Below, one piece after another: positions 1 to 64,000 of a stretch of DNA of 64,000 nucleotides. This DNA comes from Propioniciclava flava (GTDB lineage Bacteria > Actinomycetota > Actinomycetes > Propionibacteriales > Propionibacteriaceae): positions 1 through 64,000 of the forward strand of contig NZ_PPCV01000001.1 in assembly GCF_004126535.1 (NCBI RefSeq). Direction: 5' to 3'. The notes beneath the pieces were generated by a model. That model was not told where the DNA came from and searched no databases. It worked only from the letters and a program-made list of their open reading frames with translations. Every line of letters begins with the position of its first letter. Positions within the stretch are counted from its first letter, which is position 1. The position numbers were made by a program, and so were the translations under genes.

Positions 1-865
1 GAGAGTGAACATGCGCCCCCAAGGCTGGTTGAATGGCCCGGGAAACGGTGGACCACGCCTCCCGAACCGGTACACGCTACCGACAGGGGTAGACCCAACC
101 ACGACAAACCAGCCCCCCAGCCCCAGCGGCGTACTTGAAGACGGAAGCCAGTCGCCCACTCCCTTAGTCCAGACGCCTGCTCGAGCACTCCTCTTTCGAT
201 GGTGTCGAGGAGAGGTGCAAGGGCCCGTCAGGATGGGGCCAGTCGAGGGATGTCCGGCGGGCATCCTTCCGGTTGTTCGAGCGGCGTCAAGGGCAGAGCG
301 TCCTGTGGGTCGAGCCTCAGGTCGATGAAGATTGCCGAAACGCGAACCTGTAGAGGGAGACCTCCAGGGGTCGATTGCCAGAGGGCGCCAAGCCTCCTCC
401 CATCATCGGGGTACGTGTGTCACCGATACGATTGCGGTTGACCTCAGCGTTCGAGCGATGGAGATCACCCGGGTGAGAGGGAGAAGATCGCTTCGGTGCC
501 CTCGGGCTCCAAGGTAGCCGTTGGAGCCCTACCTGGGATCAGCTCGCGGAGGCGCATGGATTCTCGAGCTGGGGCAGTCCGAAGCCGGGACTGAGCGTAC
601 AAGGGGACTTTGTGGAGCAGTCTTTCTGGGGGCTCACCTCGAGGGCCTGTCTCGGTGGAGTGGATGGTGAGCAGGCACCGACGCGCGGCCGCTTAGCCTC
701 GGTGGGCGATGCGCCCGTTCGGTACGCCTGCGGGTGGCGTCCCGACTCCCGGCAGCGCTCGTCTACCCCGCGAGGGCTGAACTGCAGGAACCACTGGGTT
801 GGGATCTGTCGCCGTTCGCTGCACCTTCTTTGCCCGACAGGGGGAGATGACGGCAAACTAGGACG
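1..865. other. Long region without a recognisable gene
   Basis: I find no convincing protein-coding gene here. The open frames present have atypical composition, no clear ribosome binding site and no family resemblance. The stretch contains several hairpin-capable segments, for example around 504-529, 541-570 and 575-595, so it may hold a structured RNA or leader upstream of the TPR gene. I recognise no rRNA, tRNA or known ncRNA in it. In other actinobacteria tyrS lies upstream of this gene row, so this may be the tyrS-TPR spacer (inference). Confidence 0.5.
504..529. terminator. Perfect 9-bp hairpin, possible terminator
   Basis: GGGCTCCAA and TTGGAGCCC are exact reverse complements separated by 8 nt. 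No T-run follows, so it may be an RNA structural element rather than an intrinsic terminator. Confidence 0.3.
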
Positions 866-2977
866 GTGAATGAAAAGAACGAGCGTCGGGGACCCTCTGA
901 GCGTGGAGGTTCCGGCGGCGAACGACGGCCGAACCGTGAACAAGGGGCAGGCTCGCGCCGCCCCGGTAGTGACGGGGGACGGAGTCAAGGCGGCTGGCGC
1001 TCGTCCAAGGACGCACAGGGCGGTTCGCGGGTCGGACGCTTCGACGACTCCCGCTCGGCATCCGGCCAACGCGGAGGTGCAGGACCCTCCCGCGGTGAGA
1101 ACAACGAACGTGGGCCTTGGCGCGGCGATCAGAATGATCGGCCTCGTCACGGAGGTGCCCGCCCGGCAGGTCGAGGCACGGGTCCGCGTCGCAACGATGA
1201 TGCGCGCTCTGAGGGCCGGGGCTACAGGAGCGAGCAAGGCCGCGGGAGTGGTGACGGCTCGTGGCAGCGCCGCGACGGGCAGGAACGACGCCCCTACCGC
1301 GGTGAACGCGACGACGATCGACGCCCCCGCTACTCCTCGGCTCGCGACGGTGAGAGCCGCGGCTACCAACGCCGCGACGATGGCTTCCGTCGTGATGATC
1401 GTGGTGGTCAGGGGCGCAGTTTTGATGGGCGTCGTGATGATCGTGGTGGTCAGGGGCGCAGTTTTGATGGGCGTCGTGATGATCGTGGCGGTCGTGGTGG
1501 CGATGGGCGCAGCTTCCAGGGGCGTCGTGATGATCGCGGTGGCCGTGGTGGCGAAGGGCGCAGCTTCGACGGTCGGCGCGATGATCGACGTGACCGCGAC
1601 GGTAACTGGGGCCGCAACCCCGACCGGAACTCGGACACGCGAGGCTCTTATGGCCGTGGCCGCAGCGAGGGCCCTGACGGGTTTGCGCGGCGTGGCGATG
1701 ATGCGCGCGGTGACCGTCGTGGACAGCAGGGCGAATGGCGTCCAGGCCGCGACTCCCAGCGGGCAGGGCGAACCGATGACGCAAGCCGCCCCTACCGTGG
1801 CAACCGAGAAGGTGGCCGCGAGGGATATCGTCCCCGTCAAGACGCCGCCGGCGACACTCGACAGGGCCGAGGTTTCGGGGAGCGAAGCGACCGTGGGCCG
1901 CGACGCGATCAACGTGACTCCCGAGGTCCCGCGCGTCGGGATGACCGGCGGAGTTCCTCCCGCGACACGCAGGGAGGCGCTGCTCGCGGTCCCCGTGATC
2001 AACGGCGCGACGACGACCGGGAGCCGTATGTGCCGCGTCCGGGGCTGGCGCGCAAGCCCGACGAACCTGACACTCCTCAAGACATGGACCTCCGGGACCT
2101 GCCGCGAGGCGTCCGTGCTGAACTGCGGGGCCTCAGCCCTGAGATCGCGCAGATCGTCGGCGCGCACCTCCTCAAGGCGGGCGAACTCATCGACAGCGAT
2201 CCTCAACTGGCCTATGCACACGCGGAAGCCGCTCGTCGACGCGCTGCGCGCCTCTCGGTGACGCGCGAAGCGACCGCCGAGGCCGCGTATGCGGCAGGGG
2301 AATATCAGGTTGCGTTGGCCGAGTTGCGCGCTTTGCGTCGCATGAACGGTGGCAACGAGTTCCTGGCCGTCATGGCCGACTGCGAGCGTGCCTTGGGGCA
2401 TCCCGACAAGGCGCTCAAACTCATCAAGGAGGGACTCGCCGCGCAACCGGAGTTCCGCCAGCGCGTCGAACTCCGCCTCGTTGAGGCCGGGGCACGGCTG
2501 GACCTTGGGCAAGAAGCGGAAGCGCTACGCCTCCTGAAGCATGAAATCGAGGCCTCTGCAGGCAAGGGATCACGGGGAGCCCGCGCCACCTTGCGCTACG
2601 GCTATGCGGATCTGCTGGAGCACACCGGAGACGCGGACGGCGCCGAGCGCTGGTTCAGCGCCGCCGCAGCCCTGGACGAGGAAGGGATCACGGACGCCGC
2701 CGACCGCGTCTCCAAGCTCCAAGGACTGGTCCTGGACGTCGACGAAGAGGCGTTGCTGGGTGAGGACTCCGAGCCGTTGGGGATGGACGAGGAAGAACAG
2801 TCCTCCACGGACCCCGAGGGCGAGCCCGACGAGCTTGAGGAGGACATCCCCACGCGTGAGGTGGAGGCAGCTCTCGAGGACGCCGCCGATGTCCAAGCCC
2901 TGGCCGACGCCGACGATGAGGATCCTCTCGATCCTCAGGAGGCGAGCGACGGAGCCGAGGAAGAACACCACGCGTGA
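866..2977 (+). CDS. TPR-type protein with long Arg/Gly/Asp-rich N-terminal region
   Basis: The 703-residue protein has three parts. Residues 1 to about 400 are a low-complexity, disordered-looking region rich in R, G, D and S with RDDRGG-type repeats. Residues about 405-610 are an Ala/Leu-rich helical core resembling tetratricopeptide repeats. Residues about 630-703 form an acidic tail. Position next to the HAD phosphatase, tlyA, nadK and recN matches the conserved TPR protein (Rv1691-like) of actinobacteria. The GTG start at 866 keeps the frame that runs without a stop into the 4-nt overlap with the next gene. The RG-rich part is reminiscent of RNA-binding RGG regions, but the molecular role is unknown. 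Confidence 0.75.
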   Translation: MNEKNERRGPSERGGSGGERRPNREQGAGSRRPGSDGGRSQGGWRSSKDAQGGSRVGRFDDSRSASGQRGGAGPSRGENNERGPWRGDQNDRPRHGGARPAGRGTGPRRNDDARSEGRGYRSEQGRGSGDGSWQRRDGQERRPYRGERDDDRRPRYSSARDGESRGYQRRDDGFRRDDRGGQGRSFDGRRDDRGGQGRSFDGRRDDRGGRGGDGRSFQGRRDDRGGRGGEGRSFDGRRDDRRDRDGNWGRNPDRNSDTRGSYGRGRSEGPDGFARRGDDARGDRRGQQGEWRPGRDSQRAGRTDDASRPYRGNREGGREGYRPRQDAAGDTRQGRGFGERSDRGPRRDQRDSRGPARRDDRRSSSRDTQGGAARGPRDQRRDDDREPYVPRPGLARKPDEPDTPQDMDLRDLPRGVRAELRGLSPEIAQIVGAHLLKAGELIDSDPQLAYAHAEAARRRAARLSVTREATAEAAYAAGEYQVALAELRALRRMNGGNEFLAVMADCERALGHPDKALKLIKEGLAAQPEFRQRVELRLVEAGARLDLGQEAEALRLLKHEIEASAGKGSRGARATLRYGYADLLEHTGDADGAERWFSAAAALDEEGITDAADRVSKLQGLVLDVDEEALLGEDSEPLGMDEEEQSSTDPEGEPDELEEDIPTREVEAALEDAADVQALADADDEDPLDPQEASDGAEEEHHA
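1391..1576 (+). repeat. In-frame tandem repeats inside the TPR gene (two 42-nt and two 51-nt units)
   Basis: Two identical 42-nt units (1391-1432 and 1433-1474) are followed by two diverged 51-nt units (1475-1525 and 1526-1576). All are multiples of three and encode RDDRGG-x-GRSF-x-GR motifs, so copy-number change would alter protein length without breaking the frame. Confidence 0.85.
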
Positions 2978-3975
2978 GCGCATTCATCGACGACTACGAT
3001 GCCGTCTTCTTCGACCTTGACGGTGTGCTCTACCGCGGCCCGGGGGCCATCCCGGGCGCGGTAGAAGGGGTGGGGCGACTGCATGCGCGAGGGTTACGCA
3101 CCATGTACGTCACCAACAACGCCGCGCGGAGCACCCAGACGGTCGCCGATCACCTGAGCCGGCTCGGCTTTGAAGCACAGGAGCCCGACGTGGTCTCCAG
3201 CGCGCAAGCGATGGGCGCCCTTCTCCAGGAGCGCCTCCCCAACGGCGCGAAGGTCATCGTCTTGGGGACACCCAACTTGGTCGACCAGGTTGAGGCGGCG
3301 GGGCTCGTGCCCGTCGACAGTTTCCGGGACGAACCGGTCGCTGTCGTCCAAGGCTACGACCCGGCGATGAGTTGGCCGCGGCTGGACCAAGGCGCCATCG
3401 CCCTGCAACGCGGAGCTCGCTGGTTCGTGACCAACACCGACTCGACGCGTCCCGAAGCCGATGGCATCGTGCCGGGAGCCGGAACGCAGGTCGACGCCGT
3501 GCGTGCCGCCGTCAGTGACGACCCGGAAGTTATCGTCGGTAAGCCCTACCGCCCCCTCATGGACGCCGCCCTGGCTCGCAGCGGCGCCCAACGCCCCGTG
3601 TTCGTCGGTGACCGTATCGACACCGACATCATGGGGGCTCACGCGGCGGGGCTCGACTCCTTCATGGTGCTCACCGGTGCCAGCGGCGTCGGTGATCTCT
3701 TGAGCGCCCCCGTTCACGGGCGACCGACAGCAATCGGCTGGAACGTGATGTCACTGTTCCACCCGGCCCGCGTCGCGACCGTAGAGGAGGGCGTCACCCG
3801 ATGCGGGAACGCCCACGTTCGCACCGACGACGGTGGCTGCACCGTGGTGGAGGGACCCACCGATAGCGTCGAAGAGCAACTCGATGCGCTTTGGGCGTTG
3901 GCCGTTCATCAATGGAACGGTGGGGGAGAGGTGGGCCCCGAGGTGAGGAGGAGGTTCACACTCCTTCCTGCGTGA
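2974..3975 (+). CDS. HAD-superfamily IIA hydrolase (NagD-like phosphatase)
   Basis: A 333-residue cytoplasmic phosphatase. Motif I is FFDLDGVLYRG (residues about 11-21) with the nucleophile and acid/base Asp pair. Motif II is VTNNAARS (about 45-52), and the C-terminal GDRIDTDIMGA (about 211) carries the Mg-binding acidic residues. The cap insertion between them is typical of subfamily IIA (NagD, p-nitrophenyl phosphatase). The GTG start overlaps the TPR stop by 4 nt, implying translational coupling. Corresponds in position to Rv1692, characterised as a glycerol-3-phosphate phosphatase; that substrate is an inference here. The final roughly 70 residues lie beyond the usual core. Confidence 0.85.
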   Translation: MSAFIDDYDAVFFDLDGVLYRGPGAIPGAVEGVGRLHARGLRTMYVTNNAARSTQTVADHLSRLGFEAQEPDVVSSAQAMGALLQERLPNGAKVIVLGTPNLVDQVEAAGLVPVDSFRDEPVAVVQGYDPAMSWPRLDQGAIALQRGARWFVTNTDSTRPEADGIVPGAGTQVDAVRAAVSDDPEVIVGKPYRPLMDAALARSGAQRPVFVGDRIDTDIMGAHAAGLDSFMVLTGASGVGDLLSAPVHGRPTAIGWNVMSLFHPARVATVEEGVTRCGNAHVRTDDGGCTVVEGPTDSVEEQLDALWALAVHQWNGGGEVGPEVRRRFTLLPA

Positions 3976-4077
3976 CGGCGATCCCGGACGTCAGGCTCGC
4001 TCTGGGAACCGCCGACTGGACACGTCGCCCTGCCGTACAGTGACGGTGACCGTACCGCCGAATCAGGAGTACTCGAC

Positions 4078-4701
4078 ATGACCCACCGCAAGCCGTCGAC
4101 GCTGACCGACCTGGCCCTCGTGGCCGTCTTCGCCGGCCTTATCGCTGCGTTCTCCCTGGCTCCGGCCATTCCCGTCGGGGCGTTGATGGTCCCCATCACC
4201 TTGCAGACGTTGGCGGTGGCACTGACCGCCATGATCTTGGGGCCCTGGCGTGGCTTCGCGGCCACCTGCCTCTACCTCCTCCTCGGTTTCGTTGGCCTGC
4301 CCGTGTTCGCAGGCGGGGCTGCGGGGATCGGTGTCCTCGTCCGCCCCTCGGCCGGGTACCTGCTCGCCTTCCCCATCGCGGCGCTGGTGATCGGATTCCT
4401 GGCTCGGCGGTTCGTGCTGCGCTTTGGCACCGCGGGTCGGCGCTGGGGCCTGTTCGTTGTGGCGGGCTTGGCAGGATCCATCCTCGTCATCCATCCGCTC
4501 GGGATCCTGGGCATGAGCATCAACGGCGCCATGCCACTCCAAGCCGCAGCGGTGCTCGATTTGGCCTACTGGCCCGGCGACGTTATCAAGACCGTGATTG
4601 CTGCGCTCGTTGCCGTCGCTGTCCATCGCGCCTTCCCTGACTTGTTCGCTCCGGTTGCACCGGTTGTCGACAGCGAGCGCACCTCCGCGCACATCGGATG
4701 A
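4078..4701 (+). CDS. bioY: BioY, biotin-binding S component of an ECF transporter
   Basis: A 207-residue membrane protein with about six hydrophobic helices. It shows the BioY pattern: an N-terminal TDLALVAVFAGLIAAF helix, PITLQTLAVALTAMILGP, and LGFVGLPVFAGGAAGIGVL followed by PSAGYLLAFP. Directly downstream and overlapping by 4 nt is the energising ATPase, then the T component, so the three form a complete bioY-bioM-bioN biotin uptake operon. A GGAG ribosome site precedes the ATG. An ACGGT-G-ACCGT dyad lies about 30-40 nt upstream and could be a regulator site, but I cannot assign it. Confidence 0.92.
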   Translation: MTHRKPSTLTDLALVAVFAGLIAAFSLAPAIPVGALMVPITLQTLAVALTAMILGPWRGFAATCLYLLLGFVGLPVFAGGAAGIGVLVRPSAGYLLAFPIAALVIGFLARRFVLRFGTAGRRWGLFVVAGLAGSILVIHPLGILGMSINGAMPLQAAAVLDLAYWPGDVIKTVIAALVAVAVHRAFPDLFAPVAPVVDSERTSAHIG

Positions 4702-5402
4702 TTCGTTTGGTGGACGTCCGCGTCGACGTCCCGGTGCCTGCCCCCACTGGGGGACGGTGGACGAGCAAGACACTGCTGCAGGACGTCACGTGCGAACTCC
4801 CCGAGCGCCGCATTGCGTTCATCGGCGCGAACGGTTCGGGCAAGTCGACACTCCTGCGGCTCCTTAATGGGCTCATGCCCGTCACCGGCGGACGGGTCGA
4901 GGTGGACGGCCTGGATCCAGCCACCAACGGCAAGGCGGTGAGGGCCCACGTGGGCTTCGTGTTCACCGACCCGCTGAGCCAACTGCTCATGCCCACACCC
5001 ATCGAGGACGTCGAGCTCTCACTTCGACGCGTTGTCCCCCAACGCGAGCAACGACGCGCCCGCGCGCTGGAACTGCTCGCCGAGCGTGGCCTCGACAGGG
5101 TCGCCGAGCAGAGCATTTACGACCTGTCGGGGGGCGAACGGCAGTTGGTCGCGTTGACGGCTGTTCTCGCGGTGAACCCGGGAATCCTCGTCGCCGATGA
5201 ACCCACCACCCTGCTCGACTTGGGCAACCGCCTGCGGTTGCGGGCACTCCTCGACGCCCTGCCGCAGCAGGTTGTCGTATCAACCCACGACCTCGACCTA
5301 GCCGCGAGCGCTGACCGAGTCTTGGTGGTAGCGGGCGGCAGAATCGTGGCCGATGGCAGCCCACAAGAATCCATCGTCTTTTACGAGGCCAGCCAGCGAT
5401 GA
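4698..5402 (+). CDS. bioM: BioM, ECF-type biotin transporter ATPase
   Basis: A 234-residue ABC ATPase of the EcfA/CbiO type. Walker A is GANGSGKST (about residue 43), the signature is LSGGERQ (about 143), Walker B is ILVADEP (about 163) and the switch His lies in VVSTHD. It powers biotin import together with BioY and BioN. It overlaps bioY by 4 nt (ATGA) and the next gene by 4 nt, so the three are translationally coupled. Confidence 0.9.
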   Translation: MIRLVDVRVDVPVPAPTGGRWTSKTLLQDVTCELPERRIAFIGANGSGKSTLLRLLNGLMPVTGGRVEVDGLDPATNGKAVRAHVGFVFTDPLSQLLMPTPIEDVELSLRRVVPQREQRRARALELLAERGLDRVAEQSIYDLSGGERQLVALTAVLAVNPGILVADEPTTLLDLGNRLRLRALLDALPQQVVVSTHDLDLAASADRVLVVAGGRIVADGSPQESIVFYEASQR

Positions 5403-6016
5403 ACGCGACGCGCGCTCTCCTAGGCGAGTACGTGCCTGGGACCACATTCTGGCACCGTCTGGGGATGGGGCCGAAGTACCTCTGGTTCGCGCTGCTCCTG
5501 CTTCCTGCGCTGATCGTGCGCGACCCCGCACTCGTCGTGGCGCTGGTCGTCGTGGCAGCTATCCCTTTGTTGAGGCTAGGCGTGCCTGTCCGGTTGTCGA
5601 TCGGCGTCCCCTGGACGCTGGCCGTGCTACTGGTGGTGCTAGCGGGGTATCACGGCTTCACCGGTTCGCTGGCGACGGGGATCACGGTCGTCGGAACCAC
5701 GCTGGTGGCGCTCTACGCCAGCCGTCTCATCCTGTTCACTACCCCTTTGCCCACCCTGGTCGACGCGTTGGTGTCTGCTGCGCGTCCCTTCACGCGGCTG
5801 GGGGCTCGCCCCGAACGATTCGGCCTGGCTGTTGCCATCCTCATTCGTTCCGTGCCCTACGTGGCGGGGGCCTTCGGCGACGTGCGTGCGGCGTCACGAG
5901 CGCGAGGATTGGACCGCAATCTGACCACGGCACTCACTCCCGTCGTGGTGTCTGCCGTGGCCTACGCCCGCCGAACTGGGGATGCCTTGACGGCGCGCGG
6001 CCTGGGTGACGACTAG
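5399..6016 (+). CDS. bioN: BioN, ECF transporter transmembrane (T) component
   Basis: A 205-residue EcfT-family membrane protein with several hydrophobic helices. It has the two coupling-helix Ala-Arg-Gly motifs: SRARGLDR near residue 165 and TARG near residue 198. These contact the ATPase. It is somewhat short for EcfT proteins (often 230-270 residues). Dedicated pairing with bioY and bioM in one operon argues for a biotin-specific rather than shared T component. Confidence 0.88.
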   Translation: MNATRALLGEYVPGTTFWHRLGMGPKYLWFALLLLPALIVRDPALVVALVVVAAIPLLRLGVPVRLSIGVPWTLAVLLVVLAGYHGFTGSLATGITVVGTTLVALYASRLILFTTPLPTLVDALVSAARPFTRLGARPERFGLAVAILIRSVPYVAGAFGDVRAASRARGLDRNLTTALTPVVVSAVAYARRTGDALTARGLGDD

Positions 6017-6025
6017 GCTGCTGGC

Positions 6026-6277
6026 GTGGAGCCTGCACACCTGGACGCGGACAACGCACCCGACATGAACACGCACGGACCAGGGGACGACGGCGGGCCC
6101 GAAGCCGAGGAACAGGTCATCCCTCCGCACACCGGCAACCGCGAGATCGACGAGGCTCTCCAGCGCCTTCAGCTTGGTCAAGACGTCCACACCCACCACG
6201 ACGCGCTCGCCGCGGCCATCGACGCAGTACAACGCGCCCTCAACCCTGGCGAGGCCGGACCTCGCCCCACCCCATGA
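6026..6277 (+). CDS. Small acidic conserved-position protein
   Basis: An 83-residue protein starting at GTG 6026 and overlapping tlyA by 4 nt. The N-terminal half is acidic and low complexity; residues about 40-75 (REIDEALQRLQ and HHDALAAAIDAVQRAL) look helical. Its place just before tlyA matches the small Rv1693-type gene of mycobacteria. The function is not known. Confidence 0.65.
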   Translation: MEPAHLDADNAPDMNTHGPGDDGGPEAEEQVIPPHTGNREIDEALQRLQLGQDVHTHHDALAAAIDAVQRALNPGEAGPRPTP

Positions 6278-7014
6278 GGATCGACGCCGCACTGGTCGCC
6301 CGGGGGCTGGCGCGTTCCCGCGGGCAGGCCCGCGACGTCATCCTCGCCGGGCTTGTCCGGGTGAACGGTGACGTCGTTCGCAAGGCGTCCTTCCCCGTGC
6401 GGGAGACCGACCGCCTGGAGGCGCATCAGGATCCATGGGTGAGCCGGGCCGCACACAAGCTGGTGGGCGCGCTGGACGCTACCGGGCTCAGCGTGGCTGG
6501 AGCCACCGCTGTGGATGCGGGAGCCTCGACGGGAGGCTTCACCCAGGTGCTCCTTGCCAAGGGGGCCCAGCACGTGCACGCCGTGGACGTCGGGCATGGC
6601 CAGCTTTCCCCTCTCATCCGCGACGATGAGCGCGTCACCAACCACGAGGGGCTGAACCTGCGTTCCCTGACCCTGAACGATGTGGGCGGCGTCCCGGTGG
6701 ACATTGTCGTAGCCGATGTGTCGTTCATTTCGCTGCGGCTGCTCGTGGGGCCGCTGCGCGCCGTGGCGCGTCAGGGCGGCGACGCGCTCCTGATGGTCAA
6801 GCCACAGTTCGAAGTCGGACGTGGGGGGCTGGACTCGCGCGGCGTGGTCGCCGACGAACGCCGTGCCCGCGAGACCGTCGACGCCGTGGCGCAAGCGGCC
6901 GAGGCGGCGGGCTGGCGCGAACGGTGGCGCGGAGAGAGTCCCCTGCCCGGCGAGCACGGCAATCACGAGTTCTTCCTGCACCTGGTCGCTGGCCCTCTCG
7001 GCGGGGCGCGTTAG
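6274..7014 (+). CDS. tlyA: TlyA-family rRNA 2'-O-methyltransferase
   Basis: A 246-residue protein. An N-terminal S4 RNA-binding domain (residues about 1-60, RIDAALVARGLARSRGQA) is followed by an FtsJ-like SAM-dependent methyltransferase with motif I VDAGASTGGFTQ. TlyA of mycobacteria methylates 16S C1409 and 23S C1920, which confers capreomycin sensitivity. It lies between the small acidic gene (4-nt overlap) and nadK (9-nt gap) in the standard actinobacterial order. Confidence 0.92.
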   Translation: MRIDAALVARGLARSRGQARDVILAGLVRVNGDVVRKASFPVRETDRLEAHQDPWVSRAAHKLVGALDATGLSVAGATAVDAGASTGGFTQVLLAKGAQHVHAVDVGHGQLSPLIRDDERVTNHEGLNLRSLTLNDVGGVPVDIVVADVSFISLRLLVGPLRAVARQGGDALLMVKPQFEVGRGGLDSRGVVADERRARETVDAVAQAAEAAGWRERWRGESPLPGEHGNHEFFLHLVAGPLGGAR

Positions 7015-7023
7015 GCTGGCGCG

Positions 7024-7959
7024 GTGAGTCCACGACACATCGCCCTGGGCGTGCATGACCAGCGTCCCGAGGCCGTCGATGCTGCCTGCGATTTCATCGA
7101 GCGGCTCCGACCTCACGGTTTCGTGTGCTGGGTGAAGTCGTCCACCTACCCACTGCTGTCGGATCGCATCGGTGATGCGGACGTGCGTCCTTTCCAGGAT
7201 CGCCCCGATCAGGAACCCGAGTTGGTGGTCGTGTTCGGTGGCGATGGGACGATCCTGCGAGCCGCCGAGTGGGCTGTGCCGCTCGGCTACCCGGTCTTGG
7301 GTGTCAACCTGGGGCATGTGGGGTTCCTGGCAGAACTCGAACCTAGCCAAGCGCACTCCCTGGTGGGGCGCGTCGTGAATCGGGACTACCGCGTGGAGGA
7401 GCGACTCTGCCTCGAGGTCACGTTGCGCTCCAGCCGCGACGGGGATGTCATCTGGTCGAGCTTTGCCATCAACGAAGTGTCGCTGGAGAAAGCCGCCCGC
7501 GAGCGCATGATCGAAGTCGTCGTCGACATTGACGGACACCCGCTCTCGCGCTGGGGCACCGACGGCGTCTTGGTGTCCACCCCGACCGGCTCCACGGCCT
7601 ACGCGTTCTCCGCGCAAGGCCCCGTCTTGTGGCCGGACCTGGAAGCGATCCTGGTCGTTCCTTTGCTGGCGCACGCATTGTTCGCTCGCCCGCTCGTCTT
7701 GAGCCCGCGGTCAGTCGTGGACATCACCATGTTGGAGAATCCGCCCACGGGGGGAGTGCTGTGGTGCGATGGACGCCGCAGCGTCTCCGTCGCCCCCTAC
7801 AACCACGTGACGGTGCGCCGGAGCCCCCACACACTCAAACTGGCACGGACCTCCGAGCAGCCGTTCGTGCAACGCCTGGTGCGGAAATTCGATCTTCCCG
7901 TCTACGGCTGGCGCGGCGCGGCCGAGCGCGACCGAGGCACGAGTGGAGACGCGCGCTAA
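7024..7959 (+). CDS. nadK: NAD kinase
   Basis: A 311-residue ATP-NAD kinase that makes NADP. It carries the GGDGT motif (FGGDGTILRAAEW, about residue 71), GHVGFLAE, and the second conserved motif in TPTGSTAYAFSAQGP. The GTG start is 9 nt after tlyA, and its TAA stop shares one base with the recN ATG (TAATG), indicating coupled translation. Confidence 0.95.
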   Translation: MSPRHIALGVHDQRPEAVDAACDFIERLRPHGFVCWVKSSTYPLLSDRIGDADVRPFQDRPDQEPELVVVFGGDGTILRAAEWAVPLGYPVLGVNLGHVGFLAELEPSQAHSLVGRVVNRDYRVEERLCLEVTLRSSRDGDVIWSSFAINEVSLEKAARERMIEVVVDIDGHPLSRWGTDGVLVSTPTGSTAYAFSAQGPVLWPDLEAILVVPLLAHALFARPLVLSPRSVVDITMLENPPTGGVLWCDGRRSVSVAPYNHVTVRRSPHTLKLARTSEQPFVQRLVRKFDLPVYGWRGAAERDRGTSGDAR

Positions 7960-9641
7960 TGCTCACTGAACTGCGGATCGCCGGGCTGGGTGTCATCGAC
8001 GATGCGGCCATCGATCTTGGGCCGGGCTTCACGGCGGTGACCGGCGAAACGGGTGCGGGCAAGACGATGATCGTGACGGGGCTCGGACTGCTCACCGGTG
8101 AGAAGGCGGAAAGCCGGTTGATCCGGCACGGCGGATCGCGGGCTCTGGTCGAGGGTCGCCTCGGCGTCGATGACGACCTCGCGGGCAGGGTCGCCGAGCA
8201 CGGTGGTGAGGTGGAAGAAGGCGAGGTGCTGATCTCGCGTGTCCTGACGCCGTCGCGATCCCGTGCGCTGGTCGGTGGCGCCCAGGTGACCGTTCCAGGC
8301 CTGCTGGATGTGGTGGGGGAACAGATCACCATCCACGGGCAAAGCGAGCAACTTCGCCTCGGCACGGCTGAGAGGCAACGAGAGGTGCTGGACGCCTTCG
8401 GCGGCCCCGAACTGGACGCCGACCTGGCGAAGTACCGGTCGTTGTGGGCGACCCATCGTGCGGACGCGGACGAGTTGGTCGGGCTGCGTGCCCAGGCCCA
8501 GGAACGCGCCCGCGAACTGGCCTTGTTGGAGTTTGGGCTCGCCGAGATCGCCAAGGTGGCTCCGCAGGTCGACGAGGACGTCACCTTGCAGGCTGAGGCG
8601 CGCTCGTTGCAAGCCGTGGATGACCTGCGGCAGGCCGCCCGGGCGGCGACCGTGGCGTTAGCCGGTGACGATGACGCGTTCGATGACCAGCCGACCGCGC
8701 TTGGCCTGGTCGCGGCCGCACGCAAGGCCCTGGAGGCCGCTGCCGAGGACGATCCGGCGGCAGCCAGCCTGGCGGGGCGCCTCGCGGAGGCGTCGTTTCT
8801 GTTGAGTGATGCGGCCACGGACGTGGCCTCCTACCTGGCAGGCCTGGAGGCCGACCCGGCCCGACTGGAGTGGATCGCCGGACGCCTGGCTGCGCTGCAA
8901 GGGTTGGGACGCAAGTACGGCTCAACCATGGCCGACGTGCTCGCGTGGGCCCGCGACGCGGCCACGACGGTGGACCGTCTCCAGGGATCCGATGAGCGGA
9001 TCGCGGCTTTGGAGGATGCCGTTTCCCGGCAGCGCAGCGCATTGGAGGCCCTCGCCGCTTCGATCAGTGAAGGGCGTCGGCGCGCGGCGGGGGAGTTGGC
9101 TGAGCGCGTCGAGGCCGAATTGACGGCCCTGGCGATGCCTCACGCCCGGTTGTCGTTCGCGGTGGCGGCGCTGCCTGATCTGGGGCCGTACGGCGCCGAC
9201 CAGGTGACGCTGCTGTTCGCTGCCAATCCCGGCTCCTCGCCAGCGCCGTTGGCGAAGGTGGCGTCGGGGGGTGAGTTGTCGCGCGTCCGGCTCGCACTGG
9301 AAGTGGTCTTGGCCGGTGCGACCACAGGACACACGTTCGTCTTCGACGAAGTGGACGCCGGAGTCGGGGGCACGGTTGCCTTGGAGATCGGCCGCAGGCT
9401 GAAGCGTTTGGCGGCCAGTAGCCAGGTGATCGTCGTCACCCACCTCGCCCAAGTAGCCGCCTTCGCTGACCGTCACTTTGTGGTGCATAAAGCCAACGAC
9501 GGGCAGGTGACCACATCGGGTATCGCCGAGGTGAAGGAGGAGGCCCGCGTCGACGAGTTGGCGCGCATGATGGCAGGCGTGGACACGACCAAAGCCGCCC
9601 GCGAGCATGCGACCGAGTTGCTCGCCGAGGCACGGCGCTGA
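7959..9641 (+). CDS. recN: RecN DNA repair ATPase
   Basis: A 560-residue SMC-like protein acting in double-strand break repair. Walker A is GETGAGKT (about residue 30), a long coiled-coil centre follows, the signature is ASGGELSR (about 435), and Walker B with D-loop is FVFDEVDAGVGG. The ATG at 7959 is preferred because it gives the family N-terminus (MLTELRIAGLGVIDDA) and overlaps the nadK stop by one base. A longer open frame upstream is only read-through of nadK sequence. Confidence 0.95.
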   Translation: MLTELRIAGLGVIDDAAIDLGPGFTAVTGETGAGKTMIVTGLGLLTGEKAESRLIRHGGSRALVEGRLGVDDDLAGRVAEHGGEVEEGEVLISRVLTPSRSRALVGGAQVTVPGLLDVVGEQITIHGQSEQLRLGTAERQREVLDAFGGPELDADLAKYRSLWATHRADADELVGLRAQAQERARELALLEFGLAEIAKVAPQVDEDVTLQAEARSLQAVDDLRQAARAATVALAGDDDAFDDQPTALGLVAAARKALEAAAEDDPAAASLAGRLAEASFLLSDAATDVASYLAGLEADPARLEWIAGRLAALQGLGRKYGSTMADVLAWARDAATTVDRLQGSDERIAALEDAVSRQRSALEALAASISEGRRRAAGELAERVEAELTALAMPHARLSFAVAALPDLGPYGADQVTLLFAANPGSSPAPLAKVASGGELSRVRLALEVVLAGATTGHTFVFDEVDAGVGGTVALEIGRRLKRLAASSQVIVVTHLAQVAAFADRHFVVHKANDGQVTTSGIAEVKEEARVDELARMMAGVDTTKAAREHATELLAEARR

Positions 9642-9756
9642 GATTTCACACACTGCGGGTGCGTCGGCTTGACACGCCCGGCACAATAAACTCAGACGCA
9701 CGAATCCGGTGTAGGTGAGGCAGGGGAAGGCAGCACCCAAGCCGAAGGAGAGCGTC

Positions 9757-10254
9757 GTGACCACCACCCGCGGGATGTTGACCATCATGTCCGCACCGTC
9801 CCCGCTGTGCCCGCACGTTGAATGGGCCCTCGGCGGGGTTCTTGGCATGCCCATCTCCTTGGACTGGCGGCCTCAACCTGCCGAGCGCGGCAGCTATCGC
9901 AGCGAGTTCAGCTGGACGGGTGCCCCGGGGATGACGGCACGCATCGTCAGCGCCCTCAAGCGGTGGCCTCGCCTGCGTTTCGAGGCGTCCGACGCGGGCA
10001 GTGCGACCGCCGAGCCCGAGCGGTATTCCTACACGCCCACCCTGGGTGTGTTCCACGCGATGACGACCCTGAACGGGGACGTCGTCATCCGTGAGGATCA
10101 ACTACGCGGCGCGATGCTGAGCGCACGTGGCGACGCCGAGGCCTTGCAGGAGGAACTTGAGGCGCTGCTGGGCTCAGCCTGGGACGAGGAACTCGATGTG
10201 TTCCGCCAGGCCGGCGAAGGGGAGTCGTTGCGCTGGTTGCACGAGGTCGGCTGA
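9757..10254 (+). CDS. DUF3145 family protein
   Basis: A 165-residue protein. The family-typical N-terminus (TTRGMLTIMSAPSPLCPHVEW) and the following GVLG segment identify DUF3145, an actinobacterial family commonly found beside the fab cluster, as here. GTG 9757 is chosen because a GAAGGAGA ribosome site lies just upstream and the protein then begins as in homologues. It converges on fabF. The function is unknown; a link to lipid metabolism is suggested only by location. Confidence 0.85.
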   Translation: MTTTRGMLTIMSAPSPLCPHVEWALGGVLGMPISLDWRPQPAERGSYRSEFSWTGAPGMTARIVSALKRWPRLRFEASDAGSATAEPERYSYTPTLGVFHAMTTLNGDVVIREDQLRGAMLSARGDAEALQEELEALLGSAWDEELDVFRQAGEGESLRWLHEVG

Positions 10255-10260
10255 ACCTCG

Positions 10261-10325
10261 ACCACACTTATGCGAGAGGGCCCCGCGAGCACAGTGCTCG
10301 CGGGGCCCTCTCGCATAAGTGTGGT
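10261..10325. terminator. 65-bp near-perfect palindrome, bidirectional terminator
   Basis: Two exact 32-nt arms (10261-10292 and 10294-10325) are separated by a single base. It sits between convergent genes, 6 nt after the DUF3145 stop and 5 nt before the fabF stop. In RNA either strand would fold into a very long GC-rich hairpin, fitting a terminator for both directions. Confidence 0.85.
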
Positions 10326-10330
10326 GCTGA

Positions 10331-11587
10331 TCACGCAGTGACGTTCTCGTTCGTGACCGCGACGGCAACGTTGTGGCCGCCGAAGCCGAACGAGTTGTTC
10401 AATGCGGCCAGGTCCCCTTCGGGTAGCGGGCGCGGTTCATTCGCGGCGATGTCGAGATCCAACCCCTCTTCGGGATCGGACAAGTTGATCGTCGGCGGAA
10501 CGACGCGATCGCGCAGCGCGAGCACGGTTGCCAGGGTCTCCAGCGCCCCGGCCGCACCCAGCAGGTGCCCGGTCATGGACTTCGTCGAGGTGACGACCAC
10601 CTGATCGGTCGCAGCGCCCAAGGCGAGCCGGATGGAGTGCGCCTCGGTCACATCGCCTTGCGGCGTGGACGTCCCGTGCGCGTTGACGTGGCGGATGTCG
10701 GAGGCCGACAGCCCACTTTCACGCAGCGCCTTGATCATGGCCTGCGCTTGGCCGTGGCCTGAGGGTTCCGGCTGCACGATGTCGTGATTGTCGTCGGAGA
10801 TCCCGGCACCGGCCAAAGTTCCATAGATCTTCGCGCCACGAGCCCGAGCGTGCTCGAGGGACTCCAGGACCAGCACGGCCGACCCTTCACTCAGCACAAA
10901 TCCATCGCGGCCCTTGTCCCACGGACGCGAGGCGCCCGCAGGATCGTCGTTGCGCTTGGACAAGGCCTGCATCTGCGCGAACGCGCCGATCGGCAAGGGA
11001 TGGATGGTGGCTTCCGTCCCGCCCGCGACGATGATGTCAGCGCGTCCCAGGCGGATCTGGTCCACCGCGAGGGACAGGGCCTCGTTCGACGACGCACACG
11101 CCGACACCGGAGCGTGCACGGCTGCCGCAGCGTTCACCAGCAGGCCGACGTTCGCCGCCGAGGCGTTCGCCATGAGCATGGGGATGGTGAAGGGGCTGAC
11201 GCGGCGTGGCCCCTTGTCTTTGTAGACGTCCCAGTTACCCAAGAGGGTGTGGAGCCCGCCGATCCCGGTGCCCAGGCACACCGCCAACCGCTCCGGATCG
11301 ATCGTGTTCGCCTCGCCCAAGCCCAGTCCGGCGTCCAACCAGGCCTCCTGAGCGGCGATCAGCGCGAGTTGGGTGTTGCGATCCAACCGGCGTGCTTGGA
11401 CGCGGTCGATCTTCTCGCTGGGATCTTGTGAGACGTGCCCGGCGATACGGACCGAGAGATCCTCGGCCCACGGTTCGGTGAGGGCACGGACCCCCGACTG
11501 GCTGGCCAGCATGGCGGACCACGTGGATGCCACATCGCCGCCCAACGGCGTGGTGGCCCCTAGGCCGGTGATGACGATCTGTTTCAT
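10331..11587 (-). CDS. fabF: Beta-ketoacyl-ACP synthase II (KAS II)
   Basis: A 418-residue condensing enzyme that elongates acyl-ACP with malonyl-ACP. The catalytic Cys is in VSACASS (about residue 165); the two His are in VNAHGTSTPQGD and STKSMTGHLLGAAG. The C-terminus has the usual NSFGFGGHNVA loop. It is the last gene of the fabD-fabH-acpP-fabF cluster and ends at the strong palindromic terminator. Confidence 0.95.
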   Translation of the reverse strand: MKQIVITGLGATTPLGGDVASTWSAMLASQSGVRALTEPWAEDLSVRIAGHVSQDPSEKIDRVQARRLDRNTQLALIAAQEAWLDAGLGLGEANTIDPERLAVCLGTGIGGLHTLLGNWDVYKDKGPRRVSPFTIPMLMANASAANVGLLVNAAAAVHAPVSACASSNEALSLAVDQIRLGRADIIVAGGTEATIHPLPIGAFAQMQALSKRNDDPAGASRPWDKGRDGFVLSEGSAVLVLESLEHARARGAKIYGTLAGAGISDDNHDIVQPEPSGHGQAQAMIKALRESGLSASDIRHVNAHGTSTPQGDVTEAHSIRLALGAATDQVVVTSTKSMTGHLLGAAGALETLATVLALRDRVVPPTINLSDPEEGLDLDIAANEPRPLPEGDLAALNNSFGFGGHNVAVAVTNENVTA

Positions 11588-11681
11588 CGTTTCGGTTCCT
11601 TATTGCTGGAGGCTGAGCTACCCGGACGTGGGGCGTCCGAGGAAAAAGGGTGCCCGGAACCACCGGGCACCCGCGACGATG

Positions 11682-11924
11682 TCAGCTGTGCTGCTCGACG
11701 TAGGCGACGGCGTCGCCGACGGTCTTGAGGTTCTTGCTCTCCTCGTCGGGAATGGTGACGCCGAACTTGTCCTCGCAGCCGACGATGATCTCCACCATCG
11801 CGAGGCTGTCCACGTCGAGGTCATCGACGAAAGACTTGTCGAGCTGAACATCCTCGACCGGGACGCCAGCGACCTCGTTGACGAGTTCGGCGAGCTGCGA
11901 GCGGATCTCTTCAGTGGTGGCCAT
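11682..11924 (-). CDS. acpP: Acyl carrier protein
   Basis: An 80-residue acidic helical protein. The phosphopantetheine-bearing Ser lies in DDLDVDSLAMVE, as in type II ACPs. The ATG at 11924 is preceded by AAGGAGAA and gives the standard length; a longer in-frame extension upstream lacks support. It carries growing acyl chains between FabD, FabH and FabF, whose genes flank it. Confidence 0.95.
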   Translation of the reverse strand: MATTEEIRSQLAELVNEVAGVPVEDVQLDKSFVDDLDVDSLAMVEIIVGCEDKFGVTIPDEESKNLKTVGDAVAYVEQHS

Positions 11925-11993
11925 GGGGCTTCTCCTTGTGTTGTTGATGTGCAGGACTTGCACCGGCCGGGTCGGCCGGACGTGAAGGGTGAT

Positions 11994-12986
11994 TCAGGGG
12001 ATCGTGATGACCTGGCCGGCGTACACCAGTCCGGCCCCGAACCCGATGATGAGGCAGGTGTCGCCGCTCTTGGCTTCGCCGCTGGCGATCATCGCGTCGA
12101 GGGCGACGCCGATGGAGGCGGCGGAGTTGTTGCCGTAGTGCTTGATGGTACGCGCGACCTTGACGCTGTCGGGGAGCTTCAGGTGTCTCAGCATGGCGTC
12201 GGTGATGCGGTTGTTGGCCTGGTGAGGGACGAACACGTCCAGATCTTCGGGTGCCAGGCCTGCGGCGGCCAGCGCGCGGTGCGCCGCCTCCGCGATGAAG
12301 GTGGTAGCCCAGCGGAACACGGGGCGGCCATCCATCATGATCTGGGATGGCTGGCCGGACGCCACCGCTTCGGGCCAGGTTCGGTTCATCTCGATCACGG
12401 TGGCCTGGTCGCCGTCAGATCCCCACACGATGGGGCCCATGGTGGCGACGTCGGAGGGGCCAACGACAGCGGCGCCAGCACCGTCGGCGAACAGGAATGC
12501 CGTGGAGCGATCCGACAAGTCGGTCATCTCCGACAGGGTCTCGGCGCCGATAGCGAGGACATGCGTGGCAGCGCCGGAGCGCACCAACGACTCCGCCATG
12601 CCGATGCCATAGCAGAACCCGGCACACGCTGCGGAGATGTCGAACGCGGCCGCATCCTGGCAACCCAACTCGGCAGCCACGATGGCGGCCAAAGAAGGCG
12701 TCTGAACGAGGTGACTGACGGTGGAGATGATCACCGCGTCAACGTCAGCGGGGGTGAGGCCGGCGCGTTCGATGGCCTGGCGTGCCGCGGCGAGCGACAA
12801 GGTCCGCACGTCCTCGCCCGGACCGACCCAGCGACGCTCGATGATGCCGGTGCGCTGCTGGATCCACTCGTCGGAGGAATCGATGTAGGTGCACATCTCG
12901 GCGTTATCGACGACGCGGCTCGGGACTGCGGCGCCCAACCCCTCGATGCGGGCGTACGGCGACCCCTTGCTGGCAGTGATGGGCAC
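11994..12986 (-). CDS. fabH: Beta-ketoacyl-ACP synthase III (KAS III)
   Basis: A 330-residue initiating condensing enzyme. The triad is visible: Cys in ISAACAGF (about residue 121), His in FVPHQANNRI and Asn in HYGNNSAASIG. The GTG start at 12986 is set by an AGGAGG site 8 nt upstream, overlapping the fabD stop region; only 4 nt separate the two genes. In actinobacteria FabH usually prefers branched or short acyl-CoA primers; that is family knowledge. Confidence 0.94.
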   Translation of the reverse strand: MPITASKGSPYARIEGLGAAVPSRVVDNAEMCTYIDSSDEWIQQRTGIIERRWVGPGEDVRTLSLAAARQAIERAGLTPADVDAVIISTVSHLVQTPSLAAIVAAELGCQDAAAFDISAACAGFCYGIGMAESLVRSGAATHVLAIGAETLSEMTDLSDRSTAFLFADGAGAAVVGPSDVATMGPIVWGSDGDQATVIEMNRTWPEAVASGQPSQIMMDGRPVFRWATTFIAEAAHRALAAAGLAPEDLDVFVPHQANNRITDAMLRHLKLPDSVKVARTIKHYGNNSAASIGVALDAMIASGEAKSGDTCLIIGFGAGLVYAGQVITIP

Positions 12987-12990
12987 GTTC

Positions 12991-13935
12991 TTAGGCCTCC
13001 TGGCTGGATGTCGATGCATGCTCGGCCACAAAGGCGCGGGCGTCATCGAGTTGATCGGGTGTGTTGAGGTTGAACAGCGCAACGCCGGGGAGGTTGCGCT
13101 TGGCGATGCCCGTGAGGGTGCCCGCCGGGGGGAGTTCGAGGATGCCGGTGACACCCAGGTCAGCCATGGCCGCCATGCACAGATCCCAGCGCACGGGCGA
13201 GGTGACCTGGCTGACCAGGCGGCTGAGGTATTCGGCGCCGTGGGCGATGGCGGTTCCGTCGGCATTGCTGAGCAGCGTCACGGCCGGGTCGGAGGCTGTG
13301 AGGGTGGCGGCCGCAGCGGCGAGTCGTACCCGTCCGGGCTCCATGTGCGCAGTGTGGAAGGCCCCGGCGACCGACAAGGGAACGACACGGCTGCCCGCAG
13401 GCGGGTTCGCCTTGAGTTCAGCAATCTGCTCCGCAGTGCCCGCCGCGACGATCTGACCGGTGCCGTTGTGGTTGGCCGCGGTCGCGCCCAGTGCCTCGAT
13501 CGCGGCGACTACCGCCTCGGCGTCACCGCGCAGGACGGCGGCCATCGTCGTGGGGCGCAGCGCCGACGCCTCGGCCATGCCCAAGGCCCGTTCACGGACG
13601 AGCGCCAAGGCGTCGAGCGGAGACAACACTCCGACGCCAGCGGCCGCGGTGAACTCACCCACGCTGTGTCCGGCGGCAATGTCGGCGCCGCGGAAGGGAA
13701 CCTGCGCGTCCCCGGTCAGCGCCTCCGCCGCCAGGAGGCCCGCCGCGACCAGCAACGGTTGGGCGATGGCGGTGTCCCGGATGGTCTCAGCGTCGGCCTG
13801 CGTCCCGTAGAACGCCAGGTCGATACCAGCGGCCTGAGAGAAGCCGTCCAGGGTGTCGGTGGCGGGGCCGGTGAGCCAGGGGGCGAGGAATCCGGGGGTT
13901 TGGGCGCCCTGTCCGGGCGCGACGATCGCAAGCAC
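12991..13935 (-). CDS. fabD: Malonyl-CoA:ACP transacylase
   Basis: A 314-residue enzyme that loads malonyl groups on ACP. It begins MLAIVAPGQGAQTPGFL with the GQGAQ motif, has the nucleophile Ser in GHSVGEF (about residue 90), and a His in VAGAFHTAHME. It is the first structural gene of the fab cluster, 89 nt downstream of the PucR-type regulator on the same strand. Confidence 0.94.
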   Translation of the reverse strand: MLAIVAPGQGAQTPGFLAPWLTGPATDTLDGFSQAAGIDLAFYGTQADAETIRDTAIAQPLLVAAGLLAAEALTGDAQVPFRGADIAAGHSVGEFTAAAGVGVLSPLDALALVRERALGMAEASALRPTTMAAVLRGDAEAVVAAIEALGATAANHNGTGQIVAAGTAEQIAELKANPPAGSRVVPLSVAGAFHTAHMEPGRVRLAAAAATLTASDPAVTLLSNADGTAIAHGAEYLSRLVSQVTSPVRWDLCMAAMADLGVTGILELPPAGTLTGIAKRNLPGVALFNLNTPDQLDDARAFVAEHASTSSQEA

Positions 13936-14024
13936 GAGGACTATCCTCCCGGGCCCAGTGGTCTCTCCATGACGAGAGACGCACAGTCTTTCTGGATGGG
14001 CTTTGTGGGAATCCTCTAGTCAGC

Positions 14025-15212
14025 CTACGGCTCGGTCAGGAGACGGCCGAGTGTCCCTGCCAGCCGAAGGACGTATCCACCGCGTGGATCGGAGGGGGCG
14101 TAGCCCGTCAGATCCTCCACTCGGCCCAAGCGATAGCGCACCGTGTTGGCGTGGATGAACAACCGGCGGGCCGTTGCCTCGATGGAGGTGCCCGTCGCCC
14201 AATACGCATCGAGCGTGCGCATGAGGTCGCCCGTGTGCTGGGCCAGTGGCAGGTAGATGTCGTGGGCCAACTCCCGACGAGCATGACCATCGCCTGCCAA
14301 GGCGCGCTCGGGGAGCAGCGCCCGGGCCGACACGGGGCGCGGCGCATCCACCCACGCCGACGCTGCCCGCCGCCCCGAGGTCGCGGCGCGGGCACTCACC
14401 ACGGCCTCGACCAGATCAGGAACGACCGTCCCCACCACGACGGGACCGGCCCCGAAGTAGGACGTCAGCCCCGACGCGTGAGCCAAGGCCTCCTCCTCCG
14501 TGGTGAAGTCACCGCCCAAAAGAACGACCAGGCGAGGACCCTGTCCGGCCGCCAGAATATCCAGACCTCGGCGGGCCGCGGCACCGCGCAAATCTCGCAG
14601 GGACGCGTCCCGGGCGGGAAGGTCGCCGAGGACGACGGCCAGGCCCCTGGGCGAATGCCAGCCCAACGTCGAAGCCCGCGAGACGACCGACTCGTCGGCA
14701 TCACCCCGCACGACCGCGTCCATAACGAGCGCTTCGAGCCGCGCATCCCACGCGCCACGCGTCTCGGCGGCCCGGGCGTACACCTCGGCGGCGTCGAAGG
14801 CGATCTCACGGCTGTAGTGCAGGACCGCCATGGTGAGCGTGGGGCGATCCGAGCGGGGGAGTTGAGAGGAGATCTGCTCCTCGACCGTCTCGACTGTGGT
14901 GCGAATGAGGTCGACCGTCTGCTGCAACGTGAGCTGCCGCATCAGCGATCGCGGCGCGGAAGCGAAAATGTTGGGCTGCTCGACACTGCCAGCGCCACCC
15001 CGGAACCAGTCCAAGAAACCATCGACGCCAGCACGAACGACCAGCGTCACCGACGCCCGATTGTTGGCGTCCAGTTCACTGAACCAGGGGTAACGGTCGG
15101 TGATCTGGGTCAAGGCAGCCGTCGTCATGGACGCCGCCGCGGCGGCGAGCCGCTTCGACATGGCGGCACGCGTCCGGCCGGTCGGCATCCACTCCCGCAC
15201 CTGATCGCGCAT
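14025..15212 (-). CDS. fasR: PucR-type transcriptional regulator of the fab cluster (FasR-like)
   Basis: A 395-residue protein. The C-terminal 60 residues form the PucR-type HTH (ATARRLFIHANTVRYRLGRVEDLTG). The middle region resembles the GGDEF-like/CdaR domain of these regulators. In Streptomyces the equivalent gene directly upstream of fabD encodes FasR, an activator of fab transcription, and the same position here supports that role. The symbol is by analogy. It is divergent from the damaged PHP gene. Confidence 0.8.
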   Translation of the reverse strand: MRDQVREWMPTGRTRAAMSKRLAAAAASMTTAALTQITDRYPWFSELDANNRASVTLVVRAGVDGFLDWFRGGAGSVEQPNIFASAPRSLMRQLTLQQTVDLIRTTVETVEEQISSQLPRSDRPTLTMAVLHYSREIAFDAAEVYARAAETRGAWDARLEALVMDAVVRGDADESVVSRASTLGWHSPRGLAVVLGDLPARDASLRDLRGAAARRGLDILAAGQGPRLVVLLGGDFTTEEEALAHASGLTSYFGAGPVVVGTVVPDLVEAVVSARAATSGRRAASAWVDAPRPVSARALLPERALAGDGHARRELAHDIYLPLAQHTGDLMRTLDAYWATGTSIEATARRLFIHANTVRYRLGRVEDLTGYAPSDPRGGYVLRLAGTLGRLLTEP

Positions 15213-15256
15213 GCGCCCTCCTTCAAGGCCAGAACACTACCCGCGCGGCGACCCGC

Positions 15257-16106
15257 GTGCGGCCATGGAACGATGGCGCGCTGGACAGGCGTGATCCGCA
15301 ACTCGACCTTCGGGAGATCGCGCGCCTGCTGGAACGACAGGGCGGGCAGCGTGCCGACGGGCCACTCGCTCCCGTCAACGACGTCATCGCGTCGCTGCGC
15401 GGAGACCTCCACGTCCACAGCGACTGGTCTGATGGGGCCAGCTCGATCGTGGAGATGGCCGTCGAGGCGTCACGGCTGGGCAGGCGTTACCTCGCCATGA
15501 CCGACGCGCAGCCCACGGCTGCGCGTCGCGCGAGGGCTGGATCGCACGCGCAGGCTCGCCCAGCTGGAACAGATCGCCGACCTCAACGCCGTGCTCACGG
15601 GAGTGACAGTGCTGGCGGGCGCCGAAGTGGACATCCTGGATGACGGCAGCCTCGACCACGATCCCGACACGTTAGGCCGACTCGACATCGTGGTGGCGAG
15701 CGTGCACAGCAAGCTGGCCATGCCACCGGACGCCATGACGGCACGGTTGGTGGGGGCCATCGCCCACCCCCGCACCGACATCCTCGGCCATGTCACGGGG
15801 CGGCTGATCGCCGGTGAGCGTGGCACCCGGCCGCCCAGCGCGTTCGACGCCGAGGTCGTCTTCGAAGCCTGTCGGCGTTTCGGCGTCGCGGTCGAAATCA
15901 ACAGCCGCCCCGAACGCTGCGATCCACCCGACGATCTCCTGGCCCTGGCCCGAGACAGTGGCTGCCTGTTCAGCATCGACACCGATGCCCATGCTCCAGG
16001 GCAACTGGGGTTCAGCGAGTACGGCGCCGCCCGCGCAGCCGCCGCAGGCATCCCACCGGAGCGCATCCTGACGTGCTGGGAACTCCCGCGCTTACAGGCG
16101 TGGTGA
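15257..16106 (+). pseudogene. PHP-domain phosphoesterase, frameshifted
   Basis: The first part (15257 to about 15505) encodes LREIARLLER, then RGDLHVHSDWSDGASS and YLAMTD. The rest of the family domain (VARGLDRTRRL, VLAGAEVDILDDGSLD, VVASVHSKL, GHVTGRLIAG, VEINSRP, SIDTDAHAPGQLG) continues to 16106 in another frame. The switch falls at 15506-15510, where GCGC replaces the 3-nt codon expected for the His of the TDHSPRL motif, a +1 change. The helix-hairpin-helix segment normally found between the N-terminal helix and the PHP domain is also missing. The product would be inactive. A sequencing error could explain the shift but not the shortened N-terminus. Confidence 0.8.
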
Positions 16107-16213
16107 GCGGAACCGTCTCGTCGTGAATCTCTCGGTTCGGAGAGATAGGGTGGCAACGAGTCCCGGCGGGGACCATTGACCCGCCGACGTCCGCTGTGAG
16201 AAAGGACACATCA

Positions 16214-18976
<2,763 letters not shown>

Positions 18977-18996
18977 CCGGCGTCACTTCTCTACCC

Positions 18997-19040
18997 GACG
19001 CGCGCGGGGTGCCACCCTTTCGTGGCGCCCCGCGCGCGTC
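18997..19040 (+). terminator. Rho-independent terminator after aceE
   Basis: A 19-bp GC-rich stem with one G-T pair (arms 18997-19015 and 19022-19040), a 6-nt loop and a short T-run. It lies 20 nt after the aceE stop and before the separate DUF3052 gene. Confidence 0.8.
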
Positions 19041-19099
19041 TTTGGGTGGATTCGCTCTACGATGGTGGGGTGATTCGCACCAAGGAAGGGGAATCCCCG

Positions 19100-19525
19100 G
19101 TGGGCAAGACGCCCGAGGCGCTGGGTGGCACGCCCGCAGTGACGGCCCTCGGGTTCGAACCGGGGCAGGTGGTCCAGGAACTCGGTTGGGACGAGGACGT
19201 CGATGAGACGCTGCGGGATTCGATCATGGAGGCGATCGACGCCGACATGATCGAGGATCCGCTCGAAGCAGTGGACTCGGTGGTGTTGTGGTGGCGCGAG
19301 GACGACGGAGACGTCGCCGACGGCTTGGTCGATGCGCTACGCGACTTGTCCCAAGAGGGGCACATCTGGTTGTTCACGCCGAAGATCGGCCACGACGGTC
19401 ACGTCGACCCCACGGACATTGCCGAAGCGACGTTGGCGGCGGGGCTCGTACTCGCCAACCCCGCTACGGTGTCGAGCCAGTGGCAGGCACAACGCATCGT
19501 GCGCCCCAAGGGTGGCCGTCGCTGA
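19100..19525 (+). CDS. DUF3052 family protein
   Basis: A 141-residue acidic protein. The family core is clear: ALGFEPGQVVQELGWDEDVD, VVLWWREDDGDVADGLVDAL and IWLFTPKIGRDGHV-like GHDGHVDPTDIAEA. Homologues sit next to aceE in many actinobacteria, as here. GTG 19100 is selected because AAGGAAGGGG precedes it. A longer frame upstream would start inside the aceE terminator hairpin. The function is unknown. Confidence 0.88.
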   Translation: MGKTPEALGGTPAVTALGFEPGQVVQELGWDEDVDETLRDSIMEAIDADMIEDPLEAVDSVVLWWREDDGDVADGLVDALRDLSQEGHIWLFTPKIGHDGHVDPTDIAEATLAAGLVLANPATVSSQWQAQRIVRPKGGRR

Positions 19526-19596
19526 GCGGTCCTCGCGCCGTGCCAGCCGGGGGAGCGGACAACCGAGTCCGACTCCTCAGGTAGGATCGTGCGCCG

Positions 19597-19670
19597 GGGC
19601 GCATAGCTCAGTTGGTTAGAGCACCTGCCTTACAAGCAGGGGGTCGGGGGTTCGAGTCCCTCTGCGCCCA
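19597..19670 (+). tRNA. tRNA-Val (anticodon TAC)
   Basis: A 7-bp acceptor stem (GGGCGCA with TGCGCCC), D-loop AGCTCAGTTGGTTAGAGC, anticodon stem CCTGC/GCAGG with loop CTTACAA (anticodon TAC), and T-arm GGGGGTTCGAGTCCCTC. It is not followed by an encoded CCA (ACCC is seen). Its 3' half is the end of the adjacent integrated island; the gene itself remains intact. Confidence 0.95.
19630..19670. other. Likely attachment site of the island (tRNA-Val 3' half)
   Basis: The integrase-like serine recombinase reads into the tRNA from the opposite strand, and its last 13 or so codons (VGAEGLEPPTPCL) are antisense tRNA sequence. Such endings are typical where an element joins a tRNA. I did not find a second copy of this tRNA segment near the far side of the island, so attR is unplaced. 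Confidence 0.55.
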
Positions 19671-21300
19671 CCCAAAGTGTCTTACGGGAACACGCGACAT
19701 CGGAAGATGTGGAGTGTTCCCGTTCGGCTTCTTTGTCTCCGGTGGTCTGGCTGACGATGGTCGCGAACGGTTCTGCGAGGCGCGGGCGTAACTGCTCGTC
19801 CTCGGTGATTTCCAACCGCGTGTAGAACGCGTGGTTCGCTAGCCTCCTGCTCCCGTCGTCCGAGTGAGCGTAGGCAAGGTGCGCGTCGGTAAGCAGCCGC
19901 AGGCTGTCGTGGAGGAACGCTCGGCCGCCGACGTGTTGCTCGTCGTGCTCACGCAAGCGCTGCTCGATGTCAGCAAGCCCGGCGCGGACTCGGTCTTGGT
20001 GCCGCTTGAGCGTGGGAAGGTCGATGGCGTCAGCGAAGTGCGCGGCGAGGAGCTTGTCACTCTCAGCTTCCAAGCGCACCCGGTTCGCGGTGAGGTCGGC
20101 GAACTCCTGATCGCGTCCCGCTCCGCGCTTGTCGAACAGGGCATCAACCTCGGAGGCGAGGTGGCGGTAGTCGGCTTCGCTGATCGTGATGCTCGCGTAG
20201 GAGTCCTCGACCAGCCGTTCCGCGACCTGCACGGGCACAGCCCGTCGGGTGCAGGTGGTCTTCTTCGATGCCCTGCCCGAGCAGACGAAGTAGGCGTAGG
20301 TCGTGCCTCTCGGGTTGGTCGCGAAGTCGAGCAGCATCCTCGACCCGCAGGTTCCGCAGTGCAGCAGGCCTTTCAGGTGGTGGGCATGCTGGACGTGCCG
20401 GGTTGCATGCGCGTTGCGCGCCTTCAACAGCGATTGCACCTGATCGAAGAGCACGGGCTCCACGATGGGCTCATGCGCGCCGGGATGCAGCGCGCCCTTG
20501 TAGCGGATCACTCCGGCGTAGTACGGGTTCGTCAGCACGCGGTAGAGGGCGTTCTTCCCCAGCGGCATGGATGGCCGCTTCGGCGACGGCACGGACAGAA
20601 GCCCGCGTGCGGTGAGGTCGCGCAATAGCGCAGTCACGGAGGTCTCGCCGGTGGCGTAACGCTCGAACGCCCACGCGATGAACGGCGCACGTTCGGTATC
20701 AACCTCGACGGTGCGTGCCTCGCGGCCCTGCTCGTCCGTTCGGCGAACGTTCAAGTAGCCGATGGGGGCGCGCCCTGGAGTGCCGCCCTGGGCGACTTTC
20801 TGCGTGAGCCCCTTGGTGACCTCGGTGGCGAGGTTGCGGCTGTAGAACTCGGCAATGCTCGACATGATGCCGTGGACGAGCATCCCGGAAGGGGTCTGGT
20901 CGATGGACTCGGTGGCGGAGACGAGCGTGACCCCGGCGCTGATGAGGGCTTGATGAATCTTCACGTCATCAGCCCGGTTGCGGGCGAGCCGGTCGAGCTT
21001 GTGGACAATGCAGAACTGCACCCGCGACGCGATGAGGAACGCCAGCATGTCCTGCAACCCATCACGATCCGCCGAGCGTGCGGACTCACCGGCGTCGATG
21101 AACTCCCGCACGATCCGCACCCCGAGTTCGTCGGCCTTCCTCGCGTTCGCCTCGCGTTGCGCGGGGATGGAGAAGCCTTCGTCGGTGCCGCCGCGCTCTG
21201 CCTGCTCCCGCGTGGACACGCGCAGGTAGGAGACGGCCAGCAGAACTGGTGCCTCCTCGGTGTGCTCGGACGCCGTGGCATCGAGGGCGGTGGTTCTCAT
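19630..21300 (-). CDS. Large serine recombinase (element integrase)
   Basis: A 556-residue recombinase. The resolvase domain includes SYLRVSTREQ with nucleophile Ser29, GFSIPAQR, VHKLDRLARNR and a helical linker. The recombinase domain is in the middle (GRAPIGYLN, LYRVLTNPYYAGVIRYKG). The zinc-ribbon Cys pair LLHCGTCG with later Cys of VCSGRASKKTTC lies at about 335-380, followed by a coiled coil. The ATG at 21300 follows GAGGAGGAC. The reading frame ends inside tRNA-Val, so the stop codon is supplied by the host tRNA sequence. It probably integrates and excises the island. Confidence 0.92.
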   Translation of the reverse strand: MRTTALDATASEHTEEAPVLLAVSYLRVSTREQAERGGTDEGFSIPAQREANARKADELGVRIVREFIDAGESARSADRDGLQDMLAFLIASRVQFCIVHKLDRLARNRADDVKIHQALISAGVTLVSATESIDQTPSGMLVHGIMSSIAEFYSRNLATEVTKGLTQKVAQGGTPGRAPIGYLNVRRTDEQGREARTVEVDTERAPFIAWAFERYATGETSVTALLRDLTARGLLSVPSPKRPSMPLGKNALYRVLTNPYYAGVIRYKGALHPGAHEPIVEPVLFDQVQSLLKARNAHATRHVQHAHHLKGLLHCGTCGSRMLLDFATNPRGTTYAYFVCSGRASKKTTCTRRAVPVQVAERLVEDSYASITISEADYRHLASEVDALFDKRGAGRDQEFADLTANRVRLEAESDKLLAAHFADAIDLPTLKRHQDRVRAGLADIEQRLREHDEQHVGGRAFLHDSLRLLTDAHLAYAHSDDGSRRLANHAFYTRLEITEDEQLRPRLAEPFATIVSQTTGDKEAEREHSTSSDVACSRKTLWVGAEGLEPPTPCL

Positions 21301-21334
21301 GATGTCCTCCTCATCGGAGCTCGCTTTGCCGTTG

Positions 21335-21565
21335 CTATTGGATGCGGTGTGACGGTGGTGCAAATTTTGCGCCACCGTCGAGATGACCCGGCTGTTCTGC
21401 TCGGATGCTTTCGGGCGGGGGGAGCCCATAGGGGTCTGGCTTGCCGTCCCGCCAGGCACGGTGCCGCTCCTCGGCGATGTTCAGCACCCACTCGACCAGC
21501 TTGCTCAGATCAGGCGTGTTTTGCCTCGCCACCCGAAGCCGTAAGTGCTGATCTTCAGTCCTCAT
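21335..21565 (-). CDS. Small hypothetical protein upstream of the recombinase
   Basis: A 76-residue protein if started at ATG 21565; a GTG at about 21531 (MARQNTPDL) is an alternative. The sequence around VARQNTPDLSKLVEWVLNIAEERHRAWRDG has an amphipathic helical character and a Pro-rich DPYGLPPPE segment. It ends 34 nt before the recombinase start on the same strand, so the two are probably cotranscribed. I do not recognise the family; it may be an excision or control factor (inference from position only). Confidence 0.5.
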   Translation of the reverse strand: MRTEDQHLRLRVARQNTPDLSKLVEWVLNIAEERHRAWRDGKPDPYGLPPPESIRAEQPGHLDGGAKFAPPSHRIQ

Positions 21566-21652
21566 GCCATGTAGGTGCGCAACACTTCCCAGAACGTGAG
21601 TACCGGAGACAATTTCTGCCCTCCGCCGGGGCCCTGATCCAGATGACACACC

Positions 21653-21691
21653 TCTTGCAGGTCGAGGACCGTACTACTCCGTATGGAATTG
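21653..21691 (+). repeat. Left arm of 39-bp inverted repeat flanking tetR
   Basis: Matches the reverse complement of 22364-22402 at 36 of 39 positions. It contains the dyad CCGTAC-N6-GTATGG, a plausible TetR-family operator. It lies 13 nt past the tetR stop and upstream of the small gene plus recombinase. Confidence 0.8.
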
Positions 21692-21704
21692 TCTTGAGGT
21701 CAGA

Positions 21705-22316
21705 CTACGCTTCTTCGCGGTCCGGGAACAGGTAGAACGCGATCTTCGGCAATCTGACCAGCCCGCGCCCGAGCGCAGCTGTGAACAGCTCCTCGGCGAG
21801 GTGCTCGAACTCGGGAGCGAGGAATCTGGCGGCCGCGTCAGCCACCTCAGGGCCTTCGGCAGGATCGTCGGCGCGGAGCATCACCACGATCACCGCGCGG
21901 ATGTCGTCACACCAATCCTGGGTCGCCTGCGCGAGCGGTCTGATCGCCCCGGCAACCCCGTCCGCCATGAGCCGGATCAGCGCCTGACCTTCGCGACGGT
22001 CGAACAGACGGTCGAGCGCGGCGACGATGTGCTCACGCACAGCCTCGACCTCGGCACCACGAGGTGCGGGGGTGCCGTCGAGGAACGCGAGCGTACTCGC
22101 CCGCATGTGACTGATCGCATCCAATGCGAGGCCTTCCTTCCCCTTGCCGGGGAAGTGGTGGTACATGCTGCCCTGCCCGATGCCGGAGCGTTGCTGGATC
22201 ATCACCGGGCTCGTCGCCTCGAACCCGCGTTCTGACAGCAGCTTGCATGTCGCGGCCACGAGCTTCTGCTTCGAGTCATACGCTGGACGCCCCCGGCCCC
22301 GCCGCTTCTCCACCAC
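21705..22316 (-). CDS. TetR/AcrR-family transcriptional regulator
   Basis: A protein of about 203 residues. The N-terminal HTH is clear (KLVAATCKLLSERGFEATSPVMIQQRSGIGQGSMYHHFPGK, described here by its ends: KLVAATCKLL and GQGSMYHHF). The C-terminal ligand domain resembles the LmrA/YxaF-type TetR group. Several GTG codons (22313 to 22325) could start it; 22316 gives the best spacing from GAGGAG. The gene is enclosed by 39-bp inverted repeats containing a dyad, so autoregulation is likely. No efflux pump or enzyme target is adjacent, which is unusual for this family. Confidence 0.85.
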   Translation of the reverse strand: MVEKRRGRGRPAYDSKQKLVAATCKLLSERGFEATSPVMIQQRSGIGQGSMYHHFPGKGKEGLALDAISHMRASTLAFLDGTPAPRGAEVEAVREHIVAALDRLFDRREGQALIRLMADGVAGAIRPLAQATQDWCDDIRAVIVVMLRADDPAEGPEVADAAARFLAPEFEHLAEELFTAALGRGLVRLPKIAFYLFPDREEA

Positions 22317-22363
22317 CCTCACCACGCTCCTCGCCGCCGAGCGGCGCCTCTGGCGACACCAAT

Positions 22364-22402
22364 CAATTCCATACAGAGTAGTACGGACCTTGACCTGCAA
22401 GA
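22364..22402 (-). repeat. Right arm of 39-bp inverted repeat, in the tetR promoter region
   Basis: The reverse complement reads TCTTGCAGGTC then AAGGTCCGTACTACTC and so on, with three mismatches to 21653-21691. The dyad CCGTAC-N6-GTATGG lies about 50-65 nt upstream of the tetR start and is a candidate autoregulatory operator. Confidence 0.8.
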
Positions 22403-22493
22403 CGCGTGTCCCGTCAAGGCGCCGCTTCTGGCGGAGCTGGAAACGCTGATGACAGCCAGAGGCAGTGTCAGCCGTCTTCGCTAGAGTTGGGGC

Positions 22494-23732
22494 ATGGTCC
22501 ACGAAGCCGGTCAGCACCAGGACGCGCTTGCCCCACTCAGGTCGATCGACCTGTTCTGCGGCGCAGGCGGGCTAGCGTGCGGGCTGACGAGCCGAGGGTT
22601 CGACGTCCGTCTTGGGTCTGACATTTGGAAGCCAGCTGCTGATACTTACAGAGCGAACTTCCCCGATCATCGCTTCGAGCAGATTGATATCCGCGATCTG
22701 ACTGCATCAGACATCCTCGAAGCAAGCGGTGGCACCCCACCCGACTTGGTCGCGGGGGGGCCGCCATGCCAGGGGTTCTCCTCGGCAGGCGCTCGCGCGA
22801 TGGACGATGAGCGCAACACGCTCGTTGGATGGTACTCGCGGCTCGCTGCCGAGGTCCGGCCGCCTGTGATTGTCTTCGAGAACGTCGAGGGATTCCTTAC
22901 AGCCTCAAACGGCAAGTATGTCGTGGACCTTTTTGACCCGCTCATCGAGGCTGGCTACGTCGTGCGACTTGAAAAGCTCAACGTCGCCAACTTTGGTGTT
23001 CCCCAGCTTCGCAAGCGTGTGATCGTCATCGCCGCGTTGGACCGTACCCCGCAACGACTTGTCCCGACTAACAGCGCGTCCGGCGCTCCCGGTGTGTGGA
23101 GGGTCGGCTCTGGGCTACCACCTACAGTAAGCGCGGCGGAGGCTCTCTCCAAGGTGTCGGCGAGCGAGAGAGACCCGTTGTCTCTCACGCGGACGCCCGG
23201 AGACTTGGAGATGGCACGGATTCAGGCGCTTGAGCAGGGCAAGACAATGAGAGACCTCCCGCCCCACTTGCAGCACAAGAGCTGGATGACGCGAGCAAAC
23301 CGCCGTGTTCGCGATGGTATGCCGACCGAGCGCCGTGGCGGCGCACCAATCGGCCTTCGCCGGTTGCGTGCAGACGAACCATCAAAGGCCATCACCGGAG
23401 CCGCTACCAGGGAGTTTATCCATCCCACCGAGCACCGGACGTTGACGCTCCGTGAGGCTGCCGCACTTCAGACCTTCCCCGACACATTCGAGTTCGTCGG
23501 ATCAAGGGCAGACATCGCCACGATGATTGGAAATGCGATTCCGCCGAAGTTCGCTGCTGAACTGGCTTCAGCAGTTCACGCCACATTGGCGATGCCACCG
23601 GACTTTTCAGAGCCAGGGGTGGTTGATTTTCGAAGCACGAACGCCGAAGCAATGAGCCCCGCACTCGCCCGCGTAACTCAACTGGTAGAGCAACGCTATG
23701 GAGTTGCCAACTCGGTACCGGCACTCTTCTAG
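22494..23732 (+). CDS. DNA (cytosine-5-)-methyltransferase of a type II R-M system
   Basis: A 412-residue C5 methyltransferase. Motif I is DLFCGAGGLACGL, motif IV with the catalytic Cys is GGPPCQGFSSAG (about residue 91), motif VI is ENVEGFL, motif VIII is QLRKRVIVI and motif X is GNAIPPKFA. The target-recognition region lies between VIII and IX (about residues 200-310). The nuclease gene follows after 14 nt on the same strand, so the pair forms one operon. Base composition is lower in G+C than the core chromosome, suggesting transfer. Confidence 0.93.
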   Translation: MVHEAGQHQDALAPLRSIDLFCGAGGLACGLTSRGFDVRLGSDIWKPAADTYRANFPDHRFEQIDIRDLTASDILEASGGTPPDLVAGGPPCQGFSSAGARAMDDERNTLVGWYSRLAAEVRPPVIVFENVEGFLTASNGKYVVDLFDPLIEAGYVVRLEKLNVANFGVPQLRKRVIVIAALDRTPQRLVPTNSASGAPGVWRVGSGLPPTVSAAEALSKVSASERDPLSLTRTPGDLEMARIQALEQGKTMRDLPPHLQHKSWMTRANRRVRDGMPTERRGGAPIGLRRLRADEPSKAITGAATREFIHPTEHRTLTLREAAALQTFPDTFEFVGSRADIATMIGNAIPPKFAAELASAVHATLAMPPDFSEPGVVDFRSTNAEAMSPALARVTQLVEQRYGVANSVPALF

Positions 23733-23746
23733 AAAGCAGAACAAGA

Positions 23747-24814
23747 ATGGCATTGACGACGGCGCAGTCCGCTGCGTACACGAAGTTGCGGCAGACTTCT
23801 TCTTCGGGCCAGGCAGTTGCGCTGTCTGATAGCGCCCTACGAGCACTGGTTTCTATCGCGGCACGTGATCTAGGACTCGACAGCGCAGTCGATGTGCCGA
23901 CAGTTGGTGTTCCAGGACTGTACGACCCTTCGTTCTCGCTGGACTTCACATTGGACGGCGAAGATCCGCGTGTCTTGTACGAGAGAGTGACTCATGCGAA
24001 CCCAGAAGCGGAGACGTTCATCGCATGCGCCGCTGCCATCCATAAGGCGCGTCTCAAGTACCAGCGCGTTCTGGCCAGCCAGCCGCTAGCGTCGATGGAT
24101 CAGGTCGCTCCCAGGGGTCTGCTTCAATACGGGCAGATGGATGCCCACCCGCTGGCTGCCTTGCTCGTCTGGCGAAAGTGGCTCTATGACCTCGACAATA
24201 GGGCCGCCCAGGACACGGGATATTTGTTTGAGCCCGTGATTGCTGGAGCGATCGGGGGCGTGCCCTACTCGGCGACGAAGAGCCCGGTGAGGCGTGCATC
24301 TGGCAAGGGTGGACGCCAAGTCGATTGCCTCAAGGGACAGCACGCCTACGAGATTAAGCTGCGCATCACCATAGCCGCAAGCGGTCAAGGTCGATGGGGT
24401 GAGGAGCTGCAGTTCCCGTCTGAGGCTCAGGCTGCAGGCCTTGTTCCGGTACTTGTTGTCCTCGATCCAACGCCGAACCCAAAGCTCAGCGAGTTGATCC
24501 GAGCGTTCGAGGCCAGCGGTGGTGCCGCGTACATCGGCGAGGAGGCGTGGCGGCATCTCAAGGAGGAGGCCGGGCCGGAGATGGCTGTCTTCTTGGAGAA
24601 GTACATTCGCGAGCCGTTAGACGACATCTATCTCGCACTTGATGAGGGCGACCCGTTGCCGACGCTATCGCTCACCGACCGCATACGCTCCATTGACATC
24701 ACAGTGGGGCAGTCAACAGTCACCATAGAGCGGGATGACGTCGGGGAGTCAATCGAGCCCGTCGACTTGATTCCAGATGATGGTGGCGACTTCTTGCCGG
24801 GAATGGATCGTTAG
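23747..24814 (+). CDS. Type II restriction endonuclease, ApaLI-like
   Basis: A 355-residue protein. A PD-(D/E)xK-type core is visible at about residues 188-205: GRQVDCLKGQHAYEIKLR, with Asp, Glu and Lys spaced as in this nuclease fold. The flanking text (ITIAASGQGRWGEELQFP, then VLDPTPNPKLSELI) resembles the ApaLI restriction endonuclease family. ApaLI cuts GTGCAC and is protected by a C5 methyltransferase, consistent with the partner gene. The family call is from recollection of pattern; the specificity here is an inference. Confidence 0.65.
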   Translation: MALTTAQSAAYTKLRQTSSSGQAVALSDSALRALVSIAARDLGLDSAVDVPTVGVPGLYDPSFSLDFTLDGEDPRVLYERVTHANPEAETFIACAAAIHKARLKYQRVLASQPLASMDQVAPRGLLQYGQMDAHPLAALLVWRKWLYDLDNRAAQDTGYLFEPVIAGAIGGVPYSATKSPVRRASGKGGRQVDCLKGQHAYEIKLRITIAASGQGRWGEELQFPSEAQAAGLVPVLVVLDPTPNPKLSELIRAFEASGGAAYIGEEAWRHLKEEAGPEMAVFLEKYIREPLDDIYLALDEGDPLPTLSLTDRIRSIDITVGQSTVTIERDDVGESIEPVDLIPDDGGDFLPGMDR

Positions 24815-24870
24815 GTGGCTCCCAGCGCCAATTGTCAGCTTTCCGAAGTGATGAACGGGGGCGGGCTCCC

Positions 24871-25863
24871 GTGAGTATGCCGTACGTATCGATCAAGCGC
24901 CTGGTTGACAACTCTCTTGCGGCGATGCTGGCTGCGGTTGAGGTCTATAATAAGCCGCAGATGACCTACCGTGACGAGGTCACTGTCATGCTCATCGTCA
25001 ACGGGTGGGAACTGGCGCTCAAAGCCACGTTGCGGCAGAAGAATCGCTCAATTTTCTACCCGAAGCAGCGTGGCGAACGTTACCGCTCGGTCGGGCTAGA
25101 TGATGCCTTGGGAAGGGTTGCCGCCAATAGTCTCTGGCCCGTTGGTATCGACGGACCTGCAGTGACAGCCAACATCAAGGCACTGGCCGAGTATCGTGAC
25201 CGGGCGATCCATCTCTACAACGCGCAGGGGTTGGGCGCGGTGATCTATCCGTTCCTGCAGCAGAATGTCCTGAACTATCGGGACTTCATGCTGGCGAAGT
25301 TCAAGAAGGACCTAGCCGACTCGATGACATGGCAGTTGCTGCCGCTAGGCGCGACGGCGCCGGCCGATGCCGTCCAGTTCATGAAGGTCGACAAGAATGC
25401 AACAATGGTGGCCGAGGTGCAGGACTTTATCGCTGAGTTGCGACGCCTTATGGATGACGCTGAATCGGCTGGAAGCGAAATGACTCGCGTGGCGACTGTC
25501 TACGACATCAACATGCAATCGGTGAAGAAGATGACCAGCGCGGACCTCGTCGTTGCCGTCTCATCGACCGCGGATGGCCAGGTTGTCCTACGTAAGACAG
25601 ACCCAAACCAGACTCACCCGTTCAGCATGACAGAACTATTGGACAAGGTGAACGAGAGGCACGAGGGGCGGAAACTGACGACGTATGACTACCAGGCGAT
25701 CTGTTGGAAGGAGCCACTGCGAGAGAACACTAAGTACGCCTGGAAGCACAGCAGCGGCGCTTCACACGTGTGGTCGGGCGACGCAGTCAGCTACTTGGCG
25801 GCCATGACGGATGACCAGTACGATTCAATTCGCGTGGAGTATCGGGAGCACTTGCGAGGGTAG
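24871..25863 (+). CDS. DUF3644-type protein with HEPN-like motif
   Basis: A 330-residue protein starting at GTG 24871 (ATG 24877 is an alternative). The N-terminal half (DNSLAAMLAAVEVYNKP, ELALKATLRQKNRSIFYP) and the later AEYRDRAIHLYN look like the DUF3644 family. R109-x4-H114 fits the R-x4-6-H signature of HEPN ribonucleases. The C-terminal 90 residues contain an SMTELLDKVN and WKEPLRENTKYAWKH region that could be an HTH-like DNA-binding part. It lies 56 nt after the restriction gene on the same strand. A role as a backup toxin or anti-phage effector is an inference from position and motif. Confidence 0.7.
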   Translation: MSMPYVSIKRLVDNSLAAMLAAVEVYNKPQMTYRDEVTVMLIVNGWELALKATLRQKNRSIFYPKQRGERYRSVGLDDALGRVAANSLWPVGIDGPAVTANIKALAEYRDRAIHLYNAQGLGAVIYPFLQQNVLNYRDFMLAKFKKDLADSMTWQLLPLGATAPADAVQFMKVDKNATMVAEVQDFIAELRRLMDDAESAGSEMTRVATVYDINMQSVKKMTSADLVVAVSSTADGQVVLRKTDPNQTHPFSMTELLDKVNERHEGRKLTTYDYQAICWKEPLRENTKYAWKHSSGASHVWSGDAVSYLAAMTDDQYDSIRVEYREHLRG

Positions 25864-25898
25864 TCCCGCGAAGGCAGCTAGCCCTGGTGACGAAGAGT

Positions 25899-26189
25899 CT
25901 ATGTCGCGGTGGACCGCCGAGTTCGCGCCCAGACTGTGCCGCGATGGACGCCGAACTGGCGGGTGAGGGCGGTCACGCTTACGCCACCCGCGCGGGCTGT
26001 TCGCATAGCATCCACTTCCTCGTCCGTGAGCCGTGTTCGAGGTCGTTTCTTTGGTTCTGCCGACGCGCCGATCACCGGGTCGTCGGCCTCACCCTCCGGC
26101 TCGGCATCCCGACGAGTGCCTTGATTCCACGCGGAAACAAGCCTCTCAACCCGTGGTCGTCTGTTCCCGCAGCGCTCCATTGCGTCCAC
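25899..26189 (-). CDS. Small helix-turn-helix protein
   Basis: A 96-residue protein starting at GTG 26189. The C-terminal 40 residues (RTRLTDEEVDAMRTA, VSVTALTRQFGVHRGTVWA) form a convincing Hin/resolvase-like HTH. The N-terminal half is charged and low complexity. It may be a small regulator or a leftover C-terminal piece of a recombinase. It is convergent with DUF3644 and probably near the far edge of the island. Confidence 0.55.
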   Translation of the reverse strand: MDAMERCGNRRPRVERLVSAWNQGTRRDAEPEGEADDPVIGASAEPKKRPRTRLTDEEVDAMRTARAGGVSVTALTRQFGVHRGTVWARTRRSTAT

Positions 26190-26289
26190 CCAGTTTCGCC
26201 CTAGGCGACCCGCTACGTTGCGGGTCGGACCGCCACGTAGGGCTCAAGTGCGTCTCACAAGCCCCCGTGGCACTCGACGAATGACGGCG

Positions 26290-26410
26290 AGTATCGCCCC
26301 TGGTAAGGTAAGGCGACGCTCAGGCAGGGAACCCGGTGAGAATCCGGGACGGTCGCGCCACTGTGAACTGATCTTCGGGTCAGCCAGTCAGGAACCGTTT
26401 GCGCGTCATC
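26290..26410 (+). promoter_or_regulatory. Cobalamin riboswitch
   Basis: The conserved core is visible in order: GCAGGGAA, CCGGTGAGAATCCGGGAC, GCGCCACTGTGA and a B12-box-like AGTCAGGAACCG. A hairpin (ACTGATCTTCGGGTCAGC) sits in the variable arm. It lies about 125 nt before the binding-protein gene of the ABC operon, so expression should drop when adenosylcobalamin is abundant. Exact edges are approximate. The rest of 26190-26535 shows no gene. Confidence 0.88.
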
Positions 26411-26535
26411 ACGAAATGCCAACGGTTAGGCGCGCCACCTACCGCGGACAGGAATCGTCTCCACGATGATCCCCCTGCGAAACACTGCGCCCATGACCTC
26501 GGGTGCGAAGTGGCTCGCAGCCGTGAGGAGGGTCC

Positions 26536-28065
26536 ATGAGATCCCACCGCCCACAGGCGCCTCGCGCCGGTCGCCGCGCGCTGACGTGGCGGACCGCGTT
26601 GCTGGTTGCAGGGCTGGCCCTGACAGGCTGCGCCGCATCCCCGCAGGCGTCCTCCAGCGCGGCCGCACCGACCACTATCGGTCAAACCAGCGTTCCCAAA
26701 ACCCAGGACCCGCTCAAGGCGAGTTGGATCCTCACCGCCGTCGGGGTCGCGGAATACCCCTACATGCTCAACGCCGACGGAACCCAATCCTCACGGTTCT
26801 TCACCTCCGCGACCCAAGACGATGACCTGAACTGGACCCTGCAGGTGAAGACGGGAGCGACATTCTCCGACGGTTCACCGGTGGACGCTCAGGCCATCGC
26901 CGATTCGCTCAACGCCATCCAGCAGGGCAACCCGCAGTCCAATGCGTCCGCCGGGGTGATCACCTTTGCCAGCAAGGGCGACACCATCACCGCGACCACC
27001 CAGCGCAAGACCCGCGTCCTGCCCTCGATCCTGGCGGAGTTCTCCAACGTCATCTTCAAGGCTGACGGCAAGGGCGGGTACCTCTACACCGGCCCCTACC
27101 AGGTCACCGGATTGGACGCCGGCAACAGCATCGACTTGGCGCCGAACCCCTCCTACCCGGACGCCAGCAAACGAGGACACGTCACCGTCAAGGCGTTCGC
27201 CGACGCCGACGCCATGAAGCTCGCCATCCAAAGCGGGGCCCTCGACATGGCCTTCACCCTCCCCCCTACTGTCGCGGAACAACTCTCCGGGGTCGATGGC
27301 CTCAGCGTGAAGACGATCGATGCGGGCTACCAGTACTTCGTCCGACCGAACCTGCAACGAGGACCGCTCGCCGACGCCACGGTGCGCAAAGCACTCGATC
27401 TGGGCCTGGACCGGACAGCCTTCGTCCAAGCACTCAAAGGTGGCAGCGTCGCGAACGGACTGTTCGCCCACTACTACTCCTTCGCAGGCCAGGAAAAGGT
27501 CGTCACCGACACGGCAGCAGCCAAAGCGCTGCTGGACGAGGCCGGATGGCTGGCTGGCCCTGACGGCGTCCGCGTCAAGGACGGTCAGAAGCTGAGCCTC
27601 TCCCTGATCACCTACGCGTCCCGACCCGACCTCGGGATCATCATGCACATCATGGTCTCGCAGCTGGGGGAACTGGGTATCGCCGCGACCACATCGGTCG
27701 CTGACGACATCCGCACCGCCATGACCGGCGGCGCCTACGACCTCGCGATGTACGCACAACACACTGCCCCCACCGGTGAACCGTCGTTCTTCCAGAACCA
27801 GTTCTTCCGTACCGGTGGCGCCAACAACCTCAACGGCTACTCCTCGGCGACCACCGACGGGCTCCTCGACGAGTTGGGTGACCTGGCTCCAGGCGCCCAG
27901 CGCGACGCCAAGGCGATCGAGATCCAGCAGCAGATCCACCGCGACAATGCGGCCCTGCTCCTGGTCGACCCCCAATGGCACATCGCCGTCTCCAAGCGAC
28001 TGGCTGACTACCAGCCGTATTGCGGCGACTACTACGTGGTCAACCCGCAACTTGGATTGAGCTGA
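26536..28065 (+). CDS. ABC transporter substrate-binding lipoprotein (SBP family 5)
   Basis: A 509-residue extracellular binding protein. The signal peptide ends in a lipobox LTGC (Cys32). The body is of the oligopeptide/nickel (DppA/NikA) class: DDDLNWTLQVKTGATFSDGSP at about residues 95-115, given here by its end GATFSDGSPVDAQ. The ATG follows GAGGAGGG. It is the first gene of the riboswitch-controlled operon, so the ligand is probably linked to B12 (cobalt chelate, cobinamide or a related compound); this is inference. The frame is intact although the partner permeases are damaged. Confidence 0.88.
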   Translation: MRSHRPQAPRAGRRALTWRTALLVAGLALTGCAASPQASSSAAAPTTIGQTSVPKTQDPLKASWILTAVGVAEYPYMLNADGTQSSRFFTSATQDDDLNWTLQVKTGATFSDGSPVDAQAIADSLNAIQQGNPQSNASAGVITFASKGDTITATTQRKTRVLPSILAEFSNVIFKADGKGGYLYTGPYQVTGLDAGNSIDLAPNPSYPDASKRGHVTVKAFADADAMKLAIQSGALDMAFTLPPTVAEQLSGVDGLSVKTIDAGYQYFVRPNLQRGPLADATVRKALDLGLDRTAFVQALKGGSVANGLFAHYYSFAGQEKVVTDTAAAKALLDEAGWLAGPDGVRVKDGQKLSLSLITYASRPDLGIIMHIMVSQLGELGIAATTSVADDIRTAMTGGAYDLAMYAQHTAPTGEPSFFQNQFFRTGGANNLNGYSSATTDGLLDELGDLAPGAQRDAKAIEIQQQIHRDNAALLLVDPQWHIAVSKRLADYQPYCGDYYVVNPQLGLS

Positions 28066-28112
28066 GAGGCTCCAGGGGTGGGGGTCGCTGGGCGGCTCCC
28101 ACCCCTGCTCCC

Positions 28113-29075
28113 ATGACGTCGCCACGCATCCGCATCGTTGCACGCAGCCTGCTCACCCTTGTGCTGGCCAGCGTCGCTGTCTTTGCGGTGAGTCGCGCCC
28201 TGCCGCAGACGCCGATGGAGGTCTACCTGCAGCAGCATGGGGCGGCCGTCACCCCCGAAAGCGTGGCTGCGCTTCGACGCCAGTGGGGACTCGAGGGCAC
28301 ATGGCCCGAGCAATACTTCACTTGGGTGAGCGGGCTGTTGCGGGGCGACTGGGGTACATCCCTGCTGTCGGGGACCAGCATCGCCGCCGAGTTGTGGCAG
28401 CGACTCCCGCTGTCGCTCGGCATTGGGCTGGGCGGTCTCGCCGGAGCCGCGATGCTGGCCTATCCGCTCGGGATGCTCGCCGCGACCCGCGATGCTGGCC
28501 TATCCGCTCGGGATGCTCGCCGCGACCCGCGGCGGCATCGCCGAATGGGTCACGCGAGGGCTGACCGTGCTCGCGCAAGCCGTCCCCTCGTTTGTGGTGG
28601 CTCTCCTGGTGATCACCGCGCTCGGCGTGCAGTTGCGCTGGGTGTCCTTCTACACCCTCACCGGCGTCGCCCAAGTGATCGCTCCCGCCGCCTTGGTGAC
28701 GCTCTACACGGTGGGCCAACTCTCCCGGATCGTCGCCCACGCCGCCCTGGCTCTTTGGGAGGAACCCTTCGTCCGCGCGATGCTGGGCCGAGGATTCGAG
28801 CTATCCGCCGTCTTGTGGCGCGATGGTCGCAGGCAAGTCCTCTATGCGCTGGTGGCCGCACTCATCGCCAAGATGTCGTGGGTGATCGGGGCACCGCCAT
28901 TGTCGAGTACGTCTTCGCGGTGCCCGGGATCAGCTTCTACGTGATCACCAGCATCCAAAACCGTGACTACTTCGTCATCCAGTCCTATCTGATGCTCATG
29001 GTGGTGTGGATGACGGTGACCCACCTCATCCTCGACGCGGTGCTGCGCGCCCTGGATCCGAGGACGCGAGCATGA
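28113..29075 (+). pseudogene. ABC transporter permease (DppB/NikB type), two frameshifts
   Basis: The gene starts at ATG 28113 with a membrane helix and the PLGMLAATR segment. A 40-nt tandem duplication (28451-28530) shifts the frame by +1. The next 130 codons (GIAEWVTRGLTVLAQAVPSF and FVRAMLGRGFE) are read in the other frame, and a 1-nt loss near 28888-28892 restores the original frame for GTAIVEYVFAVPGISF to the end. The uninterrupted frame that spans the gene therefore encodes nonsense in the middle. Probably inactive. Confidence 0.85.
28451..28530 (+). repeat. Exact 40-bp tandem duplication in the permease gene
   Basis: Positions 28451-28490 and 28491-28530 are identical. Since 40 is not a multiple of three, the second copy moves the reading frame by one and breaks the permease. 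Removing one copy would restore the frame up to the second lesion. Confidence 0.95.
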
Positions 29076-29847
29076 CACGGCGCCGCGTCGTTTCAGCTGC
29101 CATCGTCATGGGGGTGGCGGTGCTGTTGTGCATGACTCACGGCGACCCGAATCGCGTCGATCTCGCCGCCACCTTCCTCGCGCCCGGTCCGGGGCATCCC
29201 CTGGGGACCGACAACCTGGGCCGAGACGTCTGGTGCGCGTCGTCCTCGGATTGTCGCGCACCCTGACCGTCATGATTCTCGCGACCGGGCTGAGCGCCTT
29301 GGCCGGGGGGCTCTTGGGGATGATCGCTGGCTATCTCGGCGGCCCGACTCGCGCACTCATCATGCTGGCCACCGACCTGGTGTTGATCGTCCCCACCTTC
29401 GTCGGTGCGCTCATCTTCGCGGCGCTGTTCGGTCTGACTCCCGTCTCGGCGGGGATCGTCCTGGGGCTCTTCGGGATCGGCCCCTACGTCAATCAGGCCT
29501 GTGCCCTCACCGAAGCAGTGCGGGGGAGGGCCTTCCTCCAGATCGAGACCCTGCTCGGAACACCCACCCCCGTGATCGTGGCCCGGCACATCGCCCCGGC
29601 CGTCATGCGTCCCCTGGCGGTGTACCTGGGGGCGTCCGCCGCGAACGCTGTCTTGGCGTATGCAGGACTCGCCTTCATCGGCCTCGGCGTCGATACGACC
29701 CTGCCCGACTGGGGGACCATGCTGTACGACTACCGGGTGCACCTCAGCGACCACCCGCTGCTGGTGTTGTGGCCGACGCTCGGGATCGCCATCCTCGCCC
29801 TGAGTGCCCACGCCGTGTTCGACGAAGCCGAGGGGGAAACGCCGTGA
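29072..29847 (+). pseudogene. ABC transporter permease (DppC/NikC type), frameshift
   Basis: The frame from ATG 29072 gives the family text PGPGHPLGTDNLGRDVW. It then goes off frame at 29231-29236, where one base appears missing (TGG-TG-CGC). The remainder continues in the next frame: VVLGLSRTLTVMILATGLSALAGGLLGMIAGYLGG (ends VVLGLSRTL and GMIAGYLGG), then the EAA-like PAVMRPLAVYLGA and FIGLGVDTTLPDWGTML. It overlaps both neighbours by 4 nt as in an intact operon. Confidence 0.82.
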
Positions 29848-30633
29848 TCTTGGACATCCGCGATCTCAGTGTTGCCACCCGAGATGCGCCCGCGGCGACG
29901 CTGCTCCACGACATCAACCTCGGCGTGGAGCAAGGAAGCCGGGTGGGGCTGGTCGGTGAGTCCCGGGCGGGAAAGACCACGCTCATCCGCGCCATGACCG
30001 GATTCCTCCCCGTGCAACGGTTCCAGTGCCAGGGGAGTGTCACGGTGGGCGAAACCGACGTGCTGCGCGCGACGCCCACCGAGCGCCGACGCGCGGTGAG
30101 CGCCGCGATCGCTGTCATCTGGCAGGACTCGATCACGGCCCTCAACCCCTGCCGCCGGGTGGGGACCCAAATCCGCGACACCCTCCTCTTCCGGGGGGGC
30201 GCGCAGCCGCCGTCAGGCGCACCAGGAGGCGCTGGAATGGATCGCTCGGGTGGGGTTGCATCCGCCGCGCGACATCTTCGAGCGCTACCCACACGAGTTG
30301 TCGGGCGGCATGCGTCAGCGCATCAGCCTTGCGCTGGGACTGTGCGGCGGACAGCCCATCCTCGTGGCGGACGAACCCACGTCAGCACTGGACATGGTGC
30401 GGCAACGCGCATGCGTCACGCTGATCGATCGGCTGTGCCGTGAAGACTCCACGACGCTCATCTTTGTCAGCCACGACCTCGCCCTCGTCGCCTCGCTGTG
30501 CGATCACCTCGTCGTGCTTCAGCACGGATCAATCCTGGACGCCGGACCCACCGCCACCGTCCTCGCAGACCCTCGCATGGGCGATCTTGTGGAGCGAACC
30601 CGCCGCCGCCGGGGGGAGTGGAACACGCCATGA
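29844..30633 (+). pseudogene. ABC transporter ATPase (DppD/NikD type), frameshift in a G run
   Basis: Walker A here is GESRAGKTT, with Arg where Gly-Cys or Gly-Ser is usual, and the Q-loop is WQDSITALNP. At the seven-G run 30193-30199 the frame is lost. With six G the protein would continue as RSRRQAHQEALEWIARVGL into HPPRDIFERYPHELSGGMRQR (signature), Walker B ILVADEPTSALD and SHDLALV. The homopolymer makes a sequencing error possible, but two neighbouring genes are damaged as well. Confidence 0.78.
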
Positions 30634-31421
30634 CCCGTGACGACATCGTTCCCGCGCTGCGGATGCGGGGGGTGACGCTCAGCTTCGCCGCCCAGGGGCG
30701 ACGCGTGGGGCAGGAAGTCTTGCGCGGCGTCGACCTGGATCTGCCACCCGGCGAGGTGGTCGGTCTCGTGGGGGAGTCGGGGTGCGGAAAGTCGACGCTC
30801 GCACGGGTCGGCGTCGGGTTGTTGCGTCCCGATGCCGGACACGTGATCCTTCGCGACGGGACCGACCTGGCTGCGAGTTCTGCGCGCGCAGTGGCCCGGC
30901 TGCGGCCCCGTCTGCAATGGGTGGTGCAAGATCCCTACTCAGCCTTCGATCCGTCCCTGCCGTTGCGGCGCAGCATCGTGCCGGTCGTCCGACGCCAAGG
31001 GCACGCCACCGGGGACGCAGCCCGCTCCCTCGCTGCGGACGCCCTGGTTGCGGTCGGGCTCCAGGCCTCACACCTGGACCGGCTTCCCGGGCAGTTGTCT
31101 GGTGGACAGCTTCAACGGGCGGCCTTGGCCCGGGCCTTGCTGGTGGATCCCGAGGTGCTGATCGCCGATGAGATCGTCTCCGCGTTGGACTTTCGCGTCG
31201 GCGAAGAGATCCTCCACTTGGTGCGTCGAGGGGCCCGCGAGCGTGGCCGGGCCGTGTTGTTCGTGTCGCATGACCTGGGAGCAGTAGCGCTGGTCTGCGA
31301 TCGAATCGCCGTCATGGACGAGGGGGTCATCGTCGAGTCGGGGCCCACCGGTGCGGTCCTCAACCATCCCCAGCATGCGCGAACCCAGGCACTGCTGGAG
31401 GCCGTTCCCACCCTGCCGTGA
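30630..31421 (+). CDS. ABC transporter ATPase (DppF/NikE type)
   Basis: A 263-residue ATPase with a complete motif set: Walker A GESGCGKST, Q-loop QWVVQDPYSAFDPS, signature LSGGQLQR, Walker B VLIADEIVSALD and the switch SHDLGAV. The Walker B glutamate is followed by Ile rather than Pro. It overlaps the preceding gene by 4 nt and is the last gene of the riboswitch-controlled operon. It is intact, so it could still serve another importer, or may simply not have decayed yet. Confidence 0.85.
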   Translation: MTRDDIVPALRMRGVTLSFAAQGRRVGQEVLRGVDLDLPPGEVVGLVGESGCGKSTLARVGVGLLRPDAGHVILRDGTDLAASSARAVARLRPRLQWVVQDPYSAFDPSLPLRRSIVPVVRRQGHATGDAARSLAADALVAVGLQASHLDRLPGQLSGGQLQRAALARALLVDPEVLIADEIVSALDFRVGEEILHLVRRGARERGRAVLFVSHDLGAVALVCDRIAVMDEGVIVESGPTGAVLNHPQHARTQALLEAVPTLP

Positions 31422-31571
31422 CCTGGCGGCCTCACGATCCGCCGCAGGCCAACGCGAGTGCGCAGCTAGGAAAGCCTGGGATGCAGGAAGACCGGGATGC
31501 AGGAAGAAGGGGGAGCAGGCTGGCGGGCCCCTTCGCGGGCGAGCGCGCGATCAACGGTAGGCTTGTGCCTC

Positions 31572-32684
31572 GTGGCGACCGACTTTCAGACTGAGATCTC
31601 CGAACTTGACCGCTCGATGACGAGCATCGAGGTGGTGGTCGACCCTGAGAAGAAGCGTGCCGAGATCGCTGACCTGTCGCAGGCTGTCGCCGCGCCGGAT
31701 CTGTGGGACGACCCCGATAACGCGCAGAAGGTGACCTCGCGTCTCTCGGCGCTCAATGCGGAACTCGATCGCGTGACCTCGTTGCGCTCCCGGCTCGATG
31801 ACCTCGGCGTCCTGGTGGAGCTTGCCCAGGAGGAAGGCGACCCGGACACGCTCGCCGAGGCAGAGAAGGAACTCGGTTCACTGCACGGTGACATCGCGGC
31901 CCTGGAGGTGCGCACGCTGCTCAGTGGCGAATACGACGAGCGGGACGCCGTGGTCACCATCCGTTCGGGTGCCGGAGGCGTGGACGCCGCGGACTTCGCC
32001 GAAATGCTGCTGCGCATGTACCTGCGCTGGGCCGAGCGGCATGGTTACGCCGTCAAGCTCATGGACACGAGTTACGCCGAGGAGGCCGGGCTCAAATCCG
32101 TGACCTTCGAGGTGAGCGCCCCGTTTGCCTACGGCACCTTGTCGGTGGAGGGCGGCACGCACCGCCTCGTGCGCATCAGCCCCTTCGACAACCAAGGACG
32201 CCGCCAGACCTCGTTCGCAGCCGTCGAGGTGATCCCGTTGATCGAGTCGACCGATCACATCGACGTCCCAGAAGGGGACATCCGCGTCGACGTGTTCCGT
32301 AGCTCGGGCCCCGGTGGTCAGTCGGTGAACACCACCGACTCGGCGGTTCGCATCACCCACCTCCCGACCGGCCTGGTTGTCTCCATGCAGGATGAGAAGT
32401 CGCAGATCCAGAACAGGGCAGCCGCCATGCGGGTCTTGCAGTCGCGCCTCATGCTGTTGAAGAAGCAGGAAGAGGACGCCAAGAAGAAGGAACTGGCCGG
32501 TGACGTCAAGGCGTCGTGGGGCGACCAGATGCGCAGCTACGTGCTCAACCCGTACCAGATGGTGAAGGATCTACGTACCGGCTACGAGGTCGGCAACCCC
32601 GAGTCGGTCTTCGATGGCGATCTCGACGGTTTCATCGACGCGGGCATCCGCTGGCGCAAGAGCGAAGAATCCGCGGCATCCTGA
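31572..32684 (+). CDS. prfB: Peptide chain release factor 2
   Basis: A 370-residue factor that ends translation at UGA and UAA. It has the codon-recognition tripeptide SPF ([15 protein letters not shown]) and the catalytic GGQ ([14 protein letters not shown]). The GTG at 31572 gives the family N-terminus ([12 protein letters not shown]). There is no in-frame UGA or slippery site near codon 25, so the frameshift autoregulation of E. coli prfB is absent. It precedes ftsE-ftsX and smpB, the usual actinobacterial order. Confidence 0.95.
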
Positions 32685-32795
32685 GGGCCGCCACGCCGGG
32701 CCGCCACCGCGTCCTGGGCGAGCATGAGCACCTAGGCTGGCCTTGGCCGGCTGAGAGCTCTCAGAAAACTTCCCCATCGTCGACACCGGCCACGG

Positions 32796-33488
32796 ATGCC
32801 TGTGATCACGTTTGAGCACGTCACAAAGACGTACCCCGGCCAAAAGCGGCCGGCATTGCACGATGTCTCGGCCACCATCGACGACGGCGAGTTCGTCTTT
32901 CTGGTCGGCCCCTCCGGGTCAGGCAAGTCGACCTTCTTGCGTCTCGTCCTGCGCGAGTATCGCGCGACCGAAGGCAGCGTTGTGGTCAACGGCCGTGACG
33001 TGGGGAAGCTGCGCAACTGGCGCATCCCCAAGCTGCGCCGCAACGTAGGGATCGTCTTTCAGGATTTCCGGCTCCTGCCCGGCAAGACGGTGAGCGAGAA
33101 CGTCGCCTTCACGCTGCAGGTGATCGGACGCCCCTCGCGCGATATCCGCACGCTCGTCCCCGAGACGCTGGAGTTGGTGGGGCTGGCCGACAAGGGTGAC
33201 CGCCTCCCCGAGGAGTTGTCGGGCGGGGAGCAGCAGCGCGTGGCGATCGCCCGCGCCTTCGTGAACCGCCCAGGCATCCTCCTGGCCGACGAGCCGACCG
33301 GCAATCTTGATCCCGTCACGTCTGTCGGCATCATGAAGGTCTTCGACCGTATTCATCGCGACGGGACGACGGTCCTCATGGCCACCCATGACGCCACCAT
33401 CGTCGACCAGATGCGCCGACGCGTGCTTGAGCTCCATTCCGGAGAACTCGTCCGCGATCAGGCGCAGGGCGTCTACGGATACCAGTGA
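32796..33488 (+). CDS. ftsE: Cell division ATP-binding protein FtsE
   Basis: A 230-residue ABC ATPase. Walker A is GPSGSGKST, the signature is LSGGEQQR, Walker B is [13 protein letters not shown] and the switch His is in MATHD. With FtsX it gates cell-wall hydrolase activation at the membrane. It is 22 nt upstream of ftsX, followed by an M23 peptidase that is a likely FtsEX client. Confidence 0.95.
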
Positions 33489-33510
33489 GCTGGACCGGAG
33501 GAAAGAGCAC

Positions 33511-34413
33511 ATGCGTCACACACTGAAAGAGACGGCCTCCGGGCTGCGCCGTAACGCGAGTATGAACGTCGCCATCTTGGTGACGATGTGGGTCTCCTTG
33601 ACTCTCTTCGGCCTGGGAACCCTCGTCGCCCAGCAGGTCGACCTGATCAAGGGGCGCTGGTACGACAAGATCGAGCTGACCGCCTACCTGTGCACTGCCG
33701 ACACCACCGGTGGTACGTGCACGCCCGGGCAGGCCACGACGGACGCCGAGCGTCACGCCATCGAGGCTGAACTCGCCTCCAACCCCTTGGTCGCGGCGAC
33801 CTACTACCAAAGCCAAGACGAGGTGTTCGAGGAGTTCAAGGTCACCTACGCCGACTCGCCGATCCTGTCGACGCTGAAGGCCACCGATATGCAGGACCTG
33901 TATCGGATCAAGCTGAAGAATCCTGAGGAATATCAGGATGTGGTGTCTTCTCTCAGCGTCATGCCGGGCGTCCAAAGCGTCCAGGACTTGAAGGCATTGC
34001 TGGACCCGATGTTTGAATGGCTGAACTGGGGTCGCTGGATGGCGGTGGGGGCATCTGGTCTGCTGCTGCTGGCCGCGGCTCTCCAGATCGGCAACGCCAT
34101 CCGCGTCGCCGCGTTCACCCGCCGCCGCGAGATCGGCATCATGCGTCTGGTGGGGGCGTCGCGGACCTACATCATGCTTCCCAGCCTCCTTGAAAGCCTC
34201 ACCGTGGCCCTCAGCGGAGCGGTGTTAGCGTGCGCCACCTTGGCGGCGATCCAGCGGTTCGCGATCATCGAAAAGGCTAAACCTGCCCTTCAGGGATTCG
34301 CGTGGATTGGGTGGCATAACGTGGCTATATCCATGGTGGGGGTTGTGGCGGTCGCCATCGTCCTCTCTATGATCCCGACGTTGGTTGCGACCCGGAGGTT
34401 CTTGAAGGTCTGA
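33511..34413 (+). CDS. ftsX: Cell division protein FtsX
   Basis: A 300-residue membrane protein with one N-terminal helix, a large extracellular loop (about residues 45-165, containing two Cys in YLCTADTTGGTCTPG) and three C-terminal helices with the FtsX motif RRREIGIMRLVGAS. The ATG at 33511 follows GGAGGAAAG. The extracellular loop of FtsX recruits coiled-coil peptidoglycan hydrolases, and such a protein is encoded next. Confidence 0.94.
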   Translation: MRHTLKETASGLRRNASMNVAILVTMWVSLTLFGLGTLVAQQVDLIKGRWYDKIELTAYLCTADTTGGTCTPGQATTDAERHAIEAELASNPLVAATYYQSQDEVFEEFKVTYADSPILSTLKATDMQDLYRIKLKNPEEYQDVVSSLSVMPGVQSVQDLKALLDPMFEWLNWGRWMAVGASGLLLLAAALQIGNAIRVAAFTRRREIGIMRLVGASRTYIMLPSLLESLTVALSGAVLACATLAAIQRFAIIEKAKPALQGFAWIGWHNVAISMVGVVAVAIVLSMIPTLVATRRFLKV

Positions 34414-34456
34414 GTCCCTTGGGCGGTCGCACACGTCGGATCCGTAGGGAGTACGA

Positions 34457-35911
34457 GTGAGTGACATGACCGCCCGTCAGGGAGGCGTCCGGAGGGCGTG
34501 GGGAGCCCGTGTTGTCAGCGCATGCGCTGCCACGGCGCTGTTCACGGGTCTGGTGGCACCGCACGCAGCCGCTGACGATCTCAACAGCCTGAAGAATCAA
34601 GTTAAAGCAAATCAAGAAAGCCAGGGTGCTGCCCAAGAGAATGTGGCGCAGTCGCGCCAGGCAGTGAATTCCGCGACTGATCGTTTGATCGCTTCGCAGA
34701 ATGATCTCCAAGCAGCGCAGGCATCTTTGGCCGACGTGGAAGTTCGTTTGGCGGCCGCGCAAGAAAACGATGCGCGACTGGCGCAGGAGTTGAAGCAGGC
34801 TCGTGCCGACCTGGAAGCCGCCAAGGCGCGGGTTGTGACGGCTCAGGCGGAGGTGGACGCCCAGGTCAAGCTGATCGGCTCCGCCGCACGCGAGTCGTTC
34901 CAGCAGCAGTCCGATCTGCGTGATCTGTCGGTGGTCTGGGGCTCCCAGACTCCGGCGGAGCTGAGCCAGCGACTGCAGTGGAACACCACGATCTTCGACT
35001 CCCAGGCAGCCACCAAGGGTCGCCTCGATGCCGTGAGGGACGAGTTGGAGGCGGCCCGGGCCGCTCAGGCGGATGCCGAGGCGCGCGTCGCCGATGAGAA
35101 GGACGCTGCCGCAGCGGTGGTGCGTCAGGTCGCCAGCTTGAAGCGCCAACAGGAGCAGCAACGCTCTGCCGTCGCGGAACTCGTCACCGCCAACGCCCAG
35201 GCGCAGGCGGCGGCTCAGGGTGAACTTGATGCCGACGAGTCGGCTTACCGGTCCCTGGTCTCCGACGAGGCGCGTCTCCAGGGAGAGATCAAGAGCGAGA
35301 TCGCCCGGTTGCGGGCCGAGGAAGCGGCGCGCGTCGCGGCGGAGAAGGCCGCAGCGCAGCGGGCAGCCGAGCAAAAGGCGGCTGCTGAGCGGGCAGCGGC
35401 GGCACGGCAGGCAGCGGCCAAGGCAGCCAGTGCTCCGGCTCCGGCTGCCGCCCCGGCGGCCAAACCGGCCGCTGCACCATCGTCGAGCGGCGCGGGGAAG
35501 GCCCTCTCGGCGAGTGGATTCATCCGGCCTATCAACGCAAACCCAGGCTCACCGTTCGGGCCGCGGTTCCACCCGATCCTGAAGTACTGGCGTAACCACA
35601 ACGGCAACGACTGGGGTGCGAAGACGGGGACGCCGATCTACGCGGCCAAGGCCGGCACCGTCATGAAGGCTGGCCCGAACGGCGGCTTCGGCAACTTCGT
35701 GATGATTGGTCATGGGGACGACGCCCAGGGCCGCTACGTCACCACCGGGTACGCCCACATGTCGAAGGTGGTCGCCCGGGTGGGGCAGCGAGTCGAGCAA
35801 GGGCAGTTGATTGGCTACGTGGGTAGTACCGGCCTGTCAACGACTCCGCACTTGCACCTGGAGGTCCGCCTCGACGGGACGCCGGTGAACCCGTTGCTCT
35901 ACATCCCCTGA
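34457..35911 (+). CDS. Secreted coiled-coil M23 peptidoglycan endopeptidase
   Basis: A 484-residue protein. The signal peptide (residues about 1-40, ending PHAAADD) is followed by a long Gln/Ala/Lys-rich coiled coil (about 41-300), an Ala/Pro linker, and a C-terminal M23 (LytM-like) domain (about 355-484) with zinc-binding residues in HNGNDWGAKTG and HLHLEV. The architecture matches FtsEX-activated hydrolases (EnvC, RipC, PcsB class), and it directly follows ftsX. GTG 34457 and ATG 34466 are both possible starts. Confidence 0.88.
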   Translation: MSDMTARQGGVRRAWGARVVSACAATALFTGLVAPHAAADDLNSLKNQVKANQESQGAAQENVAQSRQAVNSATDRLIASQNDLQAAQASLADVEVRLAAAQENDARLAQELKQARADLEAAKARVVTAQAEVDAQVKLIGSAARESFQQQSDLRDLSVVWGSQTPAELSQRLQWNTTIFDSQAATKGRLDAVRDELEAARAAQADAEARVADEKDAAAAVVRQVASLKRQQEQQRSAVAELVTANAQAQAAAQGELDADESAYRSLVSDEARLQGEIKSEIARLRAEEAARVAAEKAAAQRAAEQKAAAERAAAARQAAAKAASAPAPAAAPAAKPAAAPSSSGAGKALSASGFIRPINANPGSPFGPRFHPILKYWRNHNGNDWGAKTGTPIYAAKAGTVMKAGPNGGFGNFVMIGHGDDAQGRYVTTGYAHMSKVVARVGQRVEQGQLIGYVGSTGLSTTPHLHLEVRLDGTPVNPLLYIP

Positions 35912-35928
35912 GTTTCAGGCACGCACAT

Positions 35929-35959
35929 CGTCGCCGTCCGGGTCATCCGGGCGGCGACG
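35929..35959 (+). terminator. Hairpin after the M23 gene
   Basis: Arms CGTCGCCGTCCGG (35929-35941) and CCGGGCGGCGACG (35947-35959), with one G-T pair and a 5-nt loop. No T-run follows. It may end the ftsEX operon before smpB. Confidence 0.5.
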
Positions 35960-36057
35960 ACGCGTGAGAGGGGTGTGGGGCGGGAAGGGCGAGGAGGCCC
36001 GATAAGCTGGTGGGACGTGTTGCTGTCTGGGCAGCATGAGTCGGGGAGGGAGACGTT

Positions 36058-36534
36058 GTGCCACGACCACAAGGGCGCGTGCTCGTCGCGCAGAATAAGA
36101 AGGCGCGCTACAACTATCACCTCGGCGAGACGGTCGAGGCGGGGATGGTGCTCGTGGGCACCGAAGTGAAGTCGCTGCGTGCGGGGCGGGCCTCGCTCAC
36201 GGACGGATTCGCGACGATCGACGACGGCGAGGTGTGGCTCCGTGGGGTCAACATCCCCGAATACAAGTTCGGGACCAACACGAACCATCCCGTGATCCGC
36301 AACCGAAAACTGCTGCTCCACCGTCGTCAGATCGACAAGTTGGAGCGCGAGATTGGCAACTCAGGGCGCACGCTGGTGCCCCTGTCCATCTACTTCTCAG
36401 ACGGGTACGCGAAGGTCGAGTTGGCTGTAGGAACCGGTAAGAAGGACTGGGACAAGCGCCAGACCATTGCCGAGCGGGACGCCAACCGTGAGGCCCAGCG
36501 TGCCCTCGCCACGCGCAACAAGGGTCGCCACTAA
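36058..36534 (+). CDS. smpB: SsrA-binding protein SmpB
   Basis: A 158-residue tmRNA partner. The family text is complete: [42 protein letters not shown]-like [16 protein letters not shown], and the basic C-tail [15 protein letters not shown]. The GTG at 36058 follows GGGAGGGAGA. Its RNA partner ssrA lies 1.2 kb downstream. Confidence 0.95.
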
Positions 36535-36582
36535 CCACGGTGTACGCCCCGTGGAATGAGACCGGGGCATGAGGGTGAACGG

Positions 36583-36622
36583 CGACGGTGGTGGGGCGGG
36601 GGGACCCGCCCCACCACCGTCG
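36583..36622. terminator. Bidirectional terminator between smpB and the FKBP gene
   Basis: A perfect 18-bp GC-rich stem (36583-36600 and 36605-36622) with a 4-nt loop, followed by GTTTT on the + strand. It lies between convergent genes. Confidence 0.85.
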
Positions 36623-36625
36623 GTT

Positions 36626-36994
36626 TTACGCCACCCCGACGAGGTCGCAGACGAACACGAGGGTTTCGTTGGCCTTGATGACGCCCGCGGCACCTCGGGC
36701 TCCGTATCCCAGGTGGGGCGGGATGGTGATGCGACGCCGACCCCCGACCTTCATGCCAACGATGCCTTCGTCCCAGCCGCGGATGACGTGTCCGGCACCC
36801 AACGGGAACACGAGGGCCTGTCCACGGTTGAAGCTGGCGTCGAACTCGGCGCCGTCCGACCACGCCACACCGACGTAGTCGACGGCGACCTGCTTGCCGG
36901 GGACCGCTTCGGGACCGGTACCGATCACTTCGTCCTCGATGAGGAGGTCGGCGGGCGGGTCGGTCGCGGGGATCTCTACTGTGGGCTTATCCAT
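36626..36994 (-). CDS. FKBP-type peptidyl-prolyl isomerase
   Basis: A 122-residue single-domain FKBP without a signal peptide, thus cytoplasmic. Typical elements are DYVGVAWSDGAEFDASFNRG, VIRGWDEGIVGMKVGGRR and IPPHLGYGARG, ending with LVFVCDLVGV. It is monocistronic and converges on smpB at the shared terminator. Confidence 0.92.
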   Translation of the reverse strand: MDKPTVEIPATDPPADLLIEDEVIGTGPEAVPGKQVAVDYVGVAWSDGAEFDASFNRGQALVFPLGAGHVIRGWDEGIVGMKVGGRRRITIPPHLGYGARGAAGVIKANETLVFVCDLVGVA

Positions 36995-37072
36995 GCTGCC
37001 ACCCTAGAGGCAGGGGTGGGCTGGGGGTTGCGCCCGATGGGGTTAGCGGGGGAGAGGGGGCACACTGGGGCC

Positions 37073-37654
37073 ATGCTGGTGGATCCTCGAACGTCTGCTT
37101 CCCTTCGTGTAGGTGATGCTGAGCGTTCGCACGCCGAGGCCGTGCTGCAGGAGGCCTACAGCGTCGGGCGGCTCAATGAGGGCGAACTGGATGTGCGCCT
37201 TGGTATGGCGATGCGGGCGCGAACCCGCCGCGAACTGTCCGCAGCCTTGTCGGGGCTGCCGCTCCAGGTGCGTGCGTCGCCCTTCGTTCAGCGCCGAGTG
37301 TCCACGCCTGATGCGACCCTCCTTGGGTTTCTGGCTCATGGCAGCGCCGTGTTCACGTGGTTCTTGGGCCCCCTCGTTTGTTATGGAGTGGCGTCGCCGG
37401 GGACGCCGGGGCGCCGTGAGGCCGCGCACGCCTTCAACCTCCAACTCACCTCCGGCCTGGTGGTTTTCGTCACGATGGTCATGACGATGCTGTTCTTCCC
37501 ACCGCGGGTGCTGGCCATCCTCGTCATGGTGGAGATGGTCGTGTGGCTGCTGCTCACGGTGACGAGCGCAGCGCGCGCCTTGTCGGGGCGTCCCTTGAGG
37601 GTTCCGACGATCGGTTTCCTCCCCGAGGGGAAGGCGCGATCCCGGCGACCCTGA
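37073..37654 (+). CDS. DUF1707 membrane protein
   Basis: A 193-residue protein. The N-terminal 60 residues form a DUF1707 domain (LRVGDAERSHAEAVLQEAY, GRLNEGELDVRLG). Then come two to four hydrophobic segments (ATLLGFLAHGSAVFTWFL, LVVFVTMVMTMLFFPP, VLAILVMVEMVVWLLL). DUF1707 proteins are widespread in actinobacteria and of unknown function. It is preceded by a purine-rich stretch and read alone. Confidence 0.75.
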   Translation: MLVDPRTSASLRVGDAERSHAEAVLQEAYSVGRLNEGELDVRLGMAMRARTRRELSAALSGLPLQVRASPFVQRRVSTPDATLLGFLAHGSAVFTWFLGPLVCYGVASPGTPGRREAAHAFNLQLTSGLVVFVTMVMTMLFFPPRVLAILVMVEMVVWLLLTVTSAARALSGRPLRVPTIGFLPEGKARSRRP

Positions 37655-37690
37655 GTGCGCACAGGGTCGCGGAATCGCGTATACTGGGGC
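37655..37690 (+). promoter_or_regulatory. Probable ssrA promoter
   Basis: A good -10 hexamer, TATACT (37680-37685), lies about 36 nt upstream of the mature tmRNA end, leaving a short 5' leader to be trimmed. I see only a weak -35 about 17 nt further upstream. Confidence 0.4.
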
Positions 37691-37720
37691 GTCCCGGTTC
37701 ATCCGGGGACAACTCAACAG

Positions 37721-38090
37721 GGGGGTGACTGGTTTCGACTCGGGACGGTAGTCCCAGGAGAAGCGGGCCGAGGATCCCAGAACATCTCGTAAACGACGCT
37801 GGGGAACCTATAACTGCCGACAACAATCGCGCAGACTTCGCTCTCGCTGCCTGATCAGTGATCGAAGGGTCAGCCCGGGTGTAGCCTTCCGCCCGGTTCC
37901 TGGCCTCATCTAGGAGGCTTGCTGGTTAGCTGACGCCTTGGCGGCTAACCGGGACTTCACCAGGGCTGGGCCTGTCCGCGACGTGCCGATGACGAGCGCG
38001 GGGGCCGAGTAGAACGACACCATCGGCTGCGCCCGGAGAAGACCTGGGTCGCCTCGTGAGGACGCGGGTTCAATTCCCGCCACCTCCACC
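37721..38090 (+). ncRNA. ssrA: Transfer-messenger RNA (tmRNA)
   Basis: The 5' end GGGGGTGACTGGTTTCGAC pairs with the 3' CACCTCC of the tRNA-like domain, and the T-arm is GCGGGTTCAATTCCCGC. The resume codon is GCC at 37816; the tag frame (37816-37854) reads ADNNRADFALAA then TGA. The ALAA end is the usual protease degron. Mature 3' CCA is not fully encoded (ACCC is seen). The pseudoknot-rich part covers about 37855-38030. SmpB is encoded 1.2 kb upstream. Confidence 0.96.
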
Positions 38091-38100
38091 CCTTTTTGGC

Positions 38101-38141
38101 AGCCCGTGCGCGGCGCCCGTCCCGGGTGCCGCGCACGGGCT
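38101..38141 (+). terminator. Terminator after ssrA
   Basis: An exact 14-bp outer stem (AGCCCGTGCGCGGC with its complement), extended inward by a GCCCG/CGGGT pair. A T5 run (38092-38096) precedes rather than follows it. It lies 10 nt after the tmRNA. Confidence 0.65.
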
Positions 38142-38167
38142 GTGTTGCAGCCTGGCAGGATGGAGCC

Positions 38168-38743
38168 GTGGAACCCCAGGTGAACGCCGTGCCCCTCATG
38201 CCGGGGACCCTGCTGGTGGCCAGCCCGGAGGCGACCGACGGGGTGTTCGAAGGCTCTGTCATCGTGCTGCTCGACGTCGATGAGTCGGGAGCGTTGGGGG
38301 TCATCCTCAACGAGGTGAGCGATCTTTCGCTGACCGCAGTGCTGCCTGGCTGGGAGCCCCTCACCACCTGGCCTCACTGCCTGTTCGATGGTGGGCCAGT
38401 CTCCCAAGAAGGGGCGATCTGCCTCGCAACCCCGGCGCATCCCCGCGAGGAGCCCCCCGGGTGGCGTCCCTTGTTCGAGCGTGTTGGGCTCTTGCACCTC
38501 GATACCCCGTTGGAGTTGGTGGACGGGGCCTACTCGGCGCTGCGGATCTTCGCCGGATATGCGGGCTGGGGTCCGCATCAATTGCAAGGGGAAGTCGCGC
38601 GTGGCGCCTGGGTGGCCGTCTCGCTGTGTGCGGGAGATGTGTTCGATGCGGATCCCGCAACGCTGTGGCGCCGCGTGCTAGGGCGCCAGGGTGGGGAACT
38701 AGGCTGGCTGGCGACGTGGACGCCCACGCCCGAACTGAACTGA
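38168..38743 (+). CDS. YqgE/AlgH family protein (UPF0301)
   Basis: A 191-residue protein. Family signature: PGTLLVASPEATDGVFEGS followed by VIVLLDVDESGALGVILN, then LFDGGPVSQEGAICL and RIFAGYAGWGPHQLQGE. The start at GTG 38168 agrees with the family N-terminus. The function is uncertain. In actinobacteria it is often near the mtrAB region, and mtrA begins 9 nt after its stop. Confidence 0.88.
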   Translation: MEPQVNAVPLMPGTLLVASPEATDGVFEGSVIVLLDVDESGALGVILNEVSDLSLTAVLPGWEPLTTWPHCLFDGGPVSQEGAICLATPAHPREEPPGWRPLFERVGLLHLDTPLELVDGAYSALRIFAGYAGWGPHQLQGEVARGAWVAVSLCAGDVFDADPATLWRRVLGRQGGELGWLATWTPTPELN

Positions 38744-38752
38744 GGAGGAGCC

Positions 38753-39457
38753 GTGAGCCCCGTGAGTGCTGGTCGGATCCTGGTAGTCGATGATGACACC
38801 GCCCTGGCCGAGATGCTGCAGATCGTCTTGCAGGCGTCCGGCTTCGACACGCACTGGGTAGGCCGCGGAGACGAAGCCCTGACGGAGTTCCGCCGGACTA
38901 AGCCCGACCTGGTCTTGCTGGACTTGATGCTGCCCGGGCGCGACGGCGTCGACGTGTGCCGAGACCTGCGCGCAGAGTCGAATGTGCCCATCGTCATGCT
39001 GACGGCCAAGTCAGACACCCTCGACGTCGTCGCCGGCTTGGAGGCGGGCGCTGACGACTACGTACCCAAACCGTTCAAGACTCAAGAACTGCTGGCGCGC
39101 GTCAAGACCCGCCTTCGCCGCAGCGCCCGCCCCGACGAGGACCCCTCCAGCCTGAAGATCGGCGACATCATCATCGACGTGGACGCCCACACGGTGCATC
39201 GAGGCGAGGAGCCCATCTCCTTGACGCCGCTGGAGTTCGACCTGTTGCTGGCCCTGGCCCGCAAACCGCGCCAGGCCTTCACCCGGGAACTCCTGCTTCA
39301 GGAAGTCTGGGGCTACCGGCACCCGGGAGACACCCGCCTGGTCAACGTCCACGTGCAACGGCTGCGCAGCAAGATCGAAGCCGACCCGGAGCATCCCGAG
39401 ATCATCGTGACGGTCCGGGGCATTGGCTACCGCGCAGGGACACCGGCCTCGCCGTGA
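38753..39457 (+). CDS. mtrA: Response regulator MtrA
   Basis: A 234-residue OmpR-class regulator. The receiver domain has acidic pocket VVDDD, phospho-acceptor Asp in LVLLDLMLPG (about residue 59), Thr in MLTAK and Lys in PKPF. The C-terminal winged helix includes SLTPLEFDLLLALAR and GDTRLVNVHVQRLRSKIE. It overlaps mtrB by 4 nt. MtrAB-LpqB controls cell-wall and division genes, including peptidoglycan hydrolases, in actinobacteria. Confidence 0.95.
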   Translation: MSPVSAGRILVVDDDTALAEMLQIVLQASGFDTHWVGRGDEALTEFRRTKPDLVLLDLMLPGRDGVDVCRDLRAESNVPIVMLTAKSDTLDVVAGLEAGADDYVPKPFKTQELLARVKTRLRRSARPDEDPSSLKIGDIIIDVDAHTVHRGEEPISLTPLEFDLLLALARKPRQAFTRELLLQEVWGYRHPGDTRLVNVHVQRLRSKIEADPEHPEIIVTVRGIGYRAGTPASP

Positions 39458-41019
39458 GCCGACTGCGCTGGCTCCTGGGCGCACCACAACGGTGGTGGTC
39501 TCGATCGCTGTCCATCCGCGTCGTCACCAGCAGTGTGGCGGCGGCCCTCCTTGTCTTCGGGGCTACCGGGTGGCTGCTCGTCAGCACCTCGTCGCGAGGC
39601 ATCCTTGAGGCCAAATCTCGCCAATCGGTTTCAGAAGCTTCCGCCGTCCTCGAAAGCATGCAAGGGGGGCTGCGCGACGCCGACCTGCGGACGTCCTCGG
39701 TCAATGAGCGCCTCACCGAACTGGGGCGCGGCGCCGCCAACCGCGGCAGCGTCGGCAACCAATACGAGGTGGTCATCAGCGGCCCCGTCTCCGACATCAC
39801 CTCGGCAGGCGTCTCCGTTGCGTCCGTGCCCGACTCCATTCGGGCCGCCGTACGCGACGGCGGACAAGACCTCTACACCACCCCGACCGCGGTGGTGTTC
39901 ACCGACGGACGCGAAACCAAGCCCGGCCTCGTCGTCGGCGGTGCGCTCATGGCATCGGGAAGCGGACGCTACCCGGTGTACTTCATCTTCAGCATGGAAC
40001 AAGAACAGCAGACCCTCGCTGTCGTCCAGCAGTCCTCCCTCGCTGCGGCCGTCGTCTTCGTCCCCCTCATTACCGCGATCATGTATCTCATCTCGCTCCA
40101 GGCCCTGCGTCCCATCCGGGGTGCGCGCGAGGCGTCAGAACGGATCGCCGCCGGAAACCTCGACGAACGCATGACGATCAGCGGAACCGACGACCTGGCC
40201 GGCCTGGGGCGCTCGATGAACCACATGGCCGACGAACTGGGGCGCAAAATCCAGCAGTTGGAGAACCTCTCCTTGGTGCAGCGTCAGTTCGTGTCCGACG
40301 TGAGCCATGAACTCCGCACCCCCCTCACCACCGTCCGCATGGCCGATGACCTGCTCCACGACGCCAGAGCCACGTTCGATCCGGTCACGGCACGCGCTGC
40401 CGAACTGCTCCACCGTGAACTCGACCGGTTCGAGTCGCTGCTGACCGAACTCCTGGAGATCAGCCGGTTCGATGCGGGGGCCGCCGAACTCATGATCGAC
40501 GAGGTGGACATGGTCGACCTCGTCACCACCGAGGTCCGGGCACAAGACGCCCTGGCGGACTCCTATCGGACGACCGTCGTCTTGGACGTGCCCGCCCAAG
40601 CACGCATCAAAGCCGACCCGCGCCGGGTTCGCCGCATCATCAGCAACCTGGTGTCGAACGCCATCGAGCACGGGGAAGGCAACGATGTCGTGGTCACCGT
40701 CCGCATGGGCGACGACGCCGTCGCCGTCACAGTGCGCGACCACGGCGTCGGATTCTCCGCCGTCCAAGCCCATCAAGTGTTCCAGCGCTTCTGGCGCGCA
40801 GACCCCTCCCGTCAGCGGACCGTGGGTGGCTCTGGGCTAGGGCTGTCCATCGCCCTGGAAGACGCCCAACTGCACGGTGGCTGGCTGAACGCCTGGGGCC
40901 GGGTAGGGCGCGGCGCCCAGTTCCGGTTGACCCTGCCGCTGGCCCCCGGCGAACCCCTGTCCGGTTCGCCCCTGTCGGCGGTCCCCAAGGACGTGGAGGG
41001 CTCATGGCCAAGAAGCTGA
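39454..41019 (+). CDS. mtrB: Sensor histidine kinase MtrB
   Basis: A 521-residue membrane kinase. There are two membrane helices (about residues 25-45 and 195-215) around an extracellular sensor, a HAMP domain (SERIAAGNLDERMTISGTDD region), an H-box with phospho-accepting His in SDVSHELRTPLT (about 284), an N-box NLVSNAIEHGEG, and G-boxes DHGVGFS and GGSGLGLSIA. It is translationally coupled to mtrA and overlaps lpqB by 16 nt. Confidence 0.95.
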   Translation: MSRLRWLLGAPQRWWSRSLSIRVVTSSVAAALLVFGATGWLLVSTSSRGILEAKSRQSVSEASAVLESMQGGLRDADLRTSSVNERLTELGRGAANRGSVGNQYEVVISGPVSDITSAGVSVASVPDSIRAAVRDGGQDLYTTPTAVVFTDGRETKPGLVVGGALMASGSGRYPVYFIFSMEQEQQTLAVVQQSSLAAAVVFVPLITAIMYLISLQALRPIRGAREASERIAAGNLDERMTISGTDDLAGLGRSMNHMADELGRKIQQLENLSLVQRQFVSDVSHELRTPLTTVRMADDLLHDARATFDPVTARAAELLHRELDRFESLLTELLEISRFDAGAAELMIDEVDMVDLVTTEVRAQDALADSYRTTVVLDVPAQARIKADPRRVRRIISNLVSNAIEHGEGNDVVVTVRMGDDAVAVTVRDHGVGFSAVQAHQVFQRFWRADPSRQRTVGGSGLGLSIALEDAQLHGGWLNAWGRVGRGAQFRLTLPLAPGEPLSGSPLSAVPKDVEGSWPRS

Positions 41020-42704
41020 CCGCACTGCTGGTGGGCGCCTGTCTGCTGTTGACCGGATGCAGCGGCGTCCCCACGTCTGGCCCCGTCGAACGCGTCTCCG
41101 CCGACCCTGGGCACGTGAACTCCGGCGTGGAGATCGCACCCGCCCCGCCCGGGCCCAACGCGACGCCCGTCGAGGTGGTCGAGGGATTCCTGCATGCCCA
41201 GGCGTCCTGGCAACCGCAGTACGCCGTCGCCCGCGCCTACCTCACGACGGAGGCCGCCCAGCGCTGGCGTCCTGAGGCAGGCGTCCGGGTCTACGCCGAG
41301 GGGAACCCGGTGGTCGCGACCGACACGACCGCCACCCTCCGGGCGCCTTTGGTAGGGACGGTCGACGCCACAGGCGCCTACTGGCAGTCCACCGGCACCG
41401 TGGACCAAGACTTCGGGCTCGTCAAGAACGCGGAGGGGCGGTGGCGCATCAGCACGCCACCCGAGGGATTGACCATCTCCGAGTACCTGTTCGCCAGCGC
41501 CTTCTCCCGCGTCACGCCCTACTTCTTCGAACCAGGGGGACGCTGGCTGGTGCCCGACCCGCGCTATTACCCCCGCGGCTCCCAAGCCTATGAAGGGGCC
41601 GTGCAGGCGGTGCTAGAAGGCCCCACCGACTGGTTGAAACCCGCTGTGCGCCCCACAGACGTGAGCGCCAGCCTCAGCCATGTGTCCGTGTCCTCGACCG
41701 GCATGGCCGCCATCACGCTACGGGGTGCCGGGGCACCGCCCGCCGCGGCTGCCCGCACCACGTTGCTGACGCAACTCACCCGAACCTTCGCCCAGTTCGA
41801 AACCGTGACGGCCATCGAGGTGACGTGGGAAGGGGAACCCGAACCGTGGACGCTGCCACCCTACGGGCGCACCATTCCCGTGTCCGCCTTTCCTGATGCC
41901 GATCCCGCACCGCGGCAAGGCAGTCGACAACTCTTCGCCGTCACCGACGGCGTCTTGGTGCGCGCCATGGAGGGGGGTGGCGGCAACGCCAACCTCGTCG
42001 TCGCCCCCGGCATCACCGGAGCGGTCACCGCAGCGGTACGTTCTGACGCCGTGTCGGCGGCCGCCGTGACGCAGGATCGTACGACGCTCGTCGTCGCGCC
42101 CCTGTCGGAGAATGCGTCCCGCACGGTCGCGACCGGCATCGGCCTGCGACGCCCTGACTTCGACCGACAAGGCTTCTTGTGGGTCAACGACGACCAAGGA
42201 CACTGGTCGCTCCAGATCGCGGACAACACGTGGGTGCAACTCGACACGTCAGCGCTGGGGGAGGGGAAGATTGAGACGTTTCGGATCGCGCCCGATGGCA
42301 TACGGGTAGCGATCATCATCACCCGCCCCTCGGGGCAACATGTGCTGGGCGTCGCCCGCATCGACCGGGGCGAGGGGGTCGCGGTCCGGGCGTGGCGTGA
42401 GCTGAGCGTCGCGACGTCCCAGGCGACGCCCACGTCGGTGATCGATGTCGGATGGAGAACACCCGACTCGCTGCTCGCCCTCGTCGGCGAGGGGCGGACG
42501 ACCGGGGTGTTCGCGATCGCCCAAGACGGCTCGAGTGTCGCTGCGATCGGGCCCACCGCGGTCGTGGACGCCGAGCAACTCGCTGTAGCGCCGGGGGTGC
42601 CTCCCATGGTGCGCACGGCGGGAGGCGACGTGTGGCGCTACAACAGCGACTTCCGGTGGTCGTTGCACCTGTCGGGTGCCTCGAGCGTCCTGTACCCGGG
42701 CTGA
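41004..42704 (+). CDS. lpqB: Lipoprotein LpqB, MtrAB accessory
   Basis: A 566-residue lipoprotein. The signal peptide ends with lipobox LLTGC (Cys19). A GerMN-type domain is at about residues 195-285, followed by a beta-propeller-like C-terminal half. LpqB interacts with the MtrB sensor domain and modulates MtrA phosphorylation in mycobacteria. It forms the mtrA-mtrB-lpqB operon, overlapping mtrB by 16 nt. Confidence 0.94.
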   Translation: MAKKLTALLVGACLLLTGCSGVPTSGPVERVSADPGHVNSGVEIAPAPPGPNATPVEVVEGFLHAQASWQPQYAVARAYLTTEAAQRWRPEAGVRVYAEGNPVVATDTTATLRAPLVGTVDATGAYWQSTGTVDQDFGLVKNAEGRWRISTPPEGLTISEYLFASAFSRVTPYFFEPGGRWLVPDPRYYPRGSQAYEGAVQAVLEGPTDWLKPAVRPTDVSASLSHVSVSSTGMAAITLRGAGAPPAAAARTTLLTQLTRTFAQFETVTAIEVTWEGEPEPWTLPPYGRTIPVSAFPDADPAPRQGSRQLFAVTDGVLVRAMEGGGGNANLVVAPGITGAVTAAVRSDAVSAAAVTQDRTTLVVAPLSENASRTVATGIGLRRPDFDRQGFLWVNDDQGHWSLQIADNTWVQLDTSALGEGKIETFRIAPDGIRVAIIITRPSGQHVLGVARIDRGEGVAVRAWRELSVATSQATPTSVIDVGWRTPDSLLALVGEGRTTGVFAIAQDGSSVAAIGPTAVVDAEQLAVAPGVPPMVRTAGGDVWRYNSDFRWSLHLSGASSVLYPG

Positions 42705-42727
42705 CGCCCCGGGCCTAACGTCTCGAC

Positions 42728-43435
42728 GTGAGACCCGGGATACACGAACAACTGTCCTCGGTGACGGAAGCTGCCGCCTGCCTGCTGTGGGGATCGGTGT
42801 GCCCGGGGTGCGGGCAACCCGCCGCACGGCTGTGCCGTGGTTGCGCACAGGCTTGGGCACACGCCGCTCCACGCGACGTTGCCGGTGAGTTGGGTGGCGG
42901 CGCGCCACAGGGCGTGGCGGTGTGGGCGGCCACCACCTACGCGGAACCGTGGCGCGAGTGCCTGGTGTCGTTCAAGGAGCGGGGCGCCTGGTGGCTGGCA
43001 CAACCCCTGGGAGAGGTGTTGGCCTTGACGATCGCGCACGCTGCCCCCGCTCTCGCGTCGGGCGTGTACCTGGTCTCGGTTCCCTCAGCTCCGCGCGCCA
43101 TCAGGGAGCGGGGGTGGGACACCACCCGGGGTTTGGCACGAGCCGCCGCTGTGACGCTGCAGGGCGTCGGGGTGCAGGTGGGTGTGGGGGCGAGGCTACG
43201 CCACGCCCGTGGGGTGCGCGACCAGGCTGGCTTGGGGGCACAGCGGCGTTCGCAGAACCTGGCCGGCGCCTTCGTGGCAGCAGGGGACTGGCACGGGCGC
43301 CGGGTCGTGGTGGTGGATGACCTCGTGACCACCGGGGCCTCGATCAGGGAGGCGGTACGTGCGCTGCGCGCCGCGCGTGCGTCCGTTTTGGGATGTGCCG
43401 CGCTGGCCGCCACACCGCGCCGAAGCGGTGGCTGA
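42728..43435 (+). CDS. ComF-family phosphoribosyltransferase-like protein
   Basis: A 235-residue protein. The N-terminal zinc-binding Cys pairs are visible (CPGCGQPAARLCRGC). The C-terminal domain has the PRPP-binding motif VVVVDDLVTTGAS. ComF proteins support DNA uptake in competent bacteria, but the gene is widely kept next to lpqB in actinobacteria and its function there is unclear. It is 23 nt after lpqB, likely the same operon. Confidence 0.9.
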   Translation: MRPGIHEQLSSVTEAAACLLWGSVCPGCGQPAARLCRGCAQAWAHAAPRDVAGELGGGAPQGVAVWAATTYAEPWRECLVSFKERGAWWLAQPLGEVLALTIAHAAPALASGVYLVSVPSAPRAIRERGWDTTRGLARAAAVTLQGVGVQVGVGARLRHARGVRDQAGLGAQRRSQNLAGAFVAAGDWHGRRVVVVDDLVTTGASIREAVRALRAARASVLGCAALAATPRRSGG

Positions 43436-43527
43436 GCGCCCGGGGCAGGCCGAGTCGCCCGTCACGAGGGAGCGAACTCAACGCCACTCGACGCGGCTGG
43501 CGTCCGAGGAGGTCGACGGGGGAACGC

Positions 43528-43565
43528 GCAAGGGCCGGGATCTCAGGAGAGACCCCGGCCCTTGC
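43528..43565. terminator. Terminator between comF-like gene and glnB
   Basis: A 12-bp stem GCAAGGGCCGGG with its exact complement 14 nt later; partial pairing ATCTC/GAGA shortens the loop. It is placed between two convergent genes. Confidence 0.75.
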
Positions 43566-43578
43566 GGTACGTCTGTGG

Positions 43579-43913
43579 CTAGATGGCCGCGACGCCCAAC
43601 TCTCCGGTGCGGACCCGGACGACCGTGTCGACCGGGGTGACCCAGACCTTCCCATCCCCGACCTGGCCGGTACGGGCCGCGTCGGCGATGATCGTGAGCA
43701 ACGACTCCGCTTCGGAGTCCTCACACAAGATCTCGAGCTTGACCTTCAAGATGAAGTCCACCGTGATGGCCTCGCCGCGGTACATCTCGCGATGCCCACG
43801 CTGGCGGGCGTACCCGGAGACCTCCGAGACGGTCATCCCCTTCACCCCATAGCGGATGAGTGCGCGCTGCACATCGTCGAGGCTGACGGGCTGGATGATG
43901 GCTGTGACGAGCT

Positions 43914-43917
<4 letters not shown>
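43579..43917 (-). CDS. glnB: Nitrogen regulatory protein PII
   Basis: A 112-residue PII. It has the start MKLVTAIIQP, the T-loop with GHREMYRGE (modifiable Tyr in the usual place), and the ATP-binding B-loop TGQVGDGKVWV. The RQRGH T-loop base differs slightly from the common RQKGH. It is cotranscribed with amtB (4-nt overlap), so it likely acts as GlnK, blocking the channel at high nitrogen. No glnD-type modifying enzyme follows within the window. Confidence 0.94.
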
Positions 43918-45266
<1,349 letters not shown>

Positions 45267-45529
45267 GGAGATGAGATTCGCGGACCAGTGTTGCGTCACG
45301 ATGAGCGCCATGTTCCAGGAGTGTTAACCGAGGTTACGGTCATGTTGTCGGCGCGATGGGGTGCCGTGGCGTGTGCGGCTCACGACGTGGGTGAGACGAG
45401 CTCGCCCGACCACGTGAATGTGACAGCTGTACGCGCTAGGGTCTGCGCAAGGCTCCTGATCGGGAACCGGGGAGAACGCTCTCCAGCCCGCATGAGGTGC
45501 CCCCTGCAAACCCGAACTAGGAGGTTGAC

Positions 45530-46135
45530 ATGGACGTCATCGTCACCGGCCGTCGGTGCACTATCTCGGAGGATTTCCGAGGCAAGGCAACCGAGCGCAT
45601 CCAAGGGATCGAACGGTTCCGCGACCGAGTGCAACGGGTCGAGGTGCAGGTATCCGCCACGCAGACCAAGCAACCCGACCAGGCGATGCGTGTCGAGATC
45701 ACCCTCATCGGAAAGGGGCCGGTCATCCGGTCCGAGGCGTCCGCCGATGACAAGTACGTCGCCTTCGAGCACGCGCTGGACAAGATGAAGTCGCAACTGC
45801 GCAAGGCAGCCGACCGTCGCAAGGTGCACCGCGGGCTGCGGCTCGCCGAGACGCTGGAGACCCCGCTCCCGGCACCTGAGGGTGCGCCCGCCAAGGAGGC
45901 CGTGGAGGTGCGCCGCGTCGCGGGCCTGGAAGTCACCGGCGACGGTCCCCTGGTCGTGCGCGAGAAGGTGTTCTCGACGTCGCCGCTCACGTTGGCCCAG
46001 GCCCTGGACGAGATGGAACTGGTCGGCCACGACTTCTTCTTGTACGTTGATGCCGAGACATCCGCCCCGAGCGTCGTCTACCGCCGTAAGGCCTACGACT
46101 ATGGCGTGATCCACCTGGACGTCACGCCGCGATGA
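45530..46135 (+). CDS. hpf: Ribosome hibernation-promoting factor, long form
   Basis: A 201-residue protein. The N-terminal HPF/YfiA domain (MDVIVTGRRCTISEDFR and DDKYVAFEHALDKMKSQLRKAADRRK) is followed by a linker and the C-terminal dimerisation domain (VVREKVFSTSPLTLAQALDEM, LVGHDFFLYVD, YDYGVIHLD). The long form drives 100S ribosome dimers in stationary phase or stress. The ATG is preceded by CTAGGAGG. Confidence 0.94.
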   Translation: MDVIVTGRRCTISEDFRGKATERIQGIERFRDRVQRVEVQVSATQTKQPDQAMRVEITLIGKGPVIRSEASADDKYVAFEHALDKMKSQLRKAADRRKVHRGLRLAETLETPLPAPEGAPAKEAVEVRRVAGLEVTGDGPLVVREKVFSTSPLTLAQALDEMELVGHDFFLYVDAETSAPSVVYRRKAYDYGVIHLDVTPR

Positions 46136-46169
46136 TCACCCGTGTCGGCCGGGCATCGGAGTGCTTCTG

Positions 46170-47369
46170 ATGCCCGGCCGACTCACGCTCGCGGCGGCCC
46201 GGCGCATCGCGCTGGCGGCCCAAGGGGTCGGTCGACCGAGGCCCTCGGTGGTGACGATGCGTCACCTGCAGACCGAGATCGATCGCGTGGCGCAATTCCA
46301 GATCGATTCGGTCAATGTGGCCGTGCGTGCCCACTACATGCCGCTCTTCACGCGGCTGGGCGCCTACGACGTCGACCTGCTTCGACGCGCCAGCGAGACG
46401 AGCCCGCGACGAGTGTTTGAGTACTGGGGTCATGCCGCGAGCCTGATCGACGCCCGCCTGTATCCGGCCCTGCGCTGGCGCATGGAACGCCTGAAGAGCA
46501 GACCAGGGCGTCAGGCCCAGCAGATCATGGCGGAGCGGCCCCAGTTGCGGTCACAGATTCTCGCGCACACGGACGCCCACGGTCCGGTGACGCCGCGAGC
46601 CCTCAGTGGCGACGAGGTGCGCGGGCAGCGGCACTGGGGGTGGAACTGGTCGCAGGCCAAACACGTCTTGGAGTACCTCTTCGACATCGGCGAGGTGGCT
46701 GTCGAGGGGCGCACGACCGCCTTCGAACGCCTCTATGACCGCAGCGAACGCGTCCTGCCGCGCGCCCTTCATGCGGCGTCCGGGCTTCAGGATCGCGAGG
46801 CGCACGACCTCTTGGTTGGCCGGGCGGCCCGTGCGCTGGGCGTGGCCGACCTGGAAGCGCTGAGCGCCTACTTTTACCTCAAGAAGGATGCGGTGCGGGC
46901 TGCGATCGCGCGCTTGGAGGCCCGGGGAGAACTGGAACCCGTCAGCATCGCGGGTGTCAACGATCCGCACTGGCTGTGGCATGAGGCACGGCGTCCCCGT
47001 TCGTGGGAAGCTGCGGCGTTGGTGAGTCCCTTCGACTCGCTGGTTTTCGAGCGGGAACGACTGGAGAAGCTCTTTGGGACGCGCTACCGCATTGAGATCT
47101 ACCTTCCCGCACAGCAGCGACGCTACGGGTATTACGTCTACCTGTTCTTTGCCGGCGACGCTCCCGCAGCGCGGGTGGACCTCAAGGCGGATCGCGCTGC
47201 TGGCGTCCTGCGCGTGCGCTCAGCCTGGCTGGAGCCTGGGTCGAACGGCGAACCCACCGCGCGAATGCTGGCGCACGAACTGGTGGCGATGGCGGGATGG
47301 CTGGGCCTGGGGAGTGTGCAGGTGGAGCCCGTCGGCACGCTGTCGTCAGCCCTGGCGAAGTGCCTTTGA
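46170..47369 (+). CDS. YcaQ/AlkX-like winged-helix DNA glycosylase
   Basis: A 399-residue HTH_42 family protein. The hallmark FQIDSVNVAVRAHYMPLFTRL (shown by its ends QIDSVN and MPLFTRL) carries the Gln-x-Asp catalytic motif of the YcaQ (AlkX) branch rather than Gln-x-Gln of AlkZ. Other typical parts are FEYWGHAASLI, the GWNWSQAKHVLEYLF region and VSPFDSLVFERER. The family unhooks interstrand crosslinks and removes alkylated bases. It lies between hpf and secA with no clear functional link. Confidence 0.85.
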   Translation: MPGRLTLAAARRIALAAQGVGRPRPSVVTMRHLQTEIDRVAQFQIDSVNVAVRAHYMPLFTRLGAYDVDLLRRASETSPRRVFEYWGHAASLIDARLYPALRWRMERLKSRPGRQAQQIMAERPQLRSQILAHTDAHGPVTPRALSGDEVRGQRHWGWNWSQAKHVLEYLFDIGEVAVEGRTTAFERLYDRSERVLPRALHAASGLQDREAHDLLVGRAARALGVADLEALSAYFYLKKDAVRAAIARLEARGELEPVSIAGVNDPHWLWHEARRPRSWEAAALVSPFDSLVFERERLEKLFGTRYRIEIYLPAQQRRYGYYVYLFFAGDAPAARVDLKADRAAGVLRVRSAWLEPGSNGEPTARMLAHELVAMAGWLGLGSVQVEPVGTLSSALAKCL

Positions 47370-47453
47370 CCATTCCCGAGCAGGCAACCCCTACGATGGA
47401 CAAGGGACGCCGAGCCACGGCGTCCGCGACATGACGACGGAAAGCGCGGAAAC

Positions 47454-50132
<2,679 letters not shown>

Positions 50133-50136
50133 CGCG

Positions 50137-50595
50137 TCATCGACGGGGGTGGCGTTCGCCGGGCGGCGCCACCTCGAGGGCCACGGCCCGCCACCTGGCC
50201 TGGTGATACTCCAAACGGACCGCCACAGCCCACAGGCCGTTGCGAGAGCCCAGTTGGATCGCCGATTCAATGACACCGGGGCGGGGGCTTTGCCACCGGA
50301 CGCCGCGCACGCGGGCATCCCTCGACACGGCACCCAAGCCGTGCAGGACGGCGGCCGACCGTGCACCCAGCACCGGCACCAGTTGCGCGGGGGCGCGACG
50401 CCCCGTGATCGCCTCGGTGACGAGCCGGGCGAAGCGGGCAGCGATCTGCCCAAGCGCCGGATCGGGGACCTCGTGGGTGATGGCTGAGGGAACTTGCGAC
50501 ACGAGGGCCGCGTCGTGCCCCGCCGCACCTGGTGCCGACACGTCGATCAGGTGGCGCGGAACGCTGAGCCGGGTGAGTGGGGGGCGGGTACTCAT
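50137..50595 (-). CDS. Rv3235-family protein (DUF6459-like)
   Basis: A 152-residue protein. The core ALGQIAARFARLVTEAITGRR, RSAAVLHGLG and then a run of beta-like segments ending WRAVALEVAPPGERHPRR fit the actinobacterial Rv3235-like family found beside secA. The ATG at 50595 gives a normal length; a longer upstream frame is less likely. The function is unknown. It converges on secA with 4 nt between stops. Confidence 0.7.
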   Translation of the reverse strand: MSTRPPLTRLSVPRHLIDVSAPGAAGHDAALVSQVPSAITHEVPDPALGQIAARFARLVTEAITGRRAPAQLVPVLGARSAAVLHGLGAVSRDARVRGVRWQSPRPGVIESAIQLGSRNGLWAVAVRLEYHQARWRAVALEVAPPGERHPRR

Positions 50596-50677
50596 GCGGG
50601 CAGTCTGGTGCGGTGGAGAGCAGCCGAGCCAGCGATCGGCTGCGCCTGTGTGGAAGCTGACGTGCCATGCTGGTCCC

Positions 50678-51133
50678 ATGCTTGTCTTCGTGCCCCTCGA
50701 CCCGGCAGGGCTTGCGCAGTGGGCGCAGTCGGGCATCCGCGACGTGACGGGGTTCGCCGCGACGCCGTCCTTCCTGGACACCTTCGACCTTCCGGTGGCC
50801 GATTCCGAGGACGCGGATCTCACCTTGCTGGAGCTAGCAGGCATCGAAGGACTGCTGCGTCACGGCCGTCGGCTGGTGGCCGTGGGACAGTTCGCGGCAG
50901 ACGGCATCGAGCCGGCCGAGTTCGGAGCCGTGGCCGCCGACGGCGTTTCCTGGGAGTCCATCGAGAGCCTTTTCGCCGATAACCCGGTCGGGGCACAGGC
51001 GGCCACCGCTGTGCACGCGATCCTGCCTGAGAGCACGCTCGAGGCGGCGTGGGAGGACGAGGCGGTCACCGACCTCCTGCGTACAACGGAACTGCTGTGG
51101 CATGGCCCATCCGAATGGGAAGGCCTGGTCTGA
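50678..51133 (+). CDS. DUF6912-like protein
   Basis: A 151-residue acidic protein starting MLVFVPLDPAGLAQW. A repeating pattern of beta segments and acidic loops fits the DUF6912 group seen near secA and Rv3235-like genes in actinobacteria. It ends 3 nt before the helicase gene, so the two are probably cotranscribed. The function is unknown. Confidence 0.6.
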   Translation: MLVFVPLDPAGLAQWAQSGIRDVTGFAATPSFLDTFDLPVADSEDADLTLLELAGIEGLLRHGRRLVAVGQFAADGIEPAEFGAVAADGVSWESIESLFADNPVGAQAATAVHAILPESTLEAAWEDEAVTDLLRTTELLWHGPSEWEGLV

Positions 51134-51136
51134 TCG

Positions 51137-53698
51137 GTGCGGCTACGGCGTCACCAACGCGAGGCGCTGGACGCCATCGCTGCCAGCGAGGATCAGCGTC
51201 ATTGGATCGTCCTGCCCCCGGGCGCCGGGAAGACGCTCGTGGGCGTCTCGGCGGCCCTGAGGTGGGGGAGACCCGTCGTCGTGTTCGGCCCCAACCTGGC
51301 CATCGTCGAGCAATGGCGTCAGGCGTGGGAAGACGTCGCCGGCGGGCCAACAAGCTCCGACCGGACGCTGCCGACCCGATTCACCGCCTTGACGTATCAG
51401 TCGTTGGCCGTGTTCGACGCAGAATCCGACGCCGTGCAGGGCACCGCGCGGCTGCACCCCAACGGCATCGCGCTGGTGGAGCGGCTCCGTGAGGCCGGCC
51501 CGATCACCCTGATCCTCGACGAGTGCCATCATCTGCTTCAAGTGTGGGGCGCCCTCCTCGACGACATCGTCTGCGGTTTGCCCGACGCACAGGTTCTCGC
51601 GCTGACCGCCACCCCACCCGCGCTGCTGACGCCGGTCCAGGCGCAGCGGGTCGGTCGGTTGTTTGGGTCCATCACCTATCAGGCGGGCATACCCGCGCTG
51701 GTCGCCGAGGGTGACCTGGCCCCCTTCGCCGAGTTGGCCTGGTTCACGACCCCGACAGCCCCGGAGTCCGCATGGCTGGACGCACGGGCGCTGCGCGCCA
51801 GCGAACTGGTCACCGAACTGCTGCGCACCGATGGCGCAGGCATTCCCCTCCTCACCTGGCTGGCGCTGCATGACGGGCGCGACCTGCCTCGCGAGACGGC
51901 GGATGCGGCGGTGCGGTTGGCGTTGGCCGGGCATCTCGATCTTCCCGAACACGCCCACGTGGCGGAGCGGCACCGGCGTCCGCCTACCCTGGAGGACTGG
52001 CTGCTCCTGGCCTCGGGTTGGCTCATGGCGTTGCGTGAAGGCACGGAGCCGGAGCGGGAACGCGCTCGTCGCCTGGGTGGCCTGCTGCCGGGTGTGGGGT
52101 TCCGGCTGACCCGCCACGGCATCGTCGCAGGTCAGCCGCTCGTTGACCGTGTGCTGTCCCGTAGTGCAGCGAAGACGCTGGCGGCGGCTGAGATCGTGGC
52201 CCAGACGCTGGCCGAGGATCCTGACGCTCGCCTCCTTGTCCTGACCGACCATGCGTCCGCGGCTGCCTTGCCCGCAGATGTGGACGGTGTCCTCGCCCCC
52301 GAATCCGGGTCGGTCCGCTGGCTGCTGGAGACATTCGTCGCCGACCCCAGGATCGCGGGGGCGCGACCGGTGGGCGTGACCGGGAGCAGCATCGGGGCGC
52401 AGGCAGAGGTTATGGCACACCTGTTGCCCGGGCTCACCGGAACGAGCGCAGGATCGGAGGTCGTGGTGATCGAGGGCACCTCCGCGGGCTGGCTCCGGGC
52501 GGCGACACGCGCACTGGAGTCCGGGTGGACCCGTGTCCTCATCGGGACTCGGGGCCTCCTGGGGGAGGGCTGGGATGCGCGATCGGTCACCGGCGTCATC
52601 GATCTGACATCGGCGACCACATCGACCGCGATCGTGCAGACCCGGGGGCGGTCCCTGCGCACGGATCCAGCACGCCCGGACAAGGTCGCCGTCAATTGGA
52701 CCGTTACCTGTGTGGCCTCCGAGCGTCCCCAAGGCGACGCGGACTATCGCAGGCTGGTACGCAAGCATGCGGGCTGGTTCTCGGTGGACGAGTACGGGGA
52801 CGTCGTGGAGGGCCCTGCCCACCTGGACTCGACGCTGGGCCCGGACCTGCCGCCACAATCCCTGCCGAACCTCAACGCGCGTGCCCTGTCGCGTTCAGCG
52901 GATGCCGAGGGGATCCGCGCGGCGTGGGCGCGAGTCTCGCCCGACCGGGTGAACGCGGTGGCCACCCTCAGGGTTTCTGGGCGGCGTGCGCCGCACCCGT
53001 TGCCCGTCCTCACGCCCGTGGGGACCCGCACGGTCCCCCTCAGCGTGCTCGTGGTGGGGGTCGTTGCTGCGGTGGTGGGTGGCCTGGCGGGCGGGTCGCT
53101 GTGGCCAGCGGCCCTCGTCGTGACGACGATCTGCGCGGTGCTCGCGGGGATACTGACGCGTCGACGGGCGGTCGCGATGCGCGCGAAGGCGGTGGCTGGA
53201 CCATCGCTGCGCGACTTCGGCGCGGCCGTTGCCGATGCGCTGCAGGAACGAGGTCTCTCGCCCCGTGGCGCCGAGGGGGTGACGGTGTCGGTGGCCGCCG
53301 ACGGTGAGACACGCATCCGCCTGGACGTGCCACCCGGCATCGACGATGACGCCGCAGCGTCGCAGGTCTTCGCTGAGGCCCTCGACGAGGTGTTGGGAGT
53401 CATCGAGCACCCTCGCTACCTCGTTTCACGGCCTGGCTGGGAGGATCGTGCGCCGCGATGGTACGAAAGCGGGTCGCCGCGGCCTGACACCGAGATCTGG
53501 CATCAGGTTCCCGCCGTGCTGGGGGTGAACAGGGCCTGTGTGGACGCGTTTCTCGCGTCCTGGCATCGCCATGTGGGGCCCGGCGAGGTGCTGTTCACGG
53601 GATCGCCCGAGGGAGCGGGAGCGCTGCGTGCACTGCGCTGGTCTTCGCCGTTCGGCGACGCCGCAGGTCTGACGGTGCGACACCGGACGCAGTGGTGA
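51137..53698 (+). CDS. Superfamily 2 DEAD/DEAH-box helicase with a membrane hairpin
   Basis: An 853-residue protein. The N-terminal RecA domain has Walker A PPGAGKT (about residue 28) and the DECH box (LDECHHLL, about 125). The second domain contains GEGWDARSVTGVIDL and QTRGRSLRTDP (motif VI). Two hydrophobic helices (about residues 633-672) follow, then a soluble C-terminal part of about 180 residues that I do not recognise. A helicase anchored in the membrane is unusual. It follows the DUF6912 gene by 3 nt and precedes ku. Confidence 0.8.
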   Translation: MRLRRHQREALDAIAASEDQRHWIVLPPGAGKTLVGVSAALRWGRPVVVFGPNLAIVEQWRQAWEDVAGGPTSSDRTLPTRFTALTYQSLAVFDAESDAVQGTARLHPNGIALVERLREAGPITLILDECHHLLQVWGALLDDIVCGLPDAQVLALTATPPALLTPVQAQRVGRLFGSITYQAGIPALVAEGDLAPFAELAWFTTPTAPESAWLDARALRASELVTELLRTDGAGIPLLTWLALHDGRDLPRETADAAVRLALAGHLDLPEHAHVAERHRRPPTLEDWLLLASGWLMALREGTEPERERARRLGGLLPGVGFRLTRHGIVAGQPLVDRVLSRSAAKTLAAAEIVAQTLAEDPDARLLVLTDHASAAALPADVDGVLAPESGSVRWLLETFVADPRIAGARPVGVTGSSIGAQAEVMAHLLPGLTGTSAGSEVVVIEGTSAGWLRAATRALESGWTRVLIGTRGLLGEGWDARSVTGVIDLTSATTSTAIVQTRGRSLRTDPARPDKVAVNWTVTCVASERPQGDADYRRLVRKHAGWFSVDEYGDVVEGPAHLDSTLGPDLPPQSLPNLNARALSRSADAEGIRAAWARVSPDRVNAVATLRVSGRRAPHPLPVLTPVGTRTVPLSVLVVGVVAAVVGGLAGGSLWPAALVVTTICAVLAGILTRRRAVAMRAKAVAGPSLRDFGAAVADALQERGLSPRGAEGVTVSVAADGETRIRLDVPPGIDDDAAASQVFAEALDEVLGVIEHPRYLVSRPGWEDRAPRWYESGSPRPDTEIWHQVPAVLGVNRACVDAFLASWHRHVGPGEVLFTGSPEGAGALRALRWSSPFGDAAGLTVRHRTQW

Positions 53699-53746
53699 GC
53701 CTTGTGCCGGGTTACAGCGTGACGATGCGCCTGCCAGAATGGCGCC

Positions 53747-54550
53747 ATGCCCCGAAGCACGTGGAAAGGCGCCGTATCGTTTGGCCTGGTCACTATCCCG
53801 GTCACGTTGTATGCGGCAACCGAGGAGAAGGACATCTCGTTTCGCCAGGTGCACCCAGCCGACGGCGGGCGCATCAAGTACAAGCGGGTCTGCGAGGTGT
53901 GCGGCCAAGAGATCCCCTTCGCCGAGATCGGCAAGGGCTATGAAACCGCCGATGGGCGCATGGTGATCTTGGAGGCGTCCGACTTCAACGAGCTGCCGTT
54001 GCCCACAGCCAAGCAAGTGGAGATCGTGCAATTCGTCGACGCCGACGAGATCGACCCGGCGGCCTACGACAAGGCGTACTTCCTCAAAGCCGACGGCCCC
54101 GGCGCGAAGCCCTACGTCTTGCTGCGCGAGGGGCTGGCCCGCTCACACAAGGCGGCCGTGGTGAAGGTGGCGCTGCGGTCGCGTGAGTCGCTGGCGCTCA
54201 TCCGAGCGCACGGCGATCTGCTCTTGCTGCAGACACTGCTGTGGCCAGATGAACTACGTGATGGTCAGTTCGCGGCGCCCCGCGAGGATGTCGCCGCCAG
54301 CCCGGCCGAAGTCGACATGGCCAGCATGTTCATCGACCAACTCACGGCGCCCTACGATCCCAGCCAGTTCACCGACTCTTATCGTGACGCGCTGGAGCAG
54401 GTGGTGGCGGCCAAGCTCGGGGACACTCCTGTGCCCGAACCGACCACCACGAGTGAGGGCACCGGTGAGGTGGTGGACCTCGTGGCCGCCCTCAAGGCAT
54501 CGGTGGAGGCCGCGAAGAAGAGGCGGGAGGCTGCCGCGAAGGCAGGCTGA
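53747..54550 (+). CDS. ku: Ku DNA end-binding protein (NHEJ)
   Basis: A 267-residue bacterial Ku. The typical start is RSTWKGAVSFGLVTIPVTLY; EVCGQEIPFAEIGKGYE and EASDFNELPLPTAKQVEIVQFV follow, and the C-terminal tail is short and basic (KKRREAAAKAG). Ku holds double-strand ends for LigD in non-homologous end joining. No ligD is present in the window, so the ligase must be elsewhere if the pathway works. The next gene (LacI) starts 2 nt later but is unrelated. Confidence 0.94.
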   Translation: MPRSTWKGAVSFGLVTIPVTLYAATEEKDISFRQVHPADGGRIKYKRVCEVCGQEIPFAEIGKGYETADGRMVILEASDFNELPLPTAKQVEIVQFVDADEIDPAAYDKAYFLKADGPGAKPYVLLREGLARSHKAAVVKVALRSRESLALIRAHGDLLLLQTLLWPDELRDGQFAAPREDVAASPAEVDMASMFIDQLTAPYDPSQFTDSYRDALEQVVAAKLGDTPVPEPTTTSEGTGEVVDLVAALKASVEAAKKRREAAAKAG

Positions 54551-54552
54551 GG

Positions 54553-55638
54553 GTGAACATTCAGGAACCAGGCGGGGCAGGGGCGACCCGACGTGTCCGG
54601 CTCGCGGACGTGGCGGCTGCGGCGGGGGTGTCGACGTCAGCGGCGTCCTTCGTGCTCAATGGACGGACCGACCAGCGGATCCCCGAGGAGACCAAGGAAC
54701 GCGTCCGGCGGGCTGCAGAGGAACTGGGCTATCGTCCCAACGCGACCGCCCGGACCTTGCGGACGGGGACCTCGGGCGCGTACGCCTTCGTCTCGGACTT
54801 CATCTCCAGCACGTCGGTCGCCAACGCCATGGTCCGCGGCGCGCTACGCGAACTGGACGCGCATGGCGCGCTCATGTTCGCTGTCGAAACGCAGGGCAAT
54901 GCAGACATGGAGCGTCGGCTGATCGAGCAACTGGTGGATCGTCACATCGACGGCGTGATCTATGCGTCCATGTTCACCCGCCATGTGGCGATTCCGGAGT
55001 TGCCTGCCGGAGTACGGCTGGTGTTGTTGAACTGCCTTCCCCCTGCCGGGGTAGCAGATCGGGGCGTGACGGCTGTCGTCCCGGACGAACTGGGGGCGGG
55101 GCGGGCCGCAGCGCAGGTGCTGCTGACGGCTGGGCATCGTGATCGCATCGCCTTTTTGGGTAGTTTCCCGGACGGGATGAGCGGCGGGCAGGAATGGGGA
55201 GGCCTGCATCCTCTGGCGTTGGACTTGCGCGTTCAGGGGATCACCGCGCGACTGGCCGAGAGCGGGCTCGCCCTCGCCGAGTCGATTCCCGTCACGGGTT
55301 GGGACATCGCCGATGGGCAAGCCGCAGCCGAAACGCTCGTGGGTGCAGCGCTGCCGTCAGCGATCATCTGTGCCAATGACCGGCTGGCCCTGGGTGTGAT
55401 GCGGGCTCTGCGCCGCTACGGGGTGCGCGTTCCGGAGGATCTCTCCTTGGTGTCGTTCGATGGGAGCCAACTGGCCGACATCACCGATCCGCCTCTGGCC
55501 TCGCTGGCGTTGCCCCTGGAGGGCATGGGCCGACACGCCGCCCTACGAGTGTTGGAGGATGCACCTTCACCGACGGTTGAACTGTTGCCCATGCCGTTGG
55601 GGCGGACGGGCACCATCGCGCCGCCGCCGCTTCCCTAA
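54553..55638 (+). CDS. LacI-family transcriptional regulator
   Basis: A 361-residue regulator. The N-terminal HTH (RLADVAAAAGVSTSAASFVLNG) with hinge helix (NATARTLRTG) is followed by a periplasmic-binding-protein-like sugar domain (VNFMV-type SLVSFDGSQLADITDPPLASL at the end). A LacI-type palindrome with central CG lies 45 nt after its stop, in front of the downstream sugar operon, so it probably represses that operon. The ligand is not evident; a glucoside or sucrose derivative is suggested by the GH13 gene. Confidence 0.9.
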   Translation: MNIQEPGGAGATRRVRLADVAAAAGVSTSAASFVLNGRTDQRIPEETKERVRRAAEELGYRPNATARTLRTGTSGAYAFVSDFISSTSVANAMVRGALRELDAHGALMFAVETQGNADMERRLIEQLVDRHIDGVIYASMFTRHVAIPELPAGVRLVLLNCLPPAGVADRGVTAVVPDELGAGRAAAQVLLTAGHRDRIAFLGSFPDGMSGGQEWGGLHPLALDLRVQGITARLAESGLALAESIPVTGWDIADGQAAAETLVGAALPSAIICANDRLALGVMRALRRYGVRVPEDLSLVSFDGSQLADITDPPLASLALPLEGMGRHAALRVLEDAPSPTVELLPMPLGRTGTIAPPPLP

Positions 55639-55683
55639 CGACGCCGCCTAGTTGCGACCCCCCTTCCCGGGAGATACCATCGT

Positions 55684-55705
55684 CCTGCTATAACGATTTA
55701 GCAGG
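55684..55705. promoter_or_regulatory. LacI-family operator
   Basis: CCTGCTA and TAGCAGG are exact reverse complements, 8 nt apart, with CG at the exact centre (55694-55695), the layout bound by LacI-family proteins. It overlaps a possible -10 (TATAAC) and lies 34 nt before the first gene of the sugar operon. Confidence 0.8.
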
Positions 55706-55739
55706 CGCAGTGGGGCGCCGATGAGGAGAGAAGCCAACG

Positions 55740-56738
55740 ATGGTGGAACAGCGCATCACAGCGGGCGAGGGGCCTGAAGTGCCCCTGGGCGGACCAGTGC
55801 TGCTGGCGCCGTTCCTGCGTGCGCGCCTGGGCCTGGGGCAACCTCACCTCCCCGAGACCTTCCTGCGTTCACAGCAGGGGTGGCGTCCGCCCCAGGATGT
55901 CGACACGGTGCATCTCCACCTCCCCGACACGACAACCGGAACCGTCCCGGTGCGTCTCTACCGGCCTCGCGGAATCACGGGAGGCCTTCCGGGACTCGTG
56001 TGGTTCCACGGTGGTGGCTTCACCCACGGCTCCCTCGACTGGGGCGAGGCACATGTGCTCGCGTTGGAGTTGGCCTCGCACGCGCAAATCATCGTCGCGA
56101 GCGTCGGCTACGCGACCAGTTCCTACCCGGACGCCCTACGAGACGCCCGGCGCGCCTGGGCCTGGCTGGCGAGCGCGGGGGAGTCGCTGGGCATGGCCGG
56201 TGTCCCTGCAGCCGGGGGCGCGAGCGCGGGCGCCAGCCTGGCCCTGAGCGCGTCGGTGGCGGAGCGAACACCGGGCACACCCGCGGCAACAGCTTTCCTA
56301 GGGCTCTACGGGCTCTATCACGCAAGCATCTCTGCCCCGGACCCCACGACCGCCCGTGCCCTAGCGGATCTGCCCGCTGGCGTCTGATTCGACACCGCAG
56401 CCTATGCGCGCTGGGTGCAGACGGTGCGCGAGGACCTAGACGACCCGAACGCCCTGGATCCGGGTGCCCTTCCCCTGATCGAGATGCCGCCCACCGCACT
56501 AGTGGAGTGTCAGTACGACGACCTGCGGGCCTCCACCAGCACCCTCGCCCGCACCCTGCGCGAGTCCGGGGTCATCGTCCGCGAACTGTGCGTCGACGGA
56601 GTCGTGCACGGGCATCTCAACTGGCTACCCGGGGCTGACTTGCCCCAGGTCGAGACCACCCTCACCTTCCTCGAGGACGCCTTGCGCGACCTCCCGCAAC
56701 CCAACACCGAGGCCCCAGTGGCCGTTACGAAGGAGTAA
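55740..56738 (+). pseudogene. Alpha/beta hydrolase (HSL-type esterase) with internal stop
   Basis: The frame contains the oxyanion motif WFHGGGFTHG, the nucleophile elbow GGASAGASLAL and a later catalytic His region VVHGHLNW. A TGA at 56385-56387 stops translation after 215 residues. The same frame then continues with family sequence (FDTAAYARW to VETTLTFLEDAL). CGA to TGA (Arg to stop) is the simplest change. The truncated product lacks the catalytic Asp/His half and should be inactive. First gene after the LacI operator. Confidence 0.85.
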
Positions 56739-56741
56739 CCC

Positions 56742-57587
56742 ATGTCAGTCGTGTCCACCGCCAAGACGCCTCACCCGTGGTGGGTGGCGTTCGTCTGTGG
56801 CATGGCGACGTTCGTGGACGCCGCCACCACCGGTATCGGCATCGCGCTGGTGCTGTTCCAGTCGATGGAACCGGGCCAGCCCGGGCTGAGCGCCAACGAG
56901 GTCGGATTCCTCACCGCAGCCCTGGCGCTGGGCGTGGCCGTCGGCTCGTTGCTCGGCGGACGACTGGGTGACCGGTTCGGACGCCGCACCGTGTTCCTGG
57001 TGACGATGGTCCTCATCGTGCTGGGATCCATCGCCCCGTTCCTCTCGTTGAACTTCGGGATCATGTTCCTCGGAATCGCGGTCATCGGCCTCGGCGTGGG
57101 GGCGGACCTTCCCGTCGCCTTGGCCAGCATCTCCGAGGCAGCGACTGACGACAACCGCGGCAAACTGATCGTGTTCTCCAACCTCATCCCCGTGTTGTTC
57201 GGATTCACCTTCGCGACGGTGCTGTCCTCGGTGCTGCTGGCCACCGTCGCCGGGGCTTTCTGCTTCGAGACCATCATGAAGGTGTGGACGCAGGAATCCT
57301 TCCCGACCCTGATGCGCGGCACCGCTCAGGGGTTCATCTATGGCATCTCGCGGTTCGCGGCGGCCGGGCTCAACGCGGTGACGCCGATGCTGCTGGCCTT
57401 CAACGCTAAGGGCCTCTACCTCGGCATCGCCGTCCTTGCTGCGGCCGGGTTTGCGATCGGCTGGGTCGGCTTCCGCAAGGGCGCTGCCAACCAGTTCGAC
57501 TCGGAGGCGACAATGGAGCCGCTCGGTGCCTCTCCGGCCCGACTCGTGACCGGCACTCAGGGTGCCATGGAGGAGGGACAGCGATGA
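56742..57587 (+). pseudogene. MFS sugar transporter with internal deletion
   Basis: A 281-residue open frame, while family members have about 420-470. The N-terminal half is normal (GGRLGDRFGRRTVF loop 2-3 motif, helices 1-4 and DLPVALASISEAATDDNRGK). After VFSNLIPVLF the sequence jumps to a late helix (TFATVLSSVLLATVAGAF) and the C-terminal motif TQESFPTLMRGTAQG. Roughly 150 residues, covering several central helices, appear to be lost in frame. Transport function is doubtful. It is between two esterase genes, overlapping the next by 4 nt. Confidence 0.7.
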
Positions 57588-58378
57588 TTGTTCGCCCGTT
57601 CGAGACCACCGTCGAGGATCTGGTACTTCGCGGCACATTGTCCCTGCCCGATGCTGTGTCGGGGCCCGCCCCCGCCGTGGTGCTCCTGCACGGCTTCGGA
57701 GGGAACCGGATCGAGGGGGCTCGGTTCTTTGTGGATCTTGCCCAAGCACTGACGGATCACGGCGTCGTCGTGCTCGCCTTCGACCGCGCCGGGCATGGCG
57801 AGAGTGGCGGAAGCTTCTTCGACACCAGCGTGACCCAGGATGTCCGCCACACCCACCTGGTCCTCGATGCGTTCGCGGCCCTCCCCGAGGTGGACGCCGA
57901 CGATCTGCACTTGGTCGGTCTGAGCCTGGGGGCTGTCGAGGCTATCGCTGTGGCGGCGTCGAGCCCCCGCACACTGCGGTCGGTGACCATGCTGTCCACC
58001 GCAGCCATCTTCGTGGACGAGATCGGCTCAGGTTTCATCCAGGGGCGCTCCCTGGCCAGCATCGATACGGTCGGGTACTTCGACTTCCTCGGTCAGAAGA
58101 TGGGGCCGGCGATGGTGGAGGACGCCCGGCACTTTGATCCGTACGCTGCGGCGGCTGCCTATCGCGGCCCGACGCTGCTGCTGCACGGGACCAACGATTT
58201 CGTCCCCGTCCGCTACGCCGAGCGCTACCTGGAGGTGCTGGAGCAGGCCACCCTCGACGTCGTGTCGGATGCCGACCATGGCTGGATGACGGTCCCGCAC
58301 CGCGAACTCGTGGCCCGCCGGGTCGTCGCGCAGGTCCTGGCCCACGCACGACACGGACACGGGGAGGCTCACGCATGA
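57584..58378 (+). CDS. Alpha/beta hydrolase (esterase-like)
   Basis: A 264-residue cytoplasmic hydrolase. The oxyanion loop is HGFGGNR, the nucleophile Ser is in LVGLSLGAV, the acid is probably in HGTNDFVP and the His in DADHGWM. The layout resembles acyl esterases of the BAAT/cinnamoyl type. It overlaps the MFS gene and the SGNH gene by 4 nt each, so it is part of the sugar operon and may remove acyl groups from the sugar substrate (inference). Confidence 0.85.
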   Translation: MIVRPFETTVEDLVLRGTLSLPDAVSGPAPAVVLLHGFGGNRIEGARFFVDLAQALTDHGVVVLAFDRAGHGESGGSFFDTSVTQDVRHTHLVLDAFAALPEVDADDLHLVGLSLGAVEAIAVAASSPRTLRSVTMLSTAAIFVDEIGSGFIQGRSLASIDTVGYFDFLGQKMGPAMVEDARHFDPYAAAAAYRGPTLLLHGTNDFVPVRYAERYLEVLEQATLDVVSDADHGWMTVPHRELVARRVVAQVLAHARHGHGEAHA

Positions 58379-59598
58379 CGAGCATCGGTGAGGTCATCTC
58401 CCTGCCCGACGGCACGAGTGTGCGGTTGAGTGGCCACCTCGACCTGCTCCGCAACGACGGGGGCGTGCGGCCCGTACGGTTGCCGGTGGCGTCCTGGGAC
58501 CGGTTCCCCCCGGCTGCGGAGATCATGCGCACCGTGGCGAGTCAGGCGTCCGGGGTCCGCCTCAGCGTCCGCGCGGACGCCCCGCGCCTGACCTTGGCCG
58601 TGCGGTGTACGCGTGTCGACTTCAGCGACGATGCTGGTCAGCCCATCGAGGGGCCGGTCAACGACGTCGTCGCGACCATCGAAGGCCTCCCCGTGGCCCG
58701 GGTGCGAGCCAGCGTCGACCAGGTGGAGGAGGTGGGTCCCGGCGGGCGTGTTGCCGTCGTGCGTCGCCATCGCCTCTCCTCGGCTCTGACGCTGGACGGG
58801 CTTGGTGAGGGCGTCAAGGACGTCACGATCTGGCTTCCGCAAGGCATGGAGGTGGACCTGCTGGGGTTGCAAGGGGACGGCTCGATCGTGCCCGCCCCCG
58901 CGTCAGGACGCCCGGTGTGGCTCCACCACGGCAGTTCGATCAGCCATTGCGCCAGCCCGGTGGACCCGCTGTCGTCGTGGCCGGTTGTGGCGGCTCAGGC
59001 GGCCCGACACGAGGTCATCAACCTCGGCTTCTCCGGGCAGGCGATGATCGACCCCTTCACGGCAGATGCCATCGCCGCGACTCCCGCCGATGTCATCTCG
59101 TTGTCGTTTGGCGTCAACATCGTCGGGGCGCGGAGCATGGACGAACGCACGTTCGTGCCAGCCGTGCACGGCTTCCTCGACGCGGTACGCCGGGGGCATC
59201 CCCACACCCCGATCGTGCTGCTCTCCGCGATCCTGTGGCCCGGCAGCGAGGACGTACCTGGGCCGTCCCGCGTCGACTTCGCCGAGGATGGCTCCTTGAG
59301 CGTACGCACCTGCGGGAACGTGGACGACATCGCCACCGGCGCGCTGACGCTGGCCACCTCACGCGACCACCTGCAGCACGTGGTGCGGGTGCGGGCGGCA
59401 GCGGGTGAGCCCATCTCCTATCTCGATGGACGCAGCCTGTACGGCCCCGACGATGCCGTGAACGCCCCGCTGCCCGACGGCCTGCATCCTGACGGGCCCA
59501 TCTACCAGAGGATGGGCGCTAGATTCGCCTCGATGGTGTTCGCTCCCGGTGGGGCGTTCGCCAGTGACGCGCCCGTCTCACCAGCTCAGGAGTCCTGA
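58375..59598 (+). CDS. SGNH/GDSL-family esterase
   Basis: A 407-residue hydrolase with two parts. The N-terminal 180 residues form a beta-rich carbohydrate-esterase-like domain. The SGNH domain has block I HHGSSISHC (nucleophile Ser, about residue 187), the Gly block NLGFSG, block III SFGVNIVG (Asn) and the Asp/His pair LPDGLHPDG near the end. No signal peptide is seen. Typical of sugar acetyl or acyl esterases. The stop overlaps the next ATG (TGATG-type 1-nt overlap). Confidence 0.88.
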   Translation: MTSIGEVISLPDGTSVRLSGHLDLLRNDGGVRPVRLPVASWDRFPPAAEIMRTVASQASGVRLSVRADAPRLTLAVRCTRVDFSDDAGQPIEGPVNDVVATIEGLPVARVRASVDQVEEVGPGGRVAVVRRHRLSSALTLDGLGEGVKDVTIWLPQGMEVDLLGLQGDGSIVPAPASGRPVWLHHGSSISHCASPVDPLSSWPVVAAQAARHEVINLGFSGQAMIDPFTADAIAATPADVISLSFGVNIVGARSMDERTFVPAVHGFLDAVRRGHPHTPIVLLSAILWPGSEDVPGPSRVDFAEDGSLSVRTCGNVDDIATGALTLATSRDHLQHVVRVRAAAGEPISYLDGRSLYGPDDAVNAPLPDGLHPDGPIYQRMGARFASMVFAPGGAFASDAPVSPAQES

Positions 59599-61082
59599 TG
59601 ACCTCGACCACGCCACGCACGGGGCCCCAGTTGATCGCCTACGCCGACCGGTTGGGCGGCAGCGTCGCGCAGGTGGCCGCACTCCTGAGGGGCCCCCTGG
59701 CGGGCGCCTTCGACGGAGTTCACCTGCTGCCGTTCTTTACCCCGTTCGACGGCGCCGACGCGGGTTTTGATCCCGTCGATCACACCCAGGTCGATCCGCG
59801 GCTGGGGACGTGGACCGACGTGGCCGATCTGGCCAGCGACCACGCGGTCATGGCGGACATGATCGTCAACCATGTCTCCGCCGACAGCCCGCTGTTTCGT
59901 GACGTCGTCGCTCGCGGTGACGCGTCCGAGCATGCAGGCCTGTTCTTGACCCTCGATCGCGTGTTTCCCGACGGGGTGAGCGAGGAGGATCTGTGTCGGA
60001 TCTACCGCCCACGGCCGGGGCTTCCCCTGACCCCCATGACGCTGGGGGACCGCAAGCGGCTGGTCTGGACGACGTTCACGCCGCAGCAGATCGACATCGA
60101 CGTGGACTCCCCTGCGGGGCAGGCCTACCTGGATTCGGTCCTGGACGCGCTCACCGGGGCCGGGGTCTCGCTGATCCGGTTGGACGCGGTCGGTTACGGG
60201 GTCAAGACGGCGGGCACATCGTGCTTCATGACGCCGGACACCTACGCGTTCATCGACGCGCTGACTGCTGCGGCACAGGCGCGCGGGGCACGGGTCCTGG
60301 TCGAAATCCACTCCCACTTCCATCGGCAGATCGATATCGCCTCGCGTGTGGACATGGTTTACGACTTCGCGCTGCCCCCGCTGGTGCTCCACACGCTGTA
60401 CACCGGGGACACGGCGGCGTTGCGTCGCTGGTTGGAGATCCGGCCGCGTAACGCGGTGACCGTCCTGGACACCCACGACGGCATCGGTGTGGTCGACGTG
60501 GGGCCCGACCAGATTGAGCCTGGTCGCGAGGGGCTGCTGTCCCGGGAGGCGGTGGATGCGCTGGTCGAACGGATCCATACCGAGTCGGCGGGGCAGTCGC
60601 GCCAGGCGACGGGCTGGGCCGCGTCCAACGTGGACGTCTACCAGGTCAACTGCACCTTCTTCGACGCCCTGGGCCGCGACCGGGCACGGTACCTGACGGC
60701 CCGCGCCCTCCAGTTGTTCGTCCCGGGTATCCCGCAGATCTACTACGTGGGTTTGCTCGCGGGGACCAACGACATGGACCTGCTGGCCCGCACCGGTGTG
60801 GGGCGCGATATCAACCGCCACTACTACACCGACACCGAGGTCGATGAGGCCTTGGCTGACCCGCTCACGGCGACCCTGGTCGATCTGCTCCGATTGCGAC
60901 GTGAGCATCCCGCTTTCAGCGGCGATTTCACCGTGTCCGGTGAGGGGCCCGACTTGGTGATGACCTGGCGTTTGGGTGAGCGCTGGGCGCAGTTGGGGGT
61001 GGACGCCGCGCACGGCACCAGCGTCGTGGAATGGAATCAAGAAGACGGCTCCGTGAAGACCTGTGCGGTGACGCGGGGCTGA
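59598..61082 (+). CDS. Sucrose-phosphorylase-type GH13 enzyme (GH13_18)
   Basis: A 494-residue enzyme. The nucleophile Asp is in IRLDAVGYG (about residue 196), the acid/base Glu in VEIHSHFH (about 237) and the third Asp in VLDTHDGIGVVD (about 294), close to the positions in Bifidobacterium sucrose phosphorylase. Other typical parts are YADRLGG near the start and PGIPQIYYVGLLAG. It converts sucrose or a related glucoside with phosphate to glucose 1-phosphate. Sucrose-6'-phosphate or glucosylglycerate phosphorylase is possible. It ends the operon. Confidence 0.88.
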   Translation: MTSTTPRTGPQLIAYADRLGGSVAQVAALLRGPLAGAFDGVHLLPFFTPFDGADAGFDPVDHTQVDPRLGTWTDVADLASDHAVMADMIVNHVSADSPLFRDVVARGDASEHAGLFLTLDRVFPDGVSEEDLCRIYRPRPGLPLTPMTLGDRKRLVWTTFTPQQIDIDVDSPAGQAYLDSVLDALTGAGVSLIRLDAVGYGVKTAGTSCFMTPDTYAFIDALTAAAQARGARVLVEIHSHFHRQIDIASRVDMVYDFALPPLVLHTLYTGDTAALRRWLEIRPRNAVTVLDTHDGIGVVDVGPDQIEPGREGLLSREAVDALVERIHTESAGQSRQATGWAASNVDVYQVNCTFFDALGRDRARYLTARALQLFVPGIPQIYYVGLLAGTNDMDLLARTGVGRDINRHYYTDTEVDEALADPLTATLVDLLRLRREHPAFSGDFTVSGEGPDLVMTWRLGERWAQLGVDAAHGTSVVEWNQEDGSVKTCAVTRG

Positions 61083-61100
61083 TCTGCGGCGTGCGGCAGC

Positions 61101-61577
61101 TCAGGGATGCGTGGCGAGCCACGCGTCGCCCACGCGTCCCTGAGCCTCGAATGCGTCGGTGATCAGGGGCGCTGCCATCGTCTCCAGGCGCGGGCCCAGC
61201 AACGGAACCCGCACGACCAGGTCGGCCTCATACGTCAGCGTGCTGCCGCCCTGAGCGGGGGACAGCACGGCCGTGCCGGTCAGTGACACCGGAGCGCCGC
61301 CCACGGTCAACGTGACCGCTCCCGTCCGGGCGCCCAACGCGTCCGGTTCGCCCCAGACGGTCTCCTGCGTGATGTTCAACTGCGGTCCCAGGAAGCTGCG
61401 CAATGGGGCGGGCGTCTCGATGGCGCCCTCCACCGCCGTCCGGGTCGCGCTGGCCGCGACGCGGGAGGTGGGCGAGCCGAGTTCGGCCGCGGCGTGGGCG
61501 AGGAACTCCTCGTCAGTGACCATCGCGAAGACACGCTCGGGGGACGCCGGGAAGTCGAGCCGGGTGATCAGATGCAT
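61101..61577 (-). CDS. DUF2505 family protein (START/SRPBCC-like)
   Basis: A 158-residue protein beginning HLITRLDFPASPERVFAMVTDEEFL, given here by its end PERVFAMVTDEEFL. It continues with beta strands and a C-terminal helix (APLITDAFEAQGRVGDAWLA). This is the DUF2505 pattern, a helix-grip fold that may bind lipids. It is widespread in actinobacteria and of unknown function. Convergent with the sugar operon and divergent from gdh. Confidence 0.85.
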   Translation of the reverse strand: MHLITRLDFPASPERVFAMVTDEEFLAHAAAELGSPTSRVAASATRTAVEGAIETPAPLRSFLGPQLNITQETVWGEPDALGARTGAVTLTVGGAPVSLTGTAVLSPAQGGSTLTYEADLVVRVPLLGPRLETMAAPLITDAFEAQGRVGDAWLATHP

Positions 61578-61717
61578 GCCCCTTGATTACCGTGCCCAGC
61601 CACGCTCCACCAAATGCGGCGCCGGTCCCTCGCATGCCGACGGTAGCCGTTCCCCGAATCCAGGCCAGTGGCTAGCATGGCAGTGAACGATCCACACGCA
61701 AAGGAGCGCGATCATTC

Positions 61718-64000
61718 ATGCGAGCTGACGCGAAGAAGTCGTCGCTGTCGGAGGAATCAGAAGAGGTTTTCGCGAATCTGCGTGAGGCTGTGGCGGCTCG
61801 CTTTGTGGCCGCCTACACCAGCGAGGGCACCCTGCCAGGCCAGGCGGCACCCCCGGTAGATCGGCCTCGGTGCGCCGCACACCTGCGGCTCGGCCGAACA
61901 CGGCCCCCGGGCACCGACCAGGTCGCCGTGATAGCCCCTGACGGGGGAGCGCCGGTCGAGGGCGAGGCCCTCATCCTCCTCGTCGTCACCGAGGATCGGC
62001 CCTTCCTGGTCGATACTGCGCTCGCCCGGGTGAAGGAAATGGGGTGGACGGTACGCGGCGTGTCCCACCCCATCCTGAGTGTGGTGCGCGACGCCGACGG
62101 TGTGCTGATCGATCTTGCACCTGGAGGGCATGAGGAGTCGTGGCTCAGTATCGAGGTGTATCCGCCCCTGGGCCCCTGGGATGACGGCCGCATTCCCGCG
62201 CTCCTGGAGTCGGTCTCGGCGGGTCTAGCCGCGTCCAGACTCGTCGAAGATGACGCCGACGCGTTGCGCGCAGCGGCCCTGCGCGTCGCTGCCGTGGCCT
62301 ACACCCGGCCCACGCCCCCAGGGGTGGAGGGACGCGGCGAAGAGGTGGGGGAACTCCTCACCTGGCTCACCCAAGGACACTTCACCTTCTTCGGCTACCG
62401 CCACTACCGGGTCGAAGGCGATGCGATCGAACCAGACGTGGAAACAGGCTTGGGGTTGCTACGCCACCCCGCCGGAGCAGAGTTCTTTGCCCGCCTGCCA
62501 GGGCGCGACGACCGCCAACTCCTGGTGGTGACCCGCGATTCACGACGCTCCCCGCTGCAGCGCTCCGGTTTCCTGGACTACCTGGGTATTCGCGAGTTCT
62601 CCGCGTCGGGCATGATCGTGGGGGAGCATCGGTTCCTCGGTGTCCCCAGTCCCGGATCGAGCAGCGAGCCCCTCTCGGGTGTCCCCGTCCTCGGCCCCAA
62701 GGTGTCCCGCGTCCGCGAGTTGCTGGGACACGATCCCGCCTCGCACTCGGGGCAAGTGATCGAGCAGACCCTCGCATCCTTCCCGCGGCACCTGCTGTTC
62801 GAAGGGGACCCCGAAACCCTGGCCGCCGATATTGCCAAGGCCGCGGCGATCCAGGAACGCGGCGCAGCCGGAATGCTGCTGCGTCCCGGCGCCTACGGGC
62901 GCTTTTGGACTGCCGTGATCTACCTGCCCCGCGATGGGTACCGCACTGCGGTGCGTGAACGTGTGGAGAAGGTCTTGCTGGCGGGCCTGGGGGGAACATC
63001 GCTGGAGTTTCAGGTAGCCGTGACCGATGCCCCCATGGCGCGCCTCATGCTCGTCGTCAAGACCGATCCGGAGTCCGTGCGCGCCCCTCTCGACAGCGCC
63101 GCATTGGAGGCCGAGGTCGTTGCCGCGACCCGAGGCTGGGCAGAAGAGTTCAACGAAGCGGCAGCGGACCTGCCCGCCCAAGCTCGCGGGGTCATTTTCG
63201 GTGAGGCCTACCAGTCCGCCCACGAACCGTGGCAAGCCGTCGCCGACCTTCAGTTGGCCAACCAGTTGACGCGCCCCGATGATCTGCGATTCGTCATGTA
63301 TCGCCCCGATGATCCCGGGGATGCCGCCGACCTGCGCTTCAAGATCATCACCGCCCAGCCGATGTCACTGTCCCGCGTCCTGCCACATCTGGACGCCCTC
63401 GGCCTGGACGTGTGGGACGAACGCCCCTTCCTGTGGGATCTCCGCGGCACCCCGGTGTCGGTCTACGACTTCGGGTTCACCCTCCCGGCCGGGCAGCGCC
63501 CTGCGGACTGGACGCTGGCCGATCGCGCCCGGTTCGCGGACGCCTTCGCCGCCTCCTATCAGGGGCGCACCTACGCGGGAAAACTCAACCGACTGGTCAT
63601 GCATGCGGGGCTGACCTGGGAGCAGGTGTCGTGGTTGCGAGGCATCTCCCGCTATCTGCGTCAGGCGGGGATCCCCTTCAGCCAGCCCTACGTCGCTGAC
63701 GCGCTCACGGCCCACCCGCGCATCGCGGCCGCACTGGTCGATGCGCTCGCGGTGCGGTTCGATCCGGCGCGCGGTGGCAGCCTGACGGAGCGGACCGCCG
63801 CCTTCGAGGACGCCTGCGCCGGCATCGAAGCCTCGTTGGACCAGGTGACCAACCTGGACCACGACCGCATCGCGCGCCTGTTCCTGGCTGTCCTCAAAGC
63901 CATGCGCCGGACCAACGCCTTCGTCCCCGGGCAGCAAACGTTTGCCTTCAAGCTCGACCCGACCGCGCTGGACCTCCTCCCGCACCCGCGTCCCGCTCAC
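61718..64000 (+). CDS. NAD-specific glutamate dehydrogenase, large (180-kDa) type, 5' part
   Basis: The first 761 codons are open up to the window edge; the rest lies outside. The protein starts at ATG 61718 after AAAGGAG. It has the N-terminal ACT-like region (LILLVVTEDRPFLVDT, PILSVVRDADG), GHFTFFGYRHYRV, the YLPRDGYRTAVRERVE segment and DVWDERPFLWDLRGTPVSVYDFGF, all typical of the large GDH (L-180) family that oxidises glutamate to 2-oxoglutarate and ammonia. The catalytic domain would follow beyond 64000. Its likely role is amino-acid catabolism. Confidence 0.92.
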   Translation, partial: MRADAKKSSLSEESEEVFANLREAVAARFVAAYTSEGTLPGQAAPPVDRPRCAAHLRLGRTRPPGTDQVAVIAPDGGAPVEGEALILLVVTEDRPFLVDTALARVKEMGWTVRGVSHPILSVVRDADGVLIDLAPGGHEESWLSIEVYPPLGPWDDGRIPALLESVSAGLAASRLVEDDADALRAAALRVAAVAYTRPTPPGVEGRGEEVGELLTWLTQGHFTFFGYRHYRVEGDAIEPDVETGLGLLRHPAGAEFFARLPGRDDRQLLVVTRDSRRSPLQRSGFLDYLGIREFSASGMIVGEHRFLGVPSPGSSSEPLSGVPVLGPKVSRVRELLGHDPASHSGQVIEQTLASFPRHLLFEGDPETLAADIAKAAAIQERGAAGMLLRPGAYGRFWTAVIYLPRDGYRTAVRERVEKVLLAGLGGTSLEFQVAVTDAPMARLMLVVKTDPESVRAPLDSAALEAEVVAATRGWAEEFNEAAADLPAQARGVIFGEAYQSAHEPWQAVADLQLANQLTRPDDLRFVMYRPDDPGDAADLRFKIITAQPMSLSRVLPHLDALGLDVWDERPFLWDLRGTPVSVYDFGFTLPAGQRPADWTLADRARFADAFAASYQGRTYAGKLNRLVMHAGLTWEQVSWLRGISRYLRQAGIPFSQPYVADALTAHPRIAAALVDALAVRFDPARGGSLTERTAAFEDACAGIEASLDQVTNLDHDRIARLFLAVLKAMRRTNAFVPGQQTFAFKLDPTALDLLPHPRPAH

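Follow-up and report, generated by a model that had tools for sequence, protein, structure and literature searches.

Organisation and genomic setting of the locus

Within the window (the whole stretch of DNA that was analysed, 64,000 nt), gene order, strand and coordinates were all confirmed for an operon spanning positions 54553-61082, which consists of a lacI gene, one operator, and then closely packed genes in the order esterase–transporter–esterase–SGNH–GH13. The genes had initially been described as overlapping or nearly so, as is borne out by their junctions: a 3-base gap separates the end of the first esterase gene (56738) from the start of the transporter gene (56742), followed by 4-base overlaps at the transporter/second esterase and second esterase/SGNH junctions and a 1-base overlap at the SGNH/GH13 junction. 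A promoter and terminator scan of the locus found none, and none of the four enzymes, inspected by eye, has an N-terminus that resembles a signal peptide.

The lacI repressor gene (54553..55638, + strand, 361 aa, GTG start) begins 2 bases after a Ku gene, and its product matches the Pfam families LacI (1.8e-13) and Peripla_BP_3 (5e-26). The predicted LacI-type operator (55684..55705) follows lacI and precedes the structural genes. What is confirmed of it is an inverted repeat (CCTGCTA-N8-TAGCAGG), whose 18-base core, TGCTAWAWCGWTWTAGCA, occurs only once in the genome (3.0 Mb) when up to 3 mismatches are allowed, with 0.01 chance occurrences expected in the window. The earlier proposal that a LacI regulator and its operator head the operon is thus upheld by the Pfam matches and by an inverted repeat with a genome-unique core.

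The block is bordered on the left by the Ku gene (53747..54550, + strand) and on the right by a DUF2505 gene (61101..61577, − strand), both of which lie outside the pathway. Ku was matched in 11/12 other genomes of the genus, one of these partially, and a homologue of the DUF2505 gene adjoins an aldehyde dehydrogenase gene in 8/10 genus regions fetched, with an unmatched gene of similar size beside the aldehyde dehydrogenase gene in the remaining two. The aldehyde dehydrogenase gene, which is missing here, occupies the site of the operon in all ten regions, and we infer that the block was laterally acquired and replaced this gene. The block does not stand out by its base composition.

Two broken genes: the first esterase and the transporter

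The first structural gene (55740..56738, + strand) is a predicted pseudogene of an Abhydrolase_3/hormone-sensitive-lipase (HSL)-type esterase. The HGGG motif, Ser162, Asp261 and His290 are still encoded, with an in-frame TGA (56385-56387) parting Ser162 from Asp261 and His290, and the esterase does not lie in a single open frame. The 5′ half matches Pfam at 4.3e-15 and the 3′ half at 2.8e-4 (below the cut-off), and the two align with a single intact esterase from one of the transporter loci described below (L140), at 37% (114 aa) and 40% (47 aa), respectively. The three different esterase-like genes of the initial annotation stand, as one SGNH hydrolase accompanies two alpha/beta hydrolases that belong to different Pfam families, with the qualification that the first is interrupted; that two genes are broken had figured in neither its title nor its reasoning.

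The second broken gene (56742..57587, + strand, 281 aa) encodes a major facilitator superfamily (MFS) transporter with an internal in-frame deletion of approximately 163 codons, its relative on plasmid pAO1 being 444 aa in length. The missing block of 156–176 residues is kept in 12/12 aligned homologues, and the protein is thus not full-length. It groups with the pAO1 MFS protein as sister (support 99/96, 13-row tree). Among NCBIfam models it scores best with an aromatic-acid/H+ symporter subfamily, falling far short of the cut-off, and its closest full-length relatives found are from rhamnoside-type and sucrose-type loci; the earlier label of sugar transporter therefore holds as far as MFS transporter, and is otherwise too specific. 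An ordinary sugar porter was set aside because the nearest full-length relatives found are the pAO1 protein and proteins of rhamnosidase loci. With two of its genes broken, the operon may not be functional in its present form.

A search of the family with the pAO1 MFS protein matched 12 other genomes, and regions were fetched for 10 of these, which with G409 gave 11 loci (one of two places was taken in G101, and G093 and G114 were left out). A rhamnosidase gene lies beside the MFS gene in seven of the 11 (GH78 in L137, L139, L140, L142 and L143; GH106 in L138 and L147) and sulfatase genes in two (L145, L146), while L141 and L144 have neither among the MFS neighbours scanned. An HSL-esterase relative is encoded at three of these loci, with L140 arranged as LacI-MFS-GH78-HSL esterase-phenolic acid decarboxylase. 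Five plasmid relatives of the transporter are located by a rhamnosidase gene (two), rhamnose-catabolism genes (two) or neither (one). As 7/11 loci adjoin rhamnosidases, this transporter branch could carry cargo other than sucrose esters; no alpha-L-rhamnosidase was matched among the seven operon proteins and fragments scanned here. Decarboxylation of hydroxycinnamates in this organism was considered and set aside, the genome giving no match to PF05870 (phenolic acid decarboxylase).

Enzymes encoded by open reading frames

The second esterase gene (57584..58378, + strand, 264 aa, open frame) encodes an alpha/beta hydrolase (ABH) with a predicted Ser114-Asp205-His232 triad, and its closest relative among solved structures is the Lentilactobacillus buchneri feruloyl esterase LbFAE (7z2u, E 1.1e-52, 37.5% identity). 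In the available part of its description, the surroundings of ferulate in LbFAE are given as Phe38, Ser114, Phe143, Glu146, Gln154 and His233, with Glu44 proposed for the sugar (PMC9776664). As far as this part names them, all four contacts to the hydroxycinnamoyl ring (Phe38, Phe143, Glu146 and Gln154) are identical in ABH, which also keeps Ser114, His233 and, by residue check, Glu44, such that the triad and the named ferulate contacts are common to both proteins; three of the five residues named there for the entrance collar are kept and two are changed. The enzymes differ at LbFAE Phe46, Leu153, Tyr170 and Phe178, which are Ala, Ile, Leu and Met in ABH, and unlike LbFAE, ABH sits in a sucrose operon. 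By closest solved relative, triad and ring contacts, ABH is of the LbFAE type and a predicted feruloyl esterase.

The third esterase-like gene (58375..59598, + strand, 407 aa, open frame) encodes an SGNH hydrolase with Ser188, Gly221, Asn248, Asp368 and His371, and these Ser, Gly, Asn and Asp-x-x-His residues are all invariant in 25 aligned rows. Its AlphaFold model (pLDDT 86) matches SsfX3 (3skv, titled a salicylyl-acyltransferase) with a Z-score of 38.5 and carbohydrate esterases of family CE2 with Z-scores up to 24.3 among the matches listed. Identity is 25% to SsfX3 and 17% to CE2, and the model shares with both the two-domain architecture of a beta-sandwich and an SGNH fold across most of its length, which predicts an SsfX3/CE2 sugar-esterase fold.

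The last gene (59598..61082, + strand, 494 aa, open frame) encodes a GH13 enzyme, presumably of subfamily GH13_18, which scores 403.1 bits against the TIGR03852 model (cut-off 334.4) and shares 237 of 412 aligned residues with the Bifidobacterium enzyme 1r7a (E 1.6e-170). Its residues Asp196, Glu236, Asp294, Arg139, Asp346 and Gln349 equal positions 192, 232, 290, 135, 342 and 345 of the latter enzyme (BaSP), which we take to have catalytic and sucrose-binding roles. The family model and active-site residues identify it as a predicted sucrose phosphorylase, and the score above the TIGR03852 cut-off agrees with the sucrose-phosphorylase-type enzyme originally named. The cargo might instead be another acylated glycoside, such as an acylated glucosylglycerate or a phenolic glycoside, with a GH13 enzyme of different phosphorylase specificity; the solved GH13 matches do include glucosylglycerol and sucrose-6′-phosphate phosphorylases, and the wider family of the transporter is found by rhamnosidases. 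We consider this very unlikely, as scores drop from 571 bits (1r7a) and 529 bits (7znp) to 377 and 370 bits for the glucosylglycerol phosphorylases and 329 bits for the sucrose-6′-phosphate phosphorylase, and the acceptor-site residues match those of 1r7a, with only Leu341Val, Leu343Val and Val233Ile differing among those checked. Enzyme names do not track these scores strictly, since 7qqj, a named sucrose phosphorylase, reaches only 346 bits, a point in favour of the other-glycoside alternative.

Searches for related operons

A second copy of the gene set was searched for in the family (SGNH and GH13 in 198 genomes each; pAO1 MFS and ABH in 195 each), the class (ABH and MFS in 394 genomes each) and the order (MFS in 391 genomes), as well as in genome contigs and plasmids, and none was seen among the best first-look candidates, the only ones scored, so that matches may have been missed. 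Within 197 other family genomes, relatives of SGNH (E≤1e-3) were found in 28 and of GH13 (E≤1e-60) in 18, and no genome had both, with approximately 2.6 expected and misses possible; GH13 was matched in 0/12 genus relatives. None of the regions around the 18 GH13 genes (4.9–18 kb) matches any esterase of the window or of pAO1 (E≤1e-3), and two (L059, L065) weakly match the pAO1 transporter. Two of 24 SGNH regions (L081, L082) match ABH and none matches GH13 or MFS, while G149 and G168 hold relatives of both GH13 and the transporter, but on different contigs or >100 kb apart. Relatives of ABH at 32–36% occur in three family genomes, none beside other operon genes, and at E≤1e-30 only one was found in 393 other class genomes (42%, unrelated context).

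The contig search with SGNH gave four loci, in Herbiconiux and a Microbacteriaceae (37–38%), where no further window gene was matched. On plasmids, surroundings were viewed for 12 matches, including 2 of 63 records with SGNH relatives, both in unrelated contexts. No esterase family was among the 25 commonest of 128 Pfam families in 97 GH13 neighbours, nor among the 25 commonest of 117 in 111 SGNH neighbours (7/118 were dropped for length, and L088, L089 and L091 had no called SGNH gene), although such counts may hide families matched by ≤2 members. With no co-occurrence of SGNH and GH13 and no linked esterases at 18 GH13 loci, this particular combination of genes lacks conservation among the 197 family genomes, and the check on relatives suggested with the initial annotation came out partly against it.

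The nicotine plasmid pAO1 of Paenarthrobacter nicotinovorans carries an intact parallel, annotated at positions 30192-35428 of its record, with the order LacI-MFS-Abhydrolase_3-GH32-type-Abhydrolase. It is 99.5–100% identical in the 7/7 plasmid records holding it, five of them labelled Nicotiana tabacum, and we found no description of it in the papers on nicotine-degrading Arthrobacter that were searched. Two of 30 plasmid records with relatives of its GH32-type gene were viewed, one a LacI-ABC sugar locus and one beside a serine-hydrolase-domain gene, and neither has an adjoining pAO1-type transporter gene by annotation.

The genes of the operon may form no single pathway, with a plain sucrose-phosphorylase gene behind general ester-detoxifying hydrolases, as would fit the lack of conservation, the absence of esterase matches at the other family GH13 loci and the two broken genes. 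We regard this as unlikely, given the overlapping stop and start codons, the one operator and one regulator, and an independent operon that joins a sister transporter, esterases and a sucrose-type enzyme.

Proposed function and substrate

The interpretation that we favour, with modest confidence, is that of a laterally acquired, LacI-controlled operon for the use of acylated sucrose as food, probably acetylated hydroxycinnamoyl sucrose, which is now decaying. A whole MFS protein would import the ester intact, after which three cytoplasmic esterases of different families would take off different acyl groups, with hydroxycinnamoyl groups falling to the feruloyl-esterase-like ABH, and acetyl or other groups to the SGNH/CE2-like and HSL-type enzymes. 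The sucrose phosphorylase would then convert the freed sucrose to glucose-1-phosphate and fructose. The pathway appears to be decaying here, as the transporter and HSL esterase genes are broken, with open frames kept by lacI, the phosphorylase gene and the remaining two esterase genes. The sequence itself shows the gene set, its lesions, the enzyme families with their active-site residues and the site of the block, and from these we infer the substrate, the order of steps, the regulation, the lateral gain and the loss of function. The import, deacylation and phosphorolysis suggested earlier fits the enzyme residues and the parallel of the intact pAO1 operon, which support the acylated-sucrose theme; conservation of the gene set in the family is not supported. 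Counting against the favoured interpretation are the lack of a second copy in the searches, the rhamnosidase neighbours of the transporter relatives, the single ABH relative in the class, the missing PF05870 match, the two broken genes, the different second esterase and sugar-splitting enzyme of pAO1, and the small size of the MFS tree (13 rows).

The most likely class of substrate is acetylated hydroxycinnamoyl sucrose of plants. Sucrose with both acetyl and feruloyl or coumaroyl groups is made by plants, and natural hydroxycinnamoyl sucroses are listed in the available part of the same source (PMC6273327). The same kind of pathway could alternatively act on aliphatic acylsucroses, such as trichome acylsugars, as the operon of the sister transporter is on plasmids of which five are labelled Nicotiana tabacum. 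Acylsucroses of tobacco are aliphatic, and the broad carboxylesterase family to which the HSL gene belongs presumably also includes plant acylsugar hydrolases. This seems rather unlikely to us, since the LbFAE residues that bind the hydroxycinnamoyl ring, Glu146 and Gln154, are retained in ABH, and the pAO1 operon is without a close relative of the feruloyl-esterase-like ABH. Acylsucroses occur widely as plant defence and medicinal compounds, and the literature searched yielded no account of a bacterial operon for their import and degradation.

Comparison with known systems

Agrobacterium plasmid gtfA operons (one region), which we take to be opine operons, likewise have a sucrose phosphorylase of approximately 60% identity ending a sugar-uptake operon. 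If that assignment holds, a decorated sucrose-type opine would lose its decoration before being split. This region differs by its ABC import, a phosphodiesterase-family gene and an alpha-galactosidase gene, and by having no annotated esterases. The LacI/AraC-MFS-alpha-L-rhamnosidase loci share the transporter family, LacI-type control in several cases, a glycosidase and, in the three loci noted above, an HSL-type esterase; they have GH78 or GH106 in place of sucrose phosphorylase, and the 11 loci are without a feruloyl-esterase-like or SGNH match.

The pAO1 operon differs in that a GH32-type hydrolase replaces the GH13 phosphorylase, SGNH is absent, lacI is divergent, the transporter is whole, and the second esterase (ABH2) is not of the feruloyl-esterase type (25% to ABH). 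Both operons have LacI, sister MFS transporters, an Abhydrolase_3 esterase, a second alpha/beta hydrolase and a sucrose-type glycosidase, with narrowly spaced structural genes on a single strand. We propose a pAO1-type class of acylsucrose operon, putative in function for both members, which combines LacI, a sister MFS transporter, at least two esterases and a sucrose-splitting enzyme, all recognised here by Pfam/NCBIfam, with the MFS gene broken. Tentatively, these may be an unrecognised kind of actinobacterial acylsucrose operon on one MFS branch, put together independently around a sucrose phosphorylase in one case and a GH32-type enzyme in the other. If so, nicotine degraders would carry acylsugar and nicotine catabolism on one plasmid. 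In pAO1 there is an intact, testable copy in a laboratory strain, and the link to it suggests that plasmids of tobacco-associated bacteria combine the breakdown of both.

Organisation and probable decay of the lacI-led operon

The genes at 54553-61082 form a single block on the + strand, in which lacI (54553-55638) is followed by 101 bases of intergenic DNA containing an inverted repeat, and then by five enzyme and transporter genes. Pfam and NCBIfam assigned the products to LacI, Abhydrolase_3 (split; the first, HSL-type esterase, 55740-56738), MFS (transporter, 56742-57587), Abhydrolase_6 (the feruloyl-esterase-like ABH, 57584-58378), GDSL plus an N-terminal domain of SsfX3 type for which the match is below cut-off (SGNH, 58375-59598), and GH13 (59598-61082). 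The genes overlap by 4 bases at MFS/ABH and ABH/SGNH and by 1 base at SGNH/GH13, with a 3-base gap upstream of MFS. The packed series of lacI, operator-like repeat, esterases, transporter and sucrose-phosphorylase-type gene is as described in the initial annotation, which was right as to the genes, but incomplete, since two of them are broken. The inverted repeat, CCTGCTA-N8-TAGCAGG (55684-55705), resembles a LacI operator; when up to three mismatches are allowed, the 3.0 Mb genome contains its core a single time (0.01 occurrences expected by chance in the window), and we infer that it is a local switch.

The HSL esterase gene is interrupted by an in-frame TGA (56385-56387), with the active Ser encoded 5′ of the stop and the Asp and His 3′ of it, and both halves align with one intact esterase from another Propionibacteriaceae genome (37% over 114 aa and 40% over 47 aa). 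The MFS transporter has 281 residues and lacks, at one place, 156–176 residues that are present in all 12 aligned homologues. The frames downstream of both lesions remain open, and two separate lesions fit decay of the operon better than assembly error.

Distribution and genomic position

The gene set is not conserved in the family. Among 197 other Propionibacteriaceae genomes, SGNH relatives were found in 28 (E≤1e-3) and GH13 relatives in 18 (E≤1e-60), with no genome having both, and none of the 18 GH13 regions contained a match to the window or pAO1 esterases (E≤1e-3). GH13 without linked esterases, which the initial annotation had itself named as evidence against its proposal, was thus found in 18/18 regions, which goes against a conserved locus. 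In two genomes (G149 and G168) relatives of both GH13 and the transporter are present, at separate places. The SsfX3/CE2-like SGNH family occurs in varied contexts across the 28 genomes. Outside the family, an Agrobacterium vitis plasmid (L160:385-10626) encodes a sucrose phosphorylase 60% identical to the window GH13; its operon also includes an ABC transporter, a phosphodiesterase-family gene, an aldose epimerase and an alpha-galactosidase, and adjoins traR.

The left border of the operon is the Ku gene (53747-54550), which has a match in 11/12 other Propioniciclava genomes (one partial). Each of the ten genus regions retrieved has, downstream of Ku, a gene for an aldehyde dehydrogenase 71–78% identical to the copy in region L112 (Aldedh by Pfam); in L121 other called genes separate it from Ku. 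This dehydrogenase has no match within the 64 kb window, and thus the operon occupies its place. None of the 12 other genus genomes has a GH13 match, and SGNH has distant relatives (33–42% identical) in one (G123). Lateral gain is the simplest reading of this distribution; the base composition of the operon block gave no sign of it. Between SecA and Ku lies an 853-codon gene (51137-53698), helicase-like by eye, with no BLAST match among the called genes of the ten genus regions.

Predicted enzymes and substrate

The GH13 protein matches the sucrose phosphorylase family TIGR03852 (403 bits, cut-off 334). Among solved proteins it is nearest to sucrose phosphorylases of Bifidobacterium (571 bits), followed by a further sucrose phosphorylase (529 bits), with glucosylglycerol phosphorylases at 377 and 370 bits and sucrose-6′-phosphate phosphorylase at 329 bits; one solved entry named sucrose phosphorylase scores only 346 bits. 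Identity to the Bifidobacterium enzyme is 237/412 aligned positions, including those that we take to be catalytic and sucrose-binding. For SGNH, a 25-row alignment, in which five catalytic positions are invariant, was combined with an AlphaFold model (pLDDT 86). Both domains of the model match SsfX3, with Z 38.5 across 337 residues, as well as sugar esterases of CE2 (Z 19–24), a shared fold that gives no indication of the substrate.

The solved protein that ABH most resembles is the Lentilactobacillus buchneri feruloyl esterase (90/240 identical). In that enzyme, Ser114, His233, Asp206, Phe38, Phe143, Glu146 and Gln154 surround ferulate, and Glu44 is proposed for the sugar (PMC9776664); ABH retains all eight. 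Of the five collar residues (Phe207, Phe38, Phe169, Tyr170 and Phe46; the numbering there varies, with Tyr169 printed once) three are retained and two changed, as are positions 153 and 178. ABH relatives are few, with three at 32–36% in 194 other family genomes (E≤1e-18) and one at 42%, in an unrelated context, in 393 other genomes of the class.

No obvious signal peptide was seen by eye at the start of any of the four enzymes, which fits import of the intact ester followed by intracellular cleavage; the whole ester would enter the cell and its ester groups would be removed inside. Many natural sucrose esters carry acetyl plus feruloyl, coumaroyl or sinapoyl groups (PMC6273327). Breaking down such acetylated hydroxycinnamoyl sucroses would call for just these activities, with one esterase to release the hydroxycinnamoyl groups, one or two deacetylases, and an enzyme to split the sucrose. 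The phenolic acid decarboxylase family gave no match in the genome, and therefore the released acids may simply leave by export.

Comparison with rhamnosidase loci and plasmid pAO1

Rhamnosidases adjoin 7 of the 11 other transporter loci in the MFS tree, and three of the 11 have an HSL-type esterase match. The transporter most identical to that of the window (52%) lies in G149:C8 (L140:5670-11854), in the order LacI, MFS, GH78 rhamnosidase, HSL esterase, phenolic acid decarboxylase, a gene set that points to acylated phenolic rhamnosides as candidate substrate. The esterase of this locus has DELRAS/DDLRAS and HGHLN stretches in common with the broken esterase of the window.

A plasmid search with the broken transporter returned eight records, seven of them pAO1-type, including pAO1 of Paenarthrobacter nicotinovorans itself; five of the seven are labelled Nicotiana tabacum. 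By annotation and Pfam, their 5.2 kb operon (NZ_CP089294.1, 30192-35428; L110:8831-14067), 99.5–100% identical across 7/7 records, has a divergent lacI and a whole MFS gene, behind which stand genes for an Abhydrolase_3 esterase, an enzyme of GH32 type (the GH32N match, 1.7e-16, passes its cut-off and the GH68 match does not) and another alpha/beta hydrolase. A term search of papers on nicotine-degrading Arthrobacter found no passage on this operon, which is a candidate acylsucrose operon and, as far as searched, undescribed. Since it has no feruloyl-esterase-like gene, aliphatic tobacco acylsucroses are the likelier substrate. The portion of the open-licence literature searched contained no bacterial operon composed like that of the window, an absence that counts as weak evidence.

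Acylated-sucrose use, as initially proposed for the window operon, is plausible although unproven; it now has a better-supported substrate class and, on pAO1, an independent parallel, but the gene set is not conserved in the family. The window and pAO1 transporters are sisters (99/96 support, 13-row tree), so that two esterase-bearing operons each hold a sucrose-type enzyme. The two operons are alike in transporter branch, esterases and a sucrose-type sugar-splitting enzyme, whereas the sugar-splitting enzymes themselves, GH32-type on pAO1 and GH13 in the window, belong to unrelated families.
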